Part shown: positions 1-38,844 of the stretch, piece by piece
Numbering within the stretch: position 1 is the first letter of the stretch
Layout of the letters: each line of letters opens with the position of its first letter
DNA from: Patescibacteria group bacterium
Lineage (GTDB): Bacteria > Patescibacteriota > JACPGU01
Assembly (NCBI GenBank): GCA_028718745.1
Contig: JAQULF010000008.1
Location: 1 to 38,844 of the forward strand
Direction of reading: 5' to 3'
Length of the DNA stretch: 38,844 bases
The notes under the pieces: model-generated
Databases searched by the model: none
What the model was told of the DNA's origin: nothing
What the model saw: the letters and a program-made list of their open reading frames with translations, nothing else
Position numbers and translations under genes: made by a program

Positions 1-23
1 AAAACATCAAAGGAGACTTCTTA

Positions 24-773
24 ATGACAACCAACAAGGATCGTTCTACAAATCCTGCTTGCGCGATTATTGTCGCGTTGGACGGGATGAGTCTTGACGA
101 TGCCAAGGTTCTCGTACAAAAGCTCGGACATCTTGGTGTTGGTTTCAAGGTCGGGCTGGAATTTATCTGCGCCGGAGAGGCCGATGAGCTGCTGGGGTTT
201 GTCAAGGAATGCGGGGGCTGGGCATTCTATGATTCCAAGCTCTGCGACATTCCCAATACCGTCGGCAAAGCAGCGAAAAAGATTTCCAAGAAAGACGGAG
301 CCCGCTTCTTTAACATTCATGCATCCTGCGGGAAAAAGGCGATGGAGGCAGCGGTCGCCAACAAAGGGGACTGCTGGGTACTGGCAGTTACGGTGCTCAC
401 CTCTATTGACGAGGAAGAATGTGAGAGCATCTTCGGCGATAGCTCAGAAAGCATCGTTCTGCAATTCGCGATCAACGCGAGGGACGCCGGGGTGAATGGA
501 ATCATTTGTTCTCCCAAGGAACTCCCCCGCCTTCGCGGAAACCACGATTTCGAGCCTCGAGGTCCTGAACTCCTTCTGATAACGCCGGGAGTACGACCTC
601 TCGGAACCGATGCCAACGACCAAAAACGCATCACGACTCCCTACGAAGCAATCAAAGGCGGCGCTAACTATCTCGTGATCGGTCGACCGATTACGGAAGC
701 ACCTGACCCCGTTGAAGCAGTCAAGGCGATTGCCAACGAAATCGCCACGGCGATGGGGGAGGTGGGGAAATGA
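24..773 (+). CDS. pyrF: Orotidine 5'-phosphate decarboxylase
   Basis: Decarboxylates OMP to UMP, the last step of de novo pyrimidine synthesis, in the cytoplasm. The 249-aa product has the family landmarks: ALD at residues 18-20, the substrate lysine K42 in FKVG, the catalytic D-x-K-x-x-D set D70, K72, D75 followed by IPNTV, a TPGVRP phosphate loop and VIGRPIT near the C-terminus. Length is normal for the short bacterial form. The ATG at 24 follows AAGGAG at about 9-14. Its stop overlaps the start of the next gene (ATGA), so the two are translationally coupled. Base composition is clearly more GC-rich than most of the window. The promoter lies outside the window. Confidence 0.95.
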   Translation: MTTNKDRSTNPACAIIVALDGMSLDDAKVLVQKLGHLGVGFKVGLEFICAGEADELLGFVKECGGWAFYDSKLCDIPNTVGKAAKKISKKDGARFFNIHASCGKKAMEAAVANKGDCWVLAVTVLTSIDEEECESIFGDSSESIVLQFAINARDAGVNGIICSPKELPRLRGNHDFEPRGPELLLITPGVRPLGTDANDQKRITTPYEAIKGGANYLVIGRPITEAPDPVEAVKAIANEIATAMGEVGK

Positions 774-1561
774 CGGATGCCGAAAAACTTCTGATGGATC
801 GGCTTGCCGAAAAGGAGGGATGGTATGACTGTCCGAAAGATTCGGACGGGAAACGACTCGGACCACTCGTGGGCTATGCCGCACGGTATGCGGACAAAGA
901 AGGCGAGGACGATGTGTCATTGCAATATGTTGGCGACACCTATGTCAACTGCGCGGTTCTAGAGGAAGACCCCAGAATTCTTCATGAGATAGTCTTTCAG
1001 GGGCTTGGTCCCCTGGTTAAGGATCTGCTGGAGAATGTACTGGGCTTCCGAAAACCGCTTGGGCTTGGTAAATGGGCTTTTTGCGGAGCGCCGGAAGGTG
1101 GCAAGTCCATCGCGTCTCTTCTCGCCATGTTTTTCCCTGGCACTCGCTACATTTACCCCGAGAAAAAAGTAGTAAAAGTTGCGGACGATACTTCTCGGGA
1201 AGTCACGAAGCTTGTGTGGGGAAGACACCAGGTACGGAGCTGCGAAGATGTGGTGATCGTTGAAGATCTCCTTAACAACTTCTCAACCACCGAGGAGATC
1301 AAAGAGATTACACGGGCAGCCGGCGGGAAAGTCATGGCTATCGCATCTCTCGTCAATCGATCGCTCAAATTTGACAACTGGTATATGGGTGACGATAACT
1401 ACGCTCTTCCCATCGTTACTGTTCTTCGCAAGTCCATCCCGCAGTTCAAGCAGAGCGATCCGGCAGTAGCGGAAGACATTAAGAAAGGAAATATCGTCTG
1501 GAAACCGAAGGGTGAATGGTACCAGCTGAAAGAGGCCATAGAGAAAGCTTCAAATTCATAA
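770..1561 (+). CDS. pyrE: Orotate phosphoribosyltransferase-like protein
   Basis: Probably joins orotate to PRPP to give OMP, the step before the upstream pyrF. The 263-aa protein shows a PRTase pattern: a flexible-loop region GAPEGGKSIASLLA followed by YIYPEKKVVK (residues about 105-136), matching the OPRT order 'GxPxG...RKexK', and a PRPP-binding strand VVIVED at residues 161-166. The loop after VIVED reads LLNNFSTTEE instead of the usual T-T-G-G-S, so binding is atypical. Start ATG 770 overlaps the pyrF stop by two bases. The gene shares the high GC of pyrF and ends at a strong terminator, so the pair forms one operon end. Another PRTase specificity cannot be excluded, but the linkage favours PyrE. 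Confidence 0.72.
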   Translation: MTDAEKLLMDRLAEKEGWYDCPKDSDGKRLGPLVGYAARYADKEGEDDVSLQYVGDTYVNCAVLEEDPRILHEIVFQGLGPLVKDLLENVLGFRKPLGLGKWAFCGAPEGGKSIASLLAMFFPGTRYIYPEKKVVKVADDTSREVTKLVWGRHQVRSCEDVVIVEDLLNNFSTTEEIKEITRAAGGKVMAIASLVNRSLKFDNWYMGDDNYALPIVTVLRKSIPQFKQSDPAVAEDIKKGNIVWKPKGEWYQLKEAIEKASNS

Positions 1562-1580
1562 TCAACAATCTCGATGTATC

Positions 1581-1617
1581 GCGGCGCGCCTCGCTTTCAG
1601 GGGCCGCCGCTTTTTTA
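1581..1617 (+). terminator. Rho-independent terminator of the pyr genes
   Basis: GCGGCG at 1581-1586 pairs with CGCCGC at 1605-1610, followed by a run of six T from 1611. It begins about 20 bases after the pyrE-like stop codon. Confidence 0.85.
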
Positions 1618-1631
1618 TTTCCCCAACTTTT

Positions 1632-1642
1632 TATGCTAAAAT
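1632..1642 (+). promoter_or_regulatory. Extended -10 promoter of the first RAYT gene, probably leaderless
   Basis: TATGCTAAAAT holds an extended -10 (TG at 1634-1635, TAAAAT 1637-1642). No convincing -35 is present. Transcription would start about 7 nt downstream, at or next to the ATG at 1649, so the mRNA would have essentially no leader. No Shine-Dalgarno sequence precedes the start. Confidence 0.6.
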
Positions 1643-1648
1643 GTTTTT

Positions 1649-2311
1649 ATGAATGAAAAAATTGAGCAACCGGAAAAATATGAAGGAGCTTATCACCACA
1701 TCTACAACCGCGGCTCGGATAAGAGAGCTATTTTTATGGATGAGAAGGATTGTGAGAGGTTTTTGGAGTGCTTGAATTTTTATAATAGTCCGAACCAAAT
1801 TGATTTATTTAAGATTAAAAGGGAAGATCCAATCTCCCCCAAGGAGGGGGAGATTGGATCTTCCCTGAACTCGGCCTTCGTTGAGATATTCTGTTACTGT
1901 TTGATGCCAAACCATTTTCATCTTATTTTAAAAGAGTTGGTTGACGGTGGAATCGCAAGATTTATGCACAAAGTTGGTATTGGCTACACTATGTATTTCA
2001 ATAAAAAATACGATCGTTCCGGGCATTTGTTTGAGGGTAAATACAAGCATAAGGAAATCGACGCGGATTTTTACTTAACTTATTTAACCGGATATATTCA
2101 TCTAAATCCGGTTATGGCAGGGTTAGCTAAATTGCCTGAACATTACAAGTATTCCAGCTATCTGGATTATCTTGGCAAAAAGAAAACTGATTTTTTGAAT
2201 TTCAAACCGGAAGAACTGGAAACCAAGATTGAAGATTACGAGAAATTCATTTTAGATTTAAAGAATGATAAAGAGGCGCTAAAGAAAATTGAAAAGGTTA
2301 GTTTAGAATAA
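1649..2311 (+). CDS. REP-associated tyrosine transposase (RAYT, Y1 HUH family)
   Basis: A 220-aa single-strand DNA transposase-like protein. It has the RAYT N-terminal signature YHHIYNRGSDKRAIF (residues 15-29), the HUH motif LMPNHFHL (H89 and H91), a candidate catalytic tyrosine in the YTMYFNKKY segment around residues 115-123, then RSGHLFEGKYK and a YIHLNPV motif. These occur in this order in the family, which in Escherichia coli processes REP palindromes (established for TnpA-REP). Length is typical after allowing for an odd insert: residues 58-73 are encoded by a perfect 20-bp-arm hairpin that sits just before the HUH motif. The gene stands alone between the pyr terminator and the sigma-factor gene. 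Its frame is intact, so it could be functional. Confidence 0.93.
   Translation: MNEKIEQPEKYEGAYHHIYNRGSDKRAIFMDEKDCERFLECLNFYNSPNQIDLFKIKREDPISPKEGEIGSSLNSAFVEIFCYCLMPNHFHLILKELVDGGIARFMHKVGIGYTMYFNKKYDRSGHLFEGKYKHKEIDADFYLTYLTGYIHLNPVMAGLAKLPEHYKYSSYLDYLGKKKTDFLNFKPEELETKIEDYEKFILDLKNDKEALKKIEKVSLE
1821..1865. repeat. 45-nt perfect palindrome inside the RAYT gene
   Basis: Left arm 1821-1840 and right arm 1846-1865 are exact reverse complements (20 bp), with a 5-nt loop AAGGA. It is read in frame as residues 58-73 and ends 39 nt before the ATG codon of the MPNH motif. The second RAYT gene has a different palindrome at the same place. Confidence 0.95.
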
Positions 2312-2320
2312 TGCTATAAT
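2312..2320 (+). promoter_or_regulatory. Extended -10 promoter for the sigma-factor gene
   Basis: TGCTATAAT begins right at the RAYT stop codon (TATAAT 2315-2320). No -35 at correct spacing was seen. The transcript would carry a leader of about 145 nt containing the structured element at 2321-2437. Confidence 0.6.
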
Positions 2321-2437
2321 GTAAGAAATTACCAGTTCACGCGTATGAAATAGTAAACGACCCGCCATCGCTCCCTCCTTCGTCCTTACTGGCAAAACGA
2401 ATTACATTCTGTTATTGCCAGTGCAGACTTCGGCGGG
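2321..2437. repeat. Structured repeat element, copy 1 (CCCGCCATCG family)
   Basis: Shares GTAAGA-ATT, ACGCGTA and CCCGCCATCG, in the same order and similar spacing, with the element at 3958-4075. Nested inverted repeats close it: CCCGCC with GGCGGG, and ACTGGCAA with TTGCCAGT. Lies in the sigma-factor leader. Its right side creates the apparent N-terminal extension of that frame. Confidence 0.6.
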
Positions 2438-2471
2438 CAGGCAATCTCTTGGTGAGATAAGAAAACAAAAA

Positions 2472-3053
2472 ATGATTTCTGACAACCTTGAGCATAAAAA
2501 AGATGAGGAGATAGTCAAGTTGATCTTGAAAAATCAGGATAATTTTGTGTACATTGTCAGAAGATACGAGGATAAACTTTCGCGCTATATCAAAAGGATT
2601 TCAGGATTGGAAAAAGAAGATGTAGAGGATCTTTTGCAGGATGTTTTCATAAAGGTTTACCAGAATTTAAACGACTTTGACACTTCCTTAAAATTTTCTT
2701 CTTGGATTTATCGTATTGCTCATAACGAAACGATCAGCAATTATCGCAAAATGAAATCCCGTCCGGTGGGTGTCAGCTACGATGATGACCCGGCGCTGGC
2801 AAATCAATTAGCTTCAAAATCCGATTTTGTCAAAGAAATAGAAAAAGAATATGACGCTAAAGTTATTAGAAAAGTTTTAGCAAAGATGGACAAAAAATAT
2901 CGCGAGGTTTTAATTCTAAAATTCATCGAAGAAAAAGATTATAATGAAATATCGGACATTTTGCAGAAGCCGATTGGGACGGTGGGGGCGATGATAAATA
3001 GGGGAAAGGCACAGTTTAAGAAGGTTGTTGTTAGAAACAAGATTGAGATTTAA
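2472..3053 (+). CDS. ECF-type RNA polymerase sigma-70 factor
   Basis: A 193-aa alternative sigma factor. Region 2 spans about residues 12-93 and includes DLLQDVFIKVYQNL and FSSWIYRIAHNETISNYRK, the core-binding and -10 recognition segments. Region 4 spans about 125-185, with the helix-turn-helix KDYNEISDILQKPIGTVGAMINRGK. Regions 1 and 3 are absent, as in the ECF group. I chose ATG 2472 because the frame upstream to 2415 is repeat sequence encoding non-sigma residues. A weak GGTGAG lies 13 nt before it. The following membrane protein may be its anti-sigma factor, by position only. Target promoters cannot be read from this window. Confidence 0.9.
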   Translation: MISDNLEHKKDEEIVKLILKNQDNFVYIVRRYEDKLSRYIKRISGLEKEDVEDLLQDVFIKVYQNLNDFDTSLKFSSWIYRIAHNETISNYRKMKSRPVGVSYDDDPALANQLASKSDFVKEIEKEYDAKVIRKVLAKMDKKYREVLILKFIEEKDYNEISDILQKPIGTVGAMINRGKAQFKKVVVRNKIEI

Positions 3054-3063
3054 AAAATATGTT

Positions 3064-3185
3064 AAAAATTTCTAATATCTAAATTATAATTTCTAATAAA
3101 AATCCCAATGTCCAATGACTGAAATTAGAAATTTGACATTTAAAATTTTATTAGATATTAGAAATTAGAGCTTAGATATTAAAAG
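3064..3185. repeat. Mirrored iterated array, period 7
   Basis: From ATTTCTA, ATATCTA onward the sequence advances in 7-nt words. After the centre it returns as TAGATAT, TAGAAAT, TAGAGCT, TAGATAT in the same register, so the arms can pair into a long AT-rich hairpin. It fills the gap between the sigma-factor gene and the membrane-protein gene and starts within a few bases of the sigma stop codon. Confidence 0.8.
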
Positions 3186-3203
3186 GTTTGTAAATAAAAA
3201 ATT

Positions 3204-3953
3204 ATGAAGGATATCAGTCAAAACATTTTAAAAAAGATTAAACAGCAGGATGTACATCCCATTCCTCGCTGGAAGTTTTTGTTGAAAAATTATGGAATCT
3301 GGGTCATTTTTTCACTTGTCGTTTTACTCGGAGGGCTGGCTGTTTCCGTAGTCATATTTATGCTGACCGATCGAGATTGGACAATCTATCGATATTTGAA
3401 TAAAAGTTTCTGGGAATACTTGCTCATCAGCATTCCTTACTTTTGGTTTTTTTTAATTTCAATCTTTTTAGTCTTTGCTTGGTATGATATTAAAAAAACC
3501 AAGACAGGCTACCGCTACAGTTTCACAAAAATAGGAGCCATCAGTATTTTATCCAGCATCATTCTAGGCATTTTATTCTTCTATGCCGGATTAGGTGTTC
3601 GAATAGATAAGATTTTTGCCGATAATTTGCCTTATTATCAAAACATACATCACTATTCCAGACCGGGTGTCTGGCAAAATCCGCAATCAGGATTGTTAGT
3701 TGGAGAAGTAGAAGATATTCAGGGCGATGGCAGTTTCCACATTCGCGATTTGGAAAATACCAACTGGCTGATTAATTGTCTAAACTGTATCTGGAGCGGA
3801 GGACTTGTCGGAGAGCCGGGGATGCTGGTTCGATTAGTTGGTCAAGAAATGGGGGATCATATTTTTCAAGTTTCTGAAATTCGTCCGTGGAAATCAAAGG
3901 GCGATGCCAATATAAGATATTTCTTACCGAATATGCCACCGCCCTTGCGGTAA
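3204..3953 (+). CDS. Three-TM membrane protein, possible anti-sigma partner
   Basis: A 249-aa protein of no named family that I recognise. Hydrophobic segments at about residues 31-54, 73-95 and 112-131 suggest three membrane spans. The first 28 residues are basic and probably cytoplasmic. The last 118 residues form a soluble domain with a short C-x-x-C (NCLNC) and an SH3/OB-like pattern (GLLVGEVEDIQGDGSFHIRDL...GMLVRLVGQ). It follows the ECF sigma gene on the same strand with 150 nt between. ECF sigma factors are often co-encoded with a membrane anti-sigma protein having a cytoplasmic N-terminus, hence the suggestion. No zinc anti-sigma motif (H-x3-C-x2-C) is seen, so this is inference only. 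No Shine-Dalgarno site precedes the ATG. Confidence 0.75.
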   Translation: MKDISQNILKKIKQQDVHPIPRWKFLLKNYGIWVIFSLVVLLGGLAVSVVIFMLTDRDWTIYRYLNKSFWEYLLISIPYFWFFLISIFLVFAWYDIKKTKTGYRYSFTKIGAISILSSIILGILFFYAGLGVRIDKIFADNLPYYQNIHHYSRPGVWQNPQSGLLVGEVEDIQGDGSFHIRDLENTNWLINCLNCIWSGGLVGEPGMLVRLVGQEMGDHIFQVSEIRPWKSKGDANIRYFLPNMPPPLR

Positions 3954-3957
3954 AAAG

Positions 3958-4075
3958 ATGTAAGATATTTTTTGGCAAACGCGTAGTAGATTATAGGAAT
4001 CGCCCGCCATCGTTCAATCTCTTGGAGAAATAGGTGATTATTCCTCTTCTCCAAATAGATTTCACTCTAGGCGGG
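3958..4075. repeat. Structured repeat element, copy 2 (CCCGCCATCG family)
   Basis: Same block order as the copy at 2321-2437 (GTAAGA-ATT, ACGCGTA, CCCGCCATCG). It is closed by CCCGCC and GGCGGG and has an inner stem TTGGAGAA with TTCTCCAA. A CAATCTCTTGG segment lies inside this copy but just outside copy 1, so the two are mosaic. About 55 bases of unassigned AT-rich sequence follow before the terminator. Confidence 0.6.
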
Positions 4076-4131
4076 TTGCATAGAAATATAGAGTGGATTA
4101 TTTTATGCAAAGGTCGACAAATAACCTATGT

Positions 4132-4170
4132 AATACAGAGCCTGTGAAAGGGCTCTGTATTTTTATTTTT
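4132..4170 (+). terminator. Terminator between convergent transcription units
   Basis: An 11-bp perfect stem, 4132-4142 with 4151-4161, and an 8-nt loop, followed by TTTTATTTTT on the plus strand. The hairpin lies immediately beyond the stop of the minus-strand PAP2 gene and could serve both strands, but the U-tract is good only on the plus strand. Confidence 0.8.
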
Positions 4171-4642
4171 CTTTGGAAAATATTTTTTTAAAAACCTTTG
4201 GCAAAATATAAGTATAAATTAACCATGAAACAATGATCGCGATTAAAATACTGCCGATAATATCAATAGAATGATGGACTCCGGACAATATCCTGGAAAT
4301 ACCCACTAGAATAGCAACTACCCAAAGGATCAAACCAAATTTTTTATTATAGAAAAAGACGAGCATCGCTAATGCAGCTGAAATTAATGTATGGTCGGAG
4401 GGAAAGCCGTTATCCGGCGCATGGTAGATAAGCGGTATAATATCTTCATTAACGAAAGGACGAGGATCGTAAAAAAATAAGCTGGAGAGTTTAGCCACAA
4501 TATAGATAGCCGGCAAGGCAATTAAAGCAAATAAGAAAAACTCTTTTTTCTTGTCTTTGGAAAGAGTAAGAAAATATATTACAACAATAAGAGCGATTAA
4601 AACAAAAAGATATTTCGCACCGAAGATGATTAGGAGATTCAT
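4163..4642 (-). CDS. PAP2-family membrane phosphatase (undecaprenyl-PP phosphatase-like)
   Basis: A 159-aa integral membrane enzyme. It carries the three PAP2 signatures: K51...R61-P62, P81-S-D-H-T85, and S116-R117 with H123-x3-D127, supplying the phosphate-binding and catalytic histidines. Hydrophobic helices surround them. In bacteria, short PAP2 proteins often hydrolyse undecaprenyl pyrophosphate to recycle the lipid carrier for cell-wall synthesis (BcrC type), or phosphatidylglycerol phosphate. Which substrate applies here cannot be told. The gene is monocistronic on the minus strand, with an extended -10 upstream and the shared hairpin downstream. Confidence 0.9.
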   Translation of the reverse strand: MNLLIIFGAKYLFVLIALIVVIYFLTLSKDKKKEFFLFALIALPAIYIVAKLSSLFFYDPRPFVNEDIIPLIYHAPDNGFPSDHTLISAALAMLVFFYNKKFGLILWVVAILVGISRILSGVHHSIDIIGSILIAIIVSWLIYTYILPKVFKKIFSKEK

Positions 4643-4667
4643 AAAGAGTATTATTAGTATTGTTTTT

Positions 4668-4676
4668 ATTTTAGCA
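4668..4676 (-). promoter_or_regulatory. Extended -10 for the PAP2 gene
   Basis: On the minus strand the sequence reads TGCTAAAAT. A start of transcription near 4661 would leave a leader of about 19 nt before the ATG at 4642. Confidence 0.5.
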
Positions 4677-4756
4677 AATGTGGGGGAAAATAAGAAGTGT
4701 GATATTTTTATTTTTATTGCAAAAGATTGAAAATTAAGATATGATATTCTTACTAA

Positions 4757-4830
4757 GGGCGGTTAGCTCAGTTGGTTAGAGCGTCTCGTTTACACCGAGA
4801 AGGTCACGGGTTCGAATCCCCTACCGCCCA
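4757..4830 (+). tRNA. tRNA-Val (anticodon UAC)
   Basis: GGGCGGT pairs with ACCGCCC as acceptor stem. D-arm, a 7-nt anticodon loop TTTACAC giving UAC, and GGTTCGAATCC T-arm are all present. Discriminator A at 4830. CCA is not encoded. Confidence 0.97.
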
Positions 4831-4844
4831 CTTTGCAACTTTAA

Positions 4845-4916
4845 GCCGAGGTAGCTCAGTGGTAGAGCGAAGGACTGAAAATCCTTGCGTCAGCAGTTCA
4901 ATTCTGCTCCTCGGCA
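4845..4916 (+). tRNA. tRNA-Phe (anticodon GAA)
   Basis: Acceptor GCCGAGG with CCTCGGC; anticodon stem AAGGA/TCCTT with loop CTGAAAA giving GAA; T-loop GTTCAATTC. No encoded CCA. It lies 14 nt after tRNA-Val, so both probably share a transcript, and a T-run follows directly. Confidence 0.97.
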
Positions 4917-4960
4917 TTTTTTTATTGAAATATTTTTTTCTTTTTTAAAAGGCTTTTTTA

Positions 4961-4969
4961 TGCTATAAT
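4961..4969 (+). promoter_or_regulatory. Extended -10 promoter
   Basis: TGCTATAAT (TATAAT 4964-4969) preceded by TTTTTA. It predicts a start near 4976 and a leader of about 50 nt for the gene at 5026. The upstream -35 region is only a T-rich stretch. Confidence 0.65.
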
Positions 4970-5025
4970 TTATGTAATTAAGGGCATCTGTCATGGTCCT
5001 TAAAATAATACATGGAGGTGTCGTC

Positions 5026-5598
5026 ATGGCGAGAGCCGCAGGCGACGAAGAATTGGGAAAGATTGCTCGACAACAGCACGAGGTTTTTCGGCGAGTTCGC
5101 GATGGCAGCATGTCGGTCAAGCAAGTATTGCGGGTACACAAACAACTGTCCGGTACTCTGCTTGTTCGGTTTGACGCCAGTGTGTCATGGGATGATGCGG
5201 TAAGACGGTGCAACTTCGATACTGTATATGTTCCCAACAAGCATCGTTGGTATCATCCCATTGAGCATATTGATGTTGCAAAAGCTTTGCCACCACTCGA
5301 TTTTACCGGTATATGTGATGCGGAAGTCATTCTACGCAAACTAAAGGAGGATACGGAAAGAGCGAAAGTATATTCCTGCCTGAATAAGGGAGAAAGGCTT
5401 GTTCACCCCCTGTTACTTCTTGCACTGGCCGCGCAGTACCCGTACGAACAATTGGACTCATCAATTTCTACAAGATGGGGCCTTTCTTGGCAGCTTTCTC
5501 TCCGCGAAGATGGTCATTGGATGCAAGTTGTCAATGACTCTGAACACGGAGTGGTTGGCCCCGAATATCGGGTTGCCATTGTCTCTCAAGCTGCTTGA
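5026..5598 (+). CDS. Unknown 190-aa protein, GC-richer than surroundings
   Basis: I do not recognise a family. The protein is soluble, without signal peptide or membrane span. The N-terminal third is charged and helical (DEELGKIARQQHEVFRRVRDG), the middle has FDTVYVPNKHRWYHPIEHIDVA, and the end is rich in W, S and V. ATG 5026 is preferred over 4993 because GGAGGTG at 5014-5020 sits at good distance. The same ATGGAGGTGnnnTCATG start region precedes the lipoprotein gene at 17007. It has its own promoter and terminator, and its higher GC resembles the pyr genes and the NHL/PKD genes rather than its neighbours, which may indicate transfer or a distinct expression class. Confidence 0.7.
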   Translation: MARAAGDEELGKIARQQHEVFRRVRDGSMSVKQVLRVHKQLSGTLLVRFDASVSWDDAVRRCNFDTVYVPNKHRWYHPIEHIDVAKALPPLDFTGICDAEVILRKLKEDTERAKVYSCLNKGERLVHPLLLLALAAQYPYEQLDSSISTRWGLSWQLSLREDGHWMQVVNDSEHGVVGPEYRVAIVSQAA

Positions 5599-5627
5599 TA
5601 CAGCAAAGACATTCAATCGTATTCATA

Positions 5628-5664
5628 CCCTCACGCAACCCGCAACAAGCGTGAGGGTTTTTTA
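5628..5664 (+). terminator. Rho-independent terminator
   Basis: CCCTCACGC (5628-5636) pairs exactly with GCGTGAGGG (5649-5657), followed by six or more T. It lies 30 nt after the stop at 5598. Confidence 0.93.
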
Positions 5665-5700
5665 TTTTGTTAAAATATGATTGATTTAAAAATAGTCTTA

Positions 5701-5709
5701 TGCTAAAAT
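5701..5709 (+). promoter_or_regulatory. Extended -10 promoter of the methyltransferase gene
   Basis: TGCTAAAAT preceded by TA. It predicts a start near 5716 and a leader of about 137 nt. An early stem in this leader pairs CAGTAAGA (5723-5730) with TCTTACTG (5758-5765), followed after a few bases by a long T-run at 5771-5782, so partial termination is possible. Confidence 0.55.
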
Positions 5710-5783
5710 GATTAAGTAATATCAGTAAGACAGAATTTATTTTATAAATTTAAACGCTCTTACTGGGCGATTTATTTTTTTTA

Positions 5784-5840
5784 ACCCCGTCAAATACCGC
5801 AAAGCGGTAATTTTGCAAAAGCAAAATTATTTGACAGGGT
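5784..5840 (+). promoter_or_regulatory. Three-way-junction RNA structure just before the ribosome binding site
   Basis: A closing stem 5784-5796 with 5828-5840 (12 of 13 pairs) encloses two perfect hairpins placed back to back: CCGC-AAA-GCGG flanked by TA pairs (5795-5809), and ATTTTGC-AAAA-GCAAAAT (5810-5827). AAAGGAGGGG starts at 5841, the first base after the junction. It could be a structured regulatory leader or another palindromic repeat inserted here. Confidence 0.6.
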
Positions 5841-5852
5841 AAAGGAGGGGAT

Positions 5853-6470
5853 ATGTTACAAACACAAAAACAAAATCAAGATGAACCTTATAAAATTTCT
5901 CTTCCCAAATTCGATATCTCGGTTTTTGGCGCAGGCAAAAAAATCGGGTCAGATCCTGGAACAATTTTGGAAACGGCCGGAGTATCCGAAGGAGAAATGG
6001 TAGCAGATTTTGGCTGCGGAGTTGGTTTTTTCGTTATGGAAATAGCCAAAATTGTAGGAAATACCGGCAGAGTTTTTGCCATAGATATTAGCCGAGAAAT
6101 TCTGGATTCTCTAAAAGCTAAAGCAATCGATAGTGGCAGGAGAAACATTTATGGGATTCTGGCTGATCTGGAAAAACCCGGCGCGACCGGATTGGAAGAC
6201 GAATCGGTGGATGTGGTTTTAATGATTAACTTCTTATACCTAATTAAAAACAAAGAAGTGGTTTTGAAAGAGGCTTATAGGATATTAAAGAAGAATGGCA
6301 AACTGGTAATTATGGATTGGTCGGAAGGAGGTCAGCATAATATGATTGAAAAGGAACAAATAGTTGGCGCCAAAGAAATCAGAGACCTAACGCGGAAGTT
6401 GGGCTTAAGGAAATTAAAAACATTTGAAGCGGGACTAGCGCATGAGGTAAATGTGTTTAGGAAAGAGTAA
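5853..6470 (+). CDS. SAM-dependent class I methyltransferase
   Basis: A 205-aa cytoplasmic methyltransferase. Motif I VADFGCGVG at residues 50-58 binds S-adenosylmethionine; VFAIDIS supplies the acidic residue after the second strand; VDVVLMINFLY and RILKKNGKLVIMDW are the motif IV and post-IV strands of the UbiE/Methyltransf_11 pattern. Start ATG 5853 has a strong AAAGGAGGGG. The acceptor substrate is unknown. The first 30 residues are a polar, Gln-rich extension. The gene is monocistronic, with its own promoter and a structured leader, and an AT-rich period-7 array follows its stop. Confidence 0.88.
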   Translation: MLQTQKQNQDEPYKISLPKFDISVFGAGKKIGSDPGTILETAGVSEGEMVADFGCGVGFFVMEIAKIVGNTGRVFAIDISREILDSLKAKAIDSGRRNIYGILADLEKPGATGLEDESVDVVLMINFLYLIKNKEVVLKEAYRILKKNGKLVIMDWSEGGQHNMIEKEQIVGAKEIRDLTRKLGLRKLKTFEAGLAHEVNVFRKE

Positions 6471-6477
6471 AGTCATA

Positions 6478-6592
6478 TATAAAAAATTAAAAATAAAAGA
6501 TAAAAAACAAATACTTAAATATACAAAAACAAATTTATTTTTAAGTTTTTAATTTGTGTTTTTTATTTTTCATATTTTATTTTTCATATTAA
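6478..6592. repeat. Mirrored iterated array, period 7 (A-rich words)
   Basis: Left side runs in 7-nt words such as TAAAAAA, TTAAAAA, TAAAAGA. The right side, read on the opposite strand, repeats AATATGA and AAAATAA in the same period. The arms are complementary around a centre near 6530. A single-arm relative lies at 9550-9605. Confidence 0.7.
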
Positions 6593-6602
6593 TTTTAATG
6601 CC

Positions 6603-7019
6603 ATGATTACTTTAGAAAACATCAAGATTTTATTCACCCCCCAGTATCTATTCAACCTATATCCTGGTTATGATATGAAATTTATAGTTCCACTGTTAGT
6701 ATTTTTTGGGGCTTTGATATTATTGGGCTTGATAGTATTTATTGCAGCAAGAAAAAACAAGAAGAAGAAATATAAGGTAATTTTACTCGCGATAATTTAC
6801 AACTGGTTCCTATGGGTGGGTTTTGTAGGATTATTTCTCCTCGCTTTCCGTTATGAAGGGATAGCCTTCATCTCCATGCGCCTCATTCTATTATTATGGC
6901 TTTTAGTTTTTATATTCTGGGGCCTTTACATTTTGGTTTTCTATAAAAAGGGATATAAAAAAATACTTAAGGAACATAAACAGCAAATAGAAAAAGAAAA
7001 GTATTTTAGAAAGAAATAA
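6603..7019 (+). CDS. Small membrane protein, function unknown
   Basis: A 138-aa protein with three strongly hydrophobic segments (about residues 28-47, 59-80 and 86-113) and a highly charged C-terminal tail KKGYKKILKEHKQQIEKEKYFRKK that should lie in the cytoplasm. The N-terminus (ITLENIKILFTPQYLFNLYPG) is amphipathic. I know no function for it. It lies 22 nt before rpsA on the same strand without a terminator between, so the two may be co-transcribed. The ATG has no Shine-Dalgarno site, like rpsA and ylxR. Confidence 0.75.
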   Translation: MITLENIKILFTPQYLFNLYPGYDMKFIVPLLVFFGALILLGLIVFIAARKNKKKKYKVILLAIIYNWFLWVGFVGLFLLAFRYEGIAFISMRLILLLWLLVFIFWGLYILVFYKKGYKKILKEHKQQIEKEKYFRKK

Positions 7020-7041
7020 TTATTATTAATCAATATAAATA

Positions 7042-8427
7042 ATGACTACAGCAAGCACTGAAGAAAAAGAAAACAAAGATTTGATCAAGGGCGGCATTGT
7101 TCCAATGGACAAGCTTTTGAAAGATGCATCGAACGGACTTAAAATTTATCAAGAAGGCGATGCGGTTTCTGCCAAGGTTGAAAAGGTAATGAAAAATAAA
7201 ATCCTCGTTACTATTGATGATAGAATCAATGGAATTGTGGGTGGAAAAGAATTGCTTTTTGATCCCCAATTTGCCAAGGGGTTAAAGGCAGGCGATGTGG
7301 TTACGGCTTATGTAGTTTTGAGCGAAGATGATGAAGGTCGCATGTTGCTTTCATTGCGCCGAGCAGGCAAGGAAAATGTTTGGAATGATTTAATGAAGAA
7401 GTTTGATGCTAAAGAAACTATCTCTGTGGTGGTAACCGAAGCTAACAAGGGAGGATTGATCATAGAATTGGGCGGAGTGAAGGGATTTTTACCCGTTTCG
7501 CAATTGTCTGCCGAGCATTACCCAAGAGTTGAGGGTGGGAATAAAGACGAAATTTTGACTAAATTGCACGCGCTGGTTGGCAAGGCAATCGATGTTAAAA
7601 TTTTGGGCATAGAAAAAAGCTCTAACAAATTAATCTTTTCTGAAAGAGAAGCTATCGGCAACCGCGACATCCCGTCCGAGCTAAAGATTGGAGATATTGT
7701 GGATGGCAAAGTTACGGGTATTGTTGACTTCGGTTTTTTTGTCGATGTGAATGGTGTCGAGGGATTGGTTCATATTTCCGAAATCAGCTGGGCAAAAGTG
7801 GATAATGTTTCCAATTTTGTTAAAGTGGGAGATAAAATTCGCTTGAAGATCATCGATATGGAAAATAGCCGCTTGTCGCTTTCGATGAAACGACTCGAGG
7901 AAGATCCATGGAAAAAAGCTATTGGAGGTTTCAAAGTTGGAGAAAAAGTTACTGGTACAATCGGCCGTATCACTCCTTTTGGCGCTTTTGTTAAGGTTAA
8001 TGGAAAAGATGGCGATGTTGACGCGCTAGTTCATATTTCCGAAATTTCCAGCAAGCATGTAGCCGATCCGAAGGAAGTTTTGAAAGTCGGCGATAAGAAA
8101 GAATTTAAGATTGTTTCGATAGAACCGGATCAACACAGGCTTTCTTTGAGTTTGAAAGCGCTGGAAGAGCCGACGGGGGGAGAAGAAAACAAGAAAACAA
8201 GAAAACAAGAAAGCGAAGAAACAGTAAAGCAAGAAAACAAGAAAGCAAAAAAACAAGAAGAGGAAACCGTAGAGGCGAATGGCAGTTCGCCTGAAGAAAA
8301 TGTTGAGATAGCAGAAAATACTATTAAAGAGAAACCAATTAAAGAAAGAAAATCAAAACCCGTAGGGGCGCAAGATCTTGCGCCCAAGAAAAAGGTGGAG
8401 AAGAAAACTATTAAGAAGAAGAAATAA
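7042..8427 (+). CDS. rpsA: 30S ribosomal protein S1
   Basis: Binds mRNA on the small ribosomal subunit and helps initiation, relevant in a genome with few Shine-Dalgarno sites. The 461-aa protein has four S1 OB-fold repeats at about residues 35-105, 120-195, 213-283 and 298-370; the third and fourth contain the standard GFFVDVNGVEGLVHISEIS and GAFVKVNGKDGDVDALVHISEIS. The last 90 residues are a Lys/Glu-rich low-complexity tail. This tail is partly made of an 8-nt iterated word (8183-8262) and a GTAG-palindrome REP (8362-8385), both in frame. ATG 7042 has no Shine-Dalgarno site. Four S1 domains is short compared with six in Escherichia coli but common in other phyla. Confidence 0.93.
   Translation: MTTASTEEKENKDLIKGGIVPMDKLLKDASNGLKIYQEGDAVSAKVEKVMKNKILVTIDDRINGIVGGKELLFDPQFAKGLKAGDVVTAYVVLSEDDEGRMLLSLRRAGKENVWNDLMKKFDAKETISVVVTEANKGGLIIELGGVKGFLPVSQLSAEHYPRVEGGNKDEILTKLHALVGKAIDVKILGIEKSSNKLIFSEREAIGNRDIPSELKIGDIVDGKVTGIVDFGFFVDVNGVEGLVHISEISWAKVDNVSNFVKVGDKIRLKIIDMENSRLSLSMKRLEEDPWKKAIGGFKVGEKVTGTIGRITPFGAFVKVNGKDGDVDALVHISEISSKHVADPKEVLKVGDKKEFKIVSIEPDQHRLSLSLKALEEPTGGEENKKTRKQESEETVKQENKKAKKQEEETVEANGSSPEENVEIAENTIKEKPIKERKSKPVGAQDLAPKKKVEKKTIKKKK
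8183..8262 (+). repeat. Iterated AAAACAAG-type word in the rpsA tail
   Basis: About nine near-copies of an 8-nt word (AAAACAAG, AAAGCAAG, AAAGCAAA) in tandem, read as Lys, Gln, Glu, Asn and Thr. The same word family recurs just after the TPR gene at 37538-37557. Confidence 0.75.
8362..8385 (+). repeat. REP-like element: GTAG plus 20-bp perfect palindrome, inside rpsA
   Basis: GTAG at 8362-8365 directly abuts the perfect palindrome GGGCGCAAGATCTTGCGCCC (8366-8385). It is preceded by CCC and followed by AA. Read in frame as part of the S1 tail (VGAQDLAP). The same build occurs at 16210-16233 on the other strand. Confidence 0.88.
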
Positions 8428-8436
8428 TTTTGTAAA

Positions 8437-8694
8437 ATGGCAATTACGCCGGAAAGAACTTGCGCAATATGCAGGGCGAAAAAGCCGCAAAGCGAGCTTT
8501 TTCGCTTTTTGGTTAAGAATGGAGAGGTTATTTTTGACAAGGAGCAGAAAGAACTGGGGCGCGGTTTTTATATCTGCTCTAAAAAATGCTGGGAAGAGGG
8601 AGTTAGGAAAAAGCGCAAAATAAAAATTGCCTCACGAGAAAATAAATTCGTGAGTCTGCCGGATAAATCATTTGAAGATATCGTGAAAGATTGA
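8437..8694 (+). CDS. ylxR: YlxR/DUF448 family RNA-binding protein (RnpM)
   Basis: An 85-aa protein with the YlxR pattern: RTCAICRAKKPQSELFRF at residues 7-24, GRGFYICSKKCWEE at 41-54, and a basic C-terminal half. Cysteines C9, C12, C47 and C51 could form a metal site. In Firmicutes the gene sits in the nusA-infB operon, and the protein has been reported as an RNase P modulator. Here it follows rpsA by 9 nt, an unusual neighbour. No Shine-Dalgarno site. The promoter of the next gene overlaps its last codons. Confidence 0.88.
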   Translation: MAITPERTCAICRAKKPQSELFRFLVKNGEVIFDKEQKELGRGFYICSKKCWEEGVRKKRKIKIASRENKFVSLPDKSFEDIVKD

Positions 8695-8700
8695 TATAAT
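8672..8700 (+). promoter_or_regulatory. Sigma-70 promoter of the metallo-hydrolase gene
   Basis: TTGAAG (8672-8677), 17-nt spacer, TATAAT (8695-8700). It overlaps the end of ylxR and predicts a start near 8707, placing the mirrored array 8727-8806 in the 5' leader. Confidence 0.75.
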
Positions 8701-8726
8701 AGTAAGGAAATAAAAATATTGTTAAA

Positions 8727-8806
8727 TCCCGAATGTTCCCGAATTATACCCGAATGTCCCGAATGGGAATTAGGGAAATTGGGGATAAATTTGGGATAAT
8801 TAGGGA
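8727..8806. repeat. Mirrored iterated array, period 10 (TCCCGAATNN), exact register
   Basis: Eight consecutive 10-nt words: four of the TCCCGAAT type followed without a gap by four of the AATTAGGGA type, their rough reverse complements. The last word supplies GGGA of the AGGGAGGT ribosome binding site, so the hairpin could mask it. Related copies: 28568-28636, 31431-31532, 31744-31844. Confidence 0.9.
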
Positions 8807-8813
8807 GGTAAAA

Positions 8814-9458
8814 ATGGAAATACGACACATCGGTCACTCTTGTTTTGAAATAAAAAATAAAAACATTACAATCGTCACGGATCCTTTTACGGACGATTAC
8901 GGGATTAAGATGCCAAAGCTGAAAGCCAATATTGTGACAGTCAGCCATGAGCATCGCGATCATAATAATGTAGAGGCGATCGCAAGCGCTAATTCAGAAA
9001 AGGATCTTTTTGTAGTTAGAAATTCGGGCGGTTACGAGATTGAAGGAGTTTTAATTGAAGGGATTTCAACTTTTCACGATGATAAAAACGGAGCTATCCG
9101 TGGCATTAACAATGTTTATGATATAAAAATGGACGGCATTACGCTTTGTCACATGGGCGATCTTGGGGCGGATCTATCTGAAGAACAAATTGAAGAATTG
9201 GACGGCATTGATGTTCTTTTTGTTCCGGTTGGCGGTAAATATACAGTAGACGCAGAACATGCCGCGAAGATTGTGAATAAAATCGAACCGAGAATTGTTA
9301 TTCCAATGCATTATGCTGTTCCAGGAATGAGATTAGAATTGGACAGCGTGGACAAATTTGTTAAGGAGATAGGCTTGGCAGCAGAGAAATTAGATGTTTT
9401 AAAAGTGGAGAAAAAAGATTTACCGCAGGAGGGAATGAGACTGGTGATTTTGGGATAA
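8814..9458 (+). CDS. Metallo-beta-lactamase-fold metal-dependent hydrolase
   Basis: A 214-aa cytoplasmic MBL-fold protein of the UlaG/YtkL-like (UPF0173) branch. It starts MEIRHIGHSCFEI, has TDPF at residues 22-25, the metal motif H45-x-H47-x-D49-H50, MGDLG and IPMHYAV with the last histidine ligand. The substrate is unknown; relatives include the ascorbate-lactone hydrolase UlaG and many uncharacterised proteins. ATG 8814 follows AGGGAGGT (8802-8809). An open frame extends up to 8733, but those codons are the period-10 array, not protein homologous to the family. A promoter at 8672-8700 makes it an independent unit. Confidence 0.9.
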   Translation: MEIRHIGHSCFEIKNKNITIVTDPFTDDYGIKMPKLKANIVTVSHEHRDHNNVEAIASANSEKDLFVVRNSGGYEIEGVLIEGISTFHDDKNGAIRGINNVYDIKMDGITLCHMGDLGADLSEEQIEELDGIDVLFVPVGGKYTVDAEHAAKIVNKIEPRIVIPMHYAVPGMRLELDSVDKFVKEIGLAAEKLDVLKVEKKDLPQEGMRLVILG

Positions 9459-9549
9459 ATAAAAATATTCTATTTAATAGAAGAAACAAAAAGCATAGCC
9501 AATATATTTGCTTCAAGCATAATTACCATGAAGGGAAAAAGAAAGTAAT

Positions 9550-9605
9550 TTTTACATATTTAAATATTTGTTTTTTATCTTTTATATTTCATTTTTTATT
9601 TTGAT
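9550..9605. repeat. Iterated array, period 7, single arm
   Basis: Words such as TTTTTAT, CTTTTAT and ATTTCAT repeat every 7 nt. It resembles the reverse complement of the left arm at 6478-6530 but has no mirrored partner here. It ends just before tRNA-Leu. The rest of 9459-9549 shows nothing I can name. Confidence 0.6.
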
Positions 9606-9608
9606 CTT

Positions 9609-9694
9609 GGTCTAGTGGCGGAATTGGTATACGCGCAGCACTTAAAATGCTGTTTGCCGAAAGGCGATTGTGGGTTCGAGTCCCACCTAGACCA
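9609..9694 (+). tRNA. tRNA-Leu (anticodon UAA)
   Basis: 86-nt class II tRNA: acceptor GGTCTAG with CTAGACC, D-arm GCGGAATTGGTATACGCGC, anticodon loop CTTAAAA giving UAA, a long variable arm TGCCGAAAGGCG, T-arm GGGTTCGAGTCCC, discriminator A. No encoded CCA. A T-run follows. Confidence 0.97.
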
Positions 9695-9701
9695 TTTTTT
9701 C

Positions 9702-9730
9702 TTGCATTTTTACGAGAAGTGTGCTATACT
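9702..9730 (+). promoter_or_regulatory. Sigma-70 promoter for the small RNA / efflux-operon leader
   Basis: TTGCAT (9702-9707), 17-nt spacer ending in TGC, TATACT (9725-9730). A -35, an optimal spacer and an extended -10 together make this one of the best promoters in the window. Predicted start near 9737. Confidence 0.8.
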
Positions 9731-9736
9731 TAAGAT

Positions 9737-9827
9737 TGTCTAGGCGTCCGGCATTCGTCGGACGGGGAGCGAATACTCCCCGACATTTAGAAAAAATCAT
9801 CTTCCAAGTCGGCGGATGGTTTTTTTG
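9737..9827 (+). ncRNA. Candidate small RNA or attenuator with three hairpins
   Basis: Follows the promoter at 9702-9730. Stem 1: CGTCCG/CGGACG (9745-9750, 9759-9764). Stem 2: GGGAG/CTCCC (9765-9769, 9776-9780), extendable by a G-C pair. Stem 3: 9792-9801 with 9815-9824 (10 pairs, one G-U), running into seven T (9820-9826), which is a terminator. CCGAC (9780-9784) can pair with GTCGG (9808-9812) in the loop of stem 3. No open frame of useful size is present. It could be a free RNA of about 90 nt or a terminating leader of the downstream operon. It matches no RNA family I can name. Confidence 0.55.
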
Positions 9828-9870
9828 TTTGCAATAAAAAAGGTTTCTTTCCGTATTAAATAACAAAGAG

Positions 9871-9889
9871 AAAGGAGGGTTCGATGTAA
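9871..9889 (+). promoter_or_regulatory. Start-stop element: strong ribosome binding site followed by AUG-UAA
   Basis: AAAGGAGGG (9871-9879) is followed after 4 nt by ATG (9884-9886) and immediately by TAA (9887-9889). Nothing coding follows in that frame. It lies in the leader of the efflux operon, between the terminator and the first gene. Confidence 0.55.
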
Positions 9890-9917
9890 TATAAAAAGCA
9901 TTTAAAATTTATCAAGT

Positions 9918-9961
9918 TGCGTATCGGCTTCATACTTTGCAAAGTATGGGGTCGATGCGCA
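9918..9961 (+). promoter_or_regulatory. Long G-U containing hairpin in the operon leader
   Basis: The 44 nt fold on themselves with the two halves pairing almost end to end around TTTGCAAA. Four of the pairs are G-U, so the fold holds as RNA better than as DNA. It lies 30 nt after the start-stop element and before the first gene's ribosome binding site. Confidence 0.6.
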
Positions 9962-9984
9962 TTTAGTCTATATAAAAATAATAT

Positions 9985-10021
9985 AAAAAGGAGAATCCGC
10001 CCAAGGCGGACAAGAAACATG
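9985..10021 (+). promoter_or_regulatory. Ribosome binding site bridged to its ATG by a hairpin
   Basis: AAAAAGGAG (9985-9993) is 25 nt from ATG 10019, too far for normal use. TCCGCC-CAA-GGCGGA (9996-10010) folds between them and would bring the effective spacing to about 10 nt. This supports ATG 10019 as the real start. The rest of 9828-10018 holds only the start-stop element and the G-U hairpin. Confidence 0.6.
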
Positions 10022-10507
10022 AAGGAATTAAAAGAATTTTTAAGTTCAAAAGGGGCTAAGTTAGCAATTTGTTTGATTGGATTGGTAATAGTAATTGGAC
10101 TAGCGTTTTGTGCCGGATTTGTAGCTTCCCGCAAAAAGGCTGGTTTTGGAATTCGCCAAGGAAAGAATTACAACCAAACATTTAGAGGTGGAATGATGAA
10201 TGGTTCTCGCAGCGGTTCATCAAATGTTTTTAATGGCATGATGGGCAAAAGTGTTGCGCAAAGGAATACCAGTATTTCAGGAAAAATCACAAACCTGACC
10301 GGAAACAGCATAACTATTCAGGGGCAAAATGGTGTTGAATCCACTTTCACTATTACCGCTCAAACTTCTATTCAAAACAGTTCGGGAGCCATTACGGTTT
10401 CCGGTTTGAAGGTTGGCGATAATGTGTCCATCGTTAATCTGCCAAACAACACCGGAACGGCTGAAGCAAGAAGCATTTCGGTTGCGCCCGCAACAAACGG
10501 TCAATAA
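10019..10507 (+). CDS. Membrane-anchored DUF5666-like protein
   Basis: A 162-aa protein with one N-terminal membrane span (about residues 14-38), a Gly/Ser/Asn-rich linker with GGMMNGSRSGSS, and a C-terminal beta domain of the DUF5666 type: ISGKITNLTGNSITIQGQNG...FTITAQTSI...VSGLKVGDNVSIV. The domain should be outside the membrane. It opens a five-gene operon, 8 nt before the MacA-like gene. A second protein of the same build (14471-14920) closes the operon. DUF5666 has no established role; by context it would work with the exporter, perhaps as an accessory or as cargo. The open frame continues upstream to a TTG at 9917, but there it runs through leader hairpins and lacks a ribosome binding site. 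Confidence 0.8.
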   Translation: MKELKEFLSSKGAKLAICLIGLVIVIGLAFCAGFVASRKKAGFGIRQGKNYNQTFRGGMMNGSRSGSSNVFNGMMGKSVAQRNTSISGKITNLTGNSITIQGQNGVESTFTITAQTSIQNSSGAITVSGLKVGDNVSIVNLPNNTGTAEARSISVAPATNGQ

Positions 10508-10515
10508 AAATTTTC

Positions 10516-12477
10516 ATGTACAAAGGACTGATCCAGAAACTACTAAAACGGAAATTTATTCTGATTCTGGCTGCTGTGCTACTGGCAGTTAGCGGTTATT
10601 TTGTTTATGCAAAAGCCTATGCCAATACAGGTTCAAATAAATATGTTGTCTCCACGGTAGAAAAAGGATCGGTGATAAACAGTATCGCGGGTAGCGGTCA
10701 AATATCAACTTCCGATCAAATTGAGATCAAACCAAAGGCTTCGGGAAATATCACAGCTATTAAAGTAACTGCCAATCAGGAAGTAAAGAAAGACGATATA
10801 ATAGCGACTATAGATTCCCGTGATGCTCAAAAAGCGGTTCGCAACGCGCAGATTTCATTAGAAAGCGCTAATTTAGCTTTGGAAAAATTAAATGAATCCG
10901 CCAACCCAACCTCCATACTGCAAGCGGAGAACGCCCTAACCAGCGCTAAGGAAAGCCTGGAAAAATTAAAGACAACCCAGCAAGAAAATTCTCAAAATGC
11001 TTTGGATGCGAAACAGAATGCCGAGGATAATTTGGCAACGGCTTACGAAGATGGTTTTAATACGATTTCAAGCACATTTCTGGATCTGCCAGATATTATG
11101 ACGGGATTGGATAAAGTTTTAAACGGCCATGATTTTGATTCAAGTCAAACAAATCTGAATTATTACAGCGATACCATAAACAATCTTGCCGGATATGATG
11201 CCAGCGCCGAAATTTTTAGGAATGATGCGAGCAGTAAATATAATGTGGCCAAAAGCGCCTACGATAAGTGCTTTACAGACTATAAAACCACAAATCGATA
11301 TTCTAATAATGATGCAATCGACAGTTTAATTAATGAAACTTATGATACAGTAAAAAAAATTGCCGAATCCACAAAAAGCGCGAATAATCTCATTCAGCTT
11401 TACAAAGATAAATTAACTTCAAGCGATAAAAATCCCGATGCAAAAGCTACTTCCCAATTGTCTACACTTTCCGGATATACCAACAAGACAAATTCGGAAT
11501 TGTCCAATCTTTCTTCAGCCAAGAGCTCAATTAAACAAAATAAAGATTCAATAACTAATGCCGAAAACAACATTGCCAATATGGACCGAGACAATCCGGG
11601 CGATATTCGAAATGCTGAAATGACAGTAACTGAAAAACAAGCCTCTCTGGACGATCTCAAAAAAGGTCCGGATGCTTTAGATGTTCGCGATAAAAAAATT
11701 GCTATTCAGCAAAGGCAAGAAGATCTGTCGGATGCCTTGCAGACCTTGGCCGATTATACTGTGCGAGCCCCGGTGGACGGAGTTATAGCAGTTGTCAGCG
11801 CCAAAAAAAATGATTCAGCTTCAAGCGGTACTTCCATCGCTACATTGATATCCAAACAAAAAATTGCGGAAGTTTCTCTGGGTGAAACCGATATTATTAA
11901 AATAAAGGTTGGTCAAAAAGCCTCGTTTACCTTTGATGCCATCGAAGACTTAACTTTGACTGGCGAGGTTGCAGAAGTTGGGAGTATGGGAGTCTCAACG
12001 CAGGGGGTTGTTTCTTATACAGTAAAAATAGTTTTGAGTTCGGATGATGATAGATTAAAATCGGGGATGAGTTTTTCAGTAAATATAATTACTGATTCAA
12101 AAACCGATGTTTTAGTGGTGCCAACTTCGGCAATTAAAGCGTCTGGGAATGGCAGTTATGTGCTGATACCGGATGAAACCATAGCAGATGATCAGTTAAA
12201 TATCTCAACCGGAATAATTTTGAATAATTCGACTAAACAACAAACAGTTGAAACCGGACTAAGCGATGGTACGAATACAGAAATAATCTCCGGACTTAAC
12301 GAAGGGGATAAGATAATTACTAAAACAATTAAGCCAACCACGACGACTTCTGCTTCCACAACAACTACGAGTAGAAATACAACCCAAAGTTTAATTGGTG
12401 GCGCTGGTTCATTTGGCGGAGGTGCCGGAGGCGCAAGAATCCCAACCAGTGGAGGCAATGCCTCTAGAGGGAACTAA
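10516..12477 (+). CDS. MacA/HlyD-like membrane-fusion adaptor protein
   Basis: A 653-aa adaptor for an ABC exporter. An N-terminal membrane anchor lies at about residues 13-31. The split biotinyl-lipoyl domain is formed by IEIKPKASGNITAIKVTANQEVKKDDIIATID (about 72-103) and YTVRAPVDGVIAVVSAKKND (about 413-432). Beta-barrel and membrane-proximal domains follow (IKVGQKASFTFDAI, VLVVPTSAIK, LNEGDKIITKTI). The hairpin between the lipoyl halves is about 310 residues, far longer than usual, with extra helical sequence at about 150-350. The tail (about 605-653) is Thr- then Gly-rich. Typical MacA is about 370 aa. It lies upstream of MacB genes, separated by one base, so they form one complex. Confidence 0.88.
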   Translation: MYKGLIQKLLKRKFILILAAVLLAVSGYFVYAKAYANTGSNKYVVSTVEKGSVINSIAGSGQISTSDQIEIKPKASGNITAIKVTANQEVKKDDIIATIDSRDAQKAVRNAQISLESANLALEKLNESANPTSILQAENALTSAKESLEKLKTTQQENSQNALDAKQNAEDNLATAYEDGFNTISSTFLDLPDIMTGLDKVLNGHDFDSSQTNLNYYSDTINNLAGYDASAEIFRNDASSKYNVAKSAYDKCFTDYKTTNRYSNNDAIDSLINETYDTVKKIAESTKSANNLIQLYKDKLTSSDKNPDAKATSQLSTLSGYTNKTNSELSNLSSAKSSIKQNKDSITNAENNIANMDRDNPGDIRNAEMTVTEKQASLDDLKKGPDALDVRDKKIAIQQRQEDLSDALQTLADYTVRAPVDGVIAVVSAKKNDSASSGTSIATLISKQKIAEVSLGETDIIKIKVGQKASFTFDAIEDLTLTGEVAEVGSMGVSTQGVVSYTVKIVLSSDDDRLKSGMSFSVNIITDSKTDVLVVPTSAIKASGNGSYVLIPDETIADDQLNISTGIILNNSTKQQTVETGLSDGTNTEIISGLNEGDKIITKTIKPTTTTSASTTTTSRNTTQSLIGGAGSFGGGAGGARIPTSGGNASRGN

Positions 12478-12478
12478 A

Positions 12479-13177
12479 ATGATTGAATGTGATAATGTTG
12501 GTAAAACTTATGTGAATGACGATGTAGAAACCATTGGTTTGAAAAACGGTTCTTTTAAAATTGAAGATGGCGAATTTGTGGCAATCATGGGTCCTTCCGG
12601 AAGTGGAAAATCAACCCTAATGAATATTCTGGGAGCTCTAGATACCCCGACAACAGGGAAATATTATCTAGATGAAAAAGATGTCTCTACTCTTTCTGAT
12701 GATGAATTGGCCGATATCCGCAAAAATAAAATCGGATTTGTTTTCCAATCTTTTAATTTATTGAAACGATCGACAGTTTTACGCAATGTGATGCTGCCTC
12801 TGGTTTATGCCGGCATGCCAAGGGAAGAAAGAGAAAAAAGAGCGATTATCTCATTGAAAAAGTCGGGACTGGAAGAAGAAAAATTTTTAAAATTGTCCAA
12901 TCAGCTGTCGGGTGGACAAATGCAACGAGTGGCTATAGCTCGAGCATTAGTTAATAATCCATCAATTATTTTGGCCGATGAACCGACTGGTAATCTCGAT
13001 ACCAAAACCGGCGATTTTGTTTTAAAAACATTTCAAGAGCTGAACAATAATCACAAGCACACGATTATAATTATTACTCATGAACAAGAAGTTGCCGAAT
13101 GTACCGATCGAATTATTTTTATTCGCGATGGCGAAATTGCCTCTGATAAAAAAATTAGCAGGAGAATAATTAAATAA
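12479..13177 (+). CDS. MacB-type ABC transporter ATP-binding protein
   Basis: A 232-aa ATPase powering the exporter. Walker [10 protein letters not shown] at residues 38-46, Q-loop Q90, signature LSGGQ at 143-147, Walker B IILADE at 163-168 followed by PTGNLD, and the switch histidine in IIIITHEQE. The sequence type is LolD/MacB ([22 protein letters not shown]). ATG 12479 is chosen because the family start [11 protein letters not shown] fits there and AGAGGG precedes it; the frame upstream to 12395 overlaps the adaptor gene. In this organism ATPase and permease are separate genes, as is common in Gram-positive MacB-like systems. Confidence 0.95.
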
Positions 13178-13178
13178 G

Positions 13179-14396
13179 ATGAAAGTTGCCGATCTTTTTG
13201 AGGAAGTTTCTTTTGGCTTAATAGCCAATAAATCAAGATCATTTTTGACCATTCTTGGAATTGTCATTGGTATTGCCTCTGTAATTACAATGATTTCCAT
13301 CGGTCAAGGTTCGCAGAGCGCTATTACTTCAAGTATTCAATCTTTAGGATCAAATCTGATTTCAATAACGCCGGGAGCGCAGAGGAATTTTGGTTTCGGA
13401 GCTTCTTCCGGAAGAGGATCTGCCCAAACTTTGAAAAATACCGATGCAACGGCGATTGCAAACATTTCCAATATTAAAGCGGTTGCTCCGGCCTATTCTG
13501 CTCGCTATCAGGTAGCGCTTAAGGGGGCTAATACCAATACGACAATTATGGGGACGACCCCCGAATACGCTGACATTAGAAATGTTACAGTTGATCAAGG
13601 TAGCTTTATAACTCCCGAAGATGTGACTAATAAAAGCAAGGTAGCGGTTGTGGGTCCGACTGTAATAACTGATCTATTTGGAGAAGATTATACCGACAAT
13701 CCAGTTGGTATGGTGATTAAAATTAATAAAATAGAATTCACAATTATTGGCACAACTAAATCGAAAGGTGGAACCGGTTTTAATAATCAAGACGATATCG
13801 TTTATATTCCGCTGGATACAATGCAGAAAACGGTTGCTGGAGTAAAATATCTATCTACAATCAGTGTCCAGGCTGCCAGTACTGATGCTATGAGCCAAGC
13901 GCAAAATGACATAACCTCGTTATTGCTGGATCTCCATAAAGTTAGTACGGCTGATTTTACTATTCAAAATCAGAACGATCTCGCATCTACCGCAACATCT
14001 ACCGCAAAAACATTTACTATTTTGCTTGCTTCAGTGGCGGCAATATCATTGCTTGTTGGAGGTATTGGCATAATGAATATGATGTTGACCAATGTTACTG
14101 AAAGAACGCGTGAAATAGGACTCCGAAAGGCAATCGGCGCGAAAAGAAGCGACATTAATTTACAATTTTTATCGGAGGCAGTAACCCTAACCTTTATCGG
14201 AGGAATTGTTGGGATATTATTGGGAATAGCCTTGTCTTTCGCAATGAATTATTTTGGCTGGATGACTACTGCCATAGCACCTTATTCGATTTTCTTGGCA
14301 TTCGGAGTTTCGGCTGTAATTGGCGTTGTTTTTGGTTATTATCCGGCAAAGGGCGCGGCAGCAATGAATCCAATAGACGCATTGCGCTACGAATAA
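13179..14396 (+). CDS. MacB-like ABC transporter permease (FtsX domain)
   Basis: A 405-aa permease. TM1 lies at about residues 20-42 (SFLTILGIVIGIASVITMISIG), followed by a large extracytoplasmic MacB periplasmic-core domain (about 45-275) and three C-terminal spans at about 279-303, 331-356 and 362-386 forming the FtsX domain, with ERTREIGLRKAIGAKRSDI between the first two. MacB-type pumps use mechanotransmission rather than transport through the membrane; known substrates are macrolides, peptides and lipoproteins. The substrate here is unknown. It starts 1 nt after the ATPase stop. Confidence 0.94.
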   Translation: MKVADLFEEVSFGLIANKSRSFLTILGIVIGIASVITMISIGQGSQSAITSSIQSLGSNLISITPGAQRNFGFGASSGRGSAQTLKNTDATAIANISNIKAVAPAYSARYQVALKGANTNTTIMGTTPEYADIRNVTVDQGSFITPEDVTNKSKVAVVGPTVITDLFGEDYTDNPVGMVIKINKIEFTIIGTTKSKGGTGFNNQDDIVYIPLDTMQKTVAGVKYLSTISVQAASTDAMSQAQNDITSLLLDLHKVSTADFTIQNQNDLASTATSTAKTFTILLASVAAISLLVGGIGIMNMMLTNVTERTREIGLRKAIGAKRSDINLQFLSEAVTLTFIGGIVGILLGIALSFAMNYFGWMTTAIAPYSIFLAFGVSAVIGVVFGYYPAKGAAAMNPIDALRYE

Positions 14397-14470
14397 TAGT
14401 TTGCAATTTTGTTAATGTTTTTGCGTAATAATAAGTAGAAATAATAATATCATTTGGGAGGAAAAATTTT

Positions 14471-14920
14471 ATGAAGAATGTATTAGTCGCAGTTATTATC
14501 ACAGTTGTTTTAGTGGGTGGCGGCTCTTTCTTTGGTGGTATCAAATATACTCAAGCTAAAGATTTGGTAGCCAAAAATCAGCAATCATCTGTCAGACAAC
14601 AAGGTGGGGTTGCTGGCGCCGGACGAAGAACAGGGACAAATAGTCAAGGAGGAGGATTTTTGAACGGAAGTATTTTGAGTAAAGACGATAAAAGTATAAC
14701 GGTCAAACTTCAAAATGGCGGTTCAAAAATAGTTTTACTTTCCGGATCAACAACAATCGGAAAAACTACCGATGGTACGGTTACTGACTTGGAAGTTGGT
14801 AAGACAGTGATGGTTAATGGCGCTGCTAATGCCGATGGATCTGTTACGGCTCAATCAATTCAGATTCGACCGGCCGGTTTAGCACCATCGGGAGCAATTG
14901 CGCCAACCGCTACTAAATAA
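14471..14920 (+). CDS. Second membrane-anchored DUF5666-like protein
   Basis: A 149-aa protein with an N-terminal membrane span (about residues 4-24), a Gln/Gly/Arg-rich linker, and a C-terminal beta domain (GSILSKDDKSITVKLQNGGSKIVLLSGSTTIGKTT...LEVGKTVMVNGAANADGSVTAQSIQIRP), the DUF5666 pattern also seen in the first gene of the operon. It follows the permease by 74 nt, has its own strong GGGAGG ribosome binding site, and is ended by a terminator, so it is the last gene of the efflux operon. Function unknown; the paired placement around MacAB suggests a shared role outside the membrane. Confidence 0.8.
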   Translation: MKNVLVAVIITVVLVGGGSFFGGIKYTQAKDLVAKNQQSSVRQQGGVAGAGRRTGTNSQGGGFLNGSILSKDDKSITVKLQNGGSKIVLLSGSTTIGKTTDGTVTDLEVGKTVMVNGAANADGSVTAQSIQIRPAGLAPSGAIAPTATK

Positions 14921-14950
14921 GGAATGATTTTTGTGTTTTGTAAAATATGA

Positions 14951-14984
14951 CAAAAATAGTCCCGTTTTGATGGGACTATTTTTG
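14951..14984 (+). terminator. Terminator of the MacAB/DUF5666 operon
   Basis: A 13-bp perfect stem (14951-14963 with 14972-14984) and an 8-nt loop; the right arm ends in GGGACTATTTTTG. The A-tract on the left makes it usable from either strand. Confidence 0.88.
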
Positions 14985-14999
14985 TGAGGGAAAACATAG

Positions 15000-15027
15000 T
15001 TGCGCGGGAAAATGAATTGAGTATAAT
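15000..15027 (+). promoter_or_regulatory. Promoter of the LysM gene
   Basis: TTGCGC (15000-15005), 16-nt spacer, TATAAT (15022-15027). The start near 15034 puts the period-8 mirrored array in the leader of the LysM gene. Confidence 0.6.
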
Positions 15028-15117
15028 GAATATATGAATCAATGATTAAATGAATAAAGGATTAAATGAATGATCTTTTCTAATCATTTAGTCCTTTAAT
15101 CCTTTATTCATTCTAAT
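15025..15117. repeat. Mirrored iterated array, period 8 (AAKGAWTA)
   Basis: Six 8-nt words in a row on the left (AATGAATA, TATGAATC, AATGATTA and so on). On the right, four words that read the same on the opposite strand. The halves can pair. Relatives at 16554-16585, 28275-28346 and 29871-29936. Confidence 0.85.
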
Positions 15118-15185
15118 TTTCTGCGATAAATATTTAAAGATAATTTAATATATTAATTAAGTAGAATGATTAGGAGGTAACAACA

Positions 15186-15848
15186 ATGAAGCCTAATAAA
15201 AGTGATATTTTTGATTCAATGGATGTGGATCGCGATTGGATTCACACGGAAGTTTTGGGAGATAATAGAAAGCGCGGTGGATTTTTATCAATCCTAACTT
15301 TCATTCTGGTTCTGATTTGCGCTGTAGCGCTGATTTTTATTGCCTTCAAAGATATGTTTGGCAAAGACGATTTGTCCAATCTTGAGAACCTGGACAAAGT
15401 AAAACAAGAGCAGCAAGCGATTGATGACAAAGCAAAACAAGACGCAGCAGCCAAAGCTCTGGCTGACCAGCAGGCTCAACAGCAGGCGGCGCAGGAGATG
15501 ATTTATACAGTTAAGGCAGGAGATACATTAGCTGCTATCGCAGATGAATTTAAAGTGGATATGAATAAAATTGCGGAAGCCAATGGTTTAACGACACCTT
15601 ACGAATTGGATGTTGGACAACAATTAAAAATTCCGGGAGTTGCCAAACCGGCGAATACTGCTCCGGCTGGTGGCTCTGCCGCGCCGGCCGGTTCAGGAAA
15701 TACTTATACTGTAAAATCGGGGGAAACGCTAGCCGGAATAGGAGCTGATCTCGGGATAGATTACAAAACTATCGCTACTCTAAATAATCTTCAATCCCCC
15801 TATAATCTGGAGGTTGGACAAGTTTTGAAGCTTCCTGCAAAACAATAA
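15186..15848 (+). CDS. Membrane-anchored protein with two LysM domains
   Basis: A 220-aa cell-wall-binding protein. One membrane span at about residues 32-55 follows a short cytoplasmic N-terminus. An Ala/Gln-rich coiled linker spans about 70-104. LysM 1 (IYTVKAGDTLAAIADEF...LDVGQQLKIPG) is at about 106-152 and LysM 2 (TYTVKSGETLAGIGADLG...LEVGQVLKLPA) at about 173-218. LysM binds N-acetylglucosamine in peptidoglycan; no enzymatic domain is present, so it probably tethers or organises the wall. AGGAGG is 8 nt before the ATG. No clear terminator follows: a loose AATAAG...CTTATT pairing at 15845-15885 lacks a T-run. Confidence 0.92.
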   Translation: MKPNKSDIFDSMDVDRDWIHTEVLGDNRKRGGFLSILTFILVLICAVALIFIAFKDMFGKDDLSNLENLDKVKQEQQAIDDKAKQDAAAKALADQQAQQQAAQEMIYTVKAGDTLAAIADEFKVDMNKIAEANGLTTPYELDVGQQLKIPGVAKPANTAPAGGSAAPAGSGNTYTVKSGETLAGIGADLGIDYKTIATLNNLQSPYNLEVGQVLKLPAKQ

Positions 15849-15894
15849 GAGCTAGTTTTCAGCTTCGTTAGCTTCATCAGCTTATTAGGGAGAA

Positions 15895-16485
15895 CTAATA
15901 GTTTTGCTCGTTTTTATAGAGTTGCAAAGTTTGATAAAGATCCATAATGGTCTCTTCTTGTTTAGAGATTGACTCTTCCAGTTTTTCTATTTTGCGGTTC
16001 TCGGATAAATTGGTTCTATTAGAAACTTGCGATTCAAGCGCCCCCAGCATTATCAGGGTCTGCTCATATTTTATCAAGAGATTTTCGTAGAGAGTTTTAT
16101 AGTCAATTAGATTATCTATATCTTTTTGTGGAGAATTGATTTTTTTCTTTAATATCTCTCCGACTGATTCGAGGGGACTAACGGCTTTTACTTTTTTAAC
16201 AACTTTTTTAGACACGCGGCCGCGTGTCTCTACGGGAGATTTTTTAATCTTTTGCTTTTCCTGCCTGCGCAGGCGGGTTGCTTTCTTATGCCCCCTATGT
16301 GAATTTTTTCCTCGCGGTGGCTTTTCCAAAATTTTTAATTGGCTAGCGTCTATTCTGTACTCGTAACCTTTTTGTCCTTTAATCAATTTAGCGTTCATGC
16401 GGCCGGCTTTAATATAGCGCCGAATGCTCTTTTCGGATACTTTTAATCTCTTTGCCGCTTCGCTTAATGACAGTTGGGTAGACAT
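15895..16485 (-). CDS. Helix-turn-helix DNA-binding protein with coiled-coil tail
   Basis: A 196-aa protein. Residues 1-52 form a MerR/excisionase-like helix-turn-helix with wing (LSLSEAAKRLKVSEKSIRRYIKAGRMNAKLI...YEYRIDASQL). Residues about 60-105 are a very basic linker, and about 125-190 a predicted coiled coil (LIKYEQTLIMLGALESQVSN...IEKLEESISKQEETIMDLYQTLQLY) likely to dimerise it. The linker contains two palindromic insertions read in frame (16260-16277 and 16210-16233). I chose the ATG at 16485: the -10 of a good promoter covers the upstream ATG at 16512, which therefore cannot be translated from it. Target genes are unknown; it converges on the LysM gene. Confidence 0.82.
   Translation of the reverse strand: MSTQLSLSEAAKRLKVSEKSIRRYIKAGRMNAKLIKGQKGYEYRIDASQLKILEKPPRGKNSHRGHKKATRLRRQEKQKIKKSPVETRGRVSKKVVKKVKAVSPLESVGEILKKKINSPQKDIDNLIDYKTLYENLLIKYEQTLIMLGALESQVSNRTNLSENRKIEKLEESISKQEETIMDLYQTLQLYKNEQNY
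16210..16233 (-). repeat. REP-like element: GTAG plus 20-bp perfect palindrome, inside the HTH gene
   Basis: On the minus strand: CCC, then GTAG (16233-16230), then the perfect palindrome AGACACGCGGCCGCGTGTCT (16229-16210), then AA. This is the same build as 8362-8385 with an unrelated stem sequence. Read as part of the basic linker (VETRGRVSKK). Confidence 0.88.
16260..16277. repeat. Short GC-rich palindrome in the HTH linker
   Basis: CCTGCCTGC against GCAGGCGGG: nine pairs, one of them G-T. Read as ATRLRRQ in the protein. Similar short palindromes lie at 9996-10010 and 31304-31320. Confidence 0.7.
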
Positions 16486-16510
16486 ATTAAAAAAATTAAT
16501 TATTTTTTTC

Positions 16511-16538
16511 ATTGTACACCAATTGGAAAAGTTGTAAA
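16511..16538 (-). promoter_or_regulatory. Promoter of the HTH gene
   Basis: On the minus strand: TTTACA (16538-16533), 16-nt spacer containing CCAATTGG, TACAAT (16516-16511). The start near 16504 gives a leader of about 19 nt to ATG 16485. The CCAATTGG palindrome in the spacer could be an operator, but this is only a possibility. Confidence 0.65.
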
Positions 16539-16553
16539 TAATTTATTTAAACT

Positions 16554-16585
16554 TTGAATAAAGGAATAAATGATTAAATGAATGG
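16554..16585. repeat. Iterated array, period 8, single arm
   Basis: Four 8-nt words (TTGAATAA, AGGAATAA, ATGATTAA, ATGAATGG), the same word type as 15025-15117 but without the mirrored arm. Confidence 0.65.
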
Positions 16586-16598
16586 ATAAGCTTCAATG

Positions 16599-16708
16599 TT
16601 GGTTCAATGCTCCTGCATTGAACTATGAATGTACAATAAAGCATTTAAAAAACTTTTTAGAAATTCTTAGATGTACATATTAGGTTCAAATCAGGAGATT
16701 TGAACCAA
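16599..16708. repeat. Inverted pair of REP-like palindromes with a conserved TCCT loop
   Basis: Copy 1: arms 16602-16610 and 16615-16623, loop TCCT. Copy 2 on the opposite strand: arms 16697-16706 and 16683-16692, loop TCCT. Both read TTGGTTCAA, two or three variable bases, TCCT, complementary variable bases, TTGAAC. The stem changes are compensated (TGC/GCA in one, ATC/GAT in the other). An ATGTAC/GTACAT inverted repeat lies between. The remaining 16709-16776 shows nothing notable. Confidence 0.75.
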
Positions 16709-16776
16709 CTATTTATCACGAATTAGAGTTCTAGGATGACACTTCAAAGATATTTGTGGCTAAGATAACTAAGATA

Positions 16777-16805
16777 TTGACAAAATCCGAAAAATGTGCT
16801 AATAT
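16777..16805 (+). promoter_or_regulatory. Sigma-70 promoter of the PKD/NHL lipoprotein gene
   Basis: TTGACA (16777-16782), 17-nt spacer ending in TGC, TAATAT (16800-16805). Predicted start near 16812, leader of about 195 nt. Confidence 0.85.
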
Positions 16806-16811
16806 CTATCT

Positions 16812-17006
16812 ATCAAAATGTGCCTTTCGCATCTTAAAAAATTGCTTGTTTAAACAAAGCAAAAAACGAAGAAAAGGTATTTTTTTCGTTTGAAAATAAA
16901 ATAGAACAAAGTCCTTATCTGTCCCAGACGGATAGGGATTGAAGTGAAAGTTTAGACCTCGACTTAAATGTTGAGGGGAAAGAAAACAATCTATGGAGGT
17001 GCGCTC
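16812..17006 (+). promoter_or_regulatory. Structured 5' leader of the lipoprotein gene
   Basis: Two hairpins: 16912-16922 with 16928-16938 (11 pairs including G-U, 5-nt loop) and CCTCGAC with GTTGAGG (16957-16963, 16970-16976). GGAGGTG at 16995-17001 precedes ATG 17007. No known riboswitch motif recognised. Confidence 0.5.
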
Positions 17007-20000
17007 ATGAAGCGCCCAAAAAACAGCATTCAGGTAATGGTTGTACTGATGTTGCTTGTCGTGACCTTTGCGGGTTGCGGAAAAGGCCAGACAGGAGGCA
17101 TTGCTCCCTCGGCGACTCCTGATGCGACGGGAACGATACCGATCGTTCCGCCGGTGGTAATGACATGCAATACTGCTCCCGGAACAGCTTGCATCACGGG
17201 TTTCGCTTTCCTACCGGAAGGCACGGAAGGCGCTGCCCGAGTAGCGGAAAGAAGCTTCTACTTGGGGGAAGTATTCCCTCTGGAAGGCGCGACAATTGAG
17301 TTGCTCACGATGGACGAAACCGGTTTTATATCGGCTTTCGCGACAACAACGAGCGCCCTAGGTGGACAGTTTGCACTGTCTAATATACTCGAGGGTGAAA
17401 ATTACATCCTTCGGGCAACAAAGGCGATCACGGCCACGCAGACAATTGAGATTTTAGCTGTAGTTTCTGTGCAAAGCACAGACATTACGGCGGGTTTCAA
17501 AACGGTCAACATCAACGCAGCCGAAACATTGGTTGCGGAGGGTCTGCGGCAGTTGGCTACTGGCTCGCGCAATGGCGGTCATGCGACAGCTGCAATTCAC
17601 ATTCCGTCGCAAGCTGTCCAGCAACTGCGGGATTCGATTTATCAAGTCCTGCGAAACAATGTTGGACAAATTGCTCCGCGAGAAGAAACGCATTACAATG
17701 CTCCTGCCGGATTCTGTCCGGCTGAAACCGCGCTCAATCAGGTTATCTCAAACATGAGTACGGTGGAGCGTTCGAATGTTTTCAACGGACTGCTGAATGC
17801 TCCCTGCGGTATTGAAATTAATACCGCGATGGGGATGATAGTGACGACCGGAAGCATTCGCGTTCTGGTTCTCTCTCAAGTGGATCCGCTACTTCCCCCA
17901 TGGGAAGCGAATTGGAAGAGAGCGGAAAACGCCAGTGTCTCTGTAGACATTGCGGGAATAACACAAACCCTGCATACCGATACGGATGGTCGGGCATTTT
18001 TCCCAAACCTGCCTCTTGTCGCGACTGCGAGCATTGCAGTTTCATTAGCGGTCGGAGGCGACAACTGGTTTTCGGAAGTTCGCAGTACGACCAGCTGGGG
18101 TGGTCAATTTGTGGAAATCACAGTTACGATCGGGCCCGCTCAGAAAAATCGTTCACCGGTTGCTAAAGCCGGACCAGATCAGACCGTTTTTGCATCAACG
18201 ATTTCAGCACCAACAACAGTAATACTGGACGCATCTGCATCTTATGATCCGGACGGGAACACATTGACATACGAATGGCTCCAAATTTCGGGGCCAGCCG
18301 TAGTGCTTCCAATGTGTCCACCGACCTGCAGTATCCCGCCCAGCATTACCGCAACATTCACACCGACTGTTGCGGGCGCGTATGTTTTTCGCGTCTTGGT
18401 GCAAGATCTGGGTTTTACCGCCACGGATGAAGTCACAATCACAGTTCTTCCGGCTCCGGATATGAGCTGCGCTCATGTAGACGCCGGTCCGCCTCAAACA
18501 GTGCTGGTGGGACAGTCTGTTACCATCAGTAGTGATGGGACCACGGCAACAAGCAGCGCGACATTCAATCATGGATGGGGAACATATGCGGCGCCTACTC
18601 TGGGACCGGTCAGCTTCGCAGATCCCAACGCGACAACCACGACCTTTGTTCCACCGGTCGCGGGGATCTACGCTCTGAAAGCAACATACGAGAATACGAA
18701 TGGCTCATGCATAACTTCGGGCATCGTGTACATCACAGCGACCGTTCCGAATCAGCCGCCGACAGCTTCAATCACGACTTCCGCCACCAGCGGTTTCGCG
18801 CCTCTGATGGTAGATTTTACCGCCAATTGCACGGACCCGGACGGAACTTGCGTATCGTATGCCTGGACCTTCGGCGATGGAAGTTCGTCAAGTTCGGCCA
18901 ATCCCTCTCATTTGTTCACAACAGCCGGAACCTACACAGTTTCGCTGATCGTGACTGATGATGATGGAGCGACGGTGGTCGCAACTACTACTATTACGGT
19001 CAGCGCGCCGATGCCGCCGACTTGCGGAGCGACCAGTAATGTCACGAGCGGATCAACTCCGCTAATCGTGAACTTTACCGGAATCTGCACTCCGGGGTCA
19101 TCATCTTGTATCTCGGGCGGTTGGAGTTATGGGGATGGCATGACGAGCAGCTTAACAGTTGCCAGCCATACCTATATATTCCCCGGCAGTTATGTCGCTA
19201 CTTACACCGGTACAGACGCCAACGGCTTAACCTGCACCGCGACAGTCGCGATCACTGCAAACAACAATCCGCCGACAGCGAGTATTACGAGTTCCGTCAC
19301 CACCGGCACAACTCCGCTCATGGTGAATTTCACCGCCAATTGCACGGATTCGGACGGAACTTGCGCGTCGTATAACTGGAACTTCGGAGACGGATCTCCA
19401 ACTTCCAGCGCGCAAAATCCCAGCCACACTTTCACAGTGGCGGGGACATACATGGTCACATTGACCGTGATGGACAATTTGGGAGCGATCGGAACCGCGA
19501 CTACTACTATTACGGTCAGTGCGCCGATACTGCCCACCGGTCCATTGACATTTGAGAAAAAATGCCCAACCAATCGTCCCGGAGCCCTAGCTGCTACCAG
19601 GGATGGATCAACCGTGTTTGTCATGGACCTTTCAACCCAGACAGTCTATGCCTACGCGTACCCCTCATGTACCTTGATCGGGACATATATCGTTGGTGGA
19701 GGCGGAGCGATCGCTGTGGACGAAGTCCTCGGTCGGCTCTATGCCTATGACGGTATGACTGGCTTCATAAAGATCTTTGACATTATAGGCCAGAATGTCA
19801 TCGGGATATTAGGGCTGGGGCCCGGAACAGGAAATGGTCATTACTCCGCAGTTCCCGGTATGGCGATCGGACAGGGTGGCAAGATCTTCGTTCTGGACAA
19901 TGGGAACAATATCGTCCAAGTATTTTCTCCGGGCGGAGCGTTCCTTTACCAATCTCCAGGGGGCACTGGTTCGGGACCGGATCAGTTAAATAATCCTCAA

Positions 20001-20399
20001 GGGATTGCTCTGGACGGTAATGGCAATGTCTATATTGCAGACAACGGCAATCGGAGAGTCGTAAAAATTTTCGCCACCGATCTCGCCCCTATTACCAGCT
20101 GGGGATTGCCAGCCTGCGGAGCGTATTCTTGCGCCATTGGAACCATCGCGGTTGATCCGAATGCCGGGATCGTCTATACCAATCTGATCCCCACGGGAGG
20201 CACGGGAGCCGGCCGGAAAATTAACATGTTTTCTCTGGACGGAACCGATCTGAATACCCCCTTTGCTTTCTGGGGCACAGCTGACGGACAGATGGCCAAA
20301 CCGGTCGGCGGAGGGATGGCGGTGGATAGTTCCGGTCGACTGTTTGGGGCCAATCAATACCCCGGCAACAGCTTCATAGCATTTATTCCCATTCCCTGA
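17007..20399 (+). CDS. Large lipoprotein with PKD domains and NHL beta-propeller
   Basis: A 1130-aa predicted surface lipoprotein: basic N-terminus, hydrophobic stretch and lipobox FAGC with C24. After a carboxypeptidase-regulatory-like region (about 90-155) come PKD-type Ig modules at about 382-485, 486-580, 582-668, 669-753 and 754-842; the third and fifth contain NCTDPDGTCVSYAWTFGDGSS-like cores in which two cysteines may form a disulfide. The C-terminal 280 residues contain NHL repeats (GKIFVLDNGNNIVQVFSPGG, GNVYIADNGNRRVVKIF), a beta-propeller likely to bind protein or sugar. ATG 17007 has GGAGGTG. High GC, own promoter and terminator. Probably an adhesion or recognition protein; the ligand is unknown. 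Confidence 0.88.
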   Translation: MKRPKNSIQVMVVLMLLVVTFAGCGKGQTGGIAPSATPDATGTIPIVPPVVMTCNTAPGTACITGFAFLPEGTEGAARVAERSFYLGEVFPLEGATIELLTMDETGFISAFATTTSALGGQFALSNILEGENYILRATKAITATQTIEILAVVSVQSTDITAGFKTVNINAAETLVAEGLRQLATGSRNGGHATAAIHIPSQAVQQLRDSIYQVLRNNVGQIAPREETHYNAPAGFCPAETALNQVISNMSTVERSNVFNGLLNAPCGIEINTAMGMIVTTGSIRVLVLSQVDPLLPPWEANWKRAENASVSVDIAGITQTLHTDTDGRAFFPNLPLVATASIAVSLAVGGDNWFSEVRSTTSWGGQFVEITVTIGPAQKNRSPVAKAGPDQTVFASTISAPTTVILDASASYDPDGNTLTYEWLQISGPAVVLPMCPPTCSIPPSITATFTPTVAGAYVFRVLVQDLGFTATDEVTITVLPAPDMSCAHVDAGPPQTVLVGQSVTISSDGTTATSSATFNHGWGTYAAPTLGPVSFADPNATTTTFVPPVAGIYALKATYENTNGSCITSGIVYITATVPNQPPTASITTSATSGFAPLMVDFTANCTDPDGTCVSYAWTFGDGSSSSSANPSHLFTTAGTYTVSLIVTDDDGATVVATTTITVSAPMPPTCGATSNVTSGSTPLIVNFTGICTPGSSSCISGGWSYGDGMTSSLTVASHTYIFPGSYVATYTGTDANGLTCTATVAITANNNPPTASITSSVTTGTTPLMVNFTANCTDSDGTCASYNWNFGDGSPTSSAQNPSHTFTVAGTYMVTLTVMDNLGAIGTATTTITVSAPILPTGPLTFEKKCPTNRPGALAATRDGSTVFVMDLSTQTVYAYAYPSCTLIGTYIVGGGGAIAVDEVLGRLYAYDGMTGFIKIFDIIGQNVIGILGLGPGTGNGHYSAVPGMAIGQGGKIFVLDNGNNIVQVFSPGGAFLYQSPGGTGSGPDQLNNPQGIALDGNGNVYIADNGNRRVVKIFATDLAPITSWGLPACGAYSCAIGTIAVDPNAGIVYTNLIPTGGTGAGRKINMFSLDGTDLNTPFAFWGTADGQMAKPVGGGMAVDSSGRLFGANQYPGNSFIAFIPIP

Positions 20400-20408
20400 C
20401 ACATTTCT

Positions 20409-20476
20409 TTTTCCTTCGCATGAGGCGAAGGAAAATACCGATAAGAGTCCCCGTTCATTCGAACGGGGATTTTTTT
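20409..20476 (+). terminator. Tandem hairpin terminator of the lipoprotein gene
   Basis: First hairpin: 11-bp perfect stem 20409-20419 with 20425-20435. Second: CCCCGTTC (20449-20456) with GAACGGGG (20461-20468), followed by A and a T-run at 20470-20476. Confidence 0.93.
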
Positions 20477-20889
20477 GTTGGAATATAAAGTTAATCAGAC
20501 AAATAGGATAATAAAAATAAAAAAATCTTTTTCTACTATTCTTTCTGTGGATAAATAGAATGTTTTGTAAAAGAATAAGATGAAAAATAAATATATAAAG
20601 CCAATAAGTTTTATTCCCAAAAAGGTAGTTGTAAAGATAATCCAATATCTTATAATAAAACCAAGCAAGTCAGCAAACAGGAGAAAAAAAGTCAAAAGCT
20701 GTAAGTCTTTTAGGGGGAAATTTTAGGATAAGAATTAAGAAAAAATATTTTTTTGTTATGTTTATTTCAAACATACATACTTGTTTTTATGTGTCAGCGT
20801 TACAGCGCAGATTTTTTATTTTATAAAAATAATCACTTTTAAGTTATAAATAAAAATAAAAAAATATTAAAATTTCAAGGAGGTAAAAA
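20477..20889. other. AT-rich intergenic region without a supported gene
   Basis: About 410 bases of low-complexity AT-rich DNA. A 66-codon frame on the minus strand (20495-20695) starts at TTG without ribosome binding site and looks like chance hydrophobic coding. A small GCG-TTACA-CGC-like stem lies near 20798-20810, next to a T-run. AAGGAGG at 20878-20884 serves the next gene. I could not identify a promoter with confidence. Confidence 0.5.
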
Positions 20890-21135
20890 ATGGCTAAACT
20901 TAAAGCGAAAGGCGGAGAAGGTAAAAAAATATTATTAATAATTTTGGCGATCATTATATTGGTAGCGGCTATTGCCGCGATTTATTTTGTCGCGATGAAG
21001 AAAAAAGTTTCCTCTATTCAGCCGGGCGTGAAATCAACCGTAGAGACAGTGCCGATGTCAACCGAAGATAAGGCGGCGCTTCAGAAGAGCATTGACGATA
21101 TCAATAATTATTTTCAGAGCAAATATCAGAAATAA
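20890..21135 (+). CDS. Small single-span membrane protein
   Basis: An 81-aa protein: a basic Gly/Lys N-terminus (MAKLKAKGGEGKK), one strong membrane helix at about residues 14-34, then a short extracytoplasmic tail rich in Ser, Thr and Lys that ends in an amphipathic helix (TEDKAALQKSIDDINNYFQSKYQ). AAGGAGGT 7 nt before the ATG predicts high expression. No family known to me. It lies 140 nt before the 2296-aa surface protein on the same strand, without a terminator between, so it may be an assembly or anchoring partner. Its stop codon is the first word of a period-8 array. Confidence 0.72.
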   Translation: MAKLKAKGGEGKKILLIILAIIILVAAIAAIYFVAMKKKVSSIQPGVKSTVETVPMSTEDKAALQKSIDDINNYFQSKYQK

Positions 21136-21172
21136 TAAATTAATAAATTAAGAAATTAAAAAATTAAATAAA
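21133..21172. repeat. Iterated array, period 8, overlapping a stop codon
   Basis: TAATAAAT, TAATAAAT, TAAGAAAT, TAAAAAAT, TAAATAAA: five 8-nt words in exact register. The first TAA is the stop codon of the 81-aa gene. No mirrored arm found. Confidence 0.8.
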
Positions 21173-21213
21173 AATTTAGTCATAGCATAATTAGTAAATA
21201 AAGAAAAAATTTA

Positions 21214-21255
21214 CTCTAAAAATTACCGATCTAACTATAAAAGGCAATTTTAGAG
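21214..21255 (+). promoter_or_regulatory. Hairpin directly upstream of the ribosome binding site of the giant gene
   Basis: CTCTAAAAATTACC (21214-21227) faces GGCAATTTTAGAG (21243-21255), with about 12 pairs, one bulge and one mismatch. AAAAAGGAG follows 7 nt later. It may protect or tune the mRNA start. Confidence 0.45.
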
Positions 21256-21274
21256 AAATAAAAAGGAGAAAAAA

Positions 21275-24200
21275 ATGCGAAAAAAAATTGATTCATTGTT
21301 TTCGGGGATTTCTTCCAAAACACGACTCGCTGTGATTCTATTATTAGTTGTCGTGATAGTGGCGGTAGGTATTTGGGGATCTCTAAGAAGTAGGGCTCTT
21401 CATGTATTGGAAGTTCCGGGAGTATTTAATCTTTCCGATGACGCCGCGAAAAGTAACAATAAATTGGCAGATGATAATATGGTTGATGTTTTTGCGTATA
21501 ATTCAGCCGGTGAAACATGGAGGACCAATCCAAATGCTGTTTCCGGGTTTCCTGAAAAAGCTGAACTGGTCGCGACTTATGGGGGATTGAGCATTATTGA
21601 TGCCACTACCAATGCTCCATGGAAAATAATTAAATCAACCTCCGCAAATAGCGCGATTCCCGCTACTATAACATCTTCCGGTTTGGCTGTGGGATCTTTT
21701 GGAGGAGTTACAGCTGTGAACGGCAAAATTTATGTCGGAACTTTTTATAATGGTTTGGTAATAATTGATTTGGCAAATGGCAAAATATATAAGGCATCTC
21801 CCGATGGGGGCAATGCCAATGCCAGCACGACAATGGAATATAATGGAACAGTTTCTCAATGGGGAAATGATTTAGGTTGGAAAGCGCCATCAATAGATCC
21901 TGCGACATATGCTATACCGGGCACATCCACCGGTATTATCCGAGATATTACCAGCGTAGTAAAGAATGGTAAAGCTTATATCGCTTTCTCCACTTCAGAA
22001 GGAAAAATCTCAATTATTGAAGATGGTGTAAAAACTTTCCGTAGAACTATTAGCTATACAGGTAGTTTGTGCGCCGATGGAGGCCAACCGGTTCAATATC
22101 TTTTAGGTAAGGTTGCTTTTGGGCTAAATGGTACTCTATATATAGGAAACCTTTATAATAGCGGCGTTTCCATGGTTTGTACTTCCGGCAGCAGTACGCG
22201 CGGCAAACCTTTTGTCATCGCTTATTATGATGCTTTTAATAATATCCCATCTTTTGATCTTAGAAACATTACGGCTGCTAATGGTACAAAATATGCAAAT
22301 CCGATTTTAAACACGGATCCTTTTGAGGATAACACCGGCACAATGGCGGGAGTACTGATACATCCCAATACCGATATGTTGAATGATATCTCGCTTAGTG
22401 GAGGCGAAAATAATGGGAATAATACGGTATTTGTAGCAACTACTTCCGGTGTGGATATATTTCTTGATAGCAATGGACTTGATGTACCTGCTGGACTTTA
22501 TCCAACGGCTGATACACCAGCACATCTAACATCTAATAAACACTGGGGAGCAACGGGAGCCATTGAAGAAAGACTAGCTGAAAATAACGCTCTTTCCGTG
22601 GCAAATAATGACGCTGATAAAATTTGGGTCGGGCAGGCAACCAAGGGTCTTCTAGAAGTTTCTGCGCCGGGAGTACCCACATCCAGAGCAGATTATCTAA
22701 CAACTACCGATATTGGTATCGCAGGGAATGCGGTTAGCTCATTAGCTTTTGGAGCTCATTTGGAATCTTCTGCTATTCCAAATGATGACTACTTGGTGGT
22801 TGGTTCAGCAACCGGTGCCACTCGTTTGGCGCATTATGTTTTAACTCCGGATTCAGAATTAACCTCTTCCATACAATTATCCGATAGCGGTAAATTAGTT
22901 TCCAATAATGTCCGCGATGTATTCTATTATGACACGACTAAAGATAGTAATTCCGGCTGGACGACAGGAAGCGGAAAAAGTTGGTCAACCGCTACTCCGG
23001 TGCGACAATTATCCGCTCCGGATTCATTCAACGAAGGCGGACAATTGAGCACTCCTTGCGGAGGAAGCGTTACAAATCCTTCCGTAATAAAAGTAAATAA
23101 TGACCCGGAAGGTTATGCTTACAGAATGTTTTATGTCCGTCCTTTCTGCGGCCCTTGGTATGGAAAACCAACTATCAATCAAGCTAAAAGTAGAGATGGA
23201 GAAAGCTGGGTTGACCTACCGATTGTACCGACTGGCGGATCATACCAGTATATCAGCATTGATCCGACTATCCCCGCGAACTCCGCCATCAACAATAGTT
23301 ATGTTGACGCGCCGGTAGTAATTCAAGATCCTGAAGGAAGCGGAAAGTTTATGATGTGGTTTAGAGGTGATATTGATAAAATCTATTATTCTGAAACCAC
23401 GGATATCGTAAATAATTCTTGGTCCGCTCCAATTGAGGTGTTAAATGCAGGCAATTTAGCTGCTTTGGGTACCGTAACACAAATAAACGACCCATGGGTT
23501 GAGTTTGATGATATCAACAATCCAAGCAATCCCTACAGAATGTATTTCTCTTATTATAATGGCGTGAATTGGCAGATCGGTAAGATTGACGGGTTTGACC
23601 CAACTTCTATCGGAGGCTGGACTAATTCTTTGGCTGCGCCTTTCCTTTCACCGGGATCATCTTGGGATACAGGTAATGTTATGTCTCCAACTATCGGAAC
23701 TTTGGGAACTCAAAAATATCTATTCTACGCCGGGATAAAAGCGGGCGAAACCGTTTCTCACATCGGTTCTGTTGAAATCTGTAATTTAGATTCCGGTTGT
23801 GGCGGAGTTACCAAAGGACAGATAATCCCGGGTCCAAATAACGCGGCCATTATCAGTCTGCTTACCTCTTCTACTCCGGCCGGTATGACAGGTCCTGCCG
23901 CTTTGGTGGATGCCACCGGATCATCAATGGCGAATTTGAAACTTTGGTATCAAGGAAACACCGGGAAGATCTATGCCGGGGGATCTGATTATGCTAATTT
24001 GATTGGATCAGCTACGGCTTACAATATTAGCAGTGTCGGAGGAACTTTCCCTCAACAGGCTAATTTAGTTTTAACCCCGATGTCTCTGGAAATCATTGAT
24101 GCTAAAACCAATAATCTGTATATGCGTTTCGCTTCCGGTTTGAAAAACGCCTTTCATTTGGATGCGTATGTTAGACCGACATCCGTCTACGCGTTAAATG

Positions 24201-27200
24201 GAGTAATCTATATTGGTCTATCCAGCAGTAATGGCAATATGAATAACAGCGGCTTGATTGCCCTAGATCTTATTAACGACAATGCGACATTCTACCAAGC
24301 ATGGCAAAAAGGAGTATTCCAGAAGAATGGAACGGCTAAAACGATAATGCAAATAATGGCAGACAACCCAAGCGATCTTGATGGTTACGCATTCTCCGGT
24401 TATTTATTGGCAAACGCAGCTGATTCTCTGCTTTTCCATAGAGAAACACCAGCGGCTGCTTACCTAACACGCGATAATACCAATAATGTTCTGGATATTA
24501 ATGGAGCAATTGTTAATGGCGCGCCCTATGTGGCCATCTCTTCATCCAGCTGGATTAGCAACCCCGATGGTTCAGGTACAACCGGCTTCGCGGGAGTATC
24601 AATGATTAAATATGGAAGTAACGGATTGCAGGGTTATGATGCTCGTTATTTACAGGAATCAAATTTAACATGTAATACGGCATTCGGCAGCTGTTGGAGA
24701 AATGCTAAAAAAGTGGCTTTGGATGACGCGGGCAATTTGGTTTTAGGAGAACAAGGTTTGATGTCAACCGATAATACTGTTTATGAAGATTTCCCATTTT
24801 ACATCAATTATGGTCAAGATCCAGCTTGGATTAAAGTAATCAATAACGCGGCTAATGCCGGCGCCGGGTCATGGACTGATATTACTAACGCGCCAAGCTT
24901 GGCAATAGGTAAAGATGATCCAAGCAACCAATCACTTTGGGCAAAACTGAAAGATATGGCGGTTGTGAAGACCGGTTCAGGGCATAGTATTTATGCTGCT
25001 ACTGACAGAGGTGTCTTTGAAGTTAAGGAAGCAAGTAATGCCTTAAGCCAGACTAATCGCTGGTCGCAAAGCAGTTATTCTAACGCAAAACAGATTTTAC
25101 CAACTGATAGTTTTAATGCGGTAGCTTTTGACGGATCAAGAGTTTTTGCCGGATCAGCTACCACCGGTATCGCTGCTTTTGCTCCATCAGCCGCTACGGC
25201 GGGAGATGTTCATAGCTTTAATACGATGAGTATGCCAACGCCATTGCTTTCAAATAATGTTAGGGCGCTTGGATTCGGAACTGCCGGTAATGATAAATTC
25301 GTAGCAGTTGGCACTGACGCGGGAGAAACGATTCTGTCAACCAGAGTCATAGAGGGTGATTCTGACGGTGATGGTATCGCGGATAAATATGATTATTGTC
25401 CATTGGATGCGACAAATTCATGTTCTACAACTCGCAAACAGGCGATAATTTGTAACCCTAATTCTCCTAGTCAGTTAGAAATTCCGGGCAGAACAAAATT
25501 ATCTTACGATTGCGGCAATTCAGCGCTTTCCGGCGCTGCGGTAGAAGCGGTAGTCGGTAATTCAAATTATTATTTGCAAGGTGATATCTATGTGGTTTCT
25601 TCCTACACATTTAGTTCCAGCTCGACACCGATTGGCAATGTTTCAGTAACGATGCATTGGAATGATGTGAATAATGACAATGTTGTTGATGGAACAGGTG
25701 TGGCTGAAAGCAGTTTGAAGATCTATCATAAAGATAATTCCGGAAGCGTTTCCGAAGTTACCCCTGTCAATCTGGATCTTTCAGCAAATACGGCTACCTT
25801 TACCGCAACCAGCTTCTCTGAATTTATTCTAGCGGGTAACACTAACGGATTTATCACGGGAGTAGATGGTTCTGCGGTACAGCCAGACGGCACAGTTATT
25901 CCTAGTCCGATTTCAGCCGTTCCTACCGTTACCGGTGTCGCAGTCGCAAATTCCAATGTTGATTTGTATCTAAAAGCAACCGGAGGACAAGCGGATCAGA
26001 TAGATAAAGTTGCCGGGGAGTCCAATCTATCGTTAACCATTGATTTTAATAGCAACCCACCGGTATTGCCATTTGCCAGAACCGGAATGCAGCTGGGAGG
26101 AATCAACTATATGGATGCAGCCCCAATGTTTGGACCGGATGCAATCGGAGTTATGTGGTGGCTGCCAAGCGCTCAAAACCCAATCCTGTTGCCTAGTACT
26201 ATTGGCATAGAGGATCAAGAGATATTAAATGGTGTTTATGTCTATCTAACAACTATGGATATTCCTGCCGGCGCCATTGGAAACCCTGATCCGATTGTTC
26301 TACATTGGACTATCTATTCATTGCGACCGGAACTATTCAGCCAGATCATCACGATGATGAATCAGCAAGGAATACCAACCAAGGTTGACGCTTTTGCTCT
26401 AGCCTTTACAGCCGATCAGTCTATTCCGGCCTTTGTTCCGGCAACTTTGCCAATAGATAATATGGGAACTCTTCAATACAATAGTGGCAATGGCCAAGTT
26501 GAGTTTAATCCGGCTGGCGCAGCTCCAATCTTGATTGGCTCTACTGCTTCCAATAGCGCTAGTAGCTTTACAGCAAGATTTGGTTTTGACGCCAATAATA
26601 ATCCAATCTCGGACTTGGAAGGCAAGACATTATTTGACCTAGCTCCCGGACCAGACTTCCAGATATTTGTACAAGTTAATGGCCAAAAATCTCCGGAAGT
26701 TAATATTGCGGCAGAAAAACCATCTGCTCCAACAGACAATACTGCACCGATTACGACCTCTTCTATCGCTGGTACCCAGGAAGCAGCTCCATATAATACA
26801 TATTATCAAAATCAAGCAACCGTAACTCTTACCGCTAATGACCCAATCGGCGAAGGCGCAGCTCCTTCCGGAGTCGCAAAAATTGAGTACTCTCTATCCG
26901 GCGCTATGACTTTGGGCTGGACCACCTATACGGCTCCTATCGTGATCAATGCGGCGGGAGAGACGATTGTATCTTACAAAGCGACTGATAATGCCGGAAA
27001 TGTAGAAAATGTGAATACATTAGCAATCAAGATTGATAAAGATTCCGATAATGATGGCGTCTACGATAACTTTGATCTGTGCGCTTTGGTTGCCGGCAAA
27101 GCGGAATTTGACGGATGTCCTGCGGCGATCTCTATCAAAGGCACATTGCATGTACTTTATGTCGGCAATAGTGTCGGATATGCCGGAATTGACGATAAAG

Positions 27201-28165
27201 GCAGACAGAAGAACTCATCTAAGATTGCGATGATTCCGGGACCGGTTGGAGATAGCAGAGGCGAAGTTATAAATTCTGTTACAGCCAGAGTATTCACTTA
27301 CGAAAAGGTTAAAGCCCAATTTGGCAATCCGGAGAATGACTTCGATAAGAATTACGACAAGCATTATAAGACATCTTGCGCGGATATATACAACACTGTT
27401 GTTCCAACAGTAGAAAGAAAAATAAAAACCACTCCGGTAACGCAAGTTCAATTGGATTCTTCTCCGGACTTGATCGGAGTTTCCGCAAAGGGACAATATA
27501 TAATCGCTGAACGAGTGATAATTACCGATCCGATTGACAGCACTTCCAGAACAGCTACGGTCTGCCGCAAGATTAGCAATGCTGATAAATTCAATTTTGA
27601 CTATGATGGCAATAGAACACCTGATCCAGTAGCTCAAGTCAAAACAACCATAATTAAGACTGTCAAAGACAAATGTGTTAAGAATAACCCAAGCAAGATC
27701 TGCGTTCAAACCGATCCGGCCGATGAAGATAATTTTACCGGTTCATTCCTAGCCGTATCTTACCCGCAGAATTCACTCTGGGAAGATGATTTAAATACCT
27801 ATATCTATCCATATGTATTTGAATCCGATGCTGACTGGACGCTGGATGTTTGCGCGCAAGCTCCGACCGGATACCAGATCGTTGGCGTCTATGATGAAAA
27901 TGGAGTCTTGATCACCAGCAACAATTGTGTTCAAACCATAGTTGCCGGCGGAACAAAGATTGCGGCTTTTGAAGCGATGGATGTGGGAAGCCCAAGCGTA
28001 TTTAATATGGGCACTACTCTTAGCTTAAAGCACGCTGGTAAGACGCAAAAGGTTACCAACCAGATTGCCACCAAGAAGAAAGCCAGATCTGAAATGGTTA
28101 AAGACTTGCCAAAGCCTGATAAGGCGGTAACGAATTTCTTAACCAAGAAATCAGCCAAGAAATAG
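21275..28165 (+). CDS. Giant membrane-anchored surface protein (2296 aa)
   Basis: One N-terminal membrane span (about residues 15-36) after a short basic stretch, the rest extracytoplasmic. Residues about 40-520 and 950-1350 hold WD/NHL-like propeller blades (repeated YVGTFYNGLVIIDL, IYIGLSSSNGN types). About 540-880 resembles a five-bladed propeller of GH43/GH32-like proteins (YRMFYVRP, KFMMWFRGDIDKIYYSETTD, YRMYFSYYNG), but catalytic residues were not verified. Two thrombospondin type-3 calcium motifs: DSDGDGIADKYDYCP near 1362 and DSDNDGVYDNFDLC near 1923. An OmpL47-like module (IEYSLSG...YKATDNAGNVE) lies around 1830-1915. The end is basic (KKARSEMVKDLPKPDK). Strong ribosome binding site AAAAAGGAG. 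Probably a stalk or adhesin; exact role unknown. Confidence 0.85.
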   Translation: MRKKIDSLFSGISSKTRLAVILLLVVVIVAVGIWGSLRSRALHVLEVPGVFNLSDDAAKSNNKLADDNMVDVFAYNSAGETWRTNPNAVSGFPEKAELVATYGGLSIIDATTNAPWKIIKSTSANSAIPATITSSGLAVGSFGGVTAVNGKIYVGTFYNGLVIIDLANGKIYKASPDGGNANASTTMEYNGTVSQWGNDLGWKAPSIDPATYAIPGTSTGIIRDITSVVKNGKAYIAFSTSEGKISIIEDGVKTFRRTISYTGSLCADGGQPVQYLLGKVAFGLNGTLYIGNLYNSGVSMVCTSGSSTRGKPFVIAYYDAFNNIPSFDLRNITAANGTKYANPILNTDPFEDNTGTMAGVLIHPNTDMLNDISLSGGENNGNNTVFVATTSGVDIFLDSNGLDVPAGLYPTADTPAHLTSNKHWGATGAIEERLAENNALSVANNDADKIWVGQATKGLLEVSAPGVPTSRADYLTTTDIGIAGNAVSSLAFGAHLESSAIPNDDYLVVGSATGATRLAHYVLTPDSELTSSIQLSDSGKLVSNNVRDVFYYDTTKDSNSGWTTGSGKSWSTATPVRQLSAPDSFNEGGQLSTPCGGSVTNPSVIKVNNDPEGYAYRMFYVRPFCGPWYGKPTINQAKSRDGESWVDLPIVPTGGSYQYISIDPTIPANSAINNSYVDAPVVIQDPEGSGKFMMWFRGDIDKIYYSETTDIVNNSWSAPIEVLNAGNLAALGTVTQINDPWVEFDDINNPSNPYRMYFSYYNGVNWQIGKIDGFDPTSIGGWTNSLAAPFLSPGSSWDTGNVMSPTIGTLGTQKYLFYAGIKAGETVSHIGSVEICNLDSGCGGVTKGQIIPGPNNAAIISLLTSSTPAGMTGPAALVDATGSSMANLKLWYQGNTGKIYAGGSDYANLIGSATAYNISSVGGTFPQQANLVLTPMSLEIIDAKTNNLYMRFASGLKNAFHLDAYVRPTSVYALNGVIYIGLSSSNGNMNNSGLIALDLINDNATFYQAWQKGVFQKNGTAKTIMQIMADNPSDLDGYAFSGYLLANAADSLLFHRETPAAAYLTRDNTNNVLDINGAIVNGAPYVAISSSSWISNPDGSGTTGFAGVSMIKYGSNGLQGYDARYLQESNLTCNTAFGSCWRNAKKVALDDAGNLVLGEQGLMSTDNTVYEDFPFYINYGQDPAWIKVINNAANAGAGSWTDITNAPSLAIGKDDPSNQSLWAKLKDMAVVKTGSGHSIYAATDRGVFEVKEASNALSQTNRWSQSSYSNAKQILPTDSFNAVAFDGSRVFAGSATTGIAAFAPSAATAGDVHSFNTMSMPTPLLSNNVRALGFGTAGNDKFVAVGTDAGETILSTRVIEGDSDGDGIADKYDYCPLDATNSCSTTRKQAIICNPNSPSQLEIPGRTKLSYDCGNSALSGAAVEAVVGNSNYYLQGDIYVVSSYTFSSSSTPIGNVSVTMHWNDVNNDNVVDGTGVAESSLKIYHKDNSGSVSEVTPVNLDLSANTATFTATSFSEFILAGNTNGFITGVDGSAVQPDGTVIPSPISAVPTVTGVAVANSNVDLYLKATGGQADQIDKVAGESNLSLTIDFNSNPPVLPFARTGMQLGGINYMDAAPMFGPDAIGVMWWLPSAQNPILLPSTIGIEDQEILNGVYVYLTTMDIPAGAIGNPDPIVLHWTIYSLRPELFSQIITMMNQQGIPTKVDAFALAFTADQSIPAFVPATLPIDNMGTLQYNSGNGQVEFNPAGAAPILIGSTASNSASSFTARFGFDANNNPISDLEGKTLFDLAPGPDFQIFVQVNGQKSPEVNIAAEKPSAPTDNTAPITTSSIAGTQEAAPYNTYYQNQATVTLTANDPIGEGAAPSGVAKIEYSLSGAMTLGWTTYTAPIVINAAGETIVSYKATDNAGNVENVNTLAIKIDKDSDNDGVYDNFDLCALVAGKAEFDGCPAAISIKGTLHVLYVGNSVGYAGIDDKGRQKNSSKIAMIPGPVGDSRGEVINSVTARVFTYEKVKAQFGNPENDFDKNYDKHYKTSCADIYNTVVPTVERKIKTTPVTQVQLDSSPDLIGVSAKGQYIIAERVIITDPIDSTSRTATVCRKISNADKFNFDYDGNRTPDPVAQVKTTIIKTVKDKCVKNNPSKICVQTDPADEDNFTGSFLAVSYPQNSLWEDDLNTYIYPYVFESDADWTLDVCAQAPTGYQIVGVYDENGVLITSNNCVQTIVAGGTKIAAFEAMDVGSPSVFNMGTTLSLKHAGKTQKVTNQIATKKKARSEMVKDLPKPDKAVTNFLTKKSAKK

Positions 28166-28190
28166 CTATCCCGAATATTTCAGAAAAACC

Positions 28191-28222
28191 AAAACCCCTC
28201 GGTATTTGCCGGGGGGTTTTTG
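28191..28222 (+). terminator. Terminator of the giant gene
   Basis: AAAACCCCTCGG (28191-28202) pairs with CCGGGGGGTTTT (28209-28220), with one T-G pair, a 6-nt loop and a T-run. Confidence 0.92.
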
Positions 28223-28274
28223 ATTGCTTAAATTTTCTTCTTTACTAATGTTATATTAGATGTTATATTAGATA

Positions 28275-28346
28275 AATGAATATATGAATAAAGGATTAAA
28301 TGATTAGAAAATACAGTCCTTTAATCTTTTATTCATTTAATCATTC
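28275..28346. repeat. Mirrored iterated array, period 8
   Basis: AATGAATA, TATGAATA, AAGGATTA, AATGATTA on the left, and the complementary series on the right. It ends 4 nt before the antitoxin ATG and produces a false N-terminal extension (MIRKYSPLIFYSFNHS) in the open frame. Compare 29871-29936, which gives MIRRNNPLIIYSFNHY. Confidence 0.85.
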
Positions 28347-28350
28347 AATT

Positions 28351-28611
28351 ATGAAATCAATAAACATCAATGAACTTCAGTCACAGATTTCTAAAATTAT
28401 AAAATCCGTGGAAAAGGGCGAAGATTTTGAAGTTATCCGCTATTCCAAACCGGTAGCGGTGGTTATCGGTAGTAAAAAATGGGAAAAATTGCAGGTTGAA
28501 CTTAATGAACTAAAAGGCTCATGCAGGAAATGCGTGGATGAGTTTAAAAAAACAAAATCACGAATGATCCCGAATGTTACCCGAATATCCCGAATATCAA
28601 AAAAATATTAG
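28351..28611 (+). CDS. Phd/YefM-type antitoxin, orphan, with repeat-encoded C-terminus
   Basis: An 86-aa protein. Residues 1-50 match the Phd/YefM fold (INELQSQISKIIKSVEKGEDFEVIRYSKPVAVVIGSKKWEKL), the DNA-binding dimer domain of type II antitoxins. The last 15 residues (from about IPNVTRISRIS) are encoded by the left arm of a period-10 array, so the toxin-binding tail has been replaced or extended. No toxin frame (RelE, Doc or PIN) lies on either side; cysteine desulfurase follows 53 nt later. ATG 28351 is chosen because the upstream codons are another array. It may now act only as a repressor, or be a remnant. Confidence 0.8.
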   Translation: MKSININELQSQISKIIKSVEKGEDFEVIRYSKPVAVVIGSKKWEKLQVELNELKGSCRKCVDEFKKTKSRMIPNVTRISRISKKY

Positions 28612-28636
28612 ACCAGCAATTCGGGACATTAGGGAA
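28568..28636. repeat. Mirrored iterated array, period 10, across the antitoxin stop codon
   Basis: TCCCGAATGT, TACCCGAATA, TCCCGAATAT on the left (in the antitoxin frame). After a 20-nt centre, AATTCGGGAC and ATTAGGGA on the right (beyond the stop). Confidence 0.88.
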
Positions 28637-28664
28637 AAAAATTTAGAAATAATTAAATAATAAT

Positions 28665-29873
28665 ATGAATAAAAAGATAGTTAAAAATGAAAGAATATAT
28701 TTCGATAACTCCGCCACCACCCCTATGGATTCTCGCGTTATCTCCGAAATGAAGAATGTAATGGAGAGTGATTTTGGTAATCCATCCTCAATTCATTCCT
28801 ATGGGCGAGAGGCTCGGGGGTTGCTGGACAAATATAGAGAAGTTTGCCGAGATTTTATTGGCGCGGATGAAGTTAATGAAATTATTTTTACCTCCGGAGG
28901 ATCGGAAGCGGATAATCTGGCAATTTTGGGATTGGTTAAAAAAAGTAAAGTTAAAAAACCGCACATCATTACTTCGCTCATAGAACACAAGGCGGTTTTG
29001 GAAACGATTCAAGAATTGGAAAAAAAGGAATTAATCGAAGCCACCTATTTAAAGGTGGACAAATATGGACAAATTGATTTGGAAAATGTTAAAAGGGAAA
29101 TAAGACACAACACTATTTTAATCTCCGTAATGTATGTGAATAACGAAGTCGGGACAATTCAGCCGGTTCGTGAAATTGGAAAATATCTGGAAAAAATAAA
29201 TGAAGGAAGGGTTGGCGGAGGGTTTCCGCGCATTTATCTTCATACCGATGCGGTGCAAGCTTTTCCTTATCTGAAGTGTAATGTGAAACATTTACATATA
29301 GATATGATGTCGGTTTCAGCGCATAAATTTAACGGACCAAAAGGAACCGGTTTTTTATATGTTAAAGAAGGAACTCCTGTTGAAAAAATAATTTATGGCG
29401 GCGCGCAAGAATTTAATTTTCGGGCCGGCACCGAGAATATGTCCGGAATTGCCGGATTAGCCAAGGCCGTTGGAATTTTGGCTAAAGAACAAGATAAAGA
29501 GGTTAAAAAAATAACCGAGTTAAGGGACAAATTGATCAAAGGAGTTTTAAAGATCAAAGGAGCTGATCTAACTGGACATAAAACGGAAAGATCACCGGCT
29601 ATTGCCAGTTTTGTTTTTTCCGGTATAGAAGGCGAGTCTATTCTAATAAATCTGGATTTGGAAGGAATCGCGGTTTCCACCGGCAGCGCTTGTTCGTCAG
29701 GAACACTTTCCCCCAGCCATGTTTTAATGGCGATGGGCTATTCACATGTTGAAGCTCAAGGAAATATTCGGGTTTCTTTGGGGAGATTTAATACGGAGGC
29801 CGAGGTCAAAAGATTTTTAGATGTTTTGCCAGGAATTGTGGAAAGATTGAGAGATTTAAGTCCACTAAGCTAA
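28665..29873 (+). CDS. iscS: Cysteine desulfurase (NifS/IscS family)
   Basis: A 402-aa PLP enzyme that takes sulfur from cysteine and hands it as persulfide to IscU and MnmA, both encoded next. Seen: YFDNSATTPMD near the N-terminus, the TSGGSEADN cofactor region, HTDAVQ, SAHKFNGPKG with PLP lysine K221, RAGTEN, and the sulfur-carrying loop STGSACSSG with C343. Length and motif order are normal for group I desulfurases. No ribosome binding site. Whether NifS or IscS is the better name cannot be settled; the gene order with iscU and mnmA supports a housekeeping role. Its stop codon is the first TAA of a period-8 array. Confidence 0.95.
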   Translation: MNKKIVKNERIYFDNSATTPMDSRVISEMKNVMESDFGNPSSIHSYGREARGLLDKYREVCRDFIGADEVNEIIFTSGGSEADNLAILGLVKKSKVKKPHIITSLIEHKAVLETIQELEKKELIEATYLKVDKYGQIDLENVKREIRHNTILISVMYVNNEVGTIQPVREIGKYLEKINEGRVGGGFPRIYLHTDAVQAFPYLKCNVKHLHIDMMSVSAHKFNGPKGTGFLYVKEGTPVEKIIYGGAQEFNFRAGTENMSGIAGLAKAVGILAKEQDKEVKKITELRDKLIKGVLKIKGADLTGHKTERSPAIASFVFSGIEGESILINLDLEGIAVSTGSACSSGTLSPSHVLMAMGYSHVEAQGNIRVSLGRFNTEAEVKRFLDVLPGIVERLRDLSPLS

Positions 29874-29936
29874 ATGAATAAAGGACTAAATGATTAGAAG
29901 AAATAATCCTTTAATCATATATTCATTTAATCATTA
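29871..29936. repeat. Mirrored iterated array, period 8, starting at a stop codon
   Basis: TAAATGAA, TAAAGGAC, TAAATGAT, TAGAAGAA, then the complementary series ending in TTCATTTAATCATTA. The first TAA terminates the desulfurase. Confidence 0.85.
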
Positions 29937-29967
29937 CAAAACTATTATAAAACTAAAAAAATATTTT

Positions 29968-30360
29968 ATGACTACATCACAATACAATCCCAAGATAATT
30001 GCTCATTTTACCTCTCCTCACAATGTCGGCGAGATTAAAGATGCTGATGGGGTAGGCGAAGTTGGCAATCCGATGTGCGGAGATATGATGAAGCTAACGA
30101 TTAAAGTTGGCCGAAATAAGAAAGACGAAGAGATTATAGAAGATGTTAAATTTAAAACTTATGGCTGCGCGGCGGCTATCGCCACTTCTTCAATGGTTAC
30201 GGATATGGCTATGGGGAAAACTTTAGACGAAGCTCTCAAAATAACTCGTCAAGATGTGGCCGAGGAACTCGGGGGTTTGCCGGAGATAAAGATGCATTGC
30301 AGTAATTTAGCGGCAGATGCATTACGAAAGGCCATTGAGAATTATAGAAGCAAGGGATAA
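29968..30360 (+). CDS. iscU: Iron-sulfur cluster scaffold protein (IscU/NifU N-terminal)
   Basis: A 130-aa scaffold on which Fe-S clusters are assembled with sulfur from the adjacent desulfurase. The three ligand cysteines are present: C37 in GNPMCGD with D39, C67 in YGCAAAIATSS, and C111 in KMHCSNLA. The length equals typical IscU. It lacks the LPPVK chaperone-recognition motif in its usual form: LPEIKMHC is seen instead. ATG 29968 is chosen because the open frame upstream (from 29890) is a period-8 array and an AT-rich spacer. A mirrored array separates it from mnmA. Confidence 0.93.
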   Translation: MTTSQYNPKIIAHFTSPHNVGEIKDADGVGEVGNPMCGDMMKLTIKVGRNKKDEEIIEDVKFKTYGCAAAIATSSMVTDMAMGKTLDEALKITRQDVAEELGGLPEIKMHCSNLAADALRKAIENYRSKG

Positions 30361-30364
30361 TTTT

Positions 30365-30475
30365 GATCTCAAATGTAATATCTCAAATGTCAAAACCATA
30401 TGTTAAATCTGATTATCTTAAGATTTGACATAATAAGATATGGTTTTGAGATTTAACATTTAAGATTTAAGATAG
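30365..30475. repeat. Mirrored iterated array, period 7
   Basis: ATCTCAA, ATGTAAT, ATCTCAA, ATGTCAA, AACCATA on the left. On the right, words such as GATTTAA, CATTTAA, GTTTTGA that are their complements, in unbroken 7-nt register through a centre at 30420. It fills the whole gap between iscU and mnmA. Confidence 0.88.
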
Positions 30476-30481
30476 AAAAAT

Positions 30482-31942
30482 ATGAAAAATGAAAATATTA
30501 AAAGTAAAATTCGTGTAGTAGTCGCTATGTCCGGTGGCGTGGACAGTTCCGTCGCCGCGTATCTTTTGAAAAAACAGGGATATGATGTTATTGGAATTTT
30601 TTTGAAATTATGGACTCCGCCAGATTATAAAGATTGTTGCAATATCGTAGGGGAGGCCCTATGTGGCCTCCCAAATTCGGGCGACCACGCAGGGTCGCCC
30701 CTACGGACCCACAAACAGAATTTGTGCTGCGATGACAAGGCCATGGCGGTGGCTAGACAAATAGCGGACAAATTGAAAATTCCTTTTTATGTTCTCAAGG
30801 TGGACAAATTGTTTAAGGAAGAGATAGTGGACAATTTCATTTCGGAATATGAGCAAGGAAGAACCCCCAACCCTTGTGTTAGGTGTAATAAGTATATTAA
30901 GTTTGGATATCTGTGGGAGAAGGCGAAGGAACTGGGTGCTGATTATTTGTCCACTGGACATTATGTGAGTGCAAAAAAGGTAAAAGATATTAGATATTCG
31001 ATATTAGATATTAAAAACCAAAAAGCAAAAAATATCCAATATCCATTATCCAATATCTCAATTTGTCGCTCTAAAGATACTATCAAAGATCAAACATATT
31101 TTCTCTCCAGTATTGATCCAAAAATCATTCCCCATCTTCTCTTCCCCCTAGGCAATATGACCAAAAAAGAGGTTCGCTCGATTGCGAAAAAGGCTAAAAT
31201 AACCGTTTATAATAAAAAAGACAGTATGGGAGTCTGTTTTATTCCGGATGGAGATATGGATGCTTTTCTTAAACATTTTTCTAAATCAGGCGAACCCGGT
31301 TCACCCCGCCAAAGGCGGGGAGATATTGTGGATAAACAGGGGAATGTTTTGGGCGCGCACAAGGGGTTGCTTGGCTATACGGTGGGGCAAAAAATAGGGG
31401 ATGATCAGGTAGCGGCAAAATACCATAAATTCCCGAATTATCCCGAATGTAATCCGAATATCCCGAATGGTAAATCCCAAACATTTAGAAAAGAATTCGG
31501 AATATTAGGGAATGATTTGGGACAATTAGGGAAAAAAAATTTTGATATCCCAAGGCTGTATGTTCTCGCCATTGACCACAAAAGAAATCGCTTAGTTGTG
31601 GGAGAAAATGAGGATTGTTTTAGTAAAGAAATGATTGTTGAGAACCTAAATGTTGTAAATGGTCGGTTCTGGGAAATGGTTAAAAAGAAAAAAATATTTT
31701 ATGCGCAGATAAGAGGAGGGCATAGAGCCGAAAAATGCCATGTCACGAATTATCCCGAATGTTACCCAAATAACCCAAATAATAAACTCCAAACACTTAG
31801 AAAAGAATTCGGGACATTAGGGATTAATTCGGGACAATTAGGGATAGAATTTTTGAAACCTGTTCGCGCTATAACTCCCGGTCAGACCGTGGCTTTATAT
31901 GATAAAAAGATTCTAATCGGCGGAGGGGTGATAAAAAAATAG
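30482..31942 (+). CDS. mnmA: tRNA 2-thiouridylase MnmA with five in-frame palindromic insertions
   Basis: Makes 2-thiouridine at the wobble base of Lys, Glu and Gln tRNAs using sulfur passed from the desulfurase. ATP PP-loop VVVAMSGGVDSSVAAYLL at residues 12-29; TPNPCVRCNKYIKFG with the catalytic cysteine; STGHYV; KDQTYFLSSI; SMGVCFIPDGD with the second cysteine; GAHKGLLGYTVGQKIG. At 486 aa it is more than 100 residues longer than the usual 360. The excess is located: residues about 56-75 (paired REPs), 168-193 (period-7 array), 275-280 (short palindrome), 317-351 and 421-455 (two period-10 arrays with YPECNPNIPN / LRKEFGTLG-like peptides). Catalytic motifs lie outside all five. No frameshift is seen. 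It is probably still active, but this is untested. Confidence 0.9.
   Translation: MKNENIKSKIRVVVAMSGGVDSSVAAYLLKKQGYDVIGIFLKLWTPPDYKDCCNIVGEALCGLPNSGDHAGSPLRTHKQNLCCDDKAMAVARQIADKLKIPFYVLKVDKLFKEEIVDNFISEYEQGRTPNPCVRCNKYIKFGYLWEKAKELGADYLSTGHYVSAKKVKDIRYSILDIKNQKAKNIQYPLSNISICRSKDTIKDQTYFLSSIDPKIIPHLLFPLGNMTKKEVRSIAKKAKITVYNKKDSMGVCFIPDGDMDAFLKHFSKSGEPGSPRQRRGDIVDKQGNVLGAHKGLLGYTVGQKIGDDQVAAKYHKFPNYPECNPNIPNGKSQTFRKEFGILGNDLGQLGKKNFDIPRLYVLAIDHKRNRLVVGENEDCFSKEMIVENLNVVNGRFWEMVKKKKIFYAQIRGGHRAEKCHVTNYPECYPNNPNNKLQTLRKEFGTLGINSGQLGIEFLKPVRAITPGQTVALYDKKILIGGGVIKK
30647..30704. repeat. Inverted pair of GTAG REPs inside mnmA
   Basis: Plus-strand REP: GTAG 30647-30650, arms GGGAGGCC (30651-30658) and GGCCTCCC (30665-30672), 6-nt loop, then AA. 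Minus-strand REP: GTAG at 30704-30701, arms GGGCGACC and GGTCGCCC (30679-30686, 30693-30700), 6-nt loop. The six bases AAATTC lie between. The head-to-head layout equals a BIME of Escherichia coli. Confidence 0.9.
30984..31058. repeat. Mirrored iterated array, period 7, inside mnmA
   Basis: Four 7-nt words of the GATATTA type on each side of an 18-nt A-rich centre; 24 of 28 arm positions are complementary. Read in frame as residues 168-193 (DIRYSILDIKNQ...NIQYPLSNIS). Confidence 0.85.
31304..31320. repeat. Short perfect palindrome inside mnmA
   Basis: CCCCGCC-AAA-GGCGGGG. It adds SPRQRR between EPG and GDIVD, where the family normally reads PGDIVD without interruption. Confidence 0.8.
31431..31532. 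repeat. Mirrored iterated array, period 10, inside mnmA (first copy)
   Basis: Ten-nt words TCCCGAATTA, TCCCGAATGT, AATCCGAATA, TCCCGAATGG, a short centre, then AATTCGG, ATTAGGG and AATTAGG words in the same register. Encodes residues 317-351. Confidence 0.9.
31744..31844. repeat. Mirrored iterated array, period 10, inside mnmA (second copy)
   Basis: Closely similar to the copy at 31431-31532, including the centre CCAAACA-TTAGAAAAGAATTC. The right arm is four exact 10-nt words ending CAATTAGGGA. Encodes residues 421-455. Confidence 0.9.
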
Positions 31943-31945
31943 TAG

Positions 31946-31976
31946 AAAAATTGGGCTAGCATACCCAATTTTTTTT
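31946..31976 (+). terminator. Terminator of the sulfur-relay genes
   Basis: AAAAATTGGG (31946-31955) pairs with CCCAATTTTT (31964-31973), 8-nt loop, eight T in total. Confidence 0.9.
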
Positions 31977-31981
31977 ATCAT

Positions 31982-32009
31982 TTGACAACTTTTTTTATTG
32001 GTGTAGAAT
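31982..32009 (+). promoter_or_regulatory. Promoter P1 of the S-layer-like gene
   Basis: TTGACA (31982-31987), 16-nt spacer, TAGAAT (32004-32009). Start near 32016, 530 nt before the ATG. Confidence 0.75.
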
Positions 32010-32015
32010 GATTTG

Positions 32016-32546
32016 AGATTATATATTTTTTACCTCGCCAATGGGCTGGGTGAACCTGTAAAGTCGTTATAAAAAATGCTGTTGACGAGTTTCATTATAA
32101 TTATATAATTGAAACATATAGTGATAAAAAAATATGTTTAGATGTTAGAGAACAAGTTATCGTTGTATGGGTTTTAATGCTGTTATATTATTTGTTTGTG
32201 TACAGTTTTTTTAGATATATTTGCTCCTTAAAAATCAGGGTAAATTGATGAAAAGAAAATAAATTAAAGTTGTGGAAAACTCGCTTGCGTCCGGCGCATG
32301 CCGGATGGAAAATGTTTTTCAAACAACTTTATTAAGTTATACGAATTAGAAAATTCATAGAAATTTCATATTTTGCAAACAAAAATAAAAATAAAGGTCG
32401 AGGCCCTGATGCCTTTGGCAACGGGTTAAATCTTTAAAGTAAAAATGTGAATGAATGTGAATGGAAAGTGAAAATAATAAAATAAAAATAATAATAATAA
32501 ATTTCTAACCGCAAATTTTGCGGATAGAAAAAGGAGGTCATTTAAA
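32016..32546 (+). promoter_or_regulatory. Long structured leader of the S-layer-like gene
   Basis: About 530 nt without a gene. Seen: TCCGGC-GCAT-GCCGGA (32290-32305) inside an outer stem AAAGTTGT/ACAACTTT (32266-32273, 32323-32330); near 32402-32425 a CCC/GGG stem with an inner TGCC-TTT-GGCA; two near copies of a 10-nt word ATGTGAATGR near 32446-32464; and CCGCAAA-T-TTTGCGG (32509-32523) just before AAAGGAGGT (about 32530-32538). No known riboswitch recognised. Confidence 0.5.
32082..32109 (+). promoter_or_regulatory. Promoter P2 of the S-layer-like gene
   Basis: TTGACG (32082-32087), 16-nt spacer, TATAAT (32104-32109). A second promoter 100 nt inside the leader of P1, fitting a highly expressed surface protein. 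Confidence 0.65.
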
Positions 32547-35500
32547 ATGGCGAAACTTAAGAAATTGGTCTACAGCATAGCGGTTTTCGCAATCGTGCTT
32601 GGAAGCGTTGTTGCTTTCTCTGCACCAAAAAGCGCATTAGCTGCTCCTGCTTATGACTATCAATTGATTAGTCAGTCTGCATACCCTGCGACTTTAGCTC
32701 CAGGTGCAACGACTAATGTGTTTATCGAAGTAAAAAATACTGGTACTGCTACTTGGCAGAGCAATGTAAGATTGGGCTCCGGTTCAGCTTACGGCGCTGC
32801 AAACCAACAGAGAGATTACAATTCAGAATTTGCGGATCTTTCTGCAGGTAGTTGGCTATCAGCCAACAGACCTTGCGGAATGAGTAATGGCGGACCAGTA
32901 TCCAATATCCTTCCGGGTTGGGTTGTAAGATTTCAATTCAACATCAAAGCTCCTATGAATAATGGTACCTACAAAGCTTATTTCACACCAGTAGCCGACG
33001 GAGTAACTTGGATGAAAGATATTGGTATTTTCTGGCAGATCACTGTTTCTGGTGGAACAAACCCAAATAATCCACCGGTTGTAAATCCAACCACACCAAT
33101 GACAGTTGGCTTGTCATCTGATACTCCAGCTTCTGCAAATATTCCAAGAGGAGCTAGAGGTGTAACCTTCACTAAATTAGTAGTAAATGGCGGAAGCTCT
33201 GCTGCTAATATAAATACTTTAACTGTTAAAAGAATTGGCGCTGGCGCTCCAGGGGATTTTGACAATGTCTACTTATATGATGGAGACAATCGTCTAACAA
33301 CAGGAAAGAGCATTAATACTTCTTCAAATGAAGTAGTTTTTGGCGCTTTGAATTTGTCAATACCAGCAAATAGCCAAAAAATTCTTTCAATCGTTGGCGA
33401 CATCGCTGCTGGCGCTGGACAAGGCAACTCAAGCGCGTTTGAGGTTGAAAGCGCTGCAAAAATAATTGGCGCTGCTTTCACCGGTAACTTCCCAATCATT
33501 GGTAGCTACATGACAAATGCAAATGCACTAGTTGGTCAAGTAACCGTTACCAAGAGCGGATCAATTACTGATCCAAAGATTGGCGAACAAGGCGTTCAGA
33601 TTGCAGAATTTAATGTTCAGGCAACTGGCACTGAAGATATCACAGTTCGCAGAATTGCGCTTACCAATCTTGGAAGCGTAAGTTCTACTAACTTGACCGG
33701 TCTTGCATTGAAATTGAATAATGGAACTCCAGTAGCTACTTCAACTGGATTTGTTAATGATATTGCTACTTTCGTTCTTAGTACTCCACTAGTAATTACT
33801 AATGGATCAAATAAGATATTCCAATTATTCGCGAATGTAACGGGCAGAGTAAATGATACCATTAAGATTGACATTGATAATGATGCAGATATCTATGCTA
33901 CTGGCAACACCTATGGTTATGGTGTTTCAGTAGTACGAACCGGTTACGACAACAGTATTGGCGCTGCTGATGCTTCATGGTCAACTCTTCTTGGTGGAAC
34001 CATTACAATAACTTCCAGTGGTCCTCAAACTGCTGATATGGGTCAGAATCTTACCGACAAAGCTTTATTGAATCTAGCAATCGCTTCAGGCGCAAATGCT
34101 GAAGTAAGAACTTTGACAATAAAGATTACCGGTACCGATTTGTTAAATAATGGCGGATTAAACAATACCGCTTATTTCACAAACATCAAGGTTTCTGATT
34201 CAAATGGTAACATCGTTGTTGGTCCAAAAGAACTAACTACTGGTGGAGCAAACGGTGGAGCGCTTGACTTAACTCAAACATTGGCATTTACCGACAGATT
34301 CACATTAACTGCTGGTCAGACATTGAATCTAGTTGTTTCAGCGAATGTTTCATCTGTTGCTCCAGCTTTGTCTACTATTCATGCTGATCTAGTCGCATTT
34401 GGAGCTACCGATATCAAGAGCTTGGATACTAATGATTACATTACTGACATTGTTCCTTCTACTGATATAGTAGGAAAGACTATGACAGTGAAAGTATCCG
34501 GTTTGGCTGTATCTCTAGCTTCTACTCCGGCTACACAAATAGCTGTAGTTAATAAGCAGAATGTTGATACAGTTGGATTCTTATTGACTGCCGGTACAGC
34601 AAGCGCAGTTACTGTAACAAGCATTATGTTCACCGGTTACATTGATGGTAACAACAATGGTGTTTATAACCAAACTTCCGGTGGTGTTGATGGAGGCAAG
34701 AATTTGAGAGATGTTATTTCAAGCGTAACTCTATTTAACGCTACAACCGGATTGGCTGTTGGCACTTCAAAAGCATTGGCAACCGATGGTACAGTGAATT
34801 TTACCGGTTTAGCTATTCCGATTGCGGCTAGTGGAACTGTAAAATTGGTTCCACGGGTAAATATTGACTCTCCTACATTAGCTGTTGGCGAGAAATTCTA
34901 CTTTGATATTCCAAACGCTGCTGCCGGCATTACTTCACAGGATTCAAACAACGCAAACATTACCGAAACCGGTGATGGCGCGAATGCGGCTCCCGGAGTA
35001 ATTGTTAATCTATCAAATGTAGGTACATTGACTGCCGCTACAAGCGCTGCTACACCAACCACAACTATCGCTCAAGCCGGCTTAAACGATGTAGAATTTA
35101 CAAGAGCTAAATTCTATGCTGTTAATGAATCCTTCACCATTCAGACTTTGCAAGTAAAGAATGCTTCAGCTACCGACATCAACCTTGCTGGAGTTAGTCT
35201 AACTTACACTAATGCTGGTGAGGCTTCTACGACGGTATCCGGATATATTTCGGGGCAAGCGATAACCTTTACGGGTCTTACTGTTAAGGTTCCAAAAGAT
35301 GGCAACATAGAGGTTGTTATCAAGGCAAATATGAATACTATCTCCGGGGGCGCTGTTTCCGGCGCCGCTCCAGAATTGGATATCAATTATGGAGTAGCTA
35401 ATGATGGAACAGACTTCAAGGCTATCGGTAATGATTCATCTGTTGTCTTGAATCAATTAACCAATCCTGCTACTGATATTGCTGGCCAAGCAATGGTTGT

Positions 35501-36125
35501 TAGAAAGACTAAACCGGTTATCTCTACCACTTCTACTACTGGAACTCTAGCTGGCGGTATCAATATCTACAGTATGAGCATCAATGCCGGTTCTGGCGCA
35601 GACGCTTCATTCAAACAATTTAAGTTTGATATCAGCGCGTCTTTGAATGTTACGGCTGGAGATGGTCTAGGAACTATTTCTAGCATCCAAGTTTGGAAGG
35701 ACGGAGTTCAAGTGCCTGCTGCAGACTTAAATGTGGTTACTGCCGGCGGTACTGTAACAAGCATTGATAATGGCGAAGTCTACTTGGTAATCAGTTGGAA
35801 GACGGGTAAGGAATTAGTTGTTGCTCAAGGAACTTCATCAACCATAGTGGTTAAGGGTACTACCAATGTTGCTACTTCAAGCAGCTTTACAGCAGCTTTG
35901 GCGGCAGAAAATGTTTCTACTGTAGAAACAGGAGATGTTACCAATACAGCTGGTACTGCAAATGTATTTGAAATCGGTGGAACGGCTGACAGAAGCATAA
36001 TCTGGTCTGATAATTCTTCTGCTTCTCACAACTCTACCGTACCAAGTACTTCTGCTGACTGGTCAAATGGTTACCCATTGAAAGACCTTCCAGGCAATAG
36101 CTTCTCTTACACTCATGGCGCTTAA
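32547..36125 (+). CDS. S-layer-like secreted surface protein
   Basis: A 1192-aa secreted protein. Signal peptide: KKLVYSIAVFAIVLGSVVAFSAPKSALAAPA, cleavage near residue 33. Residues about 45-170 form an NBR1-like Ig domain (LAPGATTNVFIEVKNTGTATWQSNVRLG). Then come many beta-rich repeats of the type VSGLAVSLASTPATQIAVVNKQNVDTVGFLLTAGTASAVTVTSI, threonine/alanine-rich and almost cysteine-free, as in S-layer proteins. The end holds IIWSDNSSASHNSTVPSTSADWSNGYPLKDLP, a motif I recall at the C-terminus of many candidate-phyla surface proteins and perhaps a sorting or attachment signal. Two promoters, a long leader, a hairpin before AAAGGAGGT and a strong terminator all suggest high expression. A role as the main cell coat is inference. 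Confidence 0.87.
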   Translation: MAKLKKLVYSIAVFAIVLGSVVAFSAPKSALAAPAYDYQLISQSAYPATLAPGATTNVFIEVKNTGTATWQSNVRLGSGSAYGAANQQRDYNSEFADLSAGSWLSANRPCGMSNGGPVSNILPGWVVRFQFNIKAPMNNGTYKAYFTPVADGVTWMKDIGIFWQITVSGGTNPNNPPVVNPTTPMTVGLSSDTPASANIPRGARGVTFTKLVVNGGSSAANINTLTVKRIGAGAPGDFDNVYLYDGDNRLTTGKSINTSSNEVVFGALNLSIPANSQKILSIVGDIAAGAGQGNSSAFEVESAAKIIGAAFTGNFPIIGSYMTNANALVGQVTVTKSGSITDPKIGEQGVQIAEFNVQATGTEDITVRRIALTNLGSVSSTNLTGLALKLNNGTPVATSTGFVNDIATFVLSTPLVITNGSNKIFQLFANVTGRVNDTIKIDIDNDADIYATGNTYGYGVSVVRTGYDNSIGAADASWSTLLGGTITITSSGPQTADMGQNLTDKALLNLAIASGANAEVRTLTIKITGTDLLNNGGLNNTAYFTNIKVSDSNGNIVVGPKELTTGGANGGALDLTQTLAFTDRFTLTAGQTLNLVVSANVSSVAPALSTIHADLVAFGATDIKSLDTNDYITDIVPSTDIVGKTMTVKVSGLAVSLASTPATQIAVVNKQNVDTVGFLLTAGTASAVTVTSIMFTGYIDGNNNGVYNQTSGGVDGGKNLRDVISSVTLFNATTGLAVGTSKALATDGTVNFTGLAIPIAASGTVKLVPRVNIDSPTLAVGEKFYFDIPNAAAGITSQDSNNANITETGDGANAAPGVIVNLSNVGTLTAATSAATPTTTIAQAGLNDVEFTRAKFYAVNESFTIQTLQVKNASATDINLAGVSLTYTNAGEASTTVSGYISGQAITFTGLTVKVPKDGNIEVVIKANMNTISGGAVSGAAPELDINYGVANDGTDFKAIGNDSSVVLNQLTNPATDIAGQAMVVRKTKPVISTTSTTGTLAGGINIYSMSINAGSGADASFKQFKFDISASLNVTAGDGLGTISSIQVWKDGVQVPAADLNVVTAGGTVTSIDNGEVYLVISWKTGKELVVAQGTSSTIVVKGTTNVATSSSFTAALAAENVSTVETGDVTNTAGTANVFEIGGTADRSIIWSDNSSASHNSTVPSTSADWSNGYPLKDLPGNSFSYTHGA

Positions 36126-36165
36126 TTGATGAACTTAATGTTTTCGGGTAGCATTTAAACCCGCT

Positions 36166-36197
36166 AAAATCCCCCCGAGCAATCGGGGGGATTTTTA
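36166..36197 (+). terminator. Terminator of the S-layer-like gene
   Basis: A 13-bp stem AAAATCCCCCCGA (36166-36178) with TCGGGGGGATTTT (36183-36195), loop GCAA, T-run. A smaller CGGGT/ACCCG stem lies just before it. Confidence 0.95.
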
Positions 36198-36211
36198 GTC
36201 GGATTGATTTC

Positions 36212-36239
36212 TTGACATCGGACATCAAGAATGTATAAT
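36212..36239 (+). promoter_or_regulatory. Consensus promoter embedded in the flanking palindrome, leaderless
   Basis: TTGACA (36212-36217), 16-nt spacer, TATAAT (36234-36239), both hexamers perfect. The -35 and most of the spacer are the palindrome itself. The start falls at 36246-36247, on the A of the RAYT ATG. The base changes from the perfect palindrome are those that create TTGACA. Confidence 0.85.
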
Positions 36240-36246
36240 TTAGACT

Positions 36247-36873
36247 ATGGAAGGAGAGGTTTATCACATATATAACAGAGGAGTGGAAAAAAGAGATATT
36301 TTTCTAGATGAAAGAGATTATCAGAGATTTTTAGATTCTTTAAAGGAATTTAATTGTTCTCGGTCTGTAAATATGCAGGATATTAATCGATGTCGGACAT
36401 CAAGAAAATTTCTTGATGTCCGACATCGAGAGGATCGTCTTGTAGATGTTTTATGTTATACTCTGATGCCAAACCACTATCATCTTTCTCTTAAGTCGCT
36501 GAAAGAAAATGGAATAACAGATTTTATGAGAAAATTAAGCACGGGATATACAAAATATTTTAATATAAAATATCAAAGAAGTGGGCATTTATTTCAAAGT
36601 AAATTTCAAAGAAAAGAAGTTGGTGATCCGGAAAACTTTGCTTATCTAACTGCATATATACATCTGAATCCTGTTACAGCTGGTTTAGTGAGCCAGCCTG
36701 AATATTATAAGTTTTCCAGTTACAAAAATTATATTAATTCCGGAGAAAGTGAGATATTGATTTTAGATAAAGACTGGTTTAATATAGATAATATCTCTTA
36801 TAAAAAGTTTATTGAGGAAATAAGAGAAGAAAAAGAATGGCAGAAAAAAATTGAAAGAATAATTATAGACTAA
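36247..36873 (+). CDS. REP-associated tyrosine transposase (RAYT), second gene
   Basis: A 208-aa HUH-family transposase-like protein, related to the product of 1649-2311: EGEVYHIYNRGVEKRDIF at the N-terminus, CYTLMPNHYHL with the HUH histidines, candidate catalytic tyrosine in STGYTKYFNIKYQRSGHLFQSKFQRKEV, and AYIHLNPVTAGL. Residues 48-61 are encoded by a 41-nt palindrome placed 38 nt before the ATG codon of MPNH, the same place as in the other RAYT. It has its own consensus promoter and apparently leaderless mRNA. Flanking 23-nt palindromes suggest it moves with, or acts on, its own repeat. The frame is intact. Confidence 0.93.
   Translation: MEGEVYHIYNRGVEKRDIFLDERDYQRFLDSLKEFNCSRSVNMQDINRCRTSRKFLDVRHREDRLVDVLCYTLMPNHYHLSLKSLKENGITDFMRKLSTGYTKYFNIKYQRSGHLFQSKFQRKEVGDPENFAYLTAYIHLNPVTAGLVSQPEYYKFSSYKNYINSGESEILILDKDWFNIDNISYKKFIEEIREEKEWQKKIERIIID
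36388..36428. repeat. 41-nt perfect palindrome inside the second RAYT gene
   Basis: Left arm 36388-36407 and right arm 36409-36428 are exact reverse complements (20 bp) around one A. The core TGTCGGACATCAAGAA is shared with the palindromes on both sides of the gene. Confidence 0.95.
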
Positions 36874-36903
36874 ATTCTTGATGTCCGACATCAAGAAATC
36901 GCT

Positions 36904-37536
36904 ATGCAAAAAGACAAAATACAATATGCGTTCATGATTTTAGTAGGGCTGGTTGTAATAGCCATTATCGCTATTACTGTTATTTATTTTTGGCAAAAAC
37001 ATCAGGTTTGGCAGGGATATAAAAATGATCCGAGTAAAAGCAAGTTTGTTGAACAAATAGAAACCTTGGAAGACAAATCAAACAAAACTTCGGATGATTG
37101 GCTTTCAATTGGCAACTCATATTATTCGCTGAATGACTATGCGGATGCTATCAGCGCTTATCAAAAGGCCATTGATGCCGGTTCTTATGATGTTGGCGGA
37201 TTAAATCTTGCTAATGCTTATGCTGCCAATAAAGATTATAAAAATGCTGAAGCGCAGTTTAGAAAATTAATTGACGAGAATCTCGCGACAGCCGATACTT
37301 ATCTGAAATTTGCCGATTTATATAAGAATGATTGGCCGGGGAAATCCAATTCAACAATTGGAATTCTCAAAGAAGCCGACAGCAAGCTTCCAAATAACTA
37401 TGATATTTTGGTTAATATCGCGGAATATTACTTAAATTCCGGCGACAAAAGCCAAGCGCTAGATTACTACAATAAAGCTCTCAAATTGGAACCGAATAAC
37501 ACGGCTCTTAAAAAAGAGATGGAAATGGTTCGATGA
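36904..37536 (+). CDS. Membrane-anchored TPR protein
   Basis: A 210-aa protein with one N-terminal membrane span (about residues 10-31) and then TPR helices: DDWLSIGNSYYSLNDYADAISAYQKAIDAGS, VGGLNLANAYAANKDYKNAEAQFRKLIDEN, ADTYLKFADLYKND and YDILVNIAEYYLNSGDKSQALDYYNKALKLEPNN. TPR units are protein-binding scaffolds; the partner is unknown, perhaps a surface-protein assembly complex given the neighbours. It starts 6 nt after the palindrome that bounds the RAYT unit and has no visible promoter or ribosome binding site, so the insertion may have separated it from its original leader. Confidence 0.88.
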   Translation: MQKDKIQYAFMILVGLVVIAIIAITVIYFWQKHQVWQGYKNDPSKSKFVEQIETLEDKSNKTSDDWLSIGNSYYSLNDYADAISAYQKAIDAGSYDVGGLNLANAYAANKDYKNAEAQFRKLIDENLATADTYLKFADLYKNDWPGKSNSTIGILKEADSKLPNNYDILVNIAEYYLNSGDKSQALDYYNKALKLEPNNTALKKEMEMVR

Positions 37537-37537
37537 C

Positions 37538-37557
37538 AAAAAAGCAAGAAAGCAAAA
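37538..37557. repeat. Short stretch of the AAAGCAAG word
   Basis: Two to three copies of an 8-nt word like that in the rpsA tail, starting at the stop codon of the TPR gene. Confidence 0.5.
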
Positions 37558-37577
37558 TGTAAGCTCACTGCAATAAA

Positions 37578-37604
37578 AAAAGCCCCCGTTGCCAGGGGCT
37601 TTTC
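37578..37604. terminator. Bidirectional terminator between convergent genes
   Basis: AAAAGCCCC pairs with GGGGCTTTT, with T-runs on both strands. It serves the TPR gene (plus) and the NHL gene (minus). Confidence 0.9.
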
Positions 37605-37644
37605 GCTTTCCATTGTTCAAGCGAATATGTGGAGCGGCTCGATT

Positions 37645-38844
37645 CTAGTTGGACTGATAGACCTCTATTGTCGAACCTCTCAAGATATAGAATGTGGTGC
37701 CGATGACTGCCGCGCCTTTGATTGCTGCGGCGCTGGTGCTGTAGCCGATGTAGCCCAGATCCGTTCGCAGACTCGGGTTGAAGAAGGAGATGCGGTGGTT
37801 GCCAGTATCGTCCACAGCCATAGCCTTTCCGTCAGGCGAAACAGCGAGAGCCCCGGGGTTGAAGAGTGGATTACTTGTTGATGCGCCGGTTCCGACCACT
37901 TTCAGTAAAGCGCAAGAGGAGTTGATAACATCCACTCTGTCTGTTCCCTGGTTGGTGATGTAGGCGTTGCCGGCGTTGTCCACGGCGATATCCTGCCCCA
38001 GCTGGGTTGCTCCGGGGTACTTGCAAGCCAGCGTACCGGAGCTATTGAATTTTTTGACCAGATTGTTTCCGCGGTCCAAGACCCAGAAGTTGCCGGTGGA
38101 ATCGCAGAACACATCGTCTGGATTCCTGACATTGTCATCGCTTTCGGTATTGTTGAACCCGAAAGAAGAGGCGAAAATCAGCTCATGGTTCGCCGTGTCA
38201 ATCGTGAAGATATCGATCTGGCCGGTGTTATTCACGGTCTGATCGGCAATCACGAATCTCGTAGCGTTCACGCAGGCACTGCCCGATACGGGTGTACCGA
38301 ACGCGGGGGCGCCGGACATTGTGTAATCCGTCTGGCCTCCGCTGGTATCGAACATTTCCGCCGACCCGTCGCCGTATGTGACGACGAGCAGATTCCCGTT
38401 GTAAGCCGTTATGTCAACGGATCCACTGGGAATGGGGATGGTGTTCACCAGCGAGTAGTTTCCCGTGGTTCCGCCCCCGCCGCCCCCGCTGCAGTCGTTG
38501 GTTTGTTCGCAAACGCCGTTGCCACAGGAGCAAGTTCCTCCGCCCCCGCCTCCTCCTCCGCCGTTGTTGGTGTACTGAATCTGCACTGTGACATTGGCCG
38601 ACTTGTTGGTGGCCTGATCCTGTGCGAAATATGTGAACGAATAGGTGCTGTACGAGTTGAAGTTCACGGTTTCGCTCCATGAATCGGTATTGTTGCAGTC
38701 CAGCGCATCGGTGATGGGTGCGATCTGCGTTGTGCCGCGCCACACGCCGGCGCATTTCTGTTTGGTGCCGGAAATGACCTGCGAGTTGGCGGCGGTCGGG
38801 GATGTGACGGGGTAAACGATCGGAACATTCGGATTCTTGCGATC
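37645..38844 (-). CDS. Ig-like / NHL-repeat surface protein, N-terminal part missing
   Basis: The C-terminal 399 residues of a larger protein; the frame stays open to the window edge, so the start lies beyond 38844. The first part is an Ig-like module (VPIVYPVTSPTAANSQVISGTKQKC...WSETVNFNSYSTYSFTYFAQDQATNKSANVTVQIQY). Then a poly-Gly linker brackets a small cysteine-rich CSCGNGVCEQTNDC motif. The last 280 residues are an NHL beta-propeller (GQDIAVDNAGNAYITNQGTDRVDVI, PGALAVSPDGKAMAVDDTGNHRISFFNP). It is GC-rich and of the same architecture class as the lipoprotein at 17007. A GTG at 38745 lies in frame but is not a credible start because coding continues upstream. Function: probably surface binding. 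Confidence 0.85.
   Translation of the reverse strand, partial: DRKNPNVPIVYPVTSPTAANSQVISGTKQKCAGVWRGTTQIAPITDALDCNNTDSWSETVNFNSYSTYSFTYFAQDQATNKSANVTVQIQYTNNGGGGGGGGGTCSCGNGVCEQTNDCSGGGGGGTTGNYSLVNTIPIPSGSVDITAYNGNLLVVTYGDGSAEMFDTSGGQTDYTMSGAPAFGTPVSGSACVNATRFVIADQTVNNTGQIDIFTIDTANHELIFASSFGFNNTESDDNVRNPDDVFCDSTGNFWVLDRGNNLVKKFNSSGTLACKYPGATQLGQDIAVDNAGNAYITNQGTDRVDVINSSCALLKVVGTGASTSNPLFNPGALAVSPDGKAMAVDDTGNHRISFFNPSLRTDLGYIGYSTSAAAIKGAAVIGTTFYILRGSTIEVYQSN

Follow-up and report, generated by a model that had tools for sequence, protein, structure and literature searches.

Palindromic repeats inserted in frame into mnmA of a Patescibacteria bacterium and their probable persistence as disordered linkers

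The DNA analysed here (the window, 38,844 nucleotides) is contig C8 of a Patescibacteria genome (G000) of 887,656 bases in 28 contigs that is 97% complete. It carries mnmA, which follows genes for a cysteine desulfurase and an IscU/NifU-type scaffold protein and hosts five palindromic inserts, A to E (residue ranges of inserts are approximate).

28665-29873, plus strand: cysteine desulfurase of the IscS/NifS type (NCBIfam), syntenic with the related genome G002
29890-30360, plus strand: IscU/NifU-type scaffold protein (NCBIfam), syntenic with G002
30482-31942, plus strand: mnmA, tRNA-2-thiouridine(34) synthase, 486 aa, host of the five inserts (NCBIfam PRK00143/TrmU, above cut-off)
30647-30704, no strand: insert A, an inverted pair of GTAG-tagged REPs (GTAGGGG...CCCCTAC) of 58 nt, residues 56-75
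30985-31058, no strand: insert B, a period-7 hairpin array (AGATATT x4 / AATATCC x4; TRF period 7), residues 167-193
31300-31320, no strand: insert C, a short hairpin TTCACCCCGCC-AAA-GGCGGGG (TTCACCCCGCCAAAGGCGGGG), residues 273-280
31430-31533, no strand: insert D, a hairpin with a period of ~10 nt (TCCCGAATTA.../...AATTAGGGAA) from a dispersed family, residues 317-351
31743-31856, no strand: insert E, a second copy of the D-type ~10-nt-period hairpin, residues 421-459

The host gene is well identified. Its product scores 333.9 bits against the NCBIfam cut-off of 284 for MnmA, a PDB sequence match also backs this identity, and the best Foldseek structures are the MnmA entries 2hma, 2det and 2deu (TM-score 0.86-0.87 by target length). 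A genome-wide search found a single full MnmA match in G000. The initial annotation had described an mnmA with five in-frame palindromic insertions, no stop and no frameshift, and the open reading frame indeed runs for 486 codons without a stop. It had put the inserts at about 120 codons together, close to the 128 residues counted here; MnmA without its inserts is thus 358 aa long, a normal size given the 347-377 aa of most relatives. The PP-loop SGGVDS, both catalytic cysteines and the C-terminal GQ are all present and intact, as had been claimed, and S17, G18, G19, D21, S22, C135, C252, G467 and Q468 are invariant across 30 MnmA sequences, this one included. The gene order iscS-iscU-mnmA is conserved in G002, and the cysteine desulfurase is the likely sulfur donor for MnmA. 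A periodic hairpin (29912-29935) overlaps the start of the IscU-type reading frame, whose true start may lie downstream of it.

A structure predicted by AlphaFold from the 30-sequence alignment is a confident MnmA fold, with 251 residues at pLDDT >= 90. Values below 50 occur at residues 1-3, 51-79, 172-188 (one residue excepted), 308-354 and 427-450, and apart from residues 1-3 these segments are inserts A, B, D and E, in agreement with the earlier statement that the insertions lie in loops. Insert C alters protein length only slightly. The MnmA core is 64% identical to that of G002, whereas the inserts give poor alignments or none, and the loop at site A has ~11 aa in both G002 and G001 against 34 aa here. 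The relatives do not carry old, conserved stretches of protein at these sites, which would have spoken for ancient domains; their loops are short there or filled by unrelated elements. No nucleotide-level empty site was found for the mnmA inserts because the nearest relative is only ~60% identical in protein, and a search of genome contigs found no close relatives of this MnmA. Loop position in the model, together with the invariant residues, supports the suggestion that a still functional-looking gene tolerates the elements as protein linkers, and MnmA with its inserts would be expected to retain activity.

The five inserts belong to different types. Insert A has the GTAG tetranucleotide that marks the foot of GTAG REP hairpins (20-40 nt) and consists of two hairpin units, its arms are 77% complementary, and it has no match among plasmids. 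The arms of insert B, one of 61 periodic hairpin elements in G000, are 86% complementary. Relative to dinucleotide shuffles, the RNA folding z-scores are -5.3 for A, -6.9 for B, -2.8 for C, -2.8 for D and -2.2 for E. Inserts D and E are 82-83% identical over 112 nt; their description as two "period-10" arrays holds as regards two inserts, which belong to a dispersed family, but they are only loosely periodic and fail the 80% periodicity threshold, so their status rests firmly on family membership. The inserts encode ~7-39 aa each, and tryptic peptides from within them would include NIQYPLSNISICR (B) and EFGILGNDLGQLGK (D).

Beyond what the initial annotation had described, such insertions occur genome-wide and have named precedents. 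At the chosen threshold, G000 contains 235 palindromes, compared with 5 in a block-shuffled genome. The GTAG...CTAC elements of G000 number about 45, 33 of them within reading frames and 12 elsewhere; they occur as 28-nt monomers and 52-74-nt dimers, the dispersed copies and inverted dimers that characterise GTAG REPs. A 28-nt GTAG subfamily is found in 9/96 genomes of the phylum, and G000 holds most copies. The TTCAC-CCGCC hairpins, to which insert C belongs, number six, all in reading frames (6/6). The D/E family has ~9 copies at distant loci that agree in sequence, length and arm order; two lie in mnmA, one ends an antitoxin gene and the others are intergenic or at gene edges.

28540-28645, no strand: third D/E family copy, supplying the 3' end of a Phd/YefM antitoxin gene at 28300-28611 (Pfam PhdYeFM_antitox)

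Both ends of this antitoxin reading frame are overlapped by periodic hairpins (28272-28352 and 28540-28645). The 61 periodic hairpins of G000 have 7-, 8- or 9-nt units and comprise 35 intergenic, 22 ORF-edge and four intragenic elements, and the period-8 family also recurs at many loci. Period-7 segments are strongly over-represented, as in known heptameric simple repeats: 145 in G000 against 8 after shuffling, and 193 in G002 against 10, with 47 and 56 of them, respectively, lying within hairpins. Overall, elements in G000 range from 28 nt to ~115 nt. Of the 58 periodic hairpins of G000 that have flanking genes, 0/58 lie between convergent genes, compared with 53/428 background gaps, and 52/58 lie between genes of the same direction, an orientation pattern that does not look like that of terminators. 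Two contigs of the assembly, C22 and C26, have a G+C content of 60-63% against 39% elsewhere and are possible contaminants of the bin. The window also contains two very long reading frames, 21275-28165 (2296 aa) and 16968-20399 (1143 aa, with PKD and NHL repeats), which probably encode surface proteins.

The relationship of these elements to protein coding was assessed with a flank test, in which every palindrome of G000, in a called reading frame or not, qualified if both 240-nt flanks matched the same G002 protein in order. Breaks in tblastn alignments yielded too small a sample for a frame test, since the alignments run through the inserts. In the flank test 46 palindromes qualified, and 45/46 were in frame and free of stops (binomial p ~1e-20 against one third); the exception, at C7:19479, shifts the frame and lies in a 95-aa reading frame. 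The same test in G002 gave 18/18 palindromes in frame and open. The 33 GTAG elements within reading frames, one of which (51 nt) probably fits the pattern by chance, are distributed over the three phases as 22/11/0, and the empty phase is the one that reads TAG. Moreover, 30/33 of them have a length of 1 mod 3, compared with 6/12 outside reading frames (Fisher p 0.006), and for dimers alone the figures are 12/15 and 3/9 (p 0.04). Such a length preserves the frame if each GTAG element brings two further bases; the bases adjoining GTAG/CTAC are biased, with pyrimidines before and purines after. In an insertion census by pairwise alignment, 9/46 protein insertions relative to the G002 ortholog lie in palindromic DNA, against 0.3% of control segments; mnmA is absent from this census because G002 MnmA has inserts at the same sites. 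Palindromes are thus a measurable source of protein insertions in G000. Among 20 insert-bearing genes scanned, the identified hosts include LepA, RlmN, PolA, TsaD, TrhP, Elp3 and MiaA, as well as PriA, UvrB, RecG, a PcrA-like helicase, an Mfd-like protein, LigA and PheT, which gives the impression of a skew towards DNA repair and the modification of tRNA or rRNA.

A plausible means of spread is also encoded in the genome, which has eight Y1 (IS200-like) transposase genes, two of them in the window.

36247-36873, plus strand: Y1 (IS200-like, RAYT-type) transposase with flanking TCTTGATGTC-type hairpins (Pfam Y1_Tnp, 28.6 bits)
36210-36230, no strand: flanking hairpin TCTTGACATCGGACATCAAGA upstream of this transposase
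36387-36429, no strand: in-frame hairpin within this transposase gene, from the family that flanks it
36876-36896, no strand: flanking hairpin TCTTGATGTCCGACATCAAGA downstream of this transposase
1649-2311, plus strand: the window's other Y1 transposase, whose reading frame contains a 47-nt palindrome (1820-1866) (Pfam Y1_Tnp, 30.9 bits)

Most Y1 genes have a hairpin family of their own, inverted copies of which lie on either side of the gene; this REPtron layout is seen at 36247-36873 in the window and on contigs C9, C18, C4, C6, C3 and C1. Apart from the TCTTGATGTC type, the flanks consist of GTTGGTTC-type hairpins at four loci, TGACA/TTCC hairpins on C3 and CGACTAAAGTCGGG hairpins on C1, and the TCTTGATGTC, GTTGGTTC-type and TGACA/TTCC families also have members inside genes. 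The transposase at 36247-36873, which has no ortholog in the syntenic G002 interval, is a candidate for mobilising the TCTTGATGTC insert family. The C6 transposase gene likewise contains hairpins of its own family in frame (C6:14973 and 15013); this gene (14581-15282) has a paralog, C9:33008-33592, which lacks the C6 insert. Neither transposase of the window matched a PDB sequence. This arrangement suggests that Y1/RAYT transposases flanked by their own hairpins are a route by which REP-type inserts spread. GTAG hairpins were found in the flanks of 0/8 Y1 genes, a flanking RAYT being often, not always, present with GTAG REPs, and none of the eight is clearly linked to the periodic arrays.

The MnmA loops of other genera are filled as well, with other elements. 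In G002 MnmA, site B is occupied by a period-7 hairpin, site D by a heptamer array with a single arm and site E by a GTAG REP pair. Heptamer hairpins fill B, E and an additional loop in G025; in G052, GC hairpins occupy A and heptamer arrays occupy B; and G001 carries a heptamer-repeat segment at E. At site E of G025 mnmA (L015), the loop of a heptamer hairpin array contains a REP-like hairpin (CATTCCGGCCTCCGAGCCGGGATCC), so that one insertion is nested in another. The periodic units differ by lineage as well, being AAATGATT and AAAAAAT in G000 and AAAATTG in G002. Since different elements occupy the same loops, sequence comparison indicates that these sites are tolerant and that the inserts were gained independently in each genus.

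We consider it highly probable that non-autonomous palindromic repeats spread through this genome and that those keeping the frame and landing in loops persist as translated, disordered linkers. According to this explanation, small repeats of this kind would disperse through the genome and their presence in mnmA would be incidental. The REP-type inserts (A, probably also C) would most likely have moved via Y1/RAYT-type transposases acting on single-stranded-DNA hairpins, and the periodic-arm hairpins (B, D and E) would be separate dispersed families. Purging would remove insertions that disrupt the reading frame or an essential fold, leaving those that lie in surface loops, have a length divisible by three and are free of stops, to be translated as disordered linkers. 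The alternative raised in the initial annotation, removal at the RNA or protein level, fares poorly. Inserts could be processed out of the RNA before translation or bypassed by ribosomes during it, as with the byp elements of Magnusiomyces mitochondria; they do form stable RNA hairpins, and hairpin bypassing exists in yeast mitochondria (mentioned in PMC6649704). However, removal from RNA would free both frame and stops, yet both are kept in 45/46 palindromes of G000 and 18/18 of G002, which argues for translation, and the stop-giving phase of the GTAG elements is empty and their lengths are skewed within genes. We therefore regard removal as highly improbable, and byps were rejected as a class on the same frame and openness counts. 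Inteins and RNA introns were also rejected: the window contains 0 Rfam introns, and the inserts are, to our knowledge, smaller than any known intein. Excision from the protein is likewise unsupported, the inserted sequences being this short and differing from gene to gene. Thus, the preserved frames indicate that the inserts are almost certainly translated, as floppy loops.

Dispersal and tolerance must also be weighed against three other readings. The periodic arrays B, D and E may have grown in place from a short seed by replication slippage and fold-back copying in loops of free length, which would suit the different units of G000 and G002, the single-arm heptamer array without a partner arm at G002 site D and the over-representation of heptameric repeats in many bacteria (PMC4692102). 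Growth in place does not account for D and E agreeing with distant loci in sequence, length and arm order, nor for the recurrence of the period-8 family, and we regard it as possible but doubtful. That the inserts are selected additions, such as translation-tuning hairpins or loops adding a binding surface, would accord with the repeated filling of the same loops in several genera and with the bias of the hosts; but the added peptides show no relationship from one relative to the next, are predicted to be disordered and are encoded by whichever repeat family is active in each genome, a pattern that tolerance explains equally, so that selection appears improbable. Five inserts in one gene are extreme enough to raise the idea of a decaying pseudogene or an assembly artefact. 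This is barely credible for an unbroken, single-copy gene with every invariant residue in a nearly complete genome and a conserved iscS-iscU-mnmA order, particularly as many contigs carry in-frame members of these element families and similar inserts occur in an independent genome.

The principle of dispersal and tolerance has clear precedents in intragenic REPs (PMC3733652) and in the Rickettsia palindromic elements, or RPEs (Ogata 2000, 2002, via PMC10969869 and PMC6649704). By those accounts, RPEs form several dispersed palindromic families in a small genome, many in frame in unrelated metabolic or housekeeping genes and apparently tolerated, and palindromic repeats likewise lie in frame within unrelated genes in G000 (45/46 in the flank test). 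In contrast to RPEs, which belong to another lineage and are compared here by description only, the elements of G000 include several with Y1 partners and several whose arms repeat every 7 to 10 nt, and as many as five elements from four families are stacked in its mnmA alone. REP-decorated proteins of Rickettsia conorii are reported to be expressed (PMC3733652). Insert A resembles the intragenic GTAG-/CGTC-tagged REPs of the same study in its GTAG foot, hairpin unit and inverted-dimer layout, and those REPs also form in-frame inserts of ~20-30 aa, with hosts of the classes seen in G000, such as UvrB, DNA polymerase I, UvrD/Rep helicase, DNA ligase and tRNA modification and synthetase genes. 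However, GTAG REPs are known mainly as intergenic elements, whereas 33/45 lie in reading frames in G000, where no GTAG-flanked RAYT was found. The Y1 loci resemble REPtrons (PMC3733652, PMC2817692) in being flanked by inverted copies of one dispersed hairpin family, but differ in that some of the transposase genes themselves contain in-frame hairpins of the same family. Similarly, the heptameric repeats of Xanthomonas and Nostoc (PMC4692102) consist of many degenerate 7-nt tandem units, sometimes in convergent inverted pairs capable of forming stem-loops; theirs are G-rich and intergenic, whereas those of G000 are AT-rich, mainly two-armed hairpins, occur also with 8-nt and ~10-nt units and sometimes lie within coding genes. 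A partial literature search turned up no description of palindromes within genes of CPR bacteria, nor of coding inserts formed by periodic-arm hairpins. What is new here is the lineage, the stacking of several families in one gene, the periodic-arm hairpins as coding inserts and the repeated hits on the same loops. We suggest, tentatively, that hairpins with arms of 7-, 8- and ~10-nt units may form an undescribed class of dispersed palindromes that, with REPs, continually feeds disordered loops into DNA-repair and RNA-modification enzymes, at the same loops in each lineage.

In summary, mnmA is one case of a genome-wide lengthening of housekeeping proteins by spreading repeats without breakage; in this streamlined genome, they make a single-copy enzyme of tRNA modification longer by about one third. 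The refilling of MnmA loops by different elements in each genus amounts to a natural experiment in insertion tolerance, and the periodic-arm hairpins raise the concrete question of what copies them. In addition, odd long loops in proteins of such genomes call for caution, as they may be repeat-derived.
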